Positions 1 to 64,000 of a DNA stretch of 64,000 bases are shown piece by piece. Within the stretch, counting starts at the first letter, position 1; each line of letters starts with the position of its first letter. The DNA is from Branchiostoma lanceolatum. Its lineage: Eukaryota > Chordata > Leptocardii > Amphioxiformes > Branchiostomatidae. The position numbers were made by a program, and so were the translations under genes. Where the stretch lies: the NCBI RefSeq assembly GCF_035083965.1, contig NC_089735.1:15002501-15066500 (forward strand), given 5' to 3'. Under the pieces are notes generated by a model that was given only the letters and a program-made list of their open reading frames with translations, had not been told where the DNA came from and searched no databases.

Positions 1-3000
1 GCACAATGTCCTTGTTTGGACTACGGTACGGCCAAATCTCGTTCTATCTCGTTCGAACCGTGACGTAATGGAACGTCAAGTCCGGTCGGGCCCAATCACG
101 GGAAATAGCCTGAGACCACTGGTTGCCGTAGGCATCGCTTTTGATTTCTTCTCTGAGGCCGAAATACCAATTTTAATTTTTTTTTCAAAGGCATGCTATA
201 AGTACATTGGCCGTAGGCGACAGATGCTACGGCCAATGTACATATAGCATGCTTTTGGAATGAAACTAAAATTGGTATTTCGGCCTCAGACAAGAAATCA
301 AAAGTACTGCCTACGGCAACCGGTGGTCCCAGGCTATTTGCTGTGATTGGGCCCGACCAGACTCGACGTTTCTTTACGTAACGGTTCGAACGAGATAGAA
401 CGAGATTCAACGTGATTTGGCCGCACAATGTCCTTGTTTGGACTACGGTACGGCCAAATCTCGTTCTATCTCGTTCGAACCGTGACGTAATGGAAGGTCA
501 AGTCCGGTCGGGTTCAATCACGGGAAATAGCCTGAGACCACTGGTTGCCGTAGGCATCGCTTTTGATTTCTTATCTGAGGCCGAAATACCAATTTTAATT
601 TTTTTCCAAAGGCATGCTATAAGTACATTGGAGGTAGGCGACAGACGCTACGGCCAATGTACATATAGCATGCTTTTGGAAAAATATTAAAATTGGTATT
701 TCGGCCTCAGACAAGAAATCAAAAGTAATGCCTACCGCAACCGGTGGTCCCAGGCTATTTGCTGTGATTGGGCCCGACCGGACTCGACGTTCCTTTACGT
801 CACGGTTCGAACGAGATAGAACGAGATTCAGCGTGATTTGGCCGCACAATGTCCTTCTTTGGACTACGGTTCGGCCAAATCTCGTTCTATCTCGTTCGAA
901 CCGTGACGTAATGGAACGTCAAGTCCGGTCGGGCCCAATCACGGGAAATGGCCTAAGACCACTGGTTGCCGTAGGCATCGCTTTTGATTTCTTCTCTGAG
1001 GCCGAAATACCAATTTTAATTTTTTTTTCCAAAGGCATGCTATAAGTACATTGGCCGTAGGCGACAGATGCTACGGCCAATGTACATATAGCATGCTTTT
1101 GGAATAAAATTTAAATTGGTATTTCGGCCTCAGACAAGAAATCAAAAGTAATGCCTATGGCAACCGGTGGTCCCAGGCTATTTGCCGTGATTGGGCCCGA
1201 CCGGACTCGACGTTTCTTTACGTAACGGTTCGAACGAGATAGAACGAGATTCAACGTGATTTGGCCGCACAATGTCCTTGTTTGGACTACGGTACGGCCA
1301 AATCTCGTTCTATCTCGTTCGAACCGTGACGTAATGGAACGTCAAAACCGGTCGGGCCCAATCACGGGAAATAGCCTGAGACCACTGGTTCCCTTAGCCA
1401 TCGCTTTTGATTTCTTATCTGAGGCCAAAATACCAATTTTAATTTTTTTCCAAAGGCATGCTATAAGTACATTGGCCGTAGGCGACAGATGCTACGGCCA
1501 ATGTACATATAGCATGCTTTTGAAATAAAATTTAAATTGGTATTTCGGCCTCAGACAAGAAAACAAAAAGTAATGCCTACGGCAACCGGTGGTCCCAGGC
1601 TATTTGCCGTGATTGGGCCCGACCGAAATCGACGTTCCTTTACGTTACGGTTCGAACGAGATAGAACGAGATTCAACGTGATTTGACCGCACAATGTCCT
1701 TGTTTGGACTACGGTACGGCCAAATCTCGTTCTATCTCGTTCGAACCGTGACGTAATGGAACGTCAAGTCCGGTCGGGTCCAATCACGGGAAATAGCCTG
1801 AGACCACTGGTTGCCGTAGGCATCGCTTTTGATTTCTTATCTGAGGCCGAAATACCAATTTTAATTTTTTTTTCCAAAGGCATGCTATAAGTACATTGGC
1901 CGTAGGCGACAAATGCTACGGCCAATGTACATATAGCATGCTTTTGGAATAAAATTTAAATTGGTATTTCGGCCTCAGACAAGAAATCAAAAGTAATGCC
2001 TACGGCAACCGGTGGTCCCAGGCTATTTGCCGTGATTGGGCCCGACCGGACTCGACGTTTCTTTACGTCACGGTTCGAACGAGATAGAACGAGATTCAAC
2101 GTGATTTGGCCGCACAAAGTCCTTGTTTGGACTACGGTACGGCCAAATCTCGTTCTATCTCGTTCGAACCGTGACGTAATGGAACGTCAAGTCCGGTTGG
2201 GCCCAATCACGGGAAATAGCCTGAGACCACTGGTTGCCGTAGGCATCGCTTTTGATTTCTTATCTGAGGCCGAAATACCAATTTTAATTTTTTTCCAAAG
2301 GCATGCTATAAGTACATTGGCCGTAGACGACAGATGCTACGGCCAATGTACATATAGCCTGCTTTTGGAAAAAAAATTAAAATTGGTATTTCGGCCTCAG
2401 ACAAGAAATCAAAAGTAATGCCTACGGCAACCGGTGGTCCCAGGCTATTTGCCGTGATTGGGCCCGACCGGACTCGACGTTCCTTTACGTCACGGTTCGA
2501 ACGAGATAGAACGAGATTCAACGTGATTTGGCCGCACAAAGTCCTTGTTTGGACTACGGTACGGCCAAATCTCGTTCTATCTCGTTCGAACCGTGACGTA
2601 ATGGAACGTCAAGTCCGGTCGGGCCCAATCACAGGTAATAGCCTGAGACCACTGTTTGCCGTAGGCATCGCTTTTGATTTCTTATCTGAGGCCGAAATAC
2701 CAATTTTAATTTTTTTTCCAAAGGCATGCTATAAGTACATTGGCCGTAGACGACAGATGCTACGGCCAATGTACATATAGCATGCTTTTGGAATGAAACT
2801 AAAATTGGTATTTCGGCCTCAGACAAGAAATCAAAAGTACTGCCTACGGCAACCGGTGATCCCAGGCTATTTGCCGTGATTGGGCCCGACCGGACTCGAC
2901 GTTCCTTTACGTCACGGTTCGAACGAGATATATATATAGAACGAGATTCAACGTGATTTGGCCGCACAATGTCCTTGTTTTGACTACGGTACGGCCAAAT

Positions 3001-6000
3001 CTCGTTCTATCTCGTTCGAACCGTGACGTAATGGAAGGTCGAGTCCGGTCGGGCCCAATCACGGGAAATAGCCTGAGACCACTGGTTGCCGTAGGCATCG
3101 CTTTTGATTTCATATCTGAGGCCGAAATAACAATTTTTATTTTTTTTCCAAAGGCATGCTATAAGTACATTGGTTGTAGGCGACAGATGCTACGGCCAAT
3201 GTACATATAGCATGCTTTTGGAATAAAATTTAAATTGGTATTTCGGCCTCAGACAAGAAATCAAAAGTAATGCCTACGGCAACCGGTGGTCCCAGGCTAT
3301 TTGCCGTGATTGGGCCCGACCGGACTCGACGTTTCTTTACGTAACGGTTCGAACGAGATAGAACGAGATTCAACGTGATTTGGCCGCACAATGTCCTTGT
3401 TTGGACTACGGTACGGCCAAATCTCGTTCTATCTCGTTCGAACCGTGACGTAATGGAACGTCAAGTCCGGTCGGGCCCAATCACGGGAAATAGCCTGAGA
3501 CCACTGGTTGCCGTAGGCATCGCTTTTGATTTCTTCTCTGAGGCCGAAATACCAATTTTAATTTTTTTTTCAAAGGCATGCTATAAGTACATTGGCCGTA
3601 GGCGACAGATGCTACGGCCAATGTACATATAGCATGCTTTTGGAATGAAACTAAAATTGGTATTTCGGCCTCAGACAAGAAATCAAAAGTACTGCCTACG
3701 GCAACCGGTGGTCCCAGGCTATTTGCTGTGATTGGGCCCGACCAGACTCGACGTTTCTTTACGTAACGGTTCGAACGAGATAGAACGAGATTCAACGTGA
3801 TTTGGCCGCACAATGTCCTTGTTTGGACTACGGTACGGCCAAATCTCGTTCTATCTCGTTCGAACCGTGACGTAATGGAAGGTCAAGTCCGGTCGGGCCC
3901 AATCACGGGAAATAGCCTGAGACCACTTGTTGCCGAAGGCATCGCTTTTGATTTCTTGTCTGGGGCCGAAATACCAATTTAAATTTTTTTTCCAAAGGCA
4001 TGCTATAAGTACATTGGCCGTAGGCGACAGATGCTACGGCCAATGTACATATAGCATGCTTTTGGAATAAAATTTAAATTGGTATTTCGGCCTCAGACAA
4101 GAAATCAAAAGTAATGCCTACCGCAACCGGTGGTCCCAGGCTATTTGCCGTGATTGGGCCCGACCGGACTCGACGTTCCTTTACGTCACGGTTCGAACGA
4201 GATAGAACGAGATTCAACGTGATTTGGCCGCACAATGTCCTTCTTTGGACTACGGTACGGCCAAATCTCGTTCTATCTCGTTCGAACCGTGACGTAATGG
4301 AACGTCAAGTCCGGTCGGGCCCAATCACGGGAAATAGCCTGAGACCACTGGTTGCCGTAGGCATCGCTTTTGATTTCTTATCTGAGGCCGAAATACCAAT
4401 TTTAATTTTTTTCCAAAGGCATGCTATAAGTACATTGGTGGTAGGCGACAGACGCTACGGCCAATGTACATACAGCATGCTTTTGGAAAAAAAATTAAAA
4501 TTGGTATTTCGGCCTCAGACAAGAAATCAAAAGTAATGCCTACCGCAACCGGTGGTCCCAGGCTATTTGCTGTGATTGGGCCCGACCGGACTCGACGTTC
4601 CTTTACGTCACGGTTCGAACGAGATAGAACGAGATTCAACGTGATTTGGCCGCACAATGTCCTTGTTTGGACTACGGTACGGCCAAATCTCGTTCTATCT
4701 CGTTCGAACCGTGACGTAATGGAACGTCAAGTCCGGTCGGGCCCAATCACGGGAAATAGCCTAAGACCACTGGTTGCCGTAGGCATCGCTTATGATTTCT
4801 TATCTGAGGCCGAAATACCAATTTTAATTTTTCTCCAAAGGCATGCTATAAGTACATTGGCTGTAGGCGACAGATGCTACGGCCAATGTACATATAGCAT
4901 GCTTTTGGAATAAAATTTAAATTGGTATTTCGGCCTCAGACAAGAAATCAAAAGTAATGCCTACCGCAACCGGTGGTCCCAGGCTATTTGCCGTGATTGG
5001 GCCCGACGGACTCGACGTTCCTTTACGTCACGGTTCGAACGAGATAGAACGAGATTCAACGTGATTTGACCGCACAATGTCCTTGTTTGGACTACGGTAC
5101 GGCCAAATCTCGTTCTATCTCGTTCGAACCGTGACGTAATGGAACGTCAAGTCCGGTCGGGCCCAATCACGGGAAATAGCCTGAGACCACTGGTTGCCGT
5201 AGGCATCGCTTTTGATTTCTTCTCTGAGGCCGAAATACCAATTTTAATTTTTTTTTCCAAAGGCATGCTATAAGTACATTGGCCGTAGGCGACAGATGCT
5301 ACGGCCAATGTACATATAGCATGCTTTTGGAAAAAAAATTAAAATTGGTATTTCGGCCTCAGACAAGAAATCAAAAGTAATGCCTACCGCAACCAGTGGT
5401 TCCAGGCTATTTGCCGTGATTGGGCCCGACCGGACTCGACGTTCCTTTACGTCACGGTTCGAACGAGATAGAACGAGATTCAACGTGATTTGGCCGCACA
5501 ATGTCCTTCTTTGGACTACGGTACGGCCAAATCTCGTTCTATCTCGTTCGAACCGTGACGTAATGGAACGTCAAGTCCGGTCGGGTCCAATCACGGGAAA
5601 TAGCCTGAGACCACTGGTTGCCGTAGGCATCGCTTTTGATTTCTTCTCTGAGGCCGAAATACCAATTTTAATTTTTTTTTCCAAAGGCATGCTATAAGTA
5701 CATTGGCCGTAGGCGACAGATGCTACGGCCAATGTACATATAGCATGCTTTTGGAAATAAAATTAAAATTGGTATTTGGGCCTCAGACAAGAAATCAAAA
5801 GTAATGCCTACCGCAACCAGTGGTTCCAGGCTATTTGCCGTGATTGGGCCCGACCGGACTCGACGTTCCTTTACGTCACGGTTCGAACGAGATAGAACGA
5901 GATTCAACGTGATTTGGCCGCACAATTTCCTTCTTTGGACTACGGTACGGCCAAATCTCGTTCTATCTCGTTCGAACCGTGACGTAATGGAACGTCAAGT

Positions 6001-9000
6001 CCGGTCGGGCCCAATCACGGGAAATAGCCTAAGACCACTGGTTGCCGTAGGCATCGCTTATGATTTCTTATCTGAGGCCGAAATACCAATTTTAATTTTT
6101 TTTCCAAAGGCATGCTATAAGTACATTGGCTGTAGGCGACAGATGCTACGGCCAATGTACATATAGCATGCTTTTGGAATAAAATTTAAATTGGTATTTC
6201 GGCCTCAGACAAGTAATCAAAAGTAATGCCTACGGCAACCGGTGGTCCCAGGCTATTTGCCGTGATTGGGCCCGACCGGACTCGACGTTCCTTTACGTCA
6301 CGGTTCGAACGAGATAGAACGAGATTCAACGTGATTTGACCGCACAATGTCCTTGTTTGGACTACGGTACGGCCAAATCTCGTTCTATCTCGTTCGAACC
6401 GTGACGTAATGGAACGTCAAGTCCGGTCGGGCCCAATCACGGGAAATAGCCTGAGACCACTGGTTGCCGTAGGCATCGCTTTTGATTTCTTCTCTGAGGC
6501 CGAAATACCAATTTTAATTTTTTTTTCCAAAGGCATGCTATAAGTACATTGGCCGTAGGCGACAGATGCTACGGCCAATGTACATATAGCATGCTTTTGG
6601 AAAAAAAATTAAAATTGGTATTTCGGCCTCAGACAAGAAATCAAAAGTAATGCCTACCGCAACCAGTGGTTCCAGGCTATTTGCCGTGATTGGGCCCGAC
6701 CGGACTCGACGTTCCTTTACGTCACGGTTCGAACGAGATAGAACGAGATTCAACGTGATTTGGCCGCACAATGTCCTTGTTTGGACTACGGTACGGCCAA
6801 ATCTCGTTCTATCTCGTTCGAACCGTGACGTAATGGAACGTCAAGTCCGGTCGGGCCCAATCACGGGAAATAGCCTGAGACCACTGGTTGCCGTAGGCAT
6901 CGCTTTTGATTTCTTCTCTGAGGCCGAAATACCAATTTTAATTTTTTTTTCCAAAGGCATGCTATAAGTACATTGGCCGTAGGCGACAGATGCTACGGCC
7001 AATGTACATATAGCATGCTTTTGGAAATAAAATTAAAATTGGTATTTCGGCCTCAGACAAGAAATCAAAAGTAATGCCTACGGCAACCAGTGGTCTCAGG
7101 CTATTTCCCGTGATTGGGCCCGACCGGACTCGACGTTCCTTTACGTCACGGTTCGAACGAGATAGAACGAGATTCAACGTGATTTGGCCGCACAATTTCC
7201 TTCTTTGGACTACGGTACGGCCAAATCTCGTTCTATCTCGTTCGAACCGTGACGTAATGGAACGTCAAGTCCGGTCGGGCCCAATCACGGGAAATAGCCT
7301 GAGACCACTGGTTGCCGTAGTCATCGCTTTTGATTTCTTATCTGAGGCCGAAATACCAATTTTAATTTTTTTCCAAAGGCATGCTATAAGTACATTGGAG
7401 GTAGGCGACAGACGCTACGGCCAATGTACATATAGCATGCTTTTGGAAAAAAAATTAAAATTGGTATTTCGGCCTCAGACAAGAAATCAAAAGTAATGCC
7501 TACCGCAACCGGTGGTCCCAGGCTATTTGCTGTGATTGGGCCCGACCGGACTCGACGTTCCTTTACGTCACGGTTCGAACGAGATAGAACGAGATTCAAC
7601 GTGATTTGGCCGCACAATGTCCTTGTTTGGACTACGGTACGGCCAAATCTCGTTCTATCTCGTTCGAACCGTGACGTAATGGAACGTCAAGTCCGGTCGG
7701 GCCCAATCACGGGAAATAGCCTAAGACCACTGGTTGCCGTAGGCATCGCTTATGATTTCTTATCTGAGGCCGAAATACCAATTTTAATTTTTTTTCCAAA
7801 GGCATGCTATAAGTACATTGGCTGTAGGCGACAGATGCTACGGCCAATGTACATATAGCATGCTTTTGGAATAAAATTTAAATTGGTATTTCGGCCTCAG
7901 ACAAGTAATCAAAAGTAATGCCTACGGCAACCGGTGGTCCCAGGCTATTTGCCGTGATTGGGCCCGACCGGACTCGACGTTCCTTTACGTCACGGTTCGA
8001 ACGAGATAGAACGAGATTCAACGTGATTTGACCGCACAATGTCCTTGTTTGGACTACGGTACGGCCAAATCTCGTTCTATCTCGTTCGAACCGTGACGTA
8101 ATGGAACGTCAAGTCCGGTCGGGCCCAATCACGGGAAATAGCCTGAGACCACTGGTTGCCGTAGGCATCGCTTTTGATTTCTTCTCTGAGGCCGAAATAC
8201 CAATTTTAATTTTTTTTTCCAAAGGCATGCTATAAGTACATTGGCCGTAGGCGACAGATGCTACGGCCAATGTACATATAGCATGCTTTTGGAAAAAAAA
8301 TTAAAATTGGTATTTCGGCCTCAGACAAGAAATCAAAAGTAATGCCTACCGCAACCAGTGGTTCCAGGCTATTTGCCGTGATTGGGCCCGACCGGACTCG
8401 ACGTTCCTTTACGTCACGGTTCGAACGAGATAGAACGAGATTCAACGTGATTTGGCCGCACAATGTCCTTGTTTGGACTACGGTACGGCCAAATCTCGTT
8501 CTATCTCGTTCGAACCGTGACGTAATGGAACGTCAAGTCCGGTCGGGCCCAATCACGGGAAATAGCCTGAGACCACTGGTTGCCGTAGGCATCGCTTTTG
8601 ATTTCTTCTCTGAGGCCGAAATACCAATTTTAATTTTTTTTTCCAAAGGCATGCTATAAGTACATTGGCCGTAGGCGACAGATGCTACGGCCAATTTACA
8701 TATAGCATGCTTTTGGAAATAAAATTAAAATTGGTATTTCGGCCTCAGACAAGAAATCAAAAGTAATGCCTACCGCAACCAGTGGTTCCAGGCTATTTGC
8801 CGTGATTGGGCCCGACCGGACTCGACGTTCCTTTACGTCACGGTTCGAACGAGATAGAACGAGATTCAACGTGATTTGGCCGCACAATGTCCTTGTTTGG
8901 ACTACGGTACGGCCAAATCTCGTTCTATCTCGTTCGAACCGTGACGTAATGGAACGTCAAGTCCGGTCGGGCCCAATCACGGGAAATAGCCTGAGACCAC

Positions 9001-10733
9001 TGGTTGCCGAAGGCATCGCTTTTGATTTCTTATCTGAGGCCGAAATACCAATTTTAATTTTTTTTCCAAAGGCATGCTATAAGTTCATTGGCCGTAGGCG
9101 ACAGATGCTACGGCCAATGTACATATAGCATGCTTTTGGAATAAAATTTAAATTGGTATTTCGGCCTCAGACAAGAAATCAAAAGTAATGCCTACCGCAA
9201 CCGGTGGTCCCAGGCTATTTGCCGTGATTGGGCCCGACCGGACTCGACGTTCCTTTACGTCACGGTTCGAACGAGATAGAACGAGATTCAACGTGATTTG
9301 GCCGCACAATGTCCTTCTTTGGACTACGGTACGGCCAAATCTCGTTCTATCTCGTTCGAACCGTGACGTAATGGAACGTCAAGTCCGGTCGGGCCCAATC
9401 ACGGGAAATAGCCTGAGACCACTGGTTGCCGTAGGCATCGCTTTTGATTTCTTATCTGAGGCCGAAATACCAATTTTAATTTTTTTTCCAAAGGCATGCT
9501 ATAAGTACATTGGCCGTAGGCGACAGACGCTACGGCCAATGTACATATAGCATGCTTTAGGAAAAAAAATTAGAATTGGTATTTCGGCCTCAGAAAAAAA
9601 ATCAAAAGTAATGCCTACCGCAACCGGTGGTCCCAGGCTATTTGCCGTGATTGGGCCCGACCGGACTCGACGTTCCTTTACGTCACGGTTCGAACGAGAT
9701 AGAACGAGATTCAACGTGTTTTGGCCGCACAATGTCCTTGTTTGGACTACGGTACGGCCAAATCTCGTTCTATCTCGTTCGAACCGTGACGTAATGGAAC
9801 GTCAAGTCCGGTCGGGCCCAATCACGGGAAATAGCCTGAGAGCACTGGTTGCCGTAGGCATCGCTTTTGATTTCTTATCTGAGGCCGAAATACCAATTTT
9901 AATTTTTTTTCCAAAGGCATGCTATAAGTACATTGGCCGTAGGCGACAGACGCTACGGCCAATGTACATATAGCATGCCTTTGGAAAAAAAATTAAAATT
10001 AGTATTTTGGCCTCAGACAAGAAATCAAAAGTAATGCCTACCGCAACCGGTGGTCCCAGGCTATTTGCCTTGATTGGGCCCGACCGGACTCGACGTTCCT
10101 TTACGTCACGGTTCGAACGAGATAGACCGAGATTCAACGTGTTTTGGCCGCACAATGTCCTTGTTTGGACTACGGTACGGCCAAATCTCGTTCTATCTCG
10201 TTCGAACCGTGACGTAATGGAACGTCAAGTCCGGTCGGGCCCAATCACGGGAAATAGCCTGAGACCACTGGTTGCCGTAGGCATTACCTTTGATTTCTTG
10301 TCTGGGGCCGAAATACCAATTTTAATTTTTACTCCAAAAGCATGCTATATGTACATTGGCCGTAGCATCTGTCGCCTACGGCCAATGTACTTATAGCATG
10401 CCTTTGGAAAAAAAATTAAAATTGGTATTTCGGCCTCAGATAAGAAATCAAAAGCGATGCCTACGGCAACCAGTGCTCTCAGGCTATTTGCCGTGATTGA
10501 GCCCGACCGGACTTGACGTTCCATTACGTCACGGTTCGAAAGAGATAGAACGAGATTTGGCCGTACCGTAGTCCAAACAAGGACATTGTGCGGCCAAAAC
10601 ACGTTGAATCTCGTTCTATCTCGTTCGAACCGTGACGTAAAGGAACGTCGAGTCCGGTCGGGCCCAATCACGGTAAATAGCCTGGGACCACCGGTTGCCG
10701 TAGGCATTACTTTTGATTTCTTGTCTGAGGCCG
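1..10733. repeat. Tandem satellite array of a ~422-bp palindromic unit
   Basis: About 25 head-to-tail copies. The landmark gcacaatgtcc (or a one-base variant) begins near 1, 423, 844, 1267, 1689, 2112, 2534, 2964, 3386, 3808, 4230, 4652, 5072, 5496, 5920, 6342, 6766, 7190, 7612, 8034, 8458, 8882, 9304, 9727 and 10150, so the period is 420-424 bp, with one 430-bp copy caused by a tatatata-type insertion near 2930. Each unit is an imperfect inverted repeat: arms of roughly 195 bp run from ggccaaatc inward to ggccgtag and ctacggcc, around a ~10-bp loop (gcgacagatg). A ~30-bp spacer separates units. The frames of 60-150 codons found on both strands are products of the repeat and are not genes. 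Copies are closely similar, which implies recent amplification or gene conversion. Confidence 0.97.
10285..10733 (-). repeat. Terminal inverted satellite unit and array edge
   Basis: Up to about 10282 the copy carries left-arm markers (taatggaacgtcaag, ccactggttgcc). From about 10285 the sequence instead has the reverse complement of the right arm (gcattacctttgatttcttg), the central loop appears inverted as gcatctgtcgc, and the rest is a reversed unit. The array ends at about 10733, where ggccga runs into unrelated sequence. The switch lies inside homologous palindrome arms, as expected from intra-palindrome recombination. Confidence 0.85.
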
Positions 10734-11215
10734 ATATAATAGTTTATTGCAAATTCATGCCCGTAGGCTAATTGCATGTTGACAACAATGTCGAAATACA
10801 AATGTAAGGTAAAACAAAGTTAAACATGAATACAAAGTCATTCTATATTGCTATTCTACAGTAAGTTTCTATATCTACGGTACTAATGCGGGGTTTGATT
10901 TCTTCTCTGAAAGCAGTGAAAACTAGAGATAAATATTAGCTGGTTCAGCAAATATGAACAGGTTTGCGTTTTAGTGTAACTAATCTGGGGAGAGATGAAC
11001 ACAACTGGAAAGGTAGCATTTGCAATCAAATTGTTGAAATACCTGAATATTTCACTTCATCTCCCTCCCCTTGCAAAAACTGATTGTTCTGAAATGGTAT
11101 ATTTTCGCAGAATGAGCTCTTCCGGAGGTACCTTCAGTTAAAATGGAATAGGTAAAGAATATTTTCACTAAAAAATGGACTTTTGCATTATCACCCCGCT
11201 TTTGAATTTTTTGTA
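10734..11215. other. Unique flank of the satellite, no gene seen
   Basis: AT-rich sequence next to the array. No long frame, RNA gene or clear repeat was recognised. Confidence 0.5.
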
Positions 11216-11560
11216 AGAAAGAAGTGGTGTAAGTTTTGGCTCCTTAGCAGCTTGCTTCGGAACTGCAGGGGTGTTTTTTTGTTCAAATCTTTCAAAGAGG
11301 ATTGCATAATAAAGGAAAGACAGATTTCCATGATATGAATGGTATGCAGGAAGCTTAGACAAAGATGTACATAATGCAATGTAAGTTATTCAGATTTGGA
11401 GCTGATTAGCATAAATAATGAGGAAATTCTACAAGCCCGCTATTCTCTATAGCAGGATTTTGACACATGTAAGATATGTTATCTATGGCAGGTGTAAGAT
11501 CTGTAAATAACAATTACAGGGCCAAATTCGCATAATTAATACAAAGTATTAATATCATAA
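11216..11560. repeat. Fragment of a dispersed repeat also present at 38.9-40.0 kb
   Basis: The stretch shares aligned blocks with 39233-39550: aagtggtgta, ctccttagcagcttgc versus ccctagcagcttcc, ggaactgcaggggtg, tatgcaggaagcttaga, gtacataatg, and gcataattaatacaaa. It is a truncated and diverged copy of the longer element described at 38936-39984. Confidence 0.7.
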
Positions 11561-11756
11561 GTCTCAGTTGTTCACACGTGAGACCAATATGTTAAGTCAA
11601 AGGGGGTTGTACCAATTGACCCATTTAGATACAGACGCAGAATTAAGTACAAAGGCAACATTTTCCAGAAAATGCATGATATTTATTTCACCATTAGTAA
11701 AACATGTGCTTTTGAAGAAGCTGTCATCTGCGCTGCATAGTGTTTGTGAAGTGAAA

Positions 11757-12660
11757 TAATCCGTCACCATAGCCCTTAATCCGTCACCGTAACCTTTAAT
11801 TTGTCACCATAGCCCTTAATCCGTCACCCTTGCCCTTAATCCGTCGCCATAAACCTTAATCCACCAGCAACTCCCTCAAGCCGTCACCAGAGACCCTAAT
11901 CTGTCAACCTTTCCCTTAATCCGTCAGCCTTACCCTTAATCCGTCGCCATAACCCTTTATCCGACAGCATAACCCTTAATCCGTCACCAGAAACCCTATT
12001 CCATCATCTTTGTCTTAATCCGTTATCCATACCATTATCCCATCACAATAACCCTTAATCCGTCACCCGAGCCCTTAATCCGTCACCATAACGTTGATAC
12101 GTCACCATAGCCAATAATCCGTCCCCACAACCCTTAATCCATCACCATAACCCTTGATACGTCAATCTTGCCCTTAATCCATTATCACAATACTTAATCC
12201 GTCACTAGAGTCTTTAATCCTTCAGCATTGCCCTTATCCCGTCACCAGATTCCATTATTCGTCAGCATATCCCTTAATTCGTCACCCTTTAACTTAATCC
12301 ACCATCCTTACCCTTTATTCGTCACCTTAGCCCTTAATCCGTTACCCTTTCCCTTAATCTGTCATCATTTCCCTTAATCCGTCACCATAACCCTTAATCC
12401 GTCATCCTAGATTTTAATCCACTGCCCTTGACCTTAATAAGCTAGTCTTGCTCTTAATCCGTCACCATAACCCTTAATCTGTCACGAAAGCCTTTAATCC
12501 CTCACCGTTGCCCTTATTTCGTCACCCTAGCCTCTAATCCGTCACCATAGCCGTTAATCTGTCACCAGAGAATCGAATTCGTCACCTTTCCTCTTAATCC
12601 ATCATGCCTACCCGTAATCCGTCACCATAACCTTAATCCGTCACCCTAGCTCTTAAAGGA
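11757..12660. repeat. Minisatellite, ~20-bp unit (aatccgtcaccataaccctt)
   Basis: Around 45 degenerate copies of a 20-21-bp unit with core ccgtcaccat and cccttaat. Point changes are frequent and the spacing varies by one base, so the array is old. It is not coding. Confidence 0.95.
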
Positions 12661-13085
12661 GTATTCCACTCTGTAAGCGGGAATCGTCATTCCTCTGGGA
12701 ATGAATTGTTATCCTTGGATCTAGTTTGTCTTGTAAAATTTACCATAAGTGAGAGCCTGAACGCAAGGCGCTACATGATAGTGATCAAGGCATGAAACCC
12801 CCGAAGGATCCCTACAACAATCCCAGAATTCAATGCGCGGTGCGCTAGTGAGAGAGGACTTGCCAACATGGAGGGAGGGCTTGGTATAATTGACGATGCT
12901 ATGAAGTTTAGGAATACCTTTTTGAGTAGACTAAATGTGTGTGCACAATCGCTATCAGAGCTGCCAGGCCAGCGCTTTCCGGTTTTATGTTGTTGTTGTT
13001 GTTGTTGCCCGTCTTTAGTATTTTCTACGTGTATATAAGTAGCCATTTTAGATAGCAAAAGGGTCTTTTTAAGATGCCAAAATCT
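12661..13085. other. Unassigned spacer, no gene supported
   Basis: A 95-codon minus-strand frame (12771-13058) contains a Gln run from a gtt repeat near 12985. It shows no domain and no splice partners, so no gene is called here. Confidence 0.5.
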
Positions 13086-13099
13086 CTTTATTCTAAGAG

Positions 13100-13770
13100 C
13101 CGCTGGACTTCAAACTTGTTGTGTACATTCCTGAATATAAGATATTCACTCGGCTCTTTTCGTTAGCGTATCAGGTTAACCGTTACCTAGAAATTCGGGT
13201 CAGAAGATGGCTAATTTGTCATCGACGCCATTTTGCCTGCCACAATGGTGACCTACACTGTACATAAAGCTCCTTACTATAGTACCAAAATTTCTGTCCT
13301 CCGAAACACCAGCGACTTCAAACTTTTTGTGTACATTACTGAATATATGATAGTCATTCGACTGCTTTCGTTAGCTTATCAGATCAACCGGTAGCGAGAA
13401 ATTCGGGCCAGAAGATGGCTCAGTTCTAATAGACGCCATTTTGCCTGCCATAATGGTGACCTACATAAAGCTCCTCACTATAGTGCCAACATCTCTGTCC
13501 TCCGAAACACCAGCGACTTCAAACTTTTTGTGTACATTACTGAATATATGATAGTCATTTGACTGCTTTCGTTAGCTTTGTGGATCAACCGGTAGCGAGA
13601 AATTCGGGCCAGAAGATGGCTCAGTTCTAATAGACGCCATTTTTGCCTGCCATATTATGGTGACCTACATAAAGCTCCTCACTATAGTGCCAACATCTCT
13701 GTCCTCCAAAACACCAGCGACTTCAGACTTTGTGTGTACATTCCTGAATATATGATAGTCACTGTATTGT
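13100..13770. repeat. ~204-bp tandem repeat, three and a quarter copies
   Basis: The marker cttca(a/g)actt starts near 13108, 13316, 13517 and 13721, giving periods of 208, 201 and 204 bp. Each copy carries gagaaattcggg (one copy tagaaattcggg), agaagatggct, gacgccatttt and ggtgacctaca in the same order. It ends just upstream of the first recognised exon of the transposase-like gene. Confidence 0.9.
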
Positions 13771-13808
13771 TTTTGTTACATTACTGTCATTTTGTTTCTG
13801 TCTGATAG

Positions 13809-16800
13809 AAGTGGGAAGGACGGCACAGAGAAGAACTCTCAGGAAAAGTCCCGGAAAAAGCCCAAGTCAGCAGGTAGTTTTTGTTTTCATTACAATTTAT
13901 GTTATGTAAAACATGATGTAACATGTGTCGCAATTTTTTCTTATTTACCTACTTAAATGTAACGTTATGGCCATTTATCTCTTGAAATGACAACATTGAA
14001 TTTTGTCTCGGGCTGCCATATTGTATGTCATTGTTTGGTAAAATTACTTGTTATTTGAGCTGTGTACCTAAACAAATTCTTGGACAAGTAAATGTCAAGA
14101 ATATGCCATATTATAGTGTGCAATCGTACCTCTACATGAAAACCTTTCACAAATATCTATGTGCTCCAGTGCACCCACAACCAAAAACTTGATGCACGGC
14201 TCCAATATTGGGTGTAGAAATGTGTACATGTACCCAGTACTTTGAGCCCAGGTGTTATGTATGTGATACATTTTTTTTCAGGCAGCCCAGAAGATTTTAA
14301 CCAGGGCTAAGAGAGGCCCTGCCTGGTCTAGAGACGAAACAAGGGCACTTGTTAAGTTCTTGTCTCTGCCATGGGAGGAATGGGACCCAACACAATCCAC
14401 TGGGTGGCCACAAGCGAAAAGTGACCCTATCTGGAGCAAGGCTGCTCAGTTTGTGAAGGAAAATGCAAGATCATCAATTCTACGGCACGGTAAATTATTG
14501 ATTATGAGATTGTACTGTATTCAACTGTGACCCACATAATATTTCAATCCTTCATGCATACAATGTAATGTATGGCATTAGCCAGGGGGATATGCATTGT
14601 TCTGCATGCCCTACATTTTTTCGGGTTGCACATGACATGTACTTCATGTTTTTCATACAGCCCTTCAACTTTGCCTATTCTGCTTTGAAAATAGTTTATG
14701 GTTTTGTCATTAAAGAAGTCCAGAAAAACACATGTTAATTTTGTTCAGGTACAGGTACAACCTGTACCTAAACCCCTGTACCTGTACCTGTACCTGATGT
14801 TACGTTTAGGTACGCAGCACTAATCTAGTGTATTTGAATTTATTTACTCGTCTGGTAAGTGTAACTTGGTGAGTAAATGACTGTTTCCTTTTGAATCTTG
14901 CTTTAGATGGGTCAGTACGTGCTCACGTCAGCAAGCACCTGCAGCCATTATACCCCATAAGTGCTGGAGGAAGACTTGCAGCAGAAAAGGTAATAGTGCC
15001 ATTTTATTCTTGTAGTAGTTAGGATAATTATAGAGCTTTAATTTGATTAGGTTGCTGCTTTTGTCCTTATATAATGGAAACAATACTTTAGCTATTGCTG
15101 ATATGCCTATAGATTTGCTTCTATCACAATGCACAAAGAATTTATGATTTTTTTTTCAAATCTCAGGGTATGGACATTTCAGACCTGGGAAGCTCATGTC
15201 CATTTTGCAAGAAGAGTTTGAGCCCTGCAGGAACTCAAACCCAAGAGCCCGTAGGGATGCTACCACCAGAGCCCCAAGGAACGCCACCACCAGAGCCCCT
15301 AGGGATGCCACCACCAGAGCCCCTAGGGATGCCACCCCCAGAGCCGCTAGGGAAGCCACCACCAGAGCCCCTAGGGATGCCACCACCAGAGCCCCTAGGG
15401 ATGCCACCCCCAGAGCCCCTAGGGATGCCACCCCCAGAGCCCCTAGGAACGCCACCCCCAGAGCCCCTAGGGATGCCACCACCAGAGCCCCTAGGGATGC
15501 CACCGCCAGAGCCCCTAGGGATGCCACCCCCAGAGCCCCTAGGGATGCCACCCCCAGAGCCCCTAGGGATGCCACCCCCAGAGCCCCTAGGGATGCCACC
15601 ACCAGAGCAGCTAGAAATGCCACCACCAGAGCAGCTAGAAATGCCATCCCCAGAATCCCTAGGGATGCCGCCACTAGAGACGCCACCACCAGAGCCCCCA
15701 GGGATGTCAACCCAAGTTCTCCAAGGGATTCCGCCACCAGAGCCCCTAGGGATGTCAACCCCAATCAAATCAACCAGTGCTCTCCAATCAGATTCCTCAG
15801 TGACACCATCATCCGCATGGACTACACCTAGTGCACCTGCAGATAAGGGGGATCAGTCATACCAACCAGAGTCAGAATCAACATCTCCCCCAACCTCTGA
15901 TGATGAAAGTGAAACTGAGGTGACGCTGGAAGGACATAGATTTATTGTATTTGGTGAGAAGATAAGAGAACTGTTCCAGCGGTGTTCCAAATGTGGTGCT
16001 GGCAATTTGCTCAAAACCACAGTAAGAGGCACTTGTCTTGCTGTACACTGGACTTGTTCAACGGGTCATCATGGTGTGTGGCATTCTCAACCATACAGCA
16101 AGAGAATGGCAATTGGAAATCTTCTTGTCGGATGCGCAATCCTATTCTCTGGTGGGTCCATTGATAAATTTATAGATTTTGCTGCATCATTGAACCTACA
16201 GTTCATTAGCCAATCAGAATTCTTCAACATCCAGACAACGTACGCTATTCCTACCATTCACGACTACTACACATACCAGCAGGAAATGGCCCAGGACTTG
16301 GTCAGGGATGGCGCAGTTACTATCATGGGAGATGGCCGGTGTGACTCGCCCGGCTATTGTGCCAAGTACTGTTCCTATACGGTAATGGAAGAAAAAACAG
16401 CTCTTATCCTCGACATGAAGCTAGTGCAAGTCACAGAAACAGGGACATCCCAATCGATGGAAAAAGAGGGCCTCCAGAGATGCTTGGAGGAGTTAGATGA
16501 CAAGGGCATCGACATAGAGTGCCTGGCCACAGACAGACATAGGGGGATCGCAGCCATGATGAAGAAAGACTATAAAGACATCAAGCATGAGTTTGACATT
16601 TTCCATGTTTCCAAAAATGTAACGCAAAAACTCAGAACAAAGGCCCAGAAGAAAACCTGTCAACCCCTGGCTGAATGGATAAAGGCTGTGAGTAACCACC
16701 TATGGTGGTCAGCAAAGACATCTAAGGGGAATGCCCAGGTACAGTGCAAAATGTTAAAAATTACTGTCAATGCAGAAACATTTGCAGCAGTCATATTTCT

Positions 16801-18697
16801 CTATAGGAGGGGAAATGAGGTTTTCGCTTTTACATCGTTTGAAGTTCGCATCTGCAACAATTCTGTAATACAGTAGACTTTCAAAAACATATATTCGCAG
16901 TGTTTTGATTTTGTGGTGTGTGATCATTGCAAAAACCATGAAAATAAAAACACCACAAAAGTTTCTGCATTTACAGTCTATATTTCATGATATTATGACT
17001 ATGGTAGGTACTATTATAGCAAACAATTTTCTTGGGATAATGCATTATATTGAATTGCATTTAGGGGCATGCAAGCTAGTCATTTTTTTTGCTAGTCAAC
17101 TGTTTTGACAGTGCCAGGTTTAGCTAACCAACTGCAACTCTATCTTGTCATTTAGTTGCTGATCGAGAAATGGACATCCTTGCTAAACCACATCGGAAAT
17201 CAACATCAGTGGTCAGGTAACGAGTTATTCCACCGTTGTGCACACCTGCCCCTGTCCAGAGAAGCTGAAAGGAAGAAGAAATGGCTTGAGGTGGAATCTC
17301 CTGCCCACAAAGCTCTTCAAGAAGTAGTGATGGACCGTATCTTGCTGAAGGATATGGGCCATATGACAGGGTTCAAGCACACAGGTGAATGTTTGAGCCG
17401 TATTTTATGAATTAATACATCCTACAACACATGATTTTATAGAAAATGATGCAATTGAACGCTTGTATGTCAATGCTGCAAAATTGTTTTAGGAAATGTA
17501 CACAGTTGGCAAGTGTTCGATGTATAACCATTCTTATGCAAAAGTTTTTCTGCCTTACATGGTCAATACATTATACTCGTCAGAGGAATTTACAGGCAGA
17601 ATGACTGTTTTGTCTGAATATTCTTTGTTGCCGCAGGGAAGCTGGAGGTCTACCACAACCTTGTGTTGAAATACGCATCAAAACGGATACATTATCAGTA
17701 TCCTGCGATGTTGGCGAGACTTCAACTATCAGTGATCGATCACAATGAGAATATCGGTCGAAGACAGGCCAGGACATCATCAGGTATGCATACATACTAA
17801 TGTGTATATAAATTCATTCACAGGGAAAAGGAGTAGAACAATTAATACCTAGCTGTTGCAAATATAGTGCTATGCAGTTTATTGATGTGGTTTTAACCAT
17901 TTTATCTTCATGTCTAAATGCATTTTAGGAGCACAAAAAACTGAGTAAAAGTAATTTTACTAGCTCCATTGCATGTGTACCAAGCTACTTATATTTCACT
18001 CAATGAAATAGGAATAGTACTGAAATGTATTGTTTTGTCAAGTTTCTTCTCCTCTTTCTTCTCCTGCCATTAGCTGAAACTGGATCAATTGTCATTTTAC
18101 ACTAGAGATGGGTAAGCATTGACTTCCAAGAGTGAAATTTGCATTGGGATGTTGATTGAAGAGTTCATTCTTGGGGATAAATTCAGAAACCCATTTTTGA
18201 GTGTGGTGATGTTGTAAAAGTCCATTTGTGTGTACAAGGAACTTTGAAATGGGGAATTCATGCAAAAAAGTTTATAAGGAAGTCATTTTTTGCATGGGAA
18301 GAGAGATGGAGTTTGTAAATGTCGGCCTCCTTAGTTTCTTTTTAATGTAGGTGAAAATTGCCGGCTTAGAATTACTTTGTCATCTCTGTATAATGAATTA
18401 ATTCTACAAATCACAAACACTTCAGACTACATTCTCTCTGCAGGTGATCCAAAGCGGCGGCTGGATTACAGCAAAAGGCAGAAGGACTGGGTAGTCAAGA
18501 ACATCTATGAGAAGAAGGACTACACCTTCCGAAGGAAGTTGCTGGAGGCGGCAGAGTACAGGCGCCGGGAGTCAAATGAGTGCTTAGGGGACCAGGTGCT
18601 GCCTAAGCCAGACCTACCACGTAACATCGCGCCAATTCCTAGGCCAAGCAAAGAGGCAGCTTTCCAGCGTTATCAAACAAGATTTGAAGACAACTAG
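13809..18697 (+). CDS. DDE-transposase-like protein gene, seven exons, 5' start not found
   Basis: Exons 13809-13873, 14282-14489, 14907-14989, 15167-16738, 17156-17384, 17637-17783 and 18444-18697 have AG/GT borders and join in phase without a stop, ending at TAA. The protein begins with a Lys/Arg-rich stretch, then a SANT/Myb-like segment (exons 2-3), a CPFC pair, an eight-residue proline-rich repeat, a Cys/His-bearing region and a transposase-like core. That core contains GDGRCDSPG and ATDRH, whose Asp residues are candidate catalytic acids, then FDIFHVSKN. Exon 6 supplies LEVYHN, a possible third acidic residue. From general knowledge this core resembles large uncharacterised metazoan transposase-derived families; Kolobok-like is a guess. 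The seven-exon structure suggests a host-adopted gene as much as an active transposon, and no terminal inverted repeats were seen. The initiator exon must lie upstream of 13809. Confidence 0.75.
14282..14989 (+). CDS. SANT/Myb-like DNA-binding exons of the transposase-like gene
   Basis: Exon 14282-14489 encodes a segment with [13 protein letters not shown] followed by two further Trp positions, and ends in phase 1. Exon 14907-14989 completes it. The spacing of tryptophans and the acidic-helix start resemble Myb/SANT-like domains that bind DNA next to transposases. This is pattern recognition without a profile search. The intron between them, 14490-14906, contains a short run of acctgtacctgt repeats near 14760-14795. 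Confidence 0.5.
15167..16738 (+). CDS. Large exon: proline-rich repeat plus transposase core
   Basis: This 524-codon exon starts in phase 0 after an AG at 15165-15166 and ends in phase 0 at an AG/GT border. The internal ATG at 15170 is not needed as a start, because upstream exons join in frame. Counting from that Met, residues about 33-197 are PPPEPLGM repeats. Residues about 240-300 hold Cys/His positions ([14 protein letters not shown]) that could bind zinc. GDGRCDSPG lies near residue 387 and ATDRH near 453. Confidence 0.8.
15255..15760 (+). repeat. Coding 24-bp minisatellite (PPPEPLGM repeat)
   Basis: About 19 copies of a 24-bp unit around ccaccaccagagcccctagg lie inside the large exon. 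Because 24 is a multiple of three, copy-number change keeps the frame. The repeat is open in other frames and on the other strand, which produces spurious frames of about 180-210 codons at 15196-15831 (+), 15156-15764 (-) and 15235-15768 (-). Confidence 0.93.
16764..16976. mobile_element. MITE-like element(s) of the ctgtaaatgcag family in an intron
   Basis: The left edge reads ta-ctgtcaatgcagaaac and the right edge gtttctgcatttacag, forming terminal inverted repeats related to the elements at 50874-51087 and 52890-53080. Internal ctgtaatacag suggests two nested copies. The element begins only 25 bp after the end of the 15167-16738 exon. Confidence 0.6.
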
Positions 18698-19739
18698 AGT
18701 CAATTCCATATTAGTAGTATTACTGTGTGGGTGTTTGTTGCTTTTTGTTCTTACATTTGCAAAACTTTTGTTACCATCTAAGAGAGATAAGTAACTGTTT
18801 AGAACAATTACCAACATTTAGTTGATGTTCTAAATAGTTTCTGCTGTGCTCCAACATGTCAGACAAATTTCTAACACTGCACATGTTATTTGTATTATTT
18901 TCAAAACTGTTGCAACTTAGATCAGTTGCTTGAGTAAATTTTTTTGGGCGTATCTTACTACCTGGATGTCTAACTTTCATCAACGTATGATGCAAATGGT
19001 GACACATCACATTAGATGCTTCTTAATCAAGAGATTTTTGTGCAATTATTTTCAAAACATTTCCAAAATAACATAGATAAGTTTAAACATGGAATTGACT
19101 CTAAGCATGTGTATATATGTTCTGAAATATTATGTATTCGAGTGCATTTTTTCTCATTTTTTGTATGCTGATTATGTCACAGGTTATGTTAATTAGATCG
19201 ATAGGTACAAGTTTCAAATTGAGTATCCATTGGAGCATTTTATTAATAAATGTCCTGCCTACAGAAACAAATTTTCTATTTTACAACAACCACAATTTTG
19301 TGGATTAAACTTAAACAATGTTGTCTCAAATGTAAACACTTACAGCTCTGCCTATTTGTGAAATTATTCAGAAATACAATTGTATGTCCTTATAATATAC
19401 ATGTAAAACTAGTTCAAAGGAATGTAGAAATAATGATACTTAGACAGTAGCTAAAGTTTCCATTCGGCCTGCTGTATAAACCATGAATATATAAAAATGA
19501 GTACATACAGGTAGACAGGTCTTTATATTTGGTTGAAACACACCTGTTATACAGTGTTAGAAGTTTGGAAACATCTGTGAGTACATGTAAGACTGTTATC
19601 AAGATTGTTTTTAGACTTACCAGCTAACCCTAATTCTAACAGTATAAAGTTAGTAGAATACAAACTGATTTATAGACCAACTGAACAGGTAATGGCGAAA
19701 TATCTTAGCAACAAAATATCCTGATTCTGTAATCCAATT
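18698..19739. other. 3' flank of the transposase-like gene
   Basis: AT-rich sequence with no coding signal. An aataaa hexamer at about 19245 follows the stop codon by some 550 bp and is a candidate polyadenylation signal for the upstream gene. The 5' edge of the LINE at 19740 is not sharply visible. Confidence 0.4.
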
Positions 19740-22700
19740 TTGGCCATATATCTAGACCTACATGCAGAGCAGCCTTTTCTAGGGACAGCACTGCTCTCCC
19801 CGGAAGGGGAAGGGGAGATAAAAGGATCCCTAAAGAAAGCCTACCACACAGCGCCCCTGGCAGGAGGCCGTGCCTGCATGGGCATCCAGTCCTGCGGCCG
19901 AGGAAACAGGAGAAACAAGATAAGGAAGCCCCTGACTCTGGGGGCATGGAATGTGAGGACTCTGCTAGACAGAGGAAACAGACCAGAGCGACGCACCGCA
20001 CTCATTGCCAGGCTGTTGGGCCAGTACCAGATTGACATAGCAGCTCTGAGTGAGACCAGATTCGCTGGAGAAACTCAACTGGAGGAGATAGGCGGAGGCT
20101 ACACCTTTTACTGCATCGGGAAGCCTCAAGATGCCTCGAGGACGTCTGGCGTTGGATTTGCTATTCGCACGGAGCTTGCGAGAAAGCTCGACAACCTACC
20201 GTGTGGGATCAATGACCGATTGATGACCTTACGTCTCAAACTTGCAAAGGACTGCTTTGCCACCATCATTAGCGCGTACGCACCTACTATGACAAACCCA
20301 GATGATATCAAGGAAGCCTTCTATGAGGATCTCAACCGTGTCCTCTCGGAGGTGAACAGCAAGGACAAGATCATCCTCCTTGGAGATTTTAATGCACGAG
20401 TTGGAACAGATGTGTCCTCCTGGCCGAACGTCTTAGGACACCATGGCACCGGAAAGTGCAACTCCAATGGACTGATGTTGTTATCGATGTGTGCTCAACA
20501 CAGACTGTCCATCACCAACACAATATTTCAGCAAGCGGACAAGTACAAAAACACATGGATGCACCCTAGATCAAGACAGTGGCATATGCTAGATTACGTT
20601 ATAGTGCGCCAAAAAGATAGAGGTGATGTGCATAGCACACGCTGCATGAGAGGAGCCGACTGTTGGTCCGATCATCGCCTACTCCGTAGCAAGATGGACC
20701 TTAACCTTGCTTTGAAAAGGAAGACGGCTAGAGAAAAGCCCCTGCGGAAACTGAACATTGCTCAGGTCAGCATCAAGCAGGAAGCACTGCAGCAAAATCT
20801 TCAGAAATCACTGTCCAACATCGAGCAGGAGCAAGACAACCTGGAAAAGAAATGGAGGACCTTCCGAGAGGCCGTCTACAGCGCTGCAGCTGACACCCTT
20901 GGTTTTGTAAAGAGGAAGCACCAAGACTGGTTTGATGAGAATGAAGAAGGCATTCAGAAGCTCATCGACAAGGTACATAAAGCGCACAATGATCACCTTC
21001 ATGACAAGACCAACAGCAGGACAAAACAGGACTACCAGCAGGCAAGGCAACTTCTCCAGCAGAAGCTGCGGAAGATGAAGAATAACTGGTGGGAAAGAAA
21101 GGCTGAGGAGCTGCAAGCAGCAGCCGACAACCACGACATGAAGACACTTCATGGAGGCCTGAGAGACGTTTACGGACCCAAGGCATCTGGCTCAGCCCCA
21201 GTAAGATCTTCTGACCAGTCCACCTTGCTCACCCAGAAAACCGACATCCTTGCTCGATGGGCAGAACATTTCAACCATGTGCTGAACAGAGAATCAACCA
21301 TCTCCGAAGAGGCAATCGCGTATTTGCCACAACTACCAACAAAGGACTCAATGGCGGACCCCCCAACCACTGCTGAGGTTGTTAAGGCCTTGAGGCAAAC
21401 AACACCCGGAAAGGCACCAGGAGCAGATGGGATTCCTGCTGATATCTACAAGAACGGAGGCGACGTGCTTCTAGCGAAACTGACGTCCCTGTTCAATTCC
21501 ATCTGGGAAGCAGGAGAAGTCCCACAAGACTTTAAGGATGCATCCATAGTGCATATTTACAAGAGGAAAGGGGACAAAACATCCTGTGACAATCACCGCG
21601 GAATATCGCTCCTGTGTATCGCTGGGAAAATACTTGCCAGAGTTATCCTCAACCGGCTCATCACGAACATTGCAGAGACTGTCGTTCCTGAATCCCAGTG
21701 TGGGTTTCGAGCTGGAAGGGGCACCAGTGACATGGTTTTCGCTCTTCGTCAGGTACAGGAGAAATGTCGCGAGCAAAATCAGGAGCTTCACCTGGCCTTT
21801 GTGGATCTAACCAAGGCGTTTGATACCGTGAACCGGGAAGGCTTGTGGAAGATCTTGCAAAAGTTTGGCTGTCCAGACAAGCTTATAGCACTGATTGCCT
21901 CCTTCCACAAAGGCATGCAAGCCAGAGTCCAGGAAAACGGAGATGCCTCAGATCCCTTTGAAGTGTCCAATGGAGTAAAACAGGGCTGCGTCCTCGCACC
22001 TACCTTGTTCTCCATCCTGTTCGCAGCAATGCTCCTTGATGCCTTCAGCAGTTGTAAAAGAGGGGTGTACATCCAGTTTCGCTCTGATGGAAAACTCTTC
22101 AACCTGCGAAGACTCCAAGCCAAGACCAAAGTGTTCGAGGCCATCCTACGTGAGTTCCTCTTTGCAGACGATTGCGCACTGGGCGCACACTCCCATGAGG
22201 ACCTGCAGTACATAATGGATCGCTTTGCAACTGCCTGTGGACGGTTCGGACTCACGATCAGCCTAGGTAAGACTGAAGCCATGTTCCAGCCCTTACCATC
22301 ACAGGCTGCCAACGTGCCACCACCTCCTCCCATCGTCATCAACAACACAGAAATCAAGACCGTGGGAAAGTTCTGCTACCTGGGTAGCACCATTACAAGC
22401 AGTGGATCCCTTGACGTAGAGGTGATGCAGCGCATTGGAAAAGCAAGTGTAGCCTTTGGCCGTCTCACGAAGAGACTGTGGCACGACCACGGCATCCGCC
22501 TCTCCACCGAGATTTCTGTGTACAAAGCCGTTGTACTGAGTGCACTTCTCTACTGCTGCGAGACCTGGACAACCTACCGCCGGCACATCCAACTACTGGA
22601 GCAGTTTCATCAGCGATGTCTCCGGAAAATCTGCAGCATCAAATGGCAGGACAGAGTGTCCAACCTTCAGGTCCTAAAGAAGTGTGGCCTCCCTAGCATT

Positions 22701-23108
22701 GAATGCCTGATCATCAAGTGCCAGCTAAGATGGACAGGACACATTGTCCGCATGGAAGACAGCAGAATTCCCAAGATGCTACTATATGGGCAACTAAAAG
22801 AAGGGCACCGCAACCAGGGCAGACCCCTCAAAAGGTACAGAGACAATCTGAAGACAAGCCTTAAGAGCTGCAACATCAACGTTGACTGCTGGGAAGCCAT
22901 TGCCCAAGACAGAGCGCTGTGGAGAAATCAGTGCGCGTTAGGAATAAGGACATTCGAGGCCAACAGAGCTGCTGCTATTCAGGAGAAGAAGGAGAAGAGG
23001 AAACAGCGCTCCACACCAGACTGTTCCTTTCCGTGCAGCATCTGTGGCCGCTCATGTGCGTCACGAATTGGTCTTCATTCCCACATGAGGACCCACCTTG
23101 GCAAATGA
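19740..23108 (+). CDS. Non-LTR retrotransposon ORF: APE endonuclease, reverse transcriptase, C2H2 finger
   Basis: A single uninterrupted frame of 1122 codons. The endonuclease begins near residue 65 (LGAWNVRTL) with SETRF, GDFNA near 215 and SDHRL near 310, the usual apurinic-endonuclease signatures. The reverse transcriptase spans roughly residues 530-870, with FVDLTKAFD near 687 and the catalytic FADD near 808. A classic C2H2 finger (C1099, C1102, H1115, H1119) closes the protein. One ORF of this size with an N-terminal endonuclease recalls RTE-type elements and CFDP2-like endonuclease genes, but the clade is not settled. An internal Met near 19878 is another possible start. The 3' UTR is short, with an atccatccatc stretch near 23145. 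No disabling change was seen, so the copy may be young. Confidence 0.9.
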   Translation: MAIYLDLHAEQPFLGTALLSPEGEGEIKGSLKKAYHTAPLAGGRACMGIQSCGRGNRRNKIRKPLTLGAWNVRTLLDRGNRPERRTALIARLLGQYQIDIAALSETRFAGETQLEEIGGGYTFYCIGKPQDASRTSGVGFAIRTELARKLDNLPCGINDRLMTLRLKLAKDCFATIISAYAPTMTNPDDIKEAFYEDLNRVLSEVNSKDKIILLGDFNARVGTDVSSWPNVLGHHGTGKCNSNGLMLLSMCAQHRLSITNTIFQQADKYKNTWMHPRSRQWHMLDYVIVRQKDRGDVHSTRCMRGADCWSDHRLLRSKMDLNLALKRKTAREKPLRKLNIAQVSIKQEALQQNLQKSLSNIEQEQDNLEKKWRTFREAVYSAAADTLGFVKRKHQDWFDENEEGIQKLIDKVHKAHNDHLHDKTNSRTKQDYQQARQLLQQKLRKMKNNWWERKAEELQAAADNHDMKTLHGGLRDVYGPKASGSAPVRSSDQSTLLTQKTDILARWAEHFNHVLNRESTISEEAIAYLPQLPTKDSMADPPTTAEVVKALRQTTPGKAPGADGIPADIYKNGGDVLLAKLTSLFNSIWEAGEVPQDFKDASIVHIYKRKGDKTSCDNHRGISLLCIAGKILARVILNRLITNIAETVVPESQCGFRAGRGTSDMVFALRQVQEKCREQNQELHLAFVDLTKAFDTVNREGLWKILQKFGCPDKLIALIASFHKGMQARVQENGDASDPFEVSNGVKQGCVLAPTLFSILFAAMLLDAFSSCKRGVYIQFRSDGKLFNLRRLQAKTKVFEAILREFLFADDCALGAHSHEDLQYIMDRFATACGRFGLTISLGKTEAMFQPLPSQAANVPPPPPIVINNTEIKTVGKFCYLGSTITSSGSLDVEVMQRIGKASVAFGRLTKRLWHDHGIRLSTEISVYKAVVLSALLYCCETWTTYRRHIQLLEQFHQRCLRKICSIKWQDRVSNLQVLKKCGLPSIECLIIKCQLRWTGHIVRMEDSRIPKMLLYGQLKEGHRNQGRPLKRYRDNLKTSLKSCNINVDCWEAIAQDRALWRNQCALGIRTFEANRAAAIQEKKEKRKQRSTPDCSFPCSICGRSCASRIGLHSHMRTHLGK

Positions 23109-23925
23109 CGTGTGAGCCTACTCATCTGTCGTACCGACAGGAGAATCCATCCATCATATTCAGATTGAGAGTTAACTGGAATGTCTAACACAATAGAAAG
23201 ATGGGACTTACCCAAATTTCAAATTAAACTGAGCATAAAGGAGTGAGCAATTAACAAATTCTGTGAAATCATGTTATGCAGATAGGACAGGTGACTCGAT
23301 GAGCAAGTTGCAGAAAGTTTATGGCACTCCATCCCTTGACAGACAGGGGATGCCATAAACTTTCTGTAACTCATGACCACATGCTTTATGAGTCACATGT
23401 TCTACATGTACATCTGCATAAAGTGACGTCACAGAAGCGGTGGACTGCCCTTTCCTTGACAACTTCTAGATCTGTTCAGTCAAAAATTTGGGTAAGACCC
23501 ATTTTTCTGTGTCGGATATCACAGCTTAATCTTGCTTCACAGGCAATGATATTCTACCACCATAGATGAAATTTCAAGCAAAGTCGTTACTTATTTGTTG
23601 TAAAGACAGCAGTAAAATCACACCAGGTACAGGCAAGTGCATTGCAGCTCTCTTGATACCACTAATGAAGAATCACTGTTGTGGTAAAAGAACTTTGATA
23701 TCAGTAATGAGGAATAAGTTATCATCAAGAAAAAATGAATCTGCGACAGTCTCTGTTTTACAGTCACTGTGATAAAACTTACCGATAGTTCACTATTTAG
23801 TAATCTAAGACCATTTCTGCTGCAAAATTATTTACATATCATGGTAAATTACATTGTAAATGTAAGAATATAATTGATACAGCTGTGCACTGAATTAGTA
23901 ACCTTTCACAATTGAGGAAGAAAAT
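23109..23925. other. Spacer between two LINE remnants
   Basis: Near 23310-23385 there is a short inverted repeat: tttatggcactccatccc against ggggatgccataaacttt. No coding exon was recognised. Confidence 0.4.
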
Positions 23926-24010
23926 AATGAATGAATGAATGAATGAATGAATGAATGAAGACCTTTATTGCACACACATACCCAACTGGGTTTAGTACAG
24001 GTCACAACAG
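23926..24010 (-). mobile_element. 3' tail of a LINE, minus orientation
   Basis: A run of eight tgaa units is followed by gacctttattgcacacacat, the reverse complement of a typical LINE 3' end with a tetranucleotide tail. Only the end is recognisable. The same arrangement recurs in shorter form near 51625. Confidence 0.5.
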
Positions 24011-24159
24011 AAAACATCACAGTTTGCAAAATAATGTCAGAGTTCCGACTTCCGAGCAAACTCAATCACAGTATAACTAACTAACAGCAAAAAGAGGAGG
24101 TGCGTGAGTAAGGAGAAAGTAGTGGTGTTAGTAGAGACTTAGTGTGAATACGTCAATGA

Positions 24160-24460
24160 AGGATAGACATCCAGGTACTAATAAGATACGCCAAATAGCA
24201 ATTACTCATTAACAAGCAACTGGATATGATTTTGGAAATGGTCAGACGTTTTAAGCAGCATCCACTACTTTTTGCATATCGATTCATAGTTCGTGGTTAA
24301 AAAGCAGCTGATCAAAAAATCTTGCTCAGTGTCACTGACAAAAAGTAGTGATTGCTACTTGAAACATCTGACCATTTCCAAAATGATATCCAGTTGCTTG
24401 TCAATGTGTAACTGCTATTTGACGTAACTTAATGTGAATGTCTATTTGAGAAGTCACCTC
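24160..24460. mobile_element. Foldback element with ~100-bp arms
   Basis: The left arm, about 24160-24280, contains caagcaactggatatgattt and ggaaatggtcaga. It is mirrored by about 24338-24460, with tctgaccatttcc and atatccagttgcttg. The loop is about 57 bp. The arms differ at scattered positions, so the element is not new. Its right edge touches the splice donor of the ceramidase-like exon at 24458. Confidence 0.8.
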
Positions 24461-26402
24461 TTCCTCTGGGTCTGAGAAAAAGTTCTGGATCTTTTTGTGG
24501 GCCCAGGAGAAAATATGGAAAAGTGCCCGCCGCTGTCTCACGGTCCTCTGCATGGTCTCTGGCTGGGTCTGAATGGATGTAAACTTTGTTAAGCAAGTAT
24601 CTCACTGGACTGCGTCAAATTGCACTAGGAAATTGAACAAATTTTTCCTTGTGATCACACTGAGAAACAGAATGGCCATGCCCAGTATGTCACTTTCTCA
24701 ATTTTGGCTCCGAATCAGATACAATATATTTTTTAACACAATTGTTGACACCTTAGGTACAACTATCAAAATGTGATGCTTAATGTGTGGAAAGTTGAAA
24801 GTAATTACCTGCAGGTTGTTTCTCGGATGAGCACTGTGGAAGCGAACAGATACAGTCTCGTTCTGAAAGGTACACAAAACACCAGTCAAAGTAATCAAAT
24901 ATACTGTATTGACATTTTGATTAACAGTTACTGTAATATATGTCATAGGTATGTCATTATAGCTCAATTAGTATATAGCAGCCTCAAAGTTGAGCTCCTA
25001 GTTCCAATTAGTTGCTACATGTAACCCCAGAGACTCCAGTTCAATCCTGGGTCAGGACATCTCGGTTGGGGCTGCACCCATCTTTCAGAAGGGATTTATA
25101 ATGCCAATGGGGGTCCAATGTTTGAGGAGGTGCCTCGAGCATGTAAAAGGGGAAGGGCTAAAAAACTCCTCCCTGTAGAAATATACCCTGCTACAGAAAC
25201 AGCAAGGAACCTTTCTACCTTATGTGCCCCTTAGGCACCACAAGGGTCTCAACAAACGAAAATATGTCATACTCATGAATAGATCATATAGCTGTGATAA
25301 TTATAAAACCGTGACTATTCGTGCAATTATTATAGATTTTTCCCCCAGCACTTATTACACCAAAATGCTGTGTCATATACAATGAACCTTGGTGGAAATA
25401 CACAATGAACAAACAACTATATGGTAACCTTCAACCCACCTCAAGCCAAGCATCGTTGGTTAAGACATGCTGGTCACGTTCCACGACATCATAATGAACC
25501 AGTGGGAAAACTTGATTCTAAACTCCTGATTCTAAACTCCTAGTCCTAGTATAAGACTCCTGATGCTAAAAGATGAGTAGGTTGCCCGTACCGTACCTTA
25601 AAGACACTGCTTGAGACTAAAATGTTATAATATGTGGAAAAGGTCTGATTGACTCAATGTATGATAGAGAAGACTGGAGGCTGAACTTTCTGTATGCTTC
25701 AACTCCTAAACAGAGTTTACTAAGCTGCAGCTAGTAGTAGTTGTAAAAAAGTAGTGTCCGTACCGTGTGGTAGGTGGATCCCGCATCGTCAATCACATCT
25801 CCAAAGTGGGTGAAGAGGGGTGTAGTGTCCATCACCACCGGAGGGAGGAAGGACAGCTGACGGGACAGCAGGTTTGGTGGGGAGGGACCCACGTCAATAG
25901 CTGCTCCCTAGAAATAGATCACACACTACTAAGCTTTCGGAGAGAATTCATGTGAGAAATCTATAGTCATGCCTTCAACCCAGAGTTCTCAGAGTTATCA
26001 ACTTAGAATTGAGGTGTTCAAAAATGTGTTTTTCCCTAGTCTACTATCATAGAGTGGAACTCTTTGACACCAAGTACAGAAGGAGCATCCTCATCAGACA
26101 GCTTTGAATAACGCTTACAGATAGATGTGCAAAGGTTAGATATGACTGGACCAGACTGGTCGTTTGGTGACTGTAATATAACCAGCTGGTGCCGCACTGC
26201 ATGGCTGTATACCCGGTGTGTTATGCTGAAAGGTGTTTATACCGTCCGGCCATACAGATACAAATTCACATTGGGAATTGCAGAATGATTAAAAACAAAC
26301 TTGTACCATAACCATGTCCTCGGCCAGTTGTGAGTACAGTTGTTGATATGCTGCCAGGGTGTGGGGACCATAGATGGTGGAGGCCCCCTCATATCTCTGC
26401 AC
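24458..26402 (-). CDS. ASAH2-like: Neutral-ceramidase-like gene, C-terminal exons only
   Basis: Four minus-strand exons, all phase 0 with AG/GT borders: 26307-26402 (32 codons, QRYEGASTIYGPHTL), 25764-25907 (48 codons, RQLSFLPPVV and THFGDV), 24809-24862 (18 codons, ETVSVRF and HPRNN) and 24458-24568 (37 codons). The first three match the conserved C-terminal half of neutral ceramidase, a secretory-pathway amidase that hydrolyses the N-acyl bond of ceramide to sphingosine and fatty acid. The fourth exon is open and spliceable but fits the family poorly. The catalytic N-terminal half was not found upstream as far as the next gene's end at 30534, nor the last residues downstream. The locus is therefore a 5'-truncated copy, or its other exons lie outside. 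Confidence 0.75.
24953..25265 (+). mobile_element. tRNA-derived SINE (family 1)
   Basis: The sequence tagctcaattagtatatagc resembles a polymerase III box A, and agttcaatcc about 70 bp later resembles box B. The body ends in a Gly/Leu-rich-looking but non-coding stretch with accacaagggtctcaac. It lies in the ceramidase-like intron between 24862 and 25764. Confidence 0.6.
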
Positions 26403-26497
26403 CTGTATATAACAAAACACAGAAACACTGATTCATGCCAGGCACTTTTAAACATTTTCCAACATAAAATTATGGACGACCTGTGCAAATAGATATA

Positions 26498-28352
26498 CAG
26501 TCAAACCTGCCTAGGCGACCACCTTTTCAACGCAACCACCTGGCCATGGCGACCGCTTTTTCTCGGTCCCGAAAATTTTCCCCATAGGCACAAGCATTAA
26601 GCTGCCTGCCCAAGGCGACCACCCGTCCAACGCGACCGCGACCGCAACGAATTGGGACCGCACAGAGCACAATCCCTGCCCATGGCGGTCGCCTAATTTT
26701 CAAGCGTGTGGTGACATCAGATCATTTTGCTGTCGGATTTCACGGAAATGTTTTCAAGACTTTAAAGGACAAAAATAAGATCAAACATATATAGAATAGC
26801 AATGTTATACCATCGATTCCTCCATGAAGTGTTTTAATAAAACGTTCCCCCTATAAACATTGTAAAGACAAATGTTTGTGATGTTGTTGTGCCTATCGTA
26901 ATCTTAAAGTTTAACGTGAATTCAGTTCCGTTTAAACTCAATTTTCAAAACGAATACGTAGTGCATGGCGTCAAAAAGTCAGATTTCACAGAAATTACTA
27001 TCTATTTCTTGCAATTTCAACAAAAATGTGTCTCTGTCTTACTAAATTCCGCCGGAAAATGACTCCGCGGTGGAAGGCAAAACGTTGGCCGAGACATGTT
27101 GTTTCTTGGTCCGCGACGCCATCTTTGTTTCAGCGCGGCATAAGGTTGCAGACCACAGTATTTCTCCTATAGGGATTTATATAGTTAAGGATCCCAAGGT
27201 GAGATGCTTCGACGCTTGAAAATTTATAGAAAGGTGCAGAATTAGGGTACCAGATTTTTATATGCTTGACTTCAAGGTTCAATCTACAAAATATCTGCAA
27301 AATAAGGTTGAATTTGCCGGCTCGTTCTCTTTTAAAAGCCACTTTGATATGCCCCCCGGCGGAGGTCACCGTACTGCAGGCGACTTACAGTAGTCGGGCG
27401 GTAACAATATCCAGGCGCGAATCCAACCCGACCGAACAAACATCGTAATCAAACTCATCCTGTCTCAAAACTGACGTATTCCTCTACCATTCACCACAGT
27501 TTCAGCCTCTCTAACGTGCACAGAAGAAAAACTATGGCCTTTTCAAGTAATGTGACGCACTACTTCATACCCGAACTACTATTGTCCACGGGGGTCGCCC
27601 ATTAATACTGTGTTCTGCGACCATAACGCTGACTTTTCAAAAACACGGCGCTTCTGGGTATGAATATTTAGAATACTCTCATTATTGATAAGAATTGATA
27701 TTCTTATACTCTTGTTATTTCTATGACTCTCACAAACCTTTATTGGGCACTGCTTGCTTGTAATCGCCGACGCTGTGCGTTCTGCTCCAGTGTTACCTTT
27801 CGATGCGGTCGCGTGCTCGGCGGCGGCATCACAACTTTCCGTTTTCATCCTTCCGTTGTCAGATCGAAAACTTTTTGCCGCTTTAATCCAGCGGTCGGCG
27901 CCCAAAAGAAGGCTGGGGTCAGCAGGTGTTTTCTAGGGATTTGTCTCAGGCCTTAAAACCTAGATTTTATATAAGTGTGTGTGTGTGTGTACTCTTACTT
28001 AAACGTAACGCGTGAATGCAGGAGGGCGCTGCAAGGTCATCGAGGCAGACATTGCTTTTAGTCAAAACTATGACGAAATTTGTTCACGATGTAACGGTAT
28101 ACAAATATTACAACGATAACGGAAAATGTACATTCTGTAGGATCTTTCTGTCAATGAGAATTGACCCTGGTGGGGGTCATGCTGTCTAAAATCACATAAT
28201 TTTCCATCCATCTACATGTACGTGGTACACGGTATTTGAACACCTCGAGCTGGAAACATGTTATGGTTGGAATCCTCTTCATGGCGACCACCTGTCCATC
28301 GCGACCGTTTTTGCTCGGTCCCCCGGGTGGTCGCCTTGGGCAGGTTTGACTG
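26498..28352. mobile_element. DNA transposon, 1.85 kb, TA target duplication
   Basis: Both ends read TA-cagtcaaacctgcc: directly at 26498, and as the reverse complement (caggtttgactg-TA) at 28352. Subterminal blocks are also mirrored: ccatggcgaccgctttttct at the left, and catggcgaccacctg with gaccgtttttgctcgg at the right. TA duplication with cagtcaaacc ends suits a Tc1/mariner/pogo-type element. The interior has only frames of 110 codons or less with no transposase, so it is non-autonomous. A gt microsatellite lies at 27973-27990. The element lies 96 bp upstream of the first ceramidase-like exon. Confidence 0.82.
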
Positions 28353-30533
28353 TAATTTCAGTTCAAACAATGACGTTTCGAGGCTTTGTTGGTACGCCAA
28401 ATGTATTTTCTTACATTGTTATCATCTTATGTAATCCAATGTAATTTTAAGATTCAACATTGATATGTTATGCTGATTTAATGAAGTCATCCGTCAAAAT
28501 CCAAGATGGCGGATAGAATCCCATAAAATTGCGTCATAATGACAGTCATGAAATTTGTTATGGTCATACTAATTCACATGTGCATCATCCTCTGAAAATT
28601 TGGTGGTCATACAATAAGTAGTTCAGGAGTTACAGAGGGCAGGTCTAAAAAAAAAGCACATTATTTTTGCTGGGGTCAAAAATTACCCCAGCGGACTCAA
28701 CACAGACTTTCCTGTATAACGTCAACAGTATTGTGTCTATCTCCCTAGAAAATTATGCGAGGTTAGAAAAGAAGTCCACTGACAAAGTCACGGAAGGTTT
28801 TTTTTCAGATCAAACATGTTCAAATAGCACGTCAAAATGCAGGCCTGTGGTCAAAAATGACCCCACTCGGGTGTATGAGGGTTAAAGAAAAATATATATT
28901 TGTTATCATCATCATAATTGTCATCATATTCATCACCATAGGCTATTATAACATTTATACTACACTGCAAACACAACAAAGAATGTTTCTATGGCATTAT
29001 GAGTCTTATTATACGTGTTTTACGGAGAATTTTGTACTTCATTTAATTGACGTGACATCTCCCAATTGCAAGAAGATTAAAAAATACAATCATACCTGAA
29101 CGCGCGCCACAGGTGTGTTGAAGTTGGAGGACGCTGTCACACCTTGGGGGTAACAATTATAGAATTTGTCTTAAGAAGGTACATTTGAATGAAGCATGAA
29201 ACTGGATAGTAAAAATGAAGAGAACAAATTAATCATAGAATTTGTGTTAAGAAGGTACATTTGAATGAAACTGGATTGTTGAGAGAACGGGTGGTTTGCT
29301 TTGACGTTGTCTCACCTGCGTAATGGATTTGCACAAACCTTGCAATGACAATATACAAGGAGGTTCAACCAAACAAATATGAATATTCTCTCTCTTGTTT
29401 TTGAACAGCAACATAAAGAAAAACATGACCATTGAAATACTCTCTTGTTAATTGTTAAACGGAAACAATTGCAAAATGACCATAAAAACGCTTCATTGTT
29501 TATAAAACATCACTACAAACTAATAAAAGCCATGCAACTAACTAAATGACCACAGAATACTGTATAATTCTACATTATAGTTATCCTGTTCGCAAACAAG
29601 GACTCTAGGGGCGAAGACGGCAGCAACAATATAGTTTTTAATTCTACGTGGTAGTTTGCCCTGTTCTTGTTGCATCAACTGTAAAATAATGTTAGCCACA
29701 CAAGACTACATCACAGAAACAAAACGTTTTAGGCATACATGTCCTGTTTGCTTGTTTACTTCTCGGAGGGGAGGTTGGACTTTCGTTTCAACAAGTTATT
29801 TGTTCATTTACCATTCACAAGTTGTAGAGTCTTGTCAAATATTCTATTTTCTATAATGTACAAGTGGCGGTGAAAATATAAGTTGAGTACAACTTTAGTC
29901 CGTCGTCACTTTGTCTTCGTCCATTTCTTTGTATCATTTGATGTTTCTTTGAATAAAAAACGCACACACAATATAGTTGGGTCCGCAGTGGTTAGCCGTC
30001 CGACAACAGCCACCACTGAAATAGCAATATGCTACAAGGCCAACGTTTCCAGCATCAGACTCGTGGTCATGTGAACGGACTGGGCAATTCCTGTTCACAT
30101 CTACACCATCAATGCAAAATAGTGGAAAAGAAACCATTGTCAGCAAAGCATGCTTCTGTACGTGAGCACGTCGGCAGAACGTAATGCGCATACGGTAATT
30201 AGATTACCTAGTATAGCTGCCGAATGTCTTATGTTCTCTTTGGTCAACGTTGCATCCAAGTATCGGCCGTTGCATAAGATATATATTTGGACACAACTAA
30301 ATGAACCTATGTACGAGATATTAACCTTAAATGCGCGAACACGGCCGACGTGGTCTGTACGTGTATGTTTTCTAGGATTATGTGGTGCAGATCGAGGAAA
30401 GATGAAACAAATTTGCACCGTCATTATCCGTGAATAGTTTCTCTACGTGGGTAAGTCACTGGATTACACATTCTGTGTAAACAACCAAAGTGTGTGGTTG
30501 TGTGTAGTTGTCTACAAAGCTCTTGCATTGTCA
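28353..30533. other. Spacer between ceramidase-like exons and the Ig receptor gene
   Basis: No supported gene. A 47-bp minus-strand stretch at 29097-29143 is flanked by AG and GT and could be a small exon, but it matches neither neighbour. A tandem echo, ttgtgttaagaaggtacatt, occurs twice near 29170 and 29240. Confidence 0.4.
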
Positions 30534-30718
30534 TTAGTTTTTCTGCAGACTTTGGTAGACAGCCGGCTGTAGTTCCTGATAATGGCCGCTAGGTGGCTGA
30601 GACAGAGAGACTTGTGCTTCCATGGGAATCTCGTAGTCGTCATCCCCGTTCCCGGGGTCCTGGGACGCCGCCCTGTTGGGTGTCCGGACATCCTCGTACC
30701 CTTCATCATGTGACGCAT
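30534..30718 (-). CDS. Cytoplasmic-tail exon with four YxxΦ-type tyrosines
   Basis: The exon encodes an acidic tail with YEDV, YEIP, YQEL and YQSL, and ends with the stop codon. YQEL and YQSL are separated by only four residues, shorter than the 6-8 of a canonical ITAM. The motifs could bind SH2 proteins or clathrin adaptors; which of these applies cannot be told from sequence alone. Confidence 0.75.
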
Positions 30719-33700
30719 CTTGCCGGTTGCAAAAACATAAGTGACAGTTAATCAACAAGTGAGTCTTCTTCGAAAAGATACGATGAAAGTTTCGAAAGAT
30801 ATAATGATGAAATCAGATGGTATCGAATATTAAGCGAATCAACTAATATCAAGGTTTCTACCCTGGCTAAATTGGTGTTTTGAATTTCCATTGTTTTCTT
30901 ATCAATGAATTAAGAAAGAACTGTAGTTGTACTGAATTAGTAAATATCAAGATGTGCGAACGTGAGTTAGTAGCTTAGATCATTATACACAATGTAAAAC
31001 ATAGTTTTATTGCAGTGGTATGTACCAAAGTGCTGTATTTTCTCTTATAGAAAATAATATTAGGGGCAATAGAATTTGATGACGTCATCCATACGGTCCA
31101 AAAATTATGTTAAGAATTCGTTCATGGCCAGCTATTAATATTCAGTAGAACTACAGTTCTCTCCAAATTGATTAATGGCCAAACAATAAATAGTGAAAAT
31201 GCCAGTTTAGCCAAGGTAGAAACCGAGAACTTGACAAAGTTTGGTAGTGCAACGTTTTTTCTTCTTCCAGAGATGAAAAGAACAAGTCTTGATAACGATA
31301 CCTTTTTGAGCATTGCGGGAACGCAGAACCAGGAGTGTGAGAGCGACCCCTAGCAGAACTCCTGCAACATGACAACCGACTGCAGCACCCGCTACTGTTC
31401 CGGCTCCGAAACAACTCCCATCTACCAAATTTAAAGCATGTGACCGTCCAGAATTGATCAAAATGCTATACATTCGTCCTCTTTATATTCAAGCAAGTGG
31501 CGGGTAAATGTAGAAATAATGTAACCTGTTTTTAATTAAGATAAAAGCGGGCATTCCTTTTAATGTTAGATAGACAGTTTTCAACAAAAGTGGATTACGT
31601 TTGCTGGTCTCACAATGACATTGATTTTCAAACGGGGACTTGAGATCGTAAATTACGATGGACTGATTTAAAACGGGCGAGAAGTCAACTTGACTTTAAT
31701 GTACACCTAGTATTCTATAGTAAACGTTTACAATACTATGCTATATATCTAACTTTTGTTTTCCTTTGAACATCCATCCGGATAAAGACATGAAGGAGAT
31801 TGGCCACGTACCATCGAAACATGCATATGAATACGACTGCAGAACAAAGGAATGTCAAAAAATGTATACCTGGCAAATGATGCGTATTATCTTGGCCTGT
31901 AGTAGCTTTAGTGGTTGTCAGTTCTACATTGAATAAGCAAAGACGTGGTTATTATGTTATCAAATGCAAAAACCCACTGCTTTTTGAGGATTGATATAGA
32001 AAAGCCAATACGAGGGCGAGTCAAAAATTAATGTAGTGATTTTATAACTGTCAGTGTCATTATCTATACTTTATTACACATTTTACATCTGTATGCCTAT
32101 ACTTAGCCCTGTAGGGCATCACTTACTCTCTCACACTCACTCTATCCCATAGCTTTAGTCAGCTGTAGGGTATGGATGTACAATGAAGGTTATCGATCAT
32201 AGAACAAGCTCATGCTTTTAATTGAATGAACTGAAATTTGGCAAAAAGGTAAAGACACATATCTTTTTGAGACTGACATATCTCAATTTGTTGTTCAGAT
32301 TTTTAGGAGCGACTGAATTGATTTCAAGGTGACCACCCCTTGGAAGTCCGTTAGAAGCAAGGAACATAATCTATTTGGTATTTCTAGTTAGTTCATGCAC
32401 ACAACAACAATATCTGCCAAACCTCCACTCGACTGTCGTTCCTGCGTGGCTACTGATGTGAGTCCATCTGAAAACAAAGTTTTGAAAAACCTTTTAATTT
32501 CTGTACGGCTTCTTGACTTCTATCATTAACAGAAAACTACAATGTTATGGATTCGACAGCAGTGCAGTTGAATGGATGGGCAGCTACCTTCCGAAACGCC
32601 TACAATGTGTGAACTTCAATGGCTCCAACTCTTCTTTCAAGGAAATGATAGATGGAGTTCCTCAAGGAAGCTGTCTCGGACCTCTTCTTTTTAGCATATT
32701 CTCAAATGATTTCCCGCTAGTCACAACAGAAGCTACCTCAGTTATGTTCGCTGATGACACATCTGGCTATACAAGTACATGTGCACCGTCTATCTCAACA
32801 ATCACATCCACCTTGCAGAAGGAGCTGGATCACATAAGTGACTGGGTTCTAATGAACAGGCTATTCCTCAACACATCCAAAACAAAGTCAATGGCAGTTG
32901 AAAGTAACCCCAAAATTAAAAAAAAAGAATCCCGTACTCACCTTATACTCGAACGGCCAAGTTATCCACCAAGGTAAAGGAAACTAAACTCCTTGTTAGT
33001 ACTCTTGATGAGTGCCTGACTTGGGACAGCCATACAGAAGTAACGGCAAGGAAAATGGCCTGCTCATTGGGAATGATAAAGAAATGTGCCACCTACCTGG
33101 ACTCTTCACTGCTTAAGCTCCTAGCAGAATCCCTCACACTACCACACATTGATTACTGCTCACCAGTTCGGTCCACCACTTCACAGAAGAACATTGAACT
33201 ACTACAAGTCATGCAAAACAAAGCGGCACGCCTGGTGCTACACCGTGATTACAGGACCTCAGTACAACACCTGCATGCATAGCTTTCATTGCAGCCTGTT
33301 AAACAAAGGCTTCAAGTTAACACTGTCTCCCAGGTACAGCGTATCCTTTCCTCACACCAAAGTTATCTACAAACAGTTGTGTCCTGTATCCCACAACCAC
33401 AGCTACAATACACGCCACGCCAGCAGAGACACGTACAGTCTGACGAAGCCCAAAACAAACGCACTGAAGAAGACGTTCGTATATAGATCTATATCAATGT
33501 GGAATAGCTTACCACATGGAGTTGAATCGGCAGCAAAGTGTAGATTTAGACAAAAATTGATAGAGTGATAGAGCACATGTGTAGACAGGAGTGGAGTTGT
33601 TAAGGCACATGCGATAATATACAGGAGTGGTAAGGCACATGTGTGAATGTAATATGTGCTAATGTAAGATGTAAATACCTGTATCAATGTAGTTTGTTAT

Positions 33701-36700
33701 ATGTACGTTTGTTTTATTACTCCAGGAAGATTAGCTTCTTACTTGTTGTACTTTTTTGAAAGCTAATGGAGCGAATAAAGTATCCAAGTATCCAAGTATG
33801 TCTAATTATGTCCACATCTACTTAACTTCCAAATGCTGCAAGAATGAAATCCCCATCATTTACCATCATGGAGTTATAGTATTTCCCATTGATTATGCTA
33901 ATTAGGTACTCATTTGCATAACCGATATCTATTGGATGAGGGCTTACCGTGCAATGTGAGCAGGTATGTGCCGGTGTCCGTGCCGTACCCGTTGTCCGCC
34001 ACACAGCGGTACTCTCCGGCATCAGACAGCACGGCCCGGGGGATGACCAGCTGGTACCCTTCGTAAAACGTCGCTCCACCGGGTAGAGTAGCTCCGTCCA
34101 CTCTACGGTAGGAAAATTAAGACAAAGGATCAAACAGAACAGTGTAAAACATACTTCTACTACACGAGCAAGACAATATGTTTTCCAGTACAAGTTCTTA
34201 AAATATTAGAGGTAGAGCTTATAGTCTTCAACCTCTTTGGTCAATGAAGCTATAAAGTAAGCAAGAACTAAGTGATGATAATGTTAGTGCGCCTCTTCCT
34301 CTGTGTATATGGTGACATAAGGCCTGGCCGGTTCCTATGACCACCTTATATATCAGCTCGTTCGTGTCGCTCACTCGGTGGTATATTCGGTGGTTATAGG
34401 AATAGAGCACACGCTAGGTTAAATAAACTTCTAGCAGGGACAACGGGCTTAGTTTCAGACAATTTCTCCCACAGCAAGGGATTACGGAGCTACATGTATT
34501 TTAAGGACTTCATTTACAAACATTATACATTTGAATTATGCCTGTACCTTGTCCAGGTGTACGTGGATACCGGGAAGCTGCCTGATTGACAGGTCAGAGT
34601 GACGTCTTCCTGTACGTTTGCTATGAGGGGCAGCTGGGCGATCGTAACTCGGGGCAAAACTGCAATAAAGATGAATATAAAGTTAACTCGGCTATTGTTT
34701 GTAAAGCTATCTATAACTATGGACAATGGAAATTAGCTTCCATAGCAGGCTCTATTGGCCTTATAACGAGAATGACTGGTAGGACGAAATGACTGGTAAA
34801 ACCAAGGAGGTTAAGTACAGAAGGTGTAAGGACAGAATTGGCTTTCACTTGTACCTCTTTGGTAAAACACATGGCTGACAAAGGTATGGGGTTTGGTGTT
34901 TATTTACCGACAACAGTCAGGTTTGTGTCCACGGAAGAAGCGACACCTCCTCCGGGAAAGATTGGGTCGACTTTACATCGGAAGGTGCCAGTATCCGGCT
35001 GGGCTGTCTCCTGGATGGCTATAGATGTCGAGTCTGGTAGAAAACTTACCCTCCCTGTTAAACCGAGCTCTGCCAGCCTATTGGTGTCTTCACTTATTGT
35101 AGAGCTGGGGATGTAAACTAGGAAGGGTGCTCCTGGTGTACCGTCGTCGTTCAGCTTGTACCAACTGACAGTATACACGGTTAGTGGTACCGTAGACACA
35201 AAACTGCAGCTGAGGTTGGCTGTCGCCGTCCGGAAAACGTCGACATTACCGGAGTTTGTGACCGTTACTACTGGGTTCTGGGCACCTGTCGATAAAACGA
35301 GAATGTTATAGTAGATTTCATAGATATTCTCATAAACCACTCAGATATTGGCTGAACCGAGCCTCCTAAGCTTCGAAGACCTTGCAATTGTCTATAAGAC
35401 TACAGTAATTTGCTACGTATGATGGAACGTCTTGGTCGCCATCATTTCATGACATATAAGTCTCTGTTTATGATACTGTAATTCCAAATTGGTAGATAAC
35501 TGGAATTTCATACTTGTGGCATTTGGAAGTTATGTGAAGGTGAACAGGGTTTAATATGAATCATGTCAACTAGGGTCTAATTTGAATAATGGATCAGAAA
35601 ATGCTTAAAACTTTATACTTAACCAAACTTCTGCCAAACGGGTGGGGAGAATGATCAGCTGATATAATTTATGAAAATGATGACCTTATTTGAATGATAA
35701 ATGAGAAACACTGATGAAAAGTCAGTCGAAAAGGTTAAAGCCATTGGCTGAAGGTATGAGGTCGTGGAACTCTAGTTATGCCTTATAATTGTGATTTCAA
35801 CTGACGATACTAAACTTTTCTGAGACCGTGCCTAGTGGTACATGCCCCTGCCTGTAGTCCATTGACAGTGTGGTTTTAACCTTTAACCTGAGTGAACTGC
35901 TTTGTGGTGATTTATTTAGGGAGGGACTTGAGTCTAAAGATACCGCACTTCATATCCTATCCAACAACAACCCTTGTGTTTTTTCATGACAAGTTGATAA
36001 TTGTCTACATACACTGTTGTTGGACACCACATATTTGTAGCGTTACCTCTGGTTGCCAAGCACTAGACATAGTAGCCATTTCAATTGTAATTTGTATTCA
36101 CAGTGACAGCCATGTCAATATTTAACCAGGCACCCTGTTCAGAACTTGTTTACCAATGGCACAGTGCATAAAAATGCCCAGAAAGAACACAATATCCTAA
36201 CAAATGGCCTAAAAAGTAACTAAGGCAACGGCAAGTAAATTATATAGATAACAACAAAATTTCCCGTCCGCAGATGGTCATCATGACGAGAAAGCACCAA
36301 AATGGGAAAATATGTCGTGTTGTAGCCTTGATTGTACTTGTAGAAGTGACACTAGCGGGGTGACCATGACTGTAGTTGTAAAGTGAAACTAGTTCGGTGC
36401 CCCTTTCTGTATTTTTTGAAAACAGGAATAAAAGACTTGCTGGCAGTGATACCAAATTTTGTCCTTTTTAATTCTTGTTACCGGTACTACGTTTATAGTG
36501 TTTCTTTTTAAAATGTATCCATCTTGTTGTCTTTTCAACCAATCTTGTTGTTTTTCTACCCGCTGGCATTAAATTTGGAGACTGCAGTGGACTAATTACT
36601 ACATGCCGATTTCTGAAAGAAAAAAAATCTTGTACGCCAAGTGCTATTACTAGCTAAGAAGGTTACGCCTACCTGACTTGGTTACAATCAAAAGACAGCC

Positions 36701-36748
36701 AAGCAAAGCAAGGGAGTCGGACAAAGACGGAAATCCGGGCGCCATCAT
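30534..36748 (-). CDS. Immunoglobulin-superfamily transmembrane receptor, seven exons
   Basis: Exons in coding order: 36748-36673 (Met-Met start, signal peptide), 35285-34908 (V-type Ig, LSCSF, VSWYKL, DTGTFRC), 34659-34548 and 34102-33948 (a second Ig domain split by a phase-2 intron, LTCQS, then DAGEYRC), 31923-31870 (Thr-rich stalk), 31421-31302 (hydrophobic helix followed by RSRNAQK) and 30718-30534 (cytoplasmic tail ending in TAA). All other introns are phase 1, the rule for extracellular modules, and every join is in frame. The tail carries YEDV, YEIP, YQEL and YQSL. The predicted protein is about 360 residues, type I, at the plasma membrane, with an adhesion or immune-type signalling role inferred. 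Orthology is not known. The ATG is the first Met in a signal-peptide exon; the second Met could also serve. Confidence 0.85.
32500..33799 (+). pseudogene. 5'-truncated CR1-like LINE in an Ig-receptor intron
   Basis: The frame 32513-32977 starts inside the reverse transcriptase (GVPQGSCLGPLLF, then FADDTSGY). It breaks near 32970, resumes at about 32984-33282 (LPHIDYC, NKAARLVL) and then at 33149-33568. The 3' end has repeated aagtatcc units at 33778-33799, typical of CR1/L2-group tails. The insertion is antisense to the host gene, between the exons ending at 33948 and starting at 31923. Confidence 0.85.
34908..35285 (-). CDS. V-type Ig domain exon of the receptor
   Basis: A 378-bp exon, phase 1 at both ends, encodes a whole domain. 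The B-strand Cys is in NLSCSF, the core Trp in VSWYKL, and the F-strand Cys in DTGTFRCKV. A long C-to-D segment lies between the Trp and the F strand, which favours V-set over C2. Confidence 0.85.
35750..35786. repeat. Short end fragment of the 38.9-kb dispersed repeat
   Basis: The sequence tatgaggtcgtggaactcta matches the right edge of the element at 38936-39984 (tatgaggtcgtggaactctt). Confidence 0.55.
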
Positions 36749-36811
36749 GGACAGGGTGAACTGTAGTTCAAAGGTCAGTAAACAAAAATGAACGTCTCGA
36801 ACAAATGAAGG

Positions 36812-37210
36812 AAGGTGGCAGGGTGGCCTAGTGGTTAGGGTTGTTGACTCAGAACCTGGAGGTACCGCGTTCACATCCCTGACAGGTCCCGATGTTGTGC
36901 CATTGGGAAAGGCGCTTTGCTCGCTCAAATCAAGGAAAAATGAGTACCTAGCTTCGGCTAGGGACATCCCGCAGATAGGACGCTAAATACATGGAAGTCC
37001 CGTGTTTGAAGATAGCCATACCTCAAGCACGTTAAAGAGGTTAAGGAATGACCATGATTAACAAAAAGAGTAGTGTGTTAGTAGGTCAAATAAATCTGTC
37101 CTTATATGTAGCTTGAACTGTTCAGTACAGACCTGGTGTGTTACGCTATGAGGCGGTTTACCGGATATGCAAAACAAACAAACAAACAAACAATTAAACA
37201 AACAAACAGT
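36812..37210 (+). mobile_element. tRNA-derived SINE (family 2), copy a
   Basis: The head tggcctagtggttagggttg resembles box A, and gcgttcacatccc resembles box B. The body shares gggaaaggcgctttgc, acctagcttcgg, gataggacgc, aataaatctgtcc, ggtgtgttacgc and gcggtttaccgg with the copy at 50286-50672. It ends in an aaac-rich tail. It overlaps the 5' flank of the Ig receptor gene. Confidence 0.8.
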
Positions 37211-38403
37211 TAAGTAGACGTGTACCATAGACTATAACAATATGTGATTCGTTTTTCACCATTATTCGGAATCAAAAGGCTACTTATTTTTTTAAGGAAA
37301 ATATCCCCATTTATGAACGAAAAAAAAAGAGTGTAAGTTCGAAGCATTGTTCATAACATTTTATATCTTTTCCGTAACAAGCCTTACATATGTTACCGGT
37401 AACGGACAGAGTACACTTTGGGTTTTTATCTTCGAAAGGAGACGCTTTTTGGCCACATCTTTTAGGAGTAGAAGCCGGGAAAACTCTAAAACGTCAGAGG
37501 GAACGGTAAATTATTGTCTTACAAGTGGCTAATCTAAATGTCAGGACCGTCTCATTCGAACGGCTGTTCAGGTATGTTACTGAATTTGGTGACAGGCATA
37601 AACCACCATACACTGGCTTCATGATCAGGAAAGGGATCGATGTGACTTGATCTGTCAGAGGGCCTGGCTAGCTGGCTTCACCTGCCAAACAATCATTCTG
37701 GGAACTGATTGCTACATTTTCGGCTTCTATTTGAAATTTTGATGTCATCTCAGGAGTTTTTTAAGGGGGAGAAATCTCACCCGTCGCTATAACTTTTACC
37801 AAGTCCATAATGCACCAACCAATACTAATGTCATTGTGCATTTTTCGTAAAACATAATAAATGTTGTGGAAAAATTATGGTGCCCGTAATTTGACTCATA
37901 TCAAATTGTAAAGGCTGGCGACGACAGTGTTTGGTACATTACCGGCCATATACGCCATCGGTGAACAAACTAGAGTTCTGCGAACACATTATCTTCGCCA
38001 AATAATCAATGCTTATCATGGAGAGTGATTAATATCTACATGCTTATCACCCCCTGCAAATTTGATCATACACCACACCGTTTGGAAGGTATGAGGGGTG
38101 GCGGGGGTGGTGGCAAATGAGTCCAGTCTAGATTGGGTTAAAATCATTTGGTGGTACAGGACTAGTATATGTATCTAGTGTGCTGATATACTAGTATGTT
38201 ATAACTGGTCATGAAAAAATATGAGTATGTTGATATTATATGGGCCACAAAGGTTTGATATTGCAGTGTTGTAAGTTGAAATTGATGATGAAATGGTAGA
38301 GTCCGTATGTATGAATAGAATTCATCTTTTTCCATATCCTACACATTTTGAAAGGCATAGTACAAGTGACTTTTCCGTACGCAGTGGTGCAGTTTTGGAG
38401 AAG
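37211..38403. other. Intergenic sequence, nothing recognised
   Basis: AT-rich, with no frame above 65 codons, RNA gene or clear repeat. A short gtatgttgatat-type repetition occurs near 38150-38240. Confidence 0.4.
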
Positions 38404-38580
38404 AGTACTCTCCAAGCAGAGGAGTAGGTCCGGCTGGTTTTTGACGTGTTTTTAGGTGTTTTTGTTAGGCTTTCCATTTTGTGCCCTTTTTGTTATGTCG
38501 TCAACCGTGTGTTGGACAAAAATTAATAAACTGAACACGTTAAAACCACGTAGGACCCACACCTCTGCTTGGACAGTACT
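38404..38580. mobile_element. Small foldback element (~177 bp)
   Basis: The left arm starts agtactctccaagcagagg and runs to gacgtgttt near 38450. The right arm, aacacgttaaaaccacgt through cctctgcttggacagtact, is its imperfect reverse complement. The ends carry agtact on both sides. Confidence 0.75.
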
Positions 38581-38935
38581 GAGCGCTCCATCTGTTTATT
38601 TACATGACCTTACAATAATTTTTAGGCAAGGCCCTCTGTTTATGTGACCTGTTTTCGGGGATACTGTCACATGTCCCATTATGAAATGCTGTGGATATAC
38701 AAACTTTCCTTACTAATGATGCAAATTAGCTCCTGATTTGAATGATTGTACTTCTACAATATGATGCAAGTTAAAACTACCAGTGTCCTGAAGAATTTCA
38801 TTTTTGCATTTTTAAACTGTATTTATTGGATCAATTCGACCGAAATCCAAAAAGAAAAAGAATTAACAAAAAACGAATCACTACGTACCGACCCTATTTT
38901 TTTCAGGAACTACACTACCAATAGTCGTTTTTCTT

Positions 38936-39984
38936 ATTATCTCCATGAAAAATGGAGATATAGTTTTGGGTGTGTCTGTTTGTTTGTCTGTCTGTTTGTT
39001 TGTGTTCCCGCACCACTCCAGTCAGCATAACTGAAGAGCCTCTTGATGGATTACAATGATATTTGGTATGTAGGCAGGTGTTGTGAAGCCGAAATTCAAG
39101 GTCGATTTTGGGCCCCCTGGTATGTGACCTTGGTACTGCAGCAGAACTTGAATTTTTGTATCTTTTGACCTGGACGTGCTGTGGTCTTGATTTTTGGGTG
39201 GCAGATACTTAGTAGCTTGTGATGTAATAAAAAAGTGGTGTAGGTTTGGGCCCCCTAGCAGCTTCCTTTGGAACTGCAGGGGCGTTTTAGTGAATATCTT
39301 CTAAGGAGAATAACTGAACAAAGGAACAACGGATTTGCATGATATTTAGTATGCAGGTAGCTTAGATAGAGATATACACAATGAAGTGCAAATTATGCTA
39401 ATTTGGACTTTATTTGCATAGCTAATGAGGAAAATGTATATTTGCAGTGTCTTCCATTATCAGACTCAAATACATGAAACATATGTAGTTTATGGAAAGT
39501 GAATCATCAACAGATACCAATTATGCAAATAATTTCCTAATTTGCATAATTAATGCAAAACACCATATCTCATCTAATTGGAAAATTATAGGACTGTCAA
39601 TATGAAACGTAGTGTGTAGGTAGCTTAGACAGAGATGTACATAATGAAGTGCAAATTATGCTAATTGGGACATAATTTGCAAAGCTAATGAGGAAAATCT
39701 ATATTTGCAGTGTTCTCCATTATCAGACTCAAATACATGTATTATATGTAGTTTATGGAAAATGGAGCATCAACAGATACCAATTTGGCAAATACATTCC
39801 TCATTTGCATGATTAATGCAAAAACACCATATTTCATCTAATTTGAAAATTATAGGACTGTCAATATTGCAACATGTGTAAGTTAGATAAAGGTGTTTAT
39901 GACCAAGCATATTTTATGCAAATGTGTCAGTCATTTGCATAGATAGAATTGTTCATGGAGATATGAGGTCGTGGAACTCTTGTT
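38936..39984. mobile_element. Dispersed non-autonomous repeat with ctccatg ends and internal 262-bp duplication
   Basis: The left edge is atctccatgaaaaatggaga, itself a small hairpin. The right edge is gttcatggagatatgaggtc followed by gtggaactcttg. Inside, gaagtgcaaattatgctaat occurs at about 39383 and 39645 as part of a 262-bp tandem duplication, with cagataccaatt and gcaaaacacc also repeated. No coding capacity is seen. Relatives lie at 11216-11560 and 35750-35786. Confidence 0.75.
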
Positions 39985-40602
39985 TTTCTTGTTTTTCCCT
40001 CTACAAAGAAAACGTTTCTGTCAGCAAGAATATCATTCTGTATACAGGAATTCCTGTATTAGCACAAACAAGAATCCCTGTTTTACGCCAAACAAGAATT
40101 GCATCCAATATTTTTTTTCTTAAGTGAACTTAAACCAAGAAAGTTCAAGAAAATAATTCTAGTAAAATCAAATTTTCAAGAAAAAATAACTTATGGGAAG
40201 AATCTGTAAGAATACAAATTTGACGAAACAAAAGCAAATCTTTCTAAACATAAGATAACAAGAAAGATAAGAAAAAATAAGAAAAAAGATAGTGTAGAAA
40301 CACACCATTTTTTCTTAGGCCTGAGCAGAAATCCTTTACTGATTCATTCCACAATCATCACCTTTAAAAATTAAATGTTTGATTTAGACGTCTACGAAAC
40401 ATGATACATTCCAAACAATAGTTCGGATAAGGTAGAACACGGGCAGCAGATTTCAAGTTAACTTATTCATATCTTTCCCTAACGATTCAACATTGACCAT
40501 GTTGCTGGTATCCAGAAACCCTTCATATTTTTTCTTGGATCTTATGGGGGATTCCCACACAATGTTTTGTGCCCTAAAGCCGAGGCCTAGCTAATACATT
40601 GA
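39985..40602. other. AT-rich 3' flank of the LDLa/F5-8C gene
   Basis: The sequence is A-rich on the plus strand, with repeated aagaatt and caagaaa words. No gene was recognised. It follows the minus-strand stop at 40603-40605, so it probably includes that gene's 3' UTR. Confidence 0.4.
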
Positions 40603-40700
40603 TTAGAAAGCCAGGCGGTAGAAAATCTGACTGCACAGTGCAGCGGCTGTTATCCAAATAACGGCCTGGTCCTTGGATCCATGGCTCTCTGTGTAGAGCC
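40603..40700 (-). CDS. Last exon: GPI-anchor-like signal and stop
   Basis: AG acceptor at 40701-40702, phase 1. It encodes 31 residues: a small polar segment (GSKDQ) followed by about 18 hydrophobic residues and TAA, with no basic cytoplasmic tail. The open frame and phase match the exon ending at 51112. The A1 repeat of the inserted element begins 150 bp upstream in gene direction. Confidence 0.7.
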
Positions 40701-43700
40701 CTGTAAGGAAACAAAGAAGAAAAAATAAATAGTAACAGCATTTATTTAGCATTGTAATAAAAACGACAACCTTTATTGGTAAGTTATAAATATACTACAC
40801 CAGGCCTTCTTGAGGGGTTAATAAATGAATATGATTTGTTAACATGTGACCTATTTAACATGCACAGCCATTGGTCAGACGGTGTGACGTCATACCCCCT
40901 ATGTAAATAAGGTATAGTGCCCTATAGTACACTTTCATGTGAGCTCCGTGTGCTCCACACGTCGACCCTTACGCTCCCTTCCCCGTGAACGCCACGCAGA
41001 AACATGCCGATTGTCGACAACGTCTTCGGCGGGAGGTGTCTGAGTTGAAGCCCGAAGCGGTTTGTTTGGCTACACAGCACTTGAATGTTTCCCATAAGGT
41101 TGGGCGTATAGTAGCGTTTTGTGGCGTGGCGCTATGCTTTGTTGTTTCTCGTTTTAAGTGGTTCTTGTTGCGTTTTGTGAGAGAATTCTTTTGTCCGGGC
41201 AGTTTTTGTTAACGGTAAATGTTTTGTCCCGGTTTCCGTTTTTTCTGGATGTGTTTTGTGGTCTTTTTATTTGTGGTTGTGGTCATTTTGAGGTAAGTTT
41301 TAGGCCGTGGTTTACGTTCGGTCGTCGTAGAGCGTGGTCGTCTTTCATTTTCAGTGGCCGTGTAGAATCCACTTCAATCCTCTTCGGAGATGGGCGAGAG
41401 GCGCTTTTTTCCAGTTTGGGTGTGTGTTTTGCTTGTACGTTTGTATTTTTTGTATGTTATTTGTGTGTTTTTTGGTGACCCTTCGAGCCAGATTTGAGGA
41501 TTGAGGGACAGCAGTGGTGGCCGAGTCGCTGGGTAGCAAGATGGCTACCTCGAGAAAAGTTTCTTTCAGGGATAGAATCCAGTGACATCCTTTGCGGTGG
41601 AAGGCCAGGGATACCTACAACCAACGTGGATGAGCGACGCAGACTTAGAGGTTGGCTGTTTTGATGTTTTTTCTTCCGTTTTTGGTGACCGTTGCAGGCT
41701 GGAGCCGTGCATTTTTGTTTAGATTTGGTGCCCAAATCTCAGAACAGCAAGATTGCCATTTTGGGATTGTTTTTTGTGAGGGTTAGAATCTGTTGCCATC
41801 CGTCGCTTTTAAAAGCAAGGGAGGTACGCAGTTTACGTTGTTGAGTGTTGCAGTTTGAGAGTGTGGACGTTTTCATGTTATTTTTGACTCTGCTCTAAAA
41901 ATGACATGTTTATCCCCATTTTTGCGAGGCAGGGTTTTCGTCTGTCTCCTCGTGGTGGGGTTTGCTCTAGCTCAGTGCCGGGACTGTCCACCAAGACGGG
42001 ATTTATTCCTGTATCGTCGTGTTGCAGCATCCCCCTGCCTTGGGCTTAAGCGGATTCGGGCGGCAGTTCCCCAGGTTACAGGTTACCGACATGTGCATTT
42101 TTTTTTTTTTTATTCTCATGCCTTACTCGTTTCCGTCACCGGTACGTGCGTAAGATTGTGGTGTTTTGTTTTCTGTCAGTGGTGCGACAGCTTGTGACGG
42201 TTGTGAGGCATGAAAGGCCTGGGCTGCCCATGTTATCGTGGCTTGCTCACCTTTGGGGACCAGGCAGGGGGGAAAAAGAGCGTGTGTGGCTTTGTACGGG
42301 TGGAGATGTGTTGTTGGTTAATCGAGTTGTGTGAACGGTTGTCGGGGGTATGTTTGGTTGATCGTGTTTTGACCTGATCCCGGCCACGTTCTAATGATCT
42401 GCATTATGTGTACAGGAAAGGTGGATCTTGACGTTCTTTACAACTGACACGAACCCTACCACCAAGATGCAGCGTGCGGAGGCACATGGGCAGCCCGCGG
42501 GCCTGGTTCGACCTCCTCTGTTGCCCTCGTGGATCCGCGGACAACCCTAGGGACTGACGCTCTCCACGTAAACGTGAGTTTGTTTTACTTGCGGAGCTTT
42601 TGGTTCCAGTTTGCTTACCTTTTTTTGTTGTTGCTTCATTTGCCGTCCATTTCTTCATTCGTGCTCGTCTCAGGGAATTCTGAGAGAGTGCCTCCAGCGG
42701 GAGAAAGTGCCGTGTGAGAGGTACGGGCTGGAGGAAGGCCGTGAGAGACAGTGAGGGTCCTGGAGGGACAGGCCACGAGCGCAAGTAAAAATGTGTGTTT
42801 TAACCGAGAGACAGTCCTGGAGGGACAGGCCACGAGCTCAAGTAAAATGTGTGTTTAACCGAGAGACAGTCCTGGAGGGACAGGCCACGAGCTCAAGTAA
42901 AATGCGTGTTTTAACCGAGAGACAGTGAGGGTCCTGGAGGGACAGGCCACGAGCTCAAATAAAATGTGTGTTTTAACCGAGAGACAGTCCTGGAGGGACA
43001 GGCCACGAGCTCAAGTAAAATGTGTGTTTTAACCGAGAGACAGTGAGGGTCCTGGAGGGACAGGCTACGAGCTCAAGTAAAAATGTGTGGTTTAACCGAG
43101 AGCCGGAGAGAATCCCGAGGGGACAGGCTACGAGCTCAAGTCACCATTCTTGTGACTTCATGGTGAAGGTCCCAGGCGGGGCACCGTGGGGTGCCGCGGG
43201 AAAGCTACGAGCTCAAGTCACCATTTGGTGGCTTCACTGAGAAAGTCCCGGGCGATGCACCGTCGGGCCCCGCGGGCAGACTACAGGCTCAATTGCAAGT
43301 CACTATTTTTTTTTGTGACTTAATTGACAGGCTACCGGCGGTCCAGTCGTAGCGCCTTCATTTTACTCTTTTGGGAAGAGGTCTTGAAAGGAGAGTGAAG
43401 CATGGGTTGGCTTCGTTACACCCCACCCTGCTTTTACACAGGCAGGGATAGGACATAAACTGAGGGAAACCGCGTGTGACAGAAGCCTTGCATAAGCCCA
43501 TCGGCAATTTAAAGACGACGTGTGTTGAAATTGCTCTTGCAGTTGACTTTAAGAGGGCTGGGTAAGATGAACGACTACGCAGTGGTTTGCGTCACACACA
43601 AGTGAAGATGGCAGGTCCGGGAACGTGGCCTGGTAGACCACCCTCTGCCTCCGCTCAGTCTTGAAGCTACGGATCCAGGGTATCACGGCCGGGCGAACTC

Positions 43701-46700
43701 CGATGTCTAGCAAGGACCGAATAGCATTTATGTGGTCAACCTTGTCAAATGCTTTAGACAGGTCGGTGGTAACAAGTGTACAGACTGACTTTGGCATTGA
43801 CATGGATTTGCACAGGAAGTCAACCAAGTTGACCAGGGCGTGTGTCGTCGATCTTTGTTTCCTGCCGCAAAATTTGCGGGGATCTAGTCTTTTAAATATA
43901 TTTTGTCCTATCCAATCTGCCACGAAGCGTTCACTGAGTTTAGACGACTTTGGAATAAGTGATATGGGTCGGAGTTCGTCGACGTTTGGTTGACTAGACG
44001 TTGACAGGGGAACTGCGTTAGCTTCCCTTCAGTGACTAGAAACGATGCCTTACCTGACTGAATGGGTTGTGTAGGTCACAGAGAGGCGTGCTCAGTTCAC
44101 ATGCGAAGTCCTGTAGAATACAGGCAGGTATGTTGTCGGGACCGGGACTCTTGTAGTTGTTGGTGGGCCGCAAGTTTGAGTAAACATTCAAGACTTGGAG
44201 GTCAGGTAAAGCCTTACTGTGGTCAGTGGATACTAAAGAGCAAAAGGCATTAGGTTTGTCACAAGCCTTGAATATAGAGTTTGTCATGTCTAAAAGGCAG
44301 TGGGTTGTGGATCTACCCTTGATACCTCCAAATTGTTGGGGATCAATGTGAGGAAGGATGTCGGACATAGCCCACTGGCAGATGAAATGTTCTGCTACTT
44401 TGCTCAACAGTGAAGTTAACGAAATAGGGCGGAGGTCGTTAATGGACGGGGGCTTGGTCTTCGGGACAGGAACAACGGTGGCGTTTTTCCATTCGTCTGG
44501 CACAGTGCCTAGCTGGAGTGAATAATTGAGTATATCTGCAAGTGGTACACTCAGTTCGTACGCGAACTCTCTGATCAGCTTACCTGGAATGCCATCAGGG
44601 CCAGCTGCCTTACGAGTCTTGACTTTTTGCAGCTTCGCGTACACGTCCCAGGGACTCACGGTGGGCGGTGGAAGGGATGGCAAATAGGCAGGTAACGACG
44701 ACAAGTCCAACGGTGGCAGGGAGGTGATCACTGATGCCAGTGATTTGTTTATTGCGTTAGCAGTGTTATATGTGTCACTGGGGTCCAGTTCGTCGATGTG
44801 GGTGACAGGTTCCGAACGGGTACAGTTGGCCATAATGTGTGGTTGATTCACTTGCAGGGAGTCGACAGTGCTCACCAAGTGGTCGATCAATAACTCACTG
44901 TGTGGGGAGTCAGGGGTTGAGTAGGCGGCGCAAACCGCTAGACAGGATAAGTTGCGGGGGAGTCGACGGGGCCGTACCTTCACCCAGGTACACTCCAACT
45001 CCTCAGGAACGGGGATGTGCAGGACGCTATAGGGTATGTCATTCCTGACATAGACTGCAACTCCACCTCCCGATCGTCCTGCACGTGCCCGGGAGTACGT
45101 CGTGTAGCCTTGGATGTCAGTCATCTCAGCTGGCGATTGCTTACGGAACCATGTCTCAGAAACAATGGCAACGCCGGTATCAAGGTCTCGAAGGCGTATT
45201 TCGAATTCCTCAAGTTTATTGCACAGCGATCGGGCGTTGATGAGGAACAGTGAGGGTAGATTGTAGGTATGTCTTTGTTTTGGCTCTGGGTGAGCGGCAG
45301 GTGGATGCTTGTTGAGTGTCTGAGACGCAACAATCCTTGTCAAAACACGGTTTGTTGTACCACTTGTAGTGCAAAGACGGTTTTCAGTCAGGAACGATTG
45401 GAATTCATCCAGCTGGTTCGTTGTAAACAAATCATTGCCCATCAAGGCCGGTCGGAGAATGTTAGCTGATTTGCATGTGTTTACTTGTATGTGGCACGAC
45501 TCGAGCATGGACGCCGAGCATTTACATGGGATGGGTCTATTGCCAATAATGGGGTGGATCTTACGTTGGAAGTGTATTCTTGCCTTCTTCCCCCTTGGCC
45601 TGCTTCTCCATTTCTAGACTCCCAGGCGAAGAAGGTTCCTTTGAGGTTTGGGTCGGTCGGCAGGGCTGCACGTTTCAGTCCTCGCAAGAACTTCAGGGAG
45701 TACGACAGCGACGCCTGCGTCCACGCCGTAGCTATGGCAGTGTGGTCGGTTTGATCGATACCGGGGGCGTGGATCAAGTTGGCCTTTTTGTTCATGTCTC
45801 ACATGGCCTTGAGACCGTTGTACCATGACCTAGGTTTGCCCTTCTTGCGCCCCTCTCTCTTTGAACCTTGTCCCTGTAAAACTTAGACGTGACAGTGAGA
45901 CTCCCAGACGTGAAAGTTCTCTGTCTGCTTTATCAGGTGATTGATTCTGGGTGTTTTGCAGGGTTTGTCACTGTGGTGTGGTTTGACAGTTTTAGTTGGG
46001 GCAGAACTTGGCGATGGCACAGGTCAGGGGGGCTATAGAAGGCGTCAGCCTTTTCGTCAGTCGTGGTTGCAGTGAAAACTTCTCTCCAAGGTTGGGTAGT
46101 AGTCTATCTCCCAAAGTTGCTCAGATTAGGCTCGTGAATGTTACGAGTAAGCATCTTTCTACAGTCATTTTGTTTAAGCTTCACTTGAGCTTTCCAGGAT
46201 ACGGCAGTGGTTACTGAGTTCAATCGGTGGGAGGATTTCGGTAGTTTTTTAGCACTTTTTCATGGTTTTGTCACGATAAGATTAAGGTTGGCGCTTCCCC
46301 TGGTGCTGTTCCGAACAACTTGAGAGATCCTGAGAGAGAGCACGGTCTAAGAGGATGTTGGGGATATACATCTGATTGAAGTCCCCTAGATGGCCGATAC
46401 CAATGTTCTAAAAAGCTGTACGCATTTGATCCGGAAATGAAATGAGGTGTTCTATGAGTTAATCGTCGTGCGGTGACGGCGGCGGTGAGTACGAGGTGCG
46501 TACGGTGATCGACGAAAACTGACGAGTCATGCGTTGTGGTCGCACGTACACCCACAGGTATTCCAGCTGTTCTGGGACAGTGATTTCAGATATGACACGG
46601 GACGGTATGCCGTCGCGCACCTACACTGCTGCCCCACCGCCGCGACGATCTGTGCGACATTTAGAGTACACGGGGTATCTCTCGTCTGACGTTCTTGTGG

Positions 46701-49700
46701 CGTGGAAAGAGAAAACCAGGACCCAGAGATCGCAGCAATGTCCACGTTATTGCTCGATAGAACGGCCTGGAATCCGTCAGTTTTGTTGGCAACAGATCGT
46801 GGATTGGTAAGAAGGAATGTCGGCACTGCATACACCACAGTTTTGATGTTCGCTAAACTTAAGTTTGCGCGGGATAACAGAGTCTGTTGTTCACGCTGGA
46901 GTGGGTATTTGCATGTGGCTGAGAGGGGGTGATTCCACTCCTGGCTGCTGTTGAGGGAAAGATTTTTGCAGAGGACGTTGGACAATCTCCACATGAACGA
47001 GCTAACTGCTGGATGACTTCGGGGAAAAGGAAAGTACAACACCTACGGCTAGCACAGATGAGACAGGTGACACAGGAGAGAACTATGGTAAGATATCGTG
47101 GAAGGGAAGTGAAGTAAAGGCGGCAGTTTGTCTAGAGTTTAGGGAAAGCCAGTTTGAGGCTGCTGGAGGTACAGACTCGCGAGATCGCGTCTCAGTGCAA
47201 TGCTCCGGACGCTGGGTTGGTATGGTGTGTTAAAGGGCAAGATTATCCGCAAACTTGAAAGTGTTAGTCCCACCACTTGTAAGTCAGTGTAACGAGTACT
47301 CCTGCAGCTGGCATTGGGTGTTTTAGGCGGAGTGGGTAAACCAGGGGTAGCAAATTTGTTTTCTCTACAAGGGGAAGGCTTACTCGTGAAGTCTTTGGGA
47401 AGCCTTCTGAGAGAGTATGACATGGTTGGCAAGATTTTATGGAAGTTTTGGTTTCGACGACGTCCAGATGTCGGTAAAATGCACTCGTAGCGAGCTGGGC
47501 TGTGAAAGGTCGGAGTTGGAGCCCGTAAGGTTTTGTACATTTGGGAATGGTTTTATTTCGGGGGAAAAGGGAACAGGGCGGCCAGAAGGGCCTTAAGTGG
47601 CGTCAGATTACTATTGGGTGTTCAGAGAACTGGTCCGTCCAGGTATACACTGCTCGTATAATATCCAGTCCTGTCATGGTGAGGGTCAGGTTTGTTTGAC
47701 GGTCGCGACCGGGAACATTGTTGTTTCCTCTAGTTGATAGCAGTACTTGCTAAAAAGTTGCCCTGATCGGACGAGTATCTCAGTGAATGTCTCAGAGTTC
47801 TACGCGGTGAGCGGATGGGTAGCAGTTCCAGTTGGGAGTAGGCGGTGGCGTAGGAGGTATATTCCACACGCAGGGTGGCGGTTGTTCGACTCCCTCGATC
47901 TTTTTCACTTATCCACGTATTTGGCTGTCTGAAGCGGCATTTTCGAGAACGTGATGAGTGTGGGAGGTATACACCGTAATAGGGTCGTTATTGCAGAGAT
48001 GAAGGGGTTATACCTTCCTGAGGAAGTATAAGCGCTGTTTTGTTTGGTACGCTTTGAGTCCTGGTAAGAGTTTTCTTAGAGTTCAGCCTGGGGGATAACG
48101 CCTATCACCCTCGTAATGTTCATTCGTTGAATGTTCCCCTTTTTCTGGGAGCAAATCGATAGTGTGTGACATGAGTCTTCCTGAATTGGATATGCAACAT
48201 TTTGTTTGTCTTTGGGCGTAGTCTCATGTTGTTAAGGGGCTGTGGAATGTTGGGAGGACTGAATTTGGGGGTTTGTCAGGTCAAGTCATCCACTAAATTT
48301 TCAGCCTTAAGAGCCAGCGGAGCGCGTGGCTCTGGTAATTTTGGCTGGGAAAGTCAGGGGTATAGGTGGAGTCGGAATATGTTCCATGGTAATAGTACCG
48401 GACAGTCCAGCTTGAGTGGGTAAGGTCTAAGGAAGGCTTTAATCCATCTGGTCATGAAGGGCGCGGTTCAAGTTCAAGCAGGCGTTGGGTATACGGCGCA
48501 GTCTCTGACACGGTTAAACCTTTTTTTGGTAAGTCATTGTAACAAGGGAACTGCACTCGTCCGGAACTAAGACTTTGTCGGAATAAGGTATTAGGAATTA
48601 TGCGGTACAAACTGTTAGAAAGGCATCGGAGAGGGAAGATTAGTTTTTCTTAGGTTTGGGATGGTAAGAGAGGGGTTTAGGTAAGGAAAGGCTGGTGGTA
48701 GGATGGATGCGCGATGAGGAAGGGGTAGGACAAAAGTGAGAGTGGCATGAGAGTGGGCATCTTATGAGAGAGGGGTAAGATAAGGGAGGGGTGATAAAGA
48801 TAAGAATAAGGGAGATGAGCAAGGGATGATTGGGAAGAGTTAAGATGAGAGAGGGGGAGGTGAGAAGGCACCAAGTATCTTAGTTTGTTCTGATGTGGAG
48901 AATAAAACGGAAGGAACGGGCTCAACAGCCAGAGACGGCGAAAAGCGAAAGACGACGATTCTCCGCATCACTCACACAGGAGGACCTAGGGCTACGCATG
49001 ATAAATAGGATACTATTTAACATGCACAGCCATTGGTCAGACGGTGTGACGTCATACCCCCTATGTAAATAAGGTATAGTGCCCTATAGTACACTTTCAT
49101 GTGAGCTCCGGGTCCTCCGGCCACGTCTGGAGCCTGAAGCGTACCCGCCCGCCCTCCCCGGACATGTTTCTGCTTGGCTAGAGGTATGCGCCCGCTTTAG
49201 GGCGGTCGCCTCAGCACATAGGTGCCTTTAGGCTTCAGACGACGATTCTCCGCATCACTCACACAGGAGGACCTAGGGCTACGCATGATAAATAGGATAC
49301 TGTGCTTAACCCAGTGGGGCAAACATGTACAATAGAGGTCTTCATTCCATTCCAATAAGTGGTAAAATTGTCAACCTTTGTAAGAATTTGGATATTTTCG
49401 AATGTAGTTTTAATCAGTGATGCATAACATTATTGATCTTTGTACAAAATGTACTATACAATGTATATATGAATGTTAACTTTTAACCTTACTGATTGTG
49501 TTTGTAACAAAATGACTGTCTTTACCCAGCATTGCACGAAATGGCATCGGATCCTGACGTATCCGGGAAGGAGAAACGGGATCCGGAACCTAAGATCCGT
49601 AAGAATCCGGACGGATACGGGGGCCGTATTGTACTTAAACAACTCAAATTTACCTACATTTACTACATAATTATGGAAGTGGTACACTGATGTGGTATAC

Positions 49701-52700
49701 ACTTGCAAATACAAGTTAATTCAGGTAAATTTGAGTTGTTTTAGTACAATGCGGCCCCCGTATCCGTCTAGATTCTTACGGATCTGAGGTTCCGAATCCC
49801 GTTTCACCTGTCCGGATATGTCAGGATCCGAGGCCATTTCGTGCAGTGAAGGCTTGCTCTTAGTAATAGAGCAGGAGAAAATCATGAAGTTAATATGATT
49901 ACTAGGGACAATATCTGGGATACGATATCCCCCGGGCAATGTGCTGTCACAGGGCTCGAAATATTGGGTGCATGTGCACCTTTGATCACCCAAAATTGGA
50001 GCTTTGTCAGTGAGTGTATGTGTGAGGTGTATTTGTGCGTGTGCATTGCACGAAATGGCATGTGCACTTTTTTTGAAGATTTGCAGATAGAATAGAAGGT
50101 TAAAGTTCTACTTATCTATGTTGTGCACCCAATATTCTTTCTTCTTACTTTTTAGGGTTGGCACATCATTGCACCTATTCTCAAAAATGAATTTTAAGCC
50201 CTGTGTCCGTAGTTTATTTTATTTCAAAGGTAAAATCGTATTGGTGTGTACATGAAAGCTAAATTCTTTAAAAAGGGCATGTTGCGTCGCGGTGGCGCAG
50301 TGGCAGGATGTTTGGTCTAGAACCCAGAGGTCCTGCGCTGGAATCCGGGGTCCACTGATTTGTCCCGTTGACGTTGGGTCCTTTTAAAAGGCACTTAACA
50401 CGGCTTTCCATACTTCAATCAAGTGAAAGTGATTACCAGGTAACTTCGGTCAGGGACGTCCCTCGGATAGGACGTTGAATGGAGGTTCCGTGCTTACGGC
50501 GAGGCACACCTCGAGCACGTAAAAGAACCCAACACACTTATGGAAAAAAATTAGGGGTCCTTCCCGGTGTGAGTGGATCAAATAAATCTGTACGGATATG
50601 TAACTTGTACTCTTGGAAACCTGGTGTGTTACGCCTCGAGGCGGTTTACCGGGTATGCAATACAAACAAAGGGAAAATCAAAGTAAATATTGAACATACA
50701 TAGTGTTTCAGTGATAAAAATGGTTAGAGAAAACGTCCCTGCAAACTTGACTGCTAGCCCTAATTTACTTGAATGGCGGGATGTTTTAAAGTCGAAGTGT
50801 TTAGCTTTAGGTTGTTATTGAGTAACATGTTTCAAACCTCTTTTCTGAGGAAAGTTTGATGATTATTAGACTCCTGTAAAGACATTTTTGCGGTGGTTTA
50901 ATGTCGGGTCTACGCATTGACAGCTTCACCGCGAACTTTTAAAAAACCACCGTGTAAAGGTTTGTTTCCATTAATTTACAGTATTTTATTCTAACTAAAG
51001 TGCTATTGTGAACTAAAGACCAACGCGAATACTCAATTTTCTCCTAATCGAAAAATTAAATCACCACGAACTTGAATGCATTTACAGTAACTAAAGGAGA
51101 ATTATAAGTACCTGTTTGATCTTCGAACGGCCCTTCATCACTTGTTGGCTCTTCGGTCAGGCCGATGGTCAGCGTGGTGGTGGCTTGAGTGGACATGACG
51201 TCCACGTTGCCACACCCCTGCTCGTCCTCCCCTGAGGCACAGTCCGGGTATCCGTCACAGATCAGATGACTTTGCACGCAGTTCGCTAGGTCCGGGAAGC
51301 CGGGAAGGCCGCAGTAGAACGTCGGGCAATCATCAACTGTCGTAGGTACGACGCCTTCACAGCCCTGCTCGTCCTCTTCCTCCATGCAGTCCGCACCACC
51401 GTCGCAGCCGAACGCGTCAGGAACGCACGAAGCGTTACCGTAGACGGACGCGCAGTTGTAGCTGCAGGAGCCCCACATGCGTTCCAGGGCATCTTCAACT
51501 GTACCAACAGATTTGAGTTCATTATATACATGACCGTGCAAGACCTTGCTAGCTGCCGCAATTCTTACAATCCATTCTGGTCAACACCATTCTACGGCAA
51601 AGTGACCTTTGGGGGGGGGGGCATGAATGAATGAATTAAACCTTTATAAACTTCAACGTCTTGTGCTTTAATCTCAAAATAACTTTAGACGAATTAAGAT
51701 AAGATCTTACACAATGGCAATGACGTTACTCCTCCCCCGGCCCCTCCCACAAACATTAACAGGTTGACCAAGTATCTACATTACATAAACAACATACGGA
51801 TATCAATAATTCAGAAACTACGCTTAATAGTCAAACACATTTAATCACCACACCTGCATTATAAACTGATTCCCAAAGCTGCTAGATGGCTTTTAGGTTT
51901 GCCAAAGATAGTGTTAACTTTCTGGATTAATAACTGATTCAAGTAAATTTGAATCCTTCTCATGGATACACTTTGTGTACACGTATTGCTTTCATAATAA
52001 ACAAGAGATATCGTACATATCATTTAGGAATTTTCAATGTTTCCATACTACAGAGGTCATGCAATGGCGCCGGCTCGGATTAAGTCTTAATCAGAAGGAA
52101 AAGCTTGACTTTTAATGCACTTCACTTTTTAAGCTTTAAAAAAGTGACATTGTGTAGTCCTGTAATCTATATACAACTCTATGCAAAACGAGACAATGTT
52201 TTACATTCCTGACACATAATACTATCATCGTTACCATTACATTGTATATTGTTTTAGAGCATTGGAATGCACATTATTAGATCGATTATCTCCAGTGATT
52301 CGAGTTGTAGATTAGTTCTTTGAAATCGTTAGATACTAGAAGTAGCCAATTGTTATGTATCTACAAATTGCCATACATTGCACCCGTTACAACTGTCGCT
52401 CAATAAAGTTCTTCTTCTATGTAAGCTTATGAAAGGTGCAATATGTGAACAGTTTGAATTTCAACATTTCAAGTAACTGTTGATATGAAACACGTTGTCA
52501 TGGACAAATGCACACATTGTGGAGACAATATGCAGTTATATTTCCACGTGTTTCAAAAAGAGAGAAACACTATTAGGTGTATAGATTAACATTAGTATGT
52601 AGCGTTTTGATTCATTGTATTAAGCATTAGAATGTAGTATCTTGCTTCAATGATTGGCATTTTAACCAATTAACTCAGCTGTCCTGTGGTTACTAGTATA

Positions 52701-55700
52701 TGTGCTTTTAGGCCTCTGGGCATTGAATATGCAATAAAGATTATTATCAATAGTCATTCCTCGGGAAATCGGACTGTCTGCAGAGGACAAATGTCTGTTG
52801 GTATCCAAATGTAATTTCAATTTGGAAATACCTATTACGTCTTGCAATGCAACACAACGATACACTTAACCTGTCATACAAACAGTATACTGTAAATGCA
52901 GAAATGTTCGCGGTGGTTTTATGTTCGCGGCGACCGTTTCACTGCGAACATTTTTGTCTAATGCTGTAGCAGTATGTGACTATAGCGCTGCCGAGAATTA
53001 ACTTAAAACCACCGCGAACACTCCATTTTCGCCTCGAAGCGAAATGAAAACCATGCACGCGAACTTGACTGCATTCACAGTAAATGCATTACGGTTGTGA
53101 CTCACTGTCACTGGGTCTTTCGTCTTCCCCGTCAGAACAGTTGTGATGTCCGTCACCCAGCTGACTTGTCGGCAGACACGTCACGTTGTTGGGGCAGGTG
53201 AAAAAGCAGTTTTTGGGCACTCCTGTCATGGTAAGTACACAGCACTGTTAAAGCACTGCAATAATCTATGGAAAAGCCCCATACATTTTACTAGCTTAGG
53301 CTCGGGAAGAACTTCAATTGTAAACCACATGGTTCCTTCTTATATTCATGACAAGGTGGGCAGTTAGGATTCCAGCCCCCCTGGTGATACAAAATCAGTC
53401 CGCCTTAAAAAAAATCTTGGACAAAACCGACCTTCGAGCGTGTGGGGGGCTTCGTCCGAAAACGCCCCCCACCCCCCGGCTACGTACGGGCATGCATGCT
53501 GGGACGGCGTACACACAAAGCCAATTTAGGGTTCGGGTGGTTTTCGGAAGAGAGTGGGACAATATCCACAACCTATCGAAAGGCAAAAACAGTGTTTACA
53601 GTATTTGCCCTTCCTTTAGTCACTAGTCCACAAGCTTTTAGCTTGGATGTTTAGACAGGGAGTCCAGAAATGGGGGGTGGGGGGAACAGATGAGCATTTA
53701 AGCGGCAGTATTACACTTATTTATAAACAACATATAAAATAACTTTAGCAACACTGAGTCAAAGTACAACTAAAACTGTCAGCAACTTAGATTTCTGTTC
53801 TCCTCATGGAACTAGACTTCCCCTAATGGGCTCTGTGGGTGAACAATTACCTAGTAGCTTTGGATGTTAATCAATTTACAAGCTGTCCCAGTAACTAGTG
53901 TACGTGTGAGGAACACAATAACAGTGAGTGTGTGTGTGGGGGGGGGGGGGTGGGCACTTGTGCATGTACTAGGAAAATAGGGCGTGTTTAAGGCGTCCTT
54001 CGGCAAAAGAGGGCGTTTTTTTATTTTTTGTACAGAGAGTCCTTAAGTCACATATAAGAAATTCAGCTCGCCGACGTGTTGGCGAGCTTTAAATGTACAT
54101 TTTCGGCCGAAGTACGGCCGACGTCTTGTCGATTACGCGGGCTTCGGGCGATTTTTAGAAATCAAAGTTGATCCAAATATTGGCCTTTTACCAGGTTAGT
54201 CGCGATCGATTCTGACTTCGTCCATGTCCAAGAGATGGTACCATCTCATGGGGAATTTTTCATTTTTAGTGTTCGACGGACGTACCCGAGATTTTTATTG
54301 GAAAATACGGTCGACGCTCGGTCGATTTTGAAATTCGGCGAGCTTCGGCCGACCTACAAATTCGGCCGACGCTCGCATGAATTGTGACGCCGGATTTACG
54401 ACGCCTGGACGCCTCCCTAGCTAATAGTCCAACATAGTCTAATAGTCCAATGGGTTAGTCCAACAAACACCTACCTTGCACACACCCTTGTTCGTCCCTC
54501 CCATCCAGACAGTCGTCTAGTTCATCACAGATCCACTCACTCGGAATGCAGGGGTCACCCGAGTCTCTTAGACATTCCATCGCACATTCTGAAGGAAACA
54601 CAAAGTGCAGGATGTGAGTGGCTCTCATCTTTTCATTTCAAATTTAATTCAATTTAACCGCTTTTATGTTGATGATAATTTGGTAGAAGAGTAAAGAGAG
54701 TGAAGGCTAGGTTCAGGAACAATATTGAGTAAAATTATAAGGTTTAAGCATAAATTACACCTGAGTGAATTGAGGAATGTCGTGTTAAGTGCCTTTCCCA
54801 TGGGCACAACGTCGGGGTGCAAGCTCGGACATGTCTCTGGGCACAACCAGGGATCGACCCCGGGTCCTATGTTTGACAGTCGCGTGCTCTACCACTTGCG
54901 CCACACGACGCCACACGGGTACACTGTACCCAAACAACAGGAGCTAGTTGACTTATTAGCATCAACCTTGTCCCGAGTTTGTCTACGAATGGGCCCGAAG
55001 AAGTCTTACCGTCACAGTTTGCCTCGTCCTCCCCTGTTGAGCAGGCTTCCGAGCCATCACAAGCCTCACTATCGTGGAACACGTCCCCATCCCCGCACGG
55101 ACTGAACTGGCTGTCGATTTCTACACGGCAAAGATTTAAAGTGACAATCCTTTTCTAATGGCAGGCATATTACATGCTTGAGTCAAAGTGCAGCTGCATG
55201 TAACAAGGAATAGGTGTAGAATACGTTTCATTGTGATTTCTATCAATTGGAAAACAGAATGATGCACTTTATCTGATAATCTTCTTTGTTACTTTGTTCA
55301 ACTTTCCATACCCAAATTTAATCTGTAACTCAACTGTATGTATTGGATACTAAGCGTTTTCATAATTATGCAAATTTCTTGTTTCTTCTTTCTCTTGCAT
55401 CTCGGTTACTGTATTACTCCCGTACTGCTGATGTTTCGTACTTCGAGACATGTTTTGTTCCTTGTGTTTAGTGATGTCGCTTAAATAAGCGTGTTTGCTT
55501 GAGTGCTGCATCACTATGTTTTTTTTTTTATGCTGCACTTTCACGCCAGCATGTTGCAATGGATGTATCTCCAAACATGACTGCCTGTTCAATACTGTAG
55601 TGTTCTATACAATTTTACATTACATTGCATCATTGTTGTTAGGCGCCTGCCATGCAACTCGGGTGCTTTGTATCTAGCCCTGACTTCTATCATCATAGTG

Positions 55701-57641
55701 GTGGAACATGCACCAACGAACCCAAACATCCGAGATCTTCCAACTTCATGGTCAATGCCAGCCCGCACTCAGCCTCCAGCACATCTTCACAGACAGGTCT
55801 GCAAGATAGACAGTTTGTTAGTCTATTTCATTATTCAGATCGAGTGTTTTAAGTGTTATAATATAGTGCAAAACTTTCTTCCAACACTAAAGTATTCACG
55901 GATCAAATTTTCGAAGACCACTGTCGCCTTTTTCAGGATCAATAATGACCAATCACTGCCGAACGTAAACTCGCGAGAGTTACAGACACGTGACTTTATT
56001 GACACGTGCGTTAACGGATACGTGACGTCAGCAATTGGTCAAACGTGCCAGGAGGTTTATAACGCCCACTGTATCCGTTGAGTGATGACTGGAGTGCCCT
56101 GATGTATATGGCCTCCATTATGAATTTGATCCGTGAATACCTTTAGTTAGTGTTTGAAGAAGGTTTAGCACTGTATTATGATTACCACCAACACAGATGA
56201 GCTTCCATGATGTTTCAAGTGTTGTTTTCTGATTTACCTGCTAGCAGTCAGAGCTCAATACCTAATTTTCATTTACGTCGTATTAACCAACCCATGATGT
56301 TGAGCTTCTTCATCTTTCTGTCAGTTTCAGCTAATTACTTTAATTAAGAACAATATCTATATTGAATGAATTGTCCTTACATCATCCTGTCAGCTATTCT
56401 AAGTGTACACTTACTTACAAACATGTTACAAACATGGCAACGTCAAGCATCATATAATGGACAACTTACACAATAGTCATTTTGTCGCAAAAATCAGGAA
56501 AAGTCTGGCAACAGCGTAATTTTCCAATATACCATTTATGAAAGGAAAGTTGTATTTACTTGTATCCGCCGTTATAGCGTTGCGGAACGCATCCGTCAAA
56601 AAACCGACAGAAACTTTCCCTTGGGCGACAGGCCTCGTTACAGAAGACCTCGTTAGATGCACAGCCGGAACCTTGTAAGGAATATCAAATTAACGCCGAT
56701 GATATAACCACATTCATGTGACAAGTAGATTATGTTTTAGGTTCTGTTGGTTTGTAGGTGAGTGGACATTTTTAGCAAATCAGCTTTTACTGTCGTATTG
56801 AAGCATCGTTGCCAAGTACTTAATAATATGTTTCTTTTACTCTTCATTTACTGCCATTACAGTACTGAAATTCATCTGGCAATTATGATATGTACTGTCG
56901 CTTCAGCTCAATTACTGTCAATTGGATGCTTTTATAGATGATAGTCTGACCAATCGGGGCATTTAACTGATCAACCTGTGATTGGTCCATTTTTGTTCTT
57001 CAAACGACAGTTGCTCCACTTGAAGATGAAACCAGCCAGGATAACATGCAGTTTATTTCTCTTTGTGTAAAATGTGTCTATCAAAGTCCCAAGGCAGTTT
57101 ACGTCACATTAATTAATGAATTTAACCAGATTTCTGACCATATTTGACGAGAATCTCGACCCTCAGTGCGACCTGATTGTGGAAGGTGAGCGGGTAGAAG
57201 CGAGTGTAGAGTGCAAAGGTTGGGTTTTCCAACAGGTTGCGAGCGTAGCGGTAGCTGTTTCTGTTCCCTTGGAACACCTGAAACGAAAAATATTGTACTG
57301 TACACCTGGTGACGAGGATGCCTTGTTGTCAGAATGCACGAGTAATATGGAATCTAAGAAAAAGCTATTGAACAGACTTAATAACTATCTCGATAAGACA
57401 ACACTGGGCCCGAACGGAATTTTCTATCACTATTCTATTTCTTAAAAACCACATCGTTTTGTCTGTTTTCAGAATGTGAAGTTGAACTGACCATTTCTTC
57501 ACCGTCCCCGGTGCTGTTTGTGTACATTGTCCATTCTCCATCCACAGAGAACGCCAGCTTGTAGGACGTGACCCAGTAGTCCAGGTTGTGAGCCCCCTGG
57601 GTGATGACACCGGCAACTTCGTACACCTTGTCATGCTTAAC
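40603..57641 (-). CDS. Modular surface protein: F5/8C, Cys-rich, LDLa repeats, GPI-like C terminus
   Basis: Exons in coding order: 57641-57492 and 57277-57139 (C-terminal two thirds of an F5/8C domain: [27 protein letters not shown]), 56671-56560 (six-Cys exon), 55110-55010 (LDLa-like), 54588-54475 (LDLa), 53222-53106 (LDLa-like), 51498-51112 (two LDLa-type modules, then a Thr-rich stretch) and 40700-40603 (last exon). All borders are AG/GT and the phases agree across every junction. The last exon encodes a short polar segment, then a hydrophobic C terminus with no cytoplasmic tail, as in GPI-anchored proteins. LDLa modules bind calcium and protein ligands; F5/8C domains bind lipid or glycan. 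The N terminus and the first part of the F5/8C domain were not located, so the gene is incomplete here. The last intron holds an 8.45-kb mobile element. Confidence 0.8.
40851..40948 (+). repeat. Split direct repeat A1
   Basis: 98 bp from ctatttaacatgcacagcc to gtgagctccg, identical to 49013-49110. Contains tgacgtca and tatgtaaataagg, possible promoter elements. Confidence 0.95.
41460..41860 (+). repeat. Diverged ~215-bp tandem duplication inside the element
   Basis: The blocks tttggtgacc, agcaagatggct versus agcaagattgcc, and agggatagaatccagtgacatcc versus agggttagaatctgttgccatcc recur in the same order. It is non-coding and of unknown role. Confidence 0.6.
42715..43290 (+). repeat. Minisatellite with ~57-65-bp unit inside the element
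   Basis: About nine copies centred on accgagagacag, ctggagggacaggc and acgagctcaagtaaaat. Some copies gain tgagggtc. The last units diverge to caagtcaccat and gtcccgggcg forms. Confidence 0.9.
43549..44030 (-). pseudogene. LINE reverse-transcriptase fragment (piece 2)
   Basis: The minus frame reads ELRPISL (just upstream of the 43923 Met), then [26 protein letters not shown] and WIRSF: palm motifs of a CR1/jockey-like reverse transcriptase. It stops before the catalytic DD box. Together with the last part of the adjacent 490-codon frame it looks like one broken element. Confidence 0.75.
44036..45508 (-). pseudogene. Chimeric LINE endonuclease/reverse-transcriptase frame, 490 codons
   Basis: The frame starts like a non-LTR endonuclease ([21 protein letters not shown]) but loses the GDFN part, and jumps to a pre-RT segment and RT motifs ([31 protein letters not shown]). 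After STDHSKA it returns to an earlier RT motif of a second, related copy ([13 protein letters not shown]). The catalytic DD box is absent, so it cannot encode a working enzyme. It sits on the minus strand inside the split-repeat element. The frame being open across two deletion joins is unexpected. Confidence 0.8.
46527..47540 (-). pseudogene. Decayed LINE endonuclease start (piece 3)
   Basis: The frame 46527-47042 contains [12 protein letters not shown] and [11 protein letters not shown], equivalent to the endonuclease start at 45508-45100 but diverged, with the expected SETWF changed to SGSWF. Frame 47139-47540 upstream may be its leader region. It is not functional. Confidence 0.55.
47541..48949. 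other. Non-coding right interior of the split-repeat element
   Basis: No domain was recognised. 48600-48930 is strongly purine-rich on the plus strand (gagaggggtaaga-like words), which could act as a polypurine region or simply be low complexity. Confidence 0.45.
48950..49014 (+). repeat. Split direct repeat B1
   Basis: 65 bp from agacgacgattctcc to aaataggatact, identical to 49237-49301 and overlapping A2 by two bases. Confidence 0.95.
49013..49110 (+). repeat. Split direct repeat A2
   Basis: Identical to A1. It is followed by a 126-bp GC-rich stretch (49111-49236) not found after A1, before B2 begins. Confidence 0.95.
49237..49301 (+). repeat. Split direct repeat B2, right end of the element
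   Basis: Identical to B1. The sequence beyond 49301 (gtgcttaaccc) diverges from that beyond B1, which marks the element boundary. Confidence 0.95.
49531..49846. mobile_element. Foldback element with ~118-bp arms
   Basis: The left arm starts cattgcacgaaatggcatcg and runs to caactcaaatttacct near 49653. The right arm, aggtaaatttgagttgtt to ggccatttcgtgcagtg, is its near-complete reverse complement. The ~75-bp loop is AT-rich. Reading inward, both arms keep an open frame starting MASDPD and ending LKQLKFT. Confidence 0.85.
50286..50672 (+). mobile_element. tRNA-derived SINE (family 2), copy b
   Basis: Box A-like ggtggcgcagtggcagga and box B-like gctggaatcc head a body shared with 36812-37210, ending in ggcggtttaccggg and a cAAA-type tail. 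It lies in the last intron of the LDLa/F5-8C gene. Confidence 0.85.
50874..51087. mobile_element. MITE of the ctgtaaatgcag family, copy b
   Basis: It starts cctgtaaagacatttttgcg with gcggtggttta next, and ends tgaatgcatttacag-TA. Internal accgcgaactttt and aaaaccaccgtg are inverted. It lies 24 bp from the splice donor of the exon ending at 51112. Confidence 0.65.
51112..51498 (-). CDS. Exon with two LDLa-type modules and a Thr-rich stalk
   Basis: A 387-bp exon, phase 1 at both ends. The first module has Cys spacing ending in EEEDEQGC, the second ends in SGEDEQGC; both carry the acidic calcium-binding end of LDLa repeats. A stretch rich in Thr, Glu and Pro follows and leads to the last exon, as a membrane-proximal stalk would. 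Confidence 0.85.
51610..51690 (-). mobile_element. LINE 3' tail remnant with gaat repeats
   Basis: A ten-base G run is followed by gaatgaatgaattaaacctt, which resembles the 23926-24010 tail in layout. Only the end is recognisable. Confidence 0.4.
51700..52888. other. Intron sequence, nothing recognised
   Basis: AT-rich, no exon with matching phase and no clear repeat. An aataaa-like word and short hairpins are present but not informative. Confidence 0.4.
52890..53080. mobile_element. MITE of the ctgtaaatgcag family, copy c, TA-flanked
   Basis: Ends are TA-ctgtaaatgcag and ctgcattcacag-TA. Subterminal ttcgcggtggtttta is mirrored by taaaaccaccgcgaa. At 191 bp it is the best-preserved copy in the window and lies 26 bp from the exon ending at 53106. 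Confidence 0.85.
53106..53222 (-). CDS. LDLa-like exon
   Basis: Phase-1 symmetric exon of 117 bp. The Cys pattern ends in CSDGEDE, the LDLa calcium-site signature, but the final Cys is absent within the exon, so the module is atypical. Confidence 0.75.
53985..54420. mobile_element. CpG-rich short-TIR element (tentative)
   Basis: The segment begins aggcgtcc and ends ggacgcct. It is full of inverted cggccgaag, gccgacg and ggcgagctt words, unlike the AT-rich surroundings. Boundaries are uncertain. A 13-base G run at 53939-53951 lies just outside. Confidence 0.5.
54475..54588 (-). CDS. LDLa exon
   Basis: Phase-1 symmetric exon of 114 bp with six cysteines. [17 protein letters not shown] shows the standard LDLa C-terminal acidic motif. 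Confidence 0.85.
54765..54915 (-). mobile_element. tRNA-derived SINE head, minus orientation
   Basis: On the minus strand, tggcgcaagtggtagagc is a good box A and gggtcgatccc a good box B, followed by gggaaaggcacttaacac, which is shared with SINE family 2. The remainder of the element is truncated. Confidence 0.75.
55010..55110 (-). CDS. LDLa-like exon
   Basis: The exon starts at the second of two AG sites (55111-55112), because only that choice keeps the phase set by the upstream exon. [17 protein letters not shown] gives the LDLa end motif; the N-terminal Cys pair is reduced to one. Confidence 0.75.
55111..55856. other. Intron sequence, nothing recognised
   Basis: The sequence is AT-rich with a nine-base T run near 55520. 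Frames up to 82 codons show no domain. Confidence 0.4.
55857..56180. mobile_element. Foldback element with ~60-bp arms and ~205-bp loop
   Basis: The left arm tataatatagtgcaaaac...tattcacggatcaaat ends near 55913. The right arm, atttgatccgtgaatacc...gcactgtattatg, spans about 56119-56180. The loop contains cacgtga and tgacgtca words. Confidence 0.75.
56560..56671 (-). CDS. Cys-rich exon, family not recognised
   Basis: A 112-bp exon, phase 1 to phase 2, with six cysteines, including FCNEAC and FCRFFDGC. It lies between the F5/8C exons and the LDLa exons and may be the N-terminal half of a diverged LDLa or a separate small module. Confidence 0.7.
57139..57641 (-). CDS. F5/8C (discoidin) domain exons
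   Basis: Exon 57492-57641 encodes the [12 protein letters not shown] strand, the [10 protein letters not shown] strand and DGEWTMY. Exon 57139-57277 encodes VFQGN, then the TRFYPL and LRVEIL strands that end the domain. The phase-0 join is exact. The usual first third, with its N-terminal Cys and the WLQVDLG-type strand, is missing from the nearby upstream sequence. Confidence 0.85.
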
Positions 57642-57858
57642 CTGGAGCGACATTAGGAAAAAGCTCACTTCACTTTTTTCTACTTCATTGATGAAAATTG
57701 CCATTATTGTTAGAATGTTGCTAAAAAGAGTCCATTTTTGTTGGCATTTAGAAAATAAGTTACAAAAATACTCTTCTTAAATTCCAATCCTAATGGCATG
57801 ATGCAAAGCAAGGACATCTATCGTTGAAGAGATTAATCAGTCACGTGTGACTACCAGT

Positions 57859-58107
57859 TACTAGAACATTCTTCAATCAGTGACTCTAGAAAGGTAAGAA
57901 AATACGTACCTCCAAATTTTCGACGTCCACTGTACCTCTTGATCACGGAGTGACCTATTCTCGCGAGAAAATCTACACAAGTCTCGACCTCGTGCTCTCG
58001 CGAGAGTAGGTCACTCCGTGATCAATACGTACAGTAGACGTCGAAAATTTGGAGGTACGTGTTTTCTTACCTTTCTATTGAGTCACTGATTGAAGAATGT
58101 TCTAGTA
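57859..58107. mobile_element. Near-perfect 245-bp palindrome (MITE)
   Basis: Both ends read tactagaacattcttcaatc inward. The arms, about 105-110 bp, include cctccaaattttcgacgt and gatcacggagtgacct, and mirror each other with few differences around a short centre near 57975. It lies in the intergenic or intronic space upstream of the F5/8C exons. Confidence 0.9.
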
Positions 58108-58740
58108 TTTTTTTTTAACATTCATTTTTTATTGGTTTAGGCTGCACCAAGTAATTTTTATGGATGACGTCCTTTGGAGACCCTAGATCTAATGCGAGAG
58201 CGCGAAAAAAAACAAGAAGGGCTGAAAGAAACAAGATGCCTAGATTTGAAAAATAATAGTCGACGACACATGTTAGGACACATATTGAATGAGAGAACAC
58301 ATAGTAACAAGTAACAATTCTTTTATCCATCATGAAAACAGCAATAATTTTAATAATTTGGTTGAAGTTGAACAGCAGTTGTTGTCCTGTCCTGTTTCTT
58401 TCCATATCCCATTGATTTTGCAGGCCTGCAGAAACATAGTATATTAAAAAGGCAAAATTAGTTGGTGATTAACTCTTCGCATGCATTACTACATTTCTAC
58501 CTATGCTTTAGAAATCCTAATGAATAATAGCAATTATTCAAGAGCCAAATATGGACCAAAAATGATAGAAATAAAACAAAACACATATTTCCCCAACAAG
58601 TATAAATAACCAGAAACGAATACATGATCATTATCCATGCAGAATAAATGAATGCATTCATCTTACACTCCCCCTTCCCAGATTATATTTTTTTTCGCAC
58701 ATAGTACTTGATCCAAAACAGACTAAAGAACGGAACTTTT

Positions 58741-59116
58741 CATACCTCAAAAACAGACTTGGGCCTAGGAGCTTCAGTTGTGGCAGCTGTCTTGTCGACC
58801 TCCATGCGGAAGAAACACCCGAACTGCTTGGTTGCCTGCCCCACCTGCAGGCCGGAGTAAACTTCAATGCCTCTCCCGATCTTCTCGTCATTTCAGAAGA
58901 AATGCACTGTAGCTGATCTTGACAAGACTTGCTTAAAATTGTACGACTGAAACTCACTCGCCGCTATAAGTCTCTCGTACAGTTGCGCGAACGTCAGCTC
59001 TCCCTGACCGACATCGAGAGCGTGCCAATCAACAACAACGTTGCCGCCCTTTTTCACTTTTATGCTCACATATATCTAGCGTCCGAACCCACATGCTCTG
59101 CGGAATTCGACGCCAT
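58741..59116 (-). pseudogene. Unidentified coding-like stretch with a stop and a frameshift
   Basis: On the minus strand an ATG in a good context (aagATGGCG) at 59116 opens a frame that closes after 16 codons. A shift of one frame near 59076 opens about 60 codons (VKKGGNVVVDWHALDVG and on) to a TGA at 58888-58890. The same frame then continues 49 codons (GRGIEVYSGLQVG, FFRMEVDKTAA) to a GT donor at 58739-58740 in phase 0. Phase 0 also fits the F5/8C exon at 57641, but the sequence does not resemble the missing part of that domain. The family was not recognised. It is read as a pseudogene, or as a first exon with sequence errors. Confidence 0.5.
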
Positions 59117-59620
59117 CTTGCTTACTAGAACTACTACTGGTATTTTGACCGTGGTGCACATGTACATCACCGTTATACGGCACATGTGTTTATTTATGCA
59201 TTTCGCGTGACGAGTTTAACGTTAATCTTACGATTTGGTCATAGTTACAGGAAGCGGAAATTCTTGTTTTTTTCTGGGAACAGACCAAAATCAATGCGCG
59301 CGCGGACGTCATCCATAAATATTACTTGGTGCAGCCTTATAAGCAAACAAAGAAAAAAAGATACACAAGACATACATGGCACGGAAATAAGGTAGTTAAC
59401 AGACATGAATGGAAAACTAAAACCGATAAATAAAACTTATTGACAGTTATAGTGAATAGACCCCAATTACCATTCCTTTCACATGTTCTTTGTAGATATT
59501 CTTATATAGTATTATTGCATTATTTTGTATAGTTAAACAATTTATAAATATATATATATATATGTGTATTCATATATACGCAAACATATACACAGACACA
59601 TACCCAGACACATATATGTA
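59117..59620. other. Spacer with a TA microsatellite
   Basis: No gene is visible. A tatata run at about 59547-59563 merges into ta/ca-rich sequence up to 59630, at the 3' end of the minus-strand LINE, and may be its tail. Confidence 0.45.
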
Positions 59621-62600
59621 TTATATATGTCCAATTAACTTTCCCCATTTCCCAGCATGTTTTTCAGTTTTGCCTATTCTTCTAGAAATGATGCTTTCTA
59701 ATTTGTAAAAGTAGGAAAGATAAGAAATAAAAGATTCTAGCTTTAGAGACCACTGACGATTTTTAAAGATAAAGTGTTTTCCTAACAGAATGACCATGTT
59801 TGACAGGGCTGGACACCTCTCATTTAGATCTCCAAAAATGACACTAAAACGACTAAGTTGTAGGGGGTATCCAGTATGATGGAGAAACCAATCTTCTAGT
59901 TGTCGCCAGAAATGTGTGACTATTCTACAATCCCAGAATAAATGTATAGCCGTCTCTTCTTCATCTTTACAATAACTACATAAATAAGAGTCTACCAACC
60001 CCCACTTATACAGTATTCTATTCGTAGTTAAGAATTTAAATAACAGTTTATATTGAAAAATACATAAATGGGAGTCAATCGAGATTCTGTATGTTAAACT
60101 GTACACTTTTTTCCATGCTACAAATGTATTAAAATAATCCTCCCATGATTGTTGTATTTTTATTTATGATTCCCATAGCCTGGCCTCGTACATGAAAAAT
60201 GAGTTCAAGTATTTATTGATTTTTAGATGCTGAAGCCAGGTTATGTTTGTACAAACCGGAACACAAACCTTTAATTCTGGTGACACCTGTCGTAGTAATT
60301 TTTTCCAAGAGTACGGAATGGCTGAAATAATTTGGTTGAACTTAAGCTCCGAACGGGTGTCCCCAAATTTAAGTACAAAGTTTTCAAAAGATAAAGGGTT
60401 ATTATCCGAGTCTATAATATCGTTCACAAAAATAACGCCTCTGTTGTAAAGAGCCGTTGAAAATAAGGGTTTTCCTGATATACGTATTCCTGAATTTAGG
60501 CAGAGAAGCTGTTGTTTTACTTCAAGTGCACACTCTGGAGGACGTAGTTGGAACTTTAGCCAAGCTTGTAGGACTTGTCTAAAGAATTGACTGATTGGAG
60601 CTTTCTCTTTCATCAATATTTCTAAATCATTCGATGTGAGTTGTGAAAAGGGAAATACATTGGTTGTAAACAAAGGACTGGAGCAAAGAAACACTTTGGA
60701 ACAAAACCATTTTTCATTATGATATAGTTTGGGCACCCAAGAGGCCTTCATGGTAAGATCGGTGGCCCGCAAGTTTCTAAGCTTAAGACCACCGTGTTCG
60801 TATAGATTATATAATGTTTTTCTTTTTACACGTTCTAGCCCATCTCCCCAAAGAAACTTGAATATTTTTTTGTCATGCCTCTCGAAAAAAGGAGGAGGTG
60901 GGGAAGGCAGGGATTGAAACAAATATATATACTGTGGTACTATTAAAGAGTTTATCAGGGTGACTTTACCTAGAAGAGAAAGTAGTTTCCCTTTCCAGGG
61001 ATTTAGGCGCTTATCTATCTTTGCTTCTTTTCTATCAAAATGTGGATCGCTAAGATGTCTACCGGACCGTCAGTCCACTGTGTTGGTAGTGAGCAAGGTA
61101 CAAAAAAGTTGGTGTCCCTTAGCGAACCTATACGTAATATTCTACACTTATCAAAATTAGGCACTAAACCCGACACTAATGAAAGCATCTCTAAGTCTTT
61201 AACGAGTGCATACAAGGAGCCAAGCTTCGGAACTAGGGGGAACTTTGAGTCGTCTGCAAACTGTAGGAGCTTAGTTTCCAGACCATATGTTGTTAAACCC
61301 GTTATTGCCGTATTACTTCTTATTTTGATGGCTAGTATCTCTACTCCTAAAACGAATAAATATGACGAGATTGGACATCCTTGTCTTACTCCACGGTGCA
61401 GGGGGAATTCTTCAGAAACATATCCACTATTGATAATTTTACTACATATATCTTTATACAACACTTTTATCCAGGTAATAAATGAATCCCCAAAGCCTAA
61501 ATAGCCCAATGCCTTAACAACAAAGTCTTGCCTAATTTTATCGAACGCCTTTTCAAAATCCGCACAGAATATCAATCCTGGCATTTCATTTCTGTCGTAG
61601 TATTCTATTATTTCTAAAAGTCTCCGTATAGTGTCGCTAATAGATCTACCTTTCATGAAACCTGTCTGATCGTAAGAAACCAGGTTTGAAATGACGCTCT
61701 TCATGCGAAGGGCCAAGCATTTAGATAGTATCCGAGTATCGCAATTTAATAGGGTCACAGGGCGCCAATTTTTAATGTAAGATGGGTCGTTGTCCTTTCC
61801 CGTGGAGTCCTGCTTAAGTAGTAAAGTGATAAGTCCCATTTTTTGTGTTTCAGAAAGGTGACCAACCTGGAACGAATGATTAAATGAGGCCAACAGGGGT
61901 TGTTTCATACAATGAAAGAAGAACTTATAAAATTCTATAGGAAAGCCATCTAGACCGGGCGACTTCCCGGGAGAAAAGGACTCGATAGATGTTTTTAATT
62001 CCCTTTCTGTAACTAACCCTTCACAACTATCTAACTGACTTGGGGATAAGGATAACGGGGGTGGATCTGGAAAGAAAGATACAAATGCATCACTGTCTAG
62101 AGACGTTGGGGGATCTTTGAAGGTATACAGGTCGGCATAAAATTTAGTCTGATGTCCTATAACCTCCTCGGGGTCAAGAACCGAGGTACCATCTGGCTTT
62201 ACAAATTTTGTCATGTTTTTTTCTTGTACGTCCTCTGCCATTCAAATTCATAAAAAAATTCGTGCATTTTTCACCCTTTTCCATCCACTTTGCTCTTTTG
62301 TTCATAATTAGATTATTTGCCTTTGTTTGGTAAAATATTTCCAATTCCTGTTTTTTACTCTGCAAGTTGTCGAAAATGTCATTATCCGGAGATGTGTCTA
62401 AAACTTCTTGCAGGTTGTTGATCTCACCAATGAGTGATCCTTCTGTTTTTCTATTTTGTTTCCTTCTCCAGGATGAAAACTTGATTATGTGACCGCGGAC
62501 GGCACATTTGAAGGCTTCCCATACAATGTGAGGGTTTGCCGTTTCTTTATTGAATAAGAAAAATTCCGTGATGAAAATTAATGTTTCTTTCACAAAAATG

Positions 62601-63382
62601 GAGTCATTTAATAAAGCCTGGTCAAATTTCCAAAAGCCCGGCCCACGCGGTGTTTCAGATATAATCAAATAAAGCCCAATCAAACAATGGTCTGATCTAA
62701 AACTATCCTCAATGGTAACTTTGTCTATAAAGGAAGTAAGCGAGAACGATGTCAAAAAATAATCAATGCGACTAGCTTGAAGGCGACGTCTCCAGGTGTA
62801 GCGTATGGCTGTTGGGTGTTTGTGTCTGTAGATATCTATCAAATCAATGTTGGTGCAAAGTGAGTTAATGGCTTGAAGGGCATTTGGATGATAATTAGAT
62901 ATACGGTGTCCAGCTCTGTCCATACTAGAATCTAATACTGTGTTGAAATCCCCCACTATTATTGAACATAAACCGGATGCTGTAAAAGGTTGTAAATTGT
63001 TTTCGAGGTCAGCAAAGAAGGATGGATCATCAATATTGGGGGCATAGATATTTCCTAAACAAAAATGAAACAAGTCTACAGAGAGTTCCAATAGCATCCA
63101 TCTTCCTAAATTGTCACTCATTGTTTGATGAACCGTAAAGGGAGCATTTTCTTTGAATAAAATCATTAGACCTCTGCTGCTACTTGAACCATGGTTAAAG
63201 ACAATTTGGCCCCCCCAATCTGATTTCCATCCCTCTTCATTTGCAGGTGTGGAATGAGTCTCCTGTAAGCAGTAAATATTATAGGATTTGTCCTTTAAGC
63301 ATAGAAATAATTGATTGCGCTTTCTGTGGTCACCCAGTCCATTACAGTTATAACTGCATATATTAAGTTTTGGCAACACCAT
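59621..63382 (-). pseudogene. L1/Tx1-like LINE ORF2, frameshifted
   Basis: Four minus-strand frames make one ORF2-like protein. 63382-62174 is the endonuclease (ICSYNCNGLG, LQETHS, GDFNTVLD, RIDYFL, SDHCLIG). 62241-61015 is the reverse transcriptase (GLDGFPIEFYK, DFEKAFDKI, GVRQGCPIS, and the catalytic QFADDSK). 60922-60164 and 60106-59621 are the C-terminal region, the last with the CSYC...IHLFWDC Cys-rich motif typical of L1/Tx1 elements. Frame changes near 62200, 60950 and 60130 disable it. Motif content is otherwise complete, so decay is moderate. Confidence 0.88.
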
Positions 63383-64000
63383 GGGGTATATGGAGGATAC
63401 GAAAAGTTGTGGAATGGTCTAAAAAGAAAGGCTGTCCACAGAAAGCCAAACCTACACAAGGCAAATCTAATACACAGGAGATAACATAATTTCGTAGCAG
63501 GTAATCGGGGTCACTTACACTGAACGGGAACATAGGAAACAAATCAAAACATAATCTGTAATCTATGATGATGTACAACAACGTGCCATGCAACAACAAT
63601 GAAAGTAATAAATAATAAGTAGCAACTAAAGTAAAACAATAGTTGATCAAATGCAAACACAATATGAAACGTAAATTCAAACACAAAAACACAAGGTTGG
63701 ATAGTTCACAAGAAACAGTGAAATAAGAAAACATATAGTTTCTTATGCCCTGAAGATTCTTGTGGTCTGGCGGCATTCCAGCTTGTGTCTTAGCTCCATG
63801 AATAACAATTACTATTTCACTTTTCCGCAATAAGTGAGTCAAAATCGATTTAGAAAAACAAAGGCAAAGTAAATAAATATTGTTGTTATCAACATAGAGG
63901 AAAAAAAAATACTAGTAGTAGATAAGTTGATTGATACCAACAATATAGTCAGGCAAGCAAAATTATAACTCATATCACCCCAAGTCATAATGATAACATA
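63383..64000. other. Upstream part of the LINE or flank
   Basis: A 159-codon minus frame (63363-63842) is hydrophobic and AT-driven, with no ORF1 signature. It may be LINE 5' sequence. The window ends inside this region. Confidence 0.35.

Follow-up and report, generated by a model that had tools for sequence, protein, structure and literature searches.

The window analysed here, a 64,000-nucleotide stretch of the Branchiostoma lanceolatum genome, contains an 8.45-kb element with split direct repeats in the order A1-interior-B1-A2-X-B2. The left terminal repeat, A1 (40851-40948, plus strand), matches its internal copy, A2 (49013-49110, plus), at 98 of 98 positions, and the internal copy of the right repeat, B1 (48950-49014, plus), matches the right terminal repeat, B2 (49237-49301, plus; the element ends ...GGATACT), at 65 of 65. 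The likeness between A1 and A2 reaches 106 bp at 98% identity, with a perfect core of 98 bp. Together, the A and B repeats show no differences in 163 bp, which gives a 95% upper bound of 1.8% divergence. B1 and A2 overlap by 2 bp, CT (49013-49014), and CT is found at both outer junctions too, i.e. at all three joints. When the outer flanks are fused with a single CT, they read gtgac-ct-gtgctt, which matches the predicted insertion-free allele, gtgacctgtgctt. Thus, the perfect repeats in the order A1...B1-A2...B2, the CT overlap equal to the predicted circle junction and the insertion-free reading, all of which had been put forward in an initial annotation of this DNA, are confirmed. Beyond CT, no target duplication was detected, and at the offsets tried the flanks agreed over 3 bp at most; a 3-bp GTG match, 2 bases off the left boundary, was taken as chance. 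No further copies of A or B were found in the window by blastn, and a B-like stretch within A was discarded as weak, being equalled by 31 of 1000 shuffles.

The B1/A2 junction (48996-49025, no strand assigned) forms an inverted-repeat site of recombinase type, a feature absent from the initial annotation. In the arm/spacer comparison, the best symmetric arms are 13 bp long, match at 12 of 13 positions and enclose a 4-bp spacer. Two other framings are equally good, one with 12-bp arms (11/12) around the 6-bp spacer GGATAC and the other with 11-bp arms (10/11) around the 8-bp spacer AGGATACT. A typical tyrosine-recombinase site, as described in the cited part of PMC3212892, has arms of 11-13 bp and a spacing of 6-8 bp. 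Across positions 11001-64000 (53 kb), the junction is the single match to 12-bp arms agreeing at 11 or more positions around 6 bp, and one of 2 matches to 11-bp arms agreeing at 10 or more positions around 8 bp, the 6- and 8-bp spacings having been chosen after the palindrome was noticed. The 16/19 arm matches at the junction were equalled in none of 5000 Markov resamples, and wider arms around it match at 28 of 37 positions. Because the basis is one raw sequence, an assembly or cloning artefact, or a chance segmental duplication, has to be considered; however, it would be surprising for either to make the sole 12-6-12 site of recombinase type in 53 kb fall precisely on the B1/A2 joint, or to produce a G+T-rich stretch spanning the interior (see below), and we regard an origin of this kind as extremely improbable.

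Between A2 and B2 lies X (49111-49236, plus), a segment of 126 bp without significant likeness to the long interior. When X was considered as a deletion remnant of that interior, the local alignment score after A was 12.5, a value within the spread of 200 shuffles (mean 11.4, sd 2.1, max 18), and the best match in a sensitive blastn comparison was 16 bases, inverted, with E 0.06. Thus, simple deletion of the long unit does not account for A2-X-B2. Positions 49124-49145 pair with 49221-49241, the last 5 bases of which are the start of B2. In appearance, A2-X-B2 resembles a short element rich in hairpins. Such a short unit beside the long one, together with outer ends that form imperfect inverted repeats (28/37; the exact full-length repeats are direct), would fit a terminal-inverted-repeat or Helitron-like transposon. 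However, on the left the inverted arms begin at the very tip and on the right they stop 6 bases short of it, which would suit a recombinase-spacer pattern and not cut-and-paste, and the flanks show nothing beyond CT and the offset GTG. Helitrons and Helentrons have TC...CTRR ends or insert between A-T/T-T, and LTR retrotransposons and LARDs have TG...CA ends with a target duplication of 4-6 bp. The tips here are CTATTTAACA...ATAGGATACT, with GTGC next; the ends are thus CT...CT, with flank matches of at most 3 bp in the offsets tried, and belong to neither group. Overall, we consider a terminal-inverted-repeat or Helitron-like origin very unlikely. Retrozymes and Penelope-like elements were also considered, as these carry a hammerhead ribozyme in their terminal repeats. 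A search of 40000-50200 against Rfam gave, at E<=1, two matches and no ribozyme: a microRNA family, outside the element, and a bacterial sRNA family, at 49103-49135, each below its threshold and taken as chance. The search for tRNA genes returned none.

A1 contains ATTGG (an inverted CCAAT) at 40870, TGACGTCA at 40885 and TATA-like stretches at 40902-40926. Judged from these motifs, the A repeat resembles a Pol II promoter followed by the first few bases of the transcript, although TGACGTCA has three more occurrences elsewhere in the window. AATAAA is found in neither X nor B2, and its closest upstream occurrence is at 48901, ahead of B1. The promoter-like order of motifs within A suits an RNA intermediate, and this bears on whether the locus could instead be a DNA-only, Crypton-like tyrosine-recombinase transposon, in which a circle dimer, made of an 8.16-kb and a 0.29-kb unit, integrated as A-long-B-A-short-B with no RNA step. 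The recombination-site geometry and the CT joints fit such an element equally well, and non-autonomous Cryptons exist according to the passages available from PMC3212892. The same passages give Cryptons 4-6 bp terminal direct repeats or, in animals, no terminal repeats, and no long direct repeats, whereas the repeats here measure 98 and 65 bp. The lack of significant likeness between X and the long unit also argues against a Crypton-like dimer, which we judge unlikely.

The 5' interior (40949-43551, plus; 59.5% G+T) has no LINE matches or recognised ORF. It includes two adjoining minisatellites (42756-43276, plus), as the initial annotation had stated: the first (42756-43141) has a 62-bp unit present 6.5 times, and the second (43127-43276) a 76-bp unit present 2.0 times. 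The 3' interior (47043-48949, plus; G 32%, C 16%) holds no recognised coding matter. The maximal G+T segment in 11001-64000 runs from 41022 to 48898, almost the whole interior, and the G+T fraction of 2-kb windows is 0.540-0.620 inside the element versus 0.441-0.543 outside; because these ranges just touch, composition alone cannot fix the ends base by base. LINE pieces account for part of this bias, since the LINE part of the interior has 56% G+T and two other LINEs of the window have 55% and 51% on their antisense strands, but the non-LINE parts, at 59-60%, are left unaccounted for.

All of the LINE endonuclease (EN) and reverse transcriptase (RT) pieces found lie on the minus strand, antisense to A. 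The first, RT_c (43552-44200, minus), is an RT piece of a second LINE lineage, recognised by a 159-aa ORF at 43552-44028 (RVT_1, E=2.7e-9); its tblastn alignment extends to 44064, with the right edge beyond that point placed by eye. Next to it is a 525-codon stop-free frame (44039-45613, minus), which encodes the N half of a LINE endonuclease, an internal gap and the N part of an RT, with EN and RT matches both at E=0.0025, under the Pfam cut-offs. RT_c is frameshifted relative to this frame, and by eye its start continues in frame at the end of the 525 codons. In random sequence of like composition, an open frame of this length has P of about 1e-10; thus, not all of the LINE cargo is decayed. 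The third piece, EN_b (46420-47042, minus), is a frameshifted endonuclease piece of another LINE lineage, found by tblastn and without a Pfam LINE domain. Its 46420-46701 portion has 47-49% identity to the endonuclease of 44039-45613, and the stretch to 47042 was assigned by eye. EN_b and the RT at 43552-~44200 could be one LINE copy split by a second. The initial annotation had counted at least three decayed LINE pieces on the same strand; the strand is correct, whereas the number may be two copies and "decayed" is too strong for the 525-codon frame. A profile of the window LINEs, built with the pieces themselves included, found no more LINE pieces (other matches had E of at least 0.76), and a marginal tblastn match of 30 residues between the 525-aa frame and the plus strand at 48195-48284 (E 0.009) was taken as chance.

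To search the interior for enzymes, Pfam was run on 55 stop-free ORFs, drawn from 273 of 20 or more codons and including all 53 of 60 or more codons. None of the 55 matched gag, RNase H, recombinase or methyltransferase, which bears out the earlier claim that no enzymes of the Ngaro type can be recognised. LINE domains were the sole matches that were above the Pfam cut-off or backed by a second search, and the RT matches accompany LINE-type endonuclease on the minus strand, with no RNase H or gag alongside. Matches below the cut-off, namely TrmO_C (0.0063), Trm112p (0.056), CBP_BcsF (0.16), DUF3623 (0.19), SnoaL_4 (0.22) and a short-peptide family (E 0.4), were taken as chance. Separately, a V-set ORF, compared with solved structures for a clue to the host, gave no match at 0.001. 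With a single copy under study, one could picture an autonomous split-repeat element that landed here and then had its interior replaced by LINE insertions and recombination, so that the cargo never moved. However, the 55 ORFs show no vestige of gag, RNase H or recombinase, although divergence between the ends is below 1.8% (95% bound), and wholesale loss of the enzymes on such a time scale is unlikely. The G+T skew, moreover, covers the interior. Replacement in place therefore seems to us a highly doubtful account.

The class assignment is well supported by the perfect split repeats, the common CT, the junction site, the G+T-rich interior and the absence of enzymes in the Pfam scans. We conclude, with a probability of roughly 0.8, that the locus holds a large non-autonomous split-direct-repeat retrotransposon of tyrosine-recombinase type, on the Ngaro/PAT/VIPER plan, whose enzyme-coding interior has given way to non-coding DNA, minisatellites and LINE fragments in antisense orientation. 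Judging from the motifs, transcription would begin close to the inner edge of A1 and continue across the interior and then B1, A2 and X, reaching into B2, and the RNA would be copied by the reverse transcriptase of an autonomous relative. In the known model for split-repeat elements, cDNA ends are rebuilt via the internal B-A block and a circle then forms. The B1-A2 block here has the full sequence of both ends, so incomplete cDNA ends could be rebuilt from it and the circle closed with a B-A junction. The relative's tyrosine recombinase would presumably act at the inverted-repeat junction to insert this circle into a chromosome, with no target duplication and with CT left at every joint.

The identity of the repeats suggests that the insertion is young and that the element probably brought its LINE cargo along, a movement of cargo with ends that we infer from one copy; gene conversion could be an alternative cause of the identity. 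The initial annotation had proposed recent movement in trans with dead LINE sequence on board, which is plausible given 0/163 differences, but it concerns a single copy and part of the cargo is an open frame. Exact-pattern searches found 0 matches to the A/B pieces and junction in viral contigs and 0 to the A tip in prokaryote genomes, and viral contigs searched at the protein level for the 525-aa frame yielded 4 pattern matches, of which none was confirmed; each is a weak test for an animal element. No relative, second copy or autonomous partner emerged from these searches or from the window. If the split-repeat reading is right, A (98 bp), B (65 bp), the B-A junction and X may be sufficient cis sequences, the palindromic junction core predicts recombinase binding arms and a spacer, and the class would be able to carry 8 kb of foreign DNA, including coding sequence of another retrotransposon. 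A rather speculative extension, to which we give little credence, is that the element is a mobile antisense unit, kept by the host and moved by a Ngaro-type relative, whose A-driven RNA is complementary to LINE messages and may seed small-RNA silencing. In a limited literature search on antisense LINE cargo, the only match concerned flatworm Piwi/Argonaute pathways.

Ngaro-like elements are described from zebrafish, sea urchin, fungi, Xenopus, Cafeteria and amphioxus in the portions of the literature cited (PMC8547959, PMC9210276, PMC4157794, PMC2632668). They share with the present element the A1-[interior]-B1A2B2 split direct repeats, according to the relevant excerpts of PMC8547959, PMC9210276 and PMC4157794, and isolated A-B units, to which A2-X-B2 would correspond, are known for the Cafeteria elements in the cited part of PMC8547959. 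Unlike these elements, the present one yielded no gag, RT-RNase H or recombinase ORF and has LINE cargo. Xenopus DIRS-53_XT has the same repeat order with A of 236 bp and B of 152 bp in the cited section of PMC9210276; the present repeats are smaller. The Ngaro-like element of the amphioxus VCBP2/5 locus is described in the passages used from PMC2632668 as having split direct repeats, distinct from those at other places in that genome, and three ORFs (gag, RT/RNase H and recombinase), none of which was found here. Trypanosoma cruzi VIPER also has the same repeat order, with A of 173 bp and B of 219 bp (PMC6681497, cited portion), and both VIPER and TATE lack target duplications as far as the cited portion of PMC12278014 describes them; the present element likewise has the common CT only. 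No tyrosine recombinase, RT of its own with RNase H, or gag was found in the 55 ORFs scanned, which sets it apart from autonomous Ngaro, PAT and VIPER elements. DIRS1-like elements have an internal region matching both ends (PMC6681497, in part), and the present ends are also imperfectly inverted (28/37); however, DIRS1 repeats are inverted whereas the full-length relation here is direct, and no methyltransferase or recombinase was found.

An exact-phrase search of the literature for names of non-autonomous DIRS/Ngaro elements gave no match. Non-autonomous split-repeat elements are already known, and the earlier description of this one as unusual is only partly right, since SIRE-type elements exist. 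SIRE, the non-autonomous partner of VIPER in Trypanosoma cruzi, consists of end sequences only and is the counterpart of the A2...B2 part, as presented in the cited parts of PMC6681497 and PMC12278014. It differs in being a few hundred bp long, whereas A1 and B1 are retained in the present element, together with 8 kb of other DNA. TOC1 of Chlamydomonas reinhardtii, reportedly described by Day et al. in 1988, is said to be several kb long and to have split terminal repeats and an internal tandem array but no genes for enzymes. TOC1 is not known to contain LINE fragments, and its host is an alga, unlike the present one. As in SIRE and TOC1, the ends here are intact and the enzymes absent, and the split terminal repeats and tandem array of TOC1 have their likeness in the split repeats and minisatellites of the present element.

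The 8.45-kb element at 40851-49301 is, by alignment of its repeats, arranged in the order A1-interior-B1-A2-X-B2, where A1 and A2 (40851-40948 and 49013-49110) are copies of the left terminal repeat, B1 and B2 (48950-49014 and 49237-49301) are copies of the right, and X (49111-49236) separates A2 from B2. The initial annotation had described perfect split repeats of 98 and 65 bp and a CT shared at the B1/A2 joint that matches the predicted joint. Both descriptions hold: A1 and A2 agree at 98 of 98 bases and B1 and B2 at 65 of 65, B1 overlaps A2 by the CT, and CT is also present at both outer joints, between the left flank and A1 and between B2 and the right flank. Thus, the flanks fused with one CT give the predicted empty site. 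The repeat lengths of A and B are far above chance (blastn E values of 1e-47 and 7e-30 within the window). With 0 differences in 163 bases, divergence between the copies is below 1.8% (95% bound); therefore, either the insertion is young, or gene conversion has equalised the repeats and keeps the A and B copies identical.

The outer end of A repeats that of B in inverted orientation, matching it at 16 of 19 bases (28 of 37 over wider arms), and where the two ends meet, the B1/A2 junction reads GCATGATAAATA-GGATAC-TATTTAACATGC. A typical tyrosine recombinase site, as outlined in PMC3212892, has two inverted arms of 11-13 bp spaced 6-8 bp apart. Within 11001-64000, the junction is the only site with 12-bp arms (at least 11 of 12 matching) around 6 bp, and one of two, the other being at 39651, with 11-bp arms (at least 10 of 11) around 8 bp, both spacings having been chosen after the palindrome had been noticed. 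The best symmetric arms at the junction are 13 bp long (12 of 13) with a 4-bp spacer. When 52,900 centres were scanned less strictly, only two sites reached the junction score, B1/A2 and one near 23333, and resampling A and B 5000 times under a Markov model never gave a match as good as the real arms. The sole other site to reach that score is a strong palindrome (23290-23385) directly after a LINE ORF at 19725-23108, which is open for 1127 codons and has endonuclease and reverse transcriptase (RT) matches, with a C-terminal C2H2 finger match slightly under cut-off. The inverted arms start at the left tip of the element, yet 6 bases inside the right tip, so that the spacer remains with one end; we infer that this offset is easier to reconcile with exchange by a recombinase than with a transposon bounded by terminal inverted repeats. 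The junction inverted repeat is an independent sign of the tyrosine-recombinase class. The inverted outer ends may simply be recombinase binding arms, possibly common to other members of that class.

A carries ATTGG first, then TGACGTCA, and after them TATA-like stretches starting 46, 35 and 25 bases ahead of its inner end. Pol II promoters show this succession of motifs, and the replication model for the split-repeat class requires A to end just after transcription start. A is a putative promoter of this kind, ending shortly past the start; however, TGACGTCA occurs five times in the window (0.98 expected), of which only two are in the A copies, and its presence elsewhere means that it is no proof of a promoter. 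The 126-bp X does not significantly resemble the long interior. It folds on itself via a 21-pair stem whose last 5 bases are the first 5 of B2. The span 48940-49310, covering B1-A2-X-B2, has a folding z of -7.2 (0 of 100 shuffles as good), in part because of the A/B inverted repeats, and 49090-49240 alone gives -3.5 (1 of 200 shuffles as good). AATAAA is absent from X and B2, which speaks against a simple 3' end in this region.

Within 11001-64000, the maximal segment rich in G+T runs from 41022 to 48898 and covers almost all of the interval between A1 and B1. G+T amounts to 57% in the element vs 49-50% in the flanks, a contrast of averages, given that 2-kb windows range over 0.540-0.620 inside and 0.441-0.543 outside. 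For comparison with Pfam, 55 of 273 stop-free segments of 20 or more codons were used, including all 53 of at least 60 codons. In these 55, only minus-strand matches to LINE endonuclease and RT were accepted as real. As initially proposed, the interior has no recognisable Ngaro-type enzymes: gag, RNase H, tyrosine recombinase and methyltransferase were all without a Pfam match in the 55 segments, a comparison that short or strongly diverged remnants could escape. Six further matches, all under cut-offs (best TrmO_C, E 0.0063), were taken as chance.

The LINE cargo comprises three minus-strand pieces: a frameshifted endonuclease piece (46420-46701 as measured, to 47042 by eye), a 525-codon open frame made up of half an endonuclease, then a gap and part of an RT (44039-45613), and an RT piece ending at 43552. 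An RVT_1 match in a 159-codon ORF exceeds the Pfam cut-off; the endonuclease and RT matches in the 525-codon frame are under theirs and are supported by likeness to the other LINE pieces. Identity to that frame is 47-49% for the endonuclease piece and 36-37% for the RT piece, showing that at least two LINE lineages are represented; these two pieces may be one LINE copy interrupted by the frame. By chance, a frame of this composition would remain free of stops over 525 codons with P about 1e-10, which makes the piece young or kept rather than long dead. Thus, of the at least three pieces originally reported as decayed, the 525-codon frame does not fit that description.

Directly established are the split repeats, the site at the B1/A2 junction, the span rich in G+T and the absence of recognised enzymes; the element is real and probably young, an enzyme-less carrier of LINE cargo between split direct repeats. 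Transcription would begin in A1, with the cargo presumably antisense to the transcript; an autonomous relative would copy the transcript and form a circle, which the relative's recombinase would integrate at the junction site. Young ends that enclose an interior without enzyme remnants are most simply explained if the cargo moved together with them, but a single copy cannot prove this.

Ngaro is marked by split direct repeats in the arrangement A1-[ORFs]-B1A2B2 (PMC8547959), which PAT and VIPER also have (PMC4157794, PMC6681497, PMC9210276). The repeats measure 173 and 219 bp in Trypanosoma cruzi VIPER (PMC6681497) and 236 and 152 bp in Xenopus DIRS-53_XT (PMC9210276), against which our 98 and 65 bp are small, yet alike in kind; one VIPER copy from B. 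saltans has repeats of 83 and 57 bp, arranged in another order (PMC6681497). VIPER and TATE are described in PMC12278014 as free of target duplications. Amphioxus has Ngaro-like elements with split repeats (PMC2632668) and DIRS1-like elements (PMC3266345). Isolated A-B units are reported in Cafeteria (PMC8547959), and T. cruzi SIRE is described as the A2-B2 part of VIPER (PMC6681497, PMC12278014). With these units and SIRE, non-autonomous forms are already known, which weakens the claim that such an element is unusual. We found no description of a like element in the literature, most subscription journals lying outside the search. TOC1 of Chlamydomonas is reportedly a larger non-autonomous form with an internal tandem array. 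It is termed a retrotransposon-like element in PMC7722844. The element would gain importance if other copies share its cargo or if antisense small RNAs are made.

Elsewhere in the window, a satellite array (422-bp unit, 25.4 copies, 96% matches) occupies 1-10738, from the first base. A 587-codon ORF at 15113-16876, overlapping a 24-bp minisatellite, has weak Mutator/MULE transposase matches under cut-offs. Probable host exons are an immunoglobulin V-set domain at 34900-35340 (-), whose ORF had no counterpart among solved structures at E 0.001, and LDL-receptor class A repeats at 51056-51580 (-). An inverted repeat with 135-nt arms (89%) at 49530-49848, 228 bp right of the element, is probably a hairpin transposon; its match to microRNA family MIR7807 is sub-threshold (44.5 bits; cut-off 90). 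A lone RT fragment lies at 32498-32977 (+; RVT_1 E 1.1e-10), and a second long LINE at 59621-63418 (-) has endonuclease, RT and zf-RVT matches across three ORFs.
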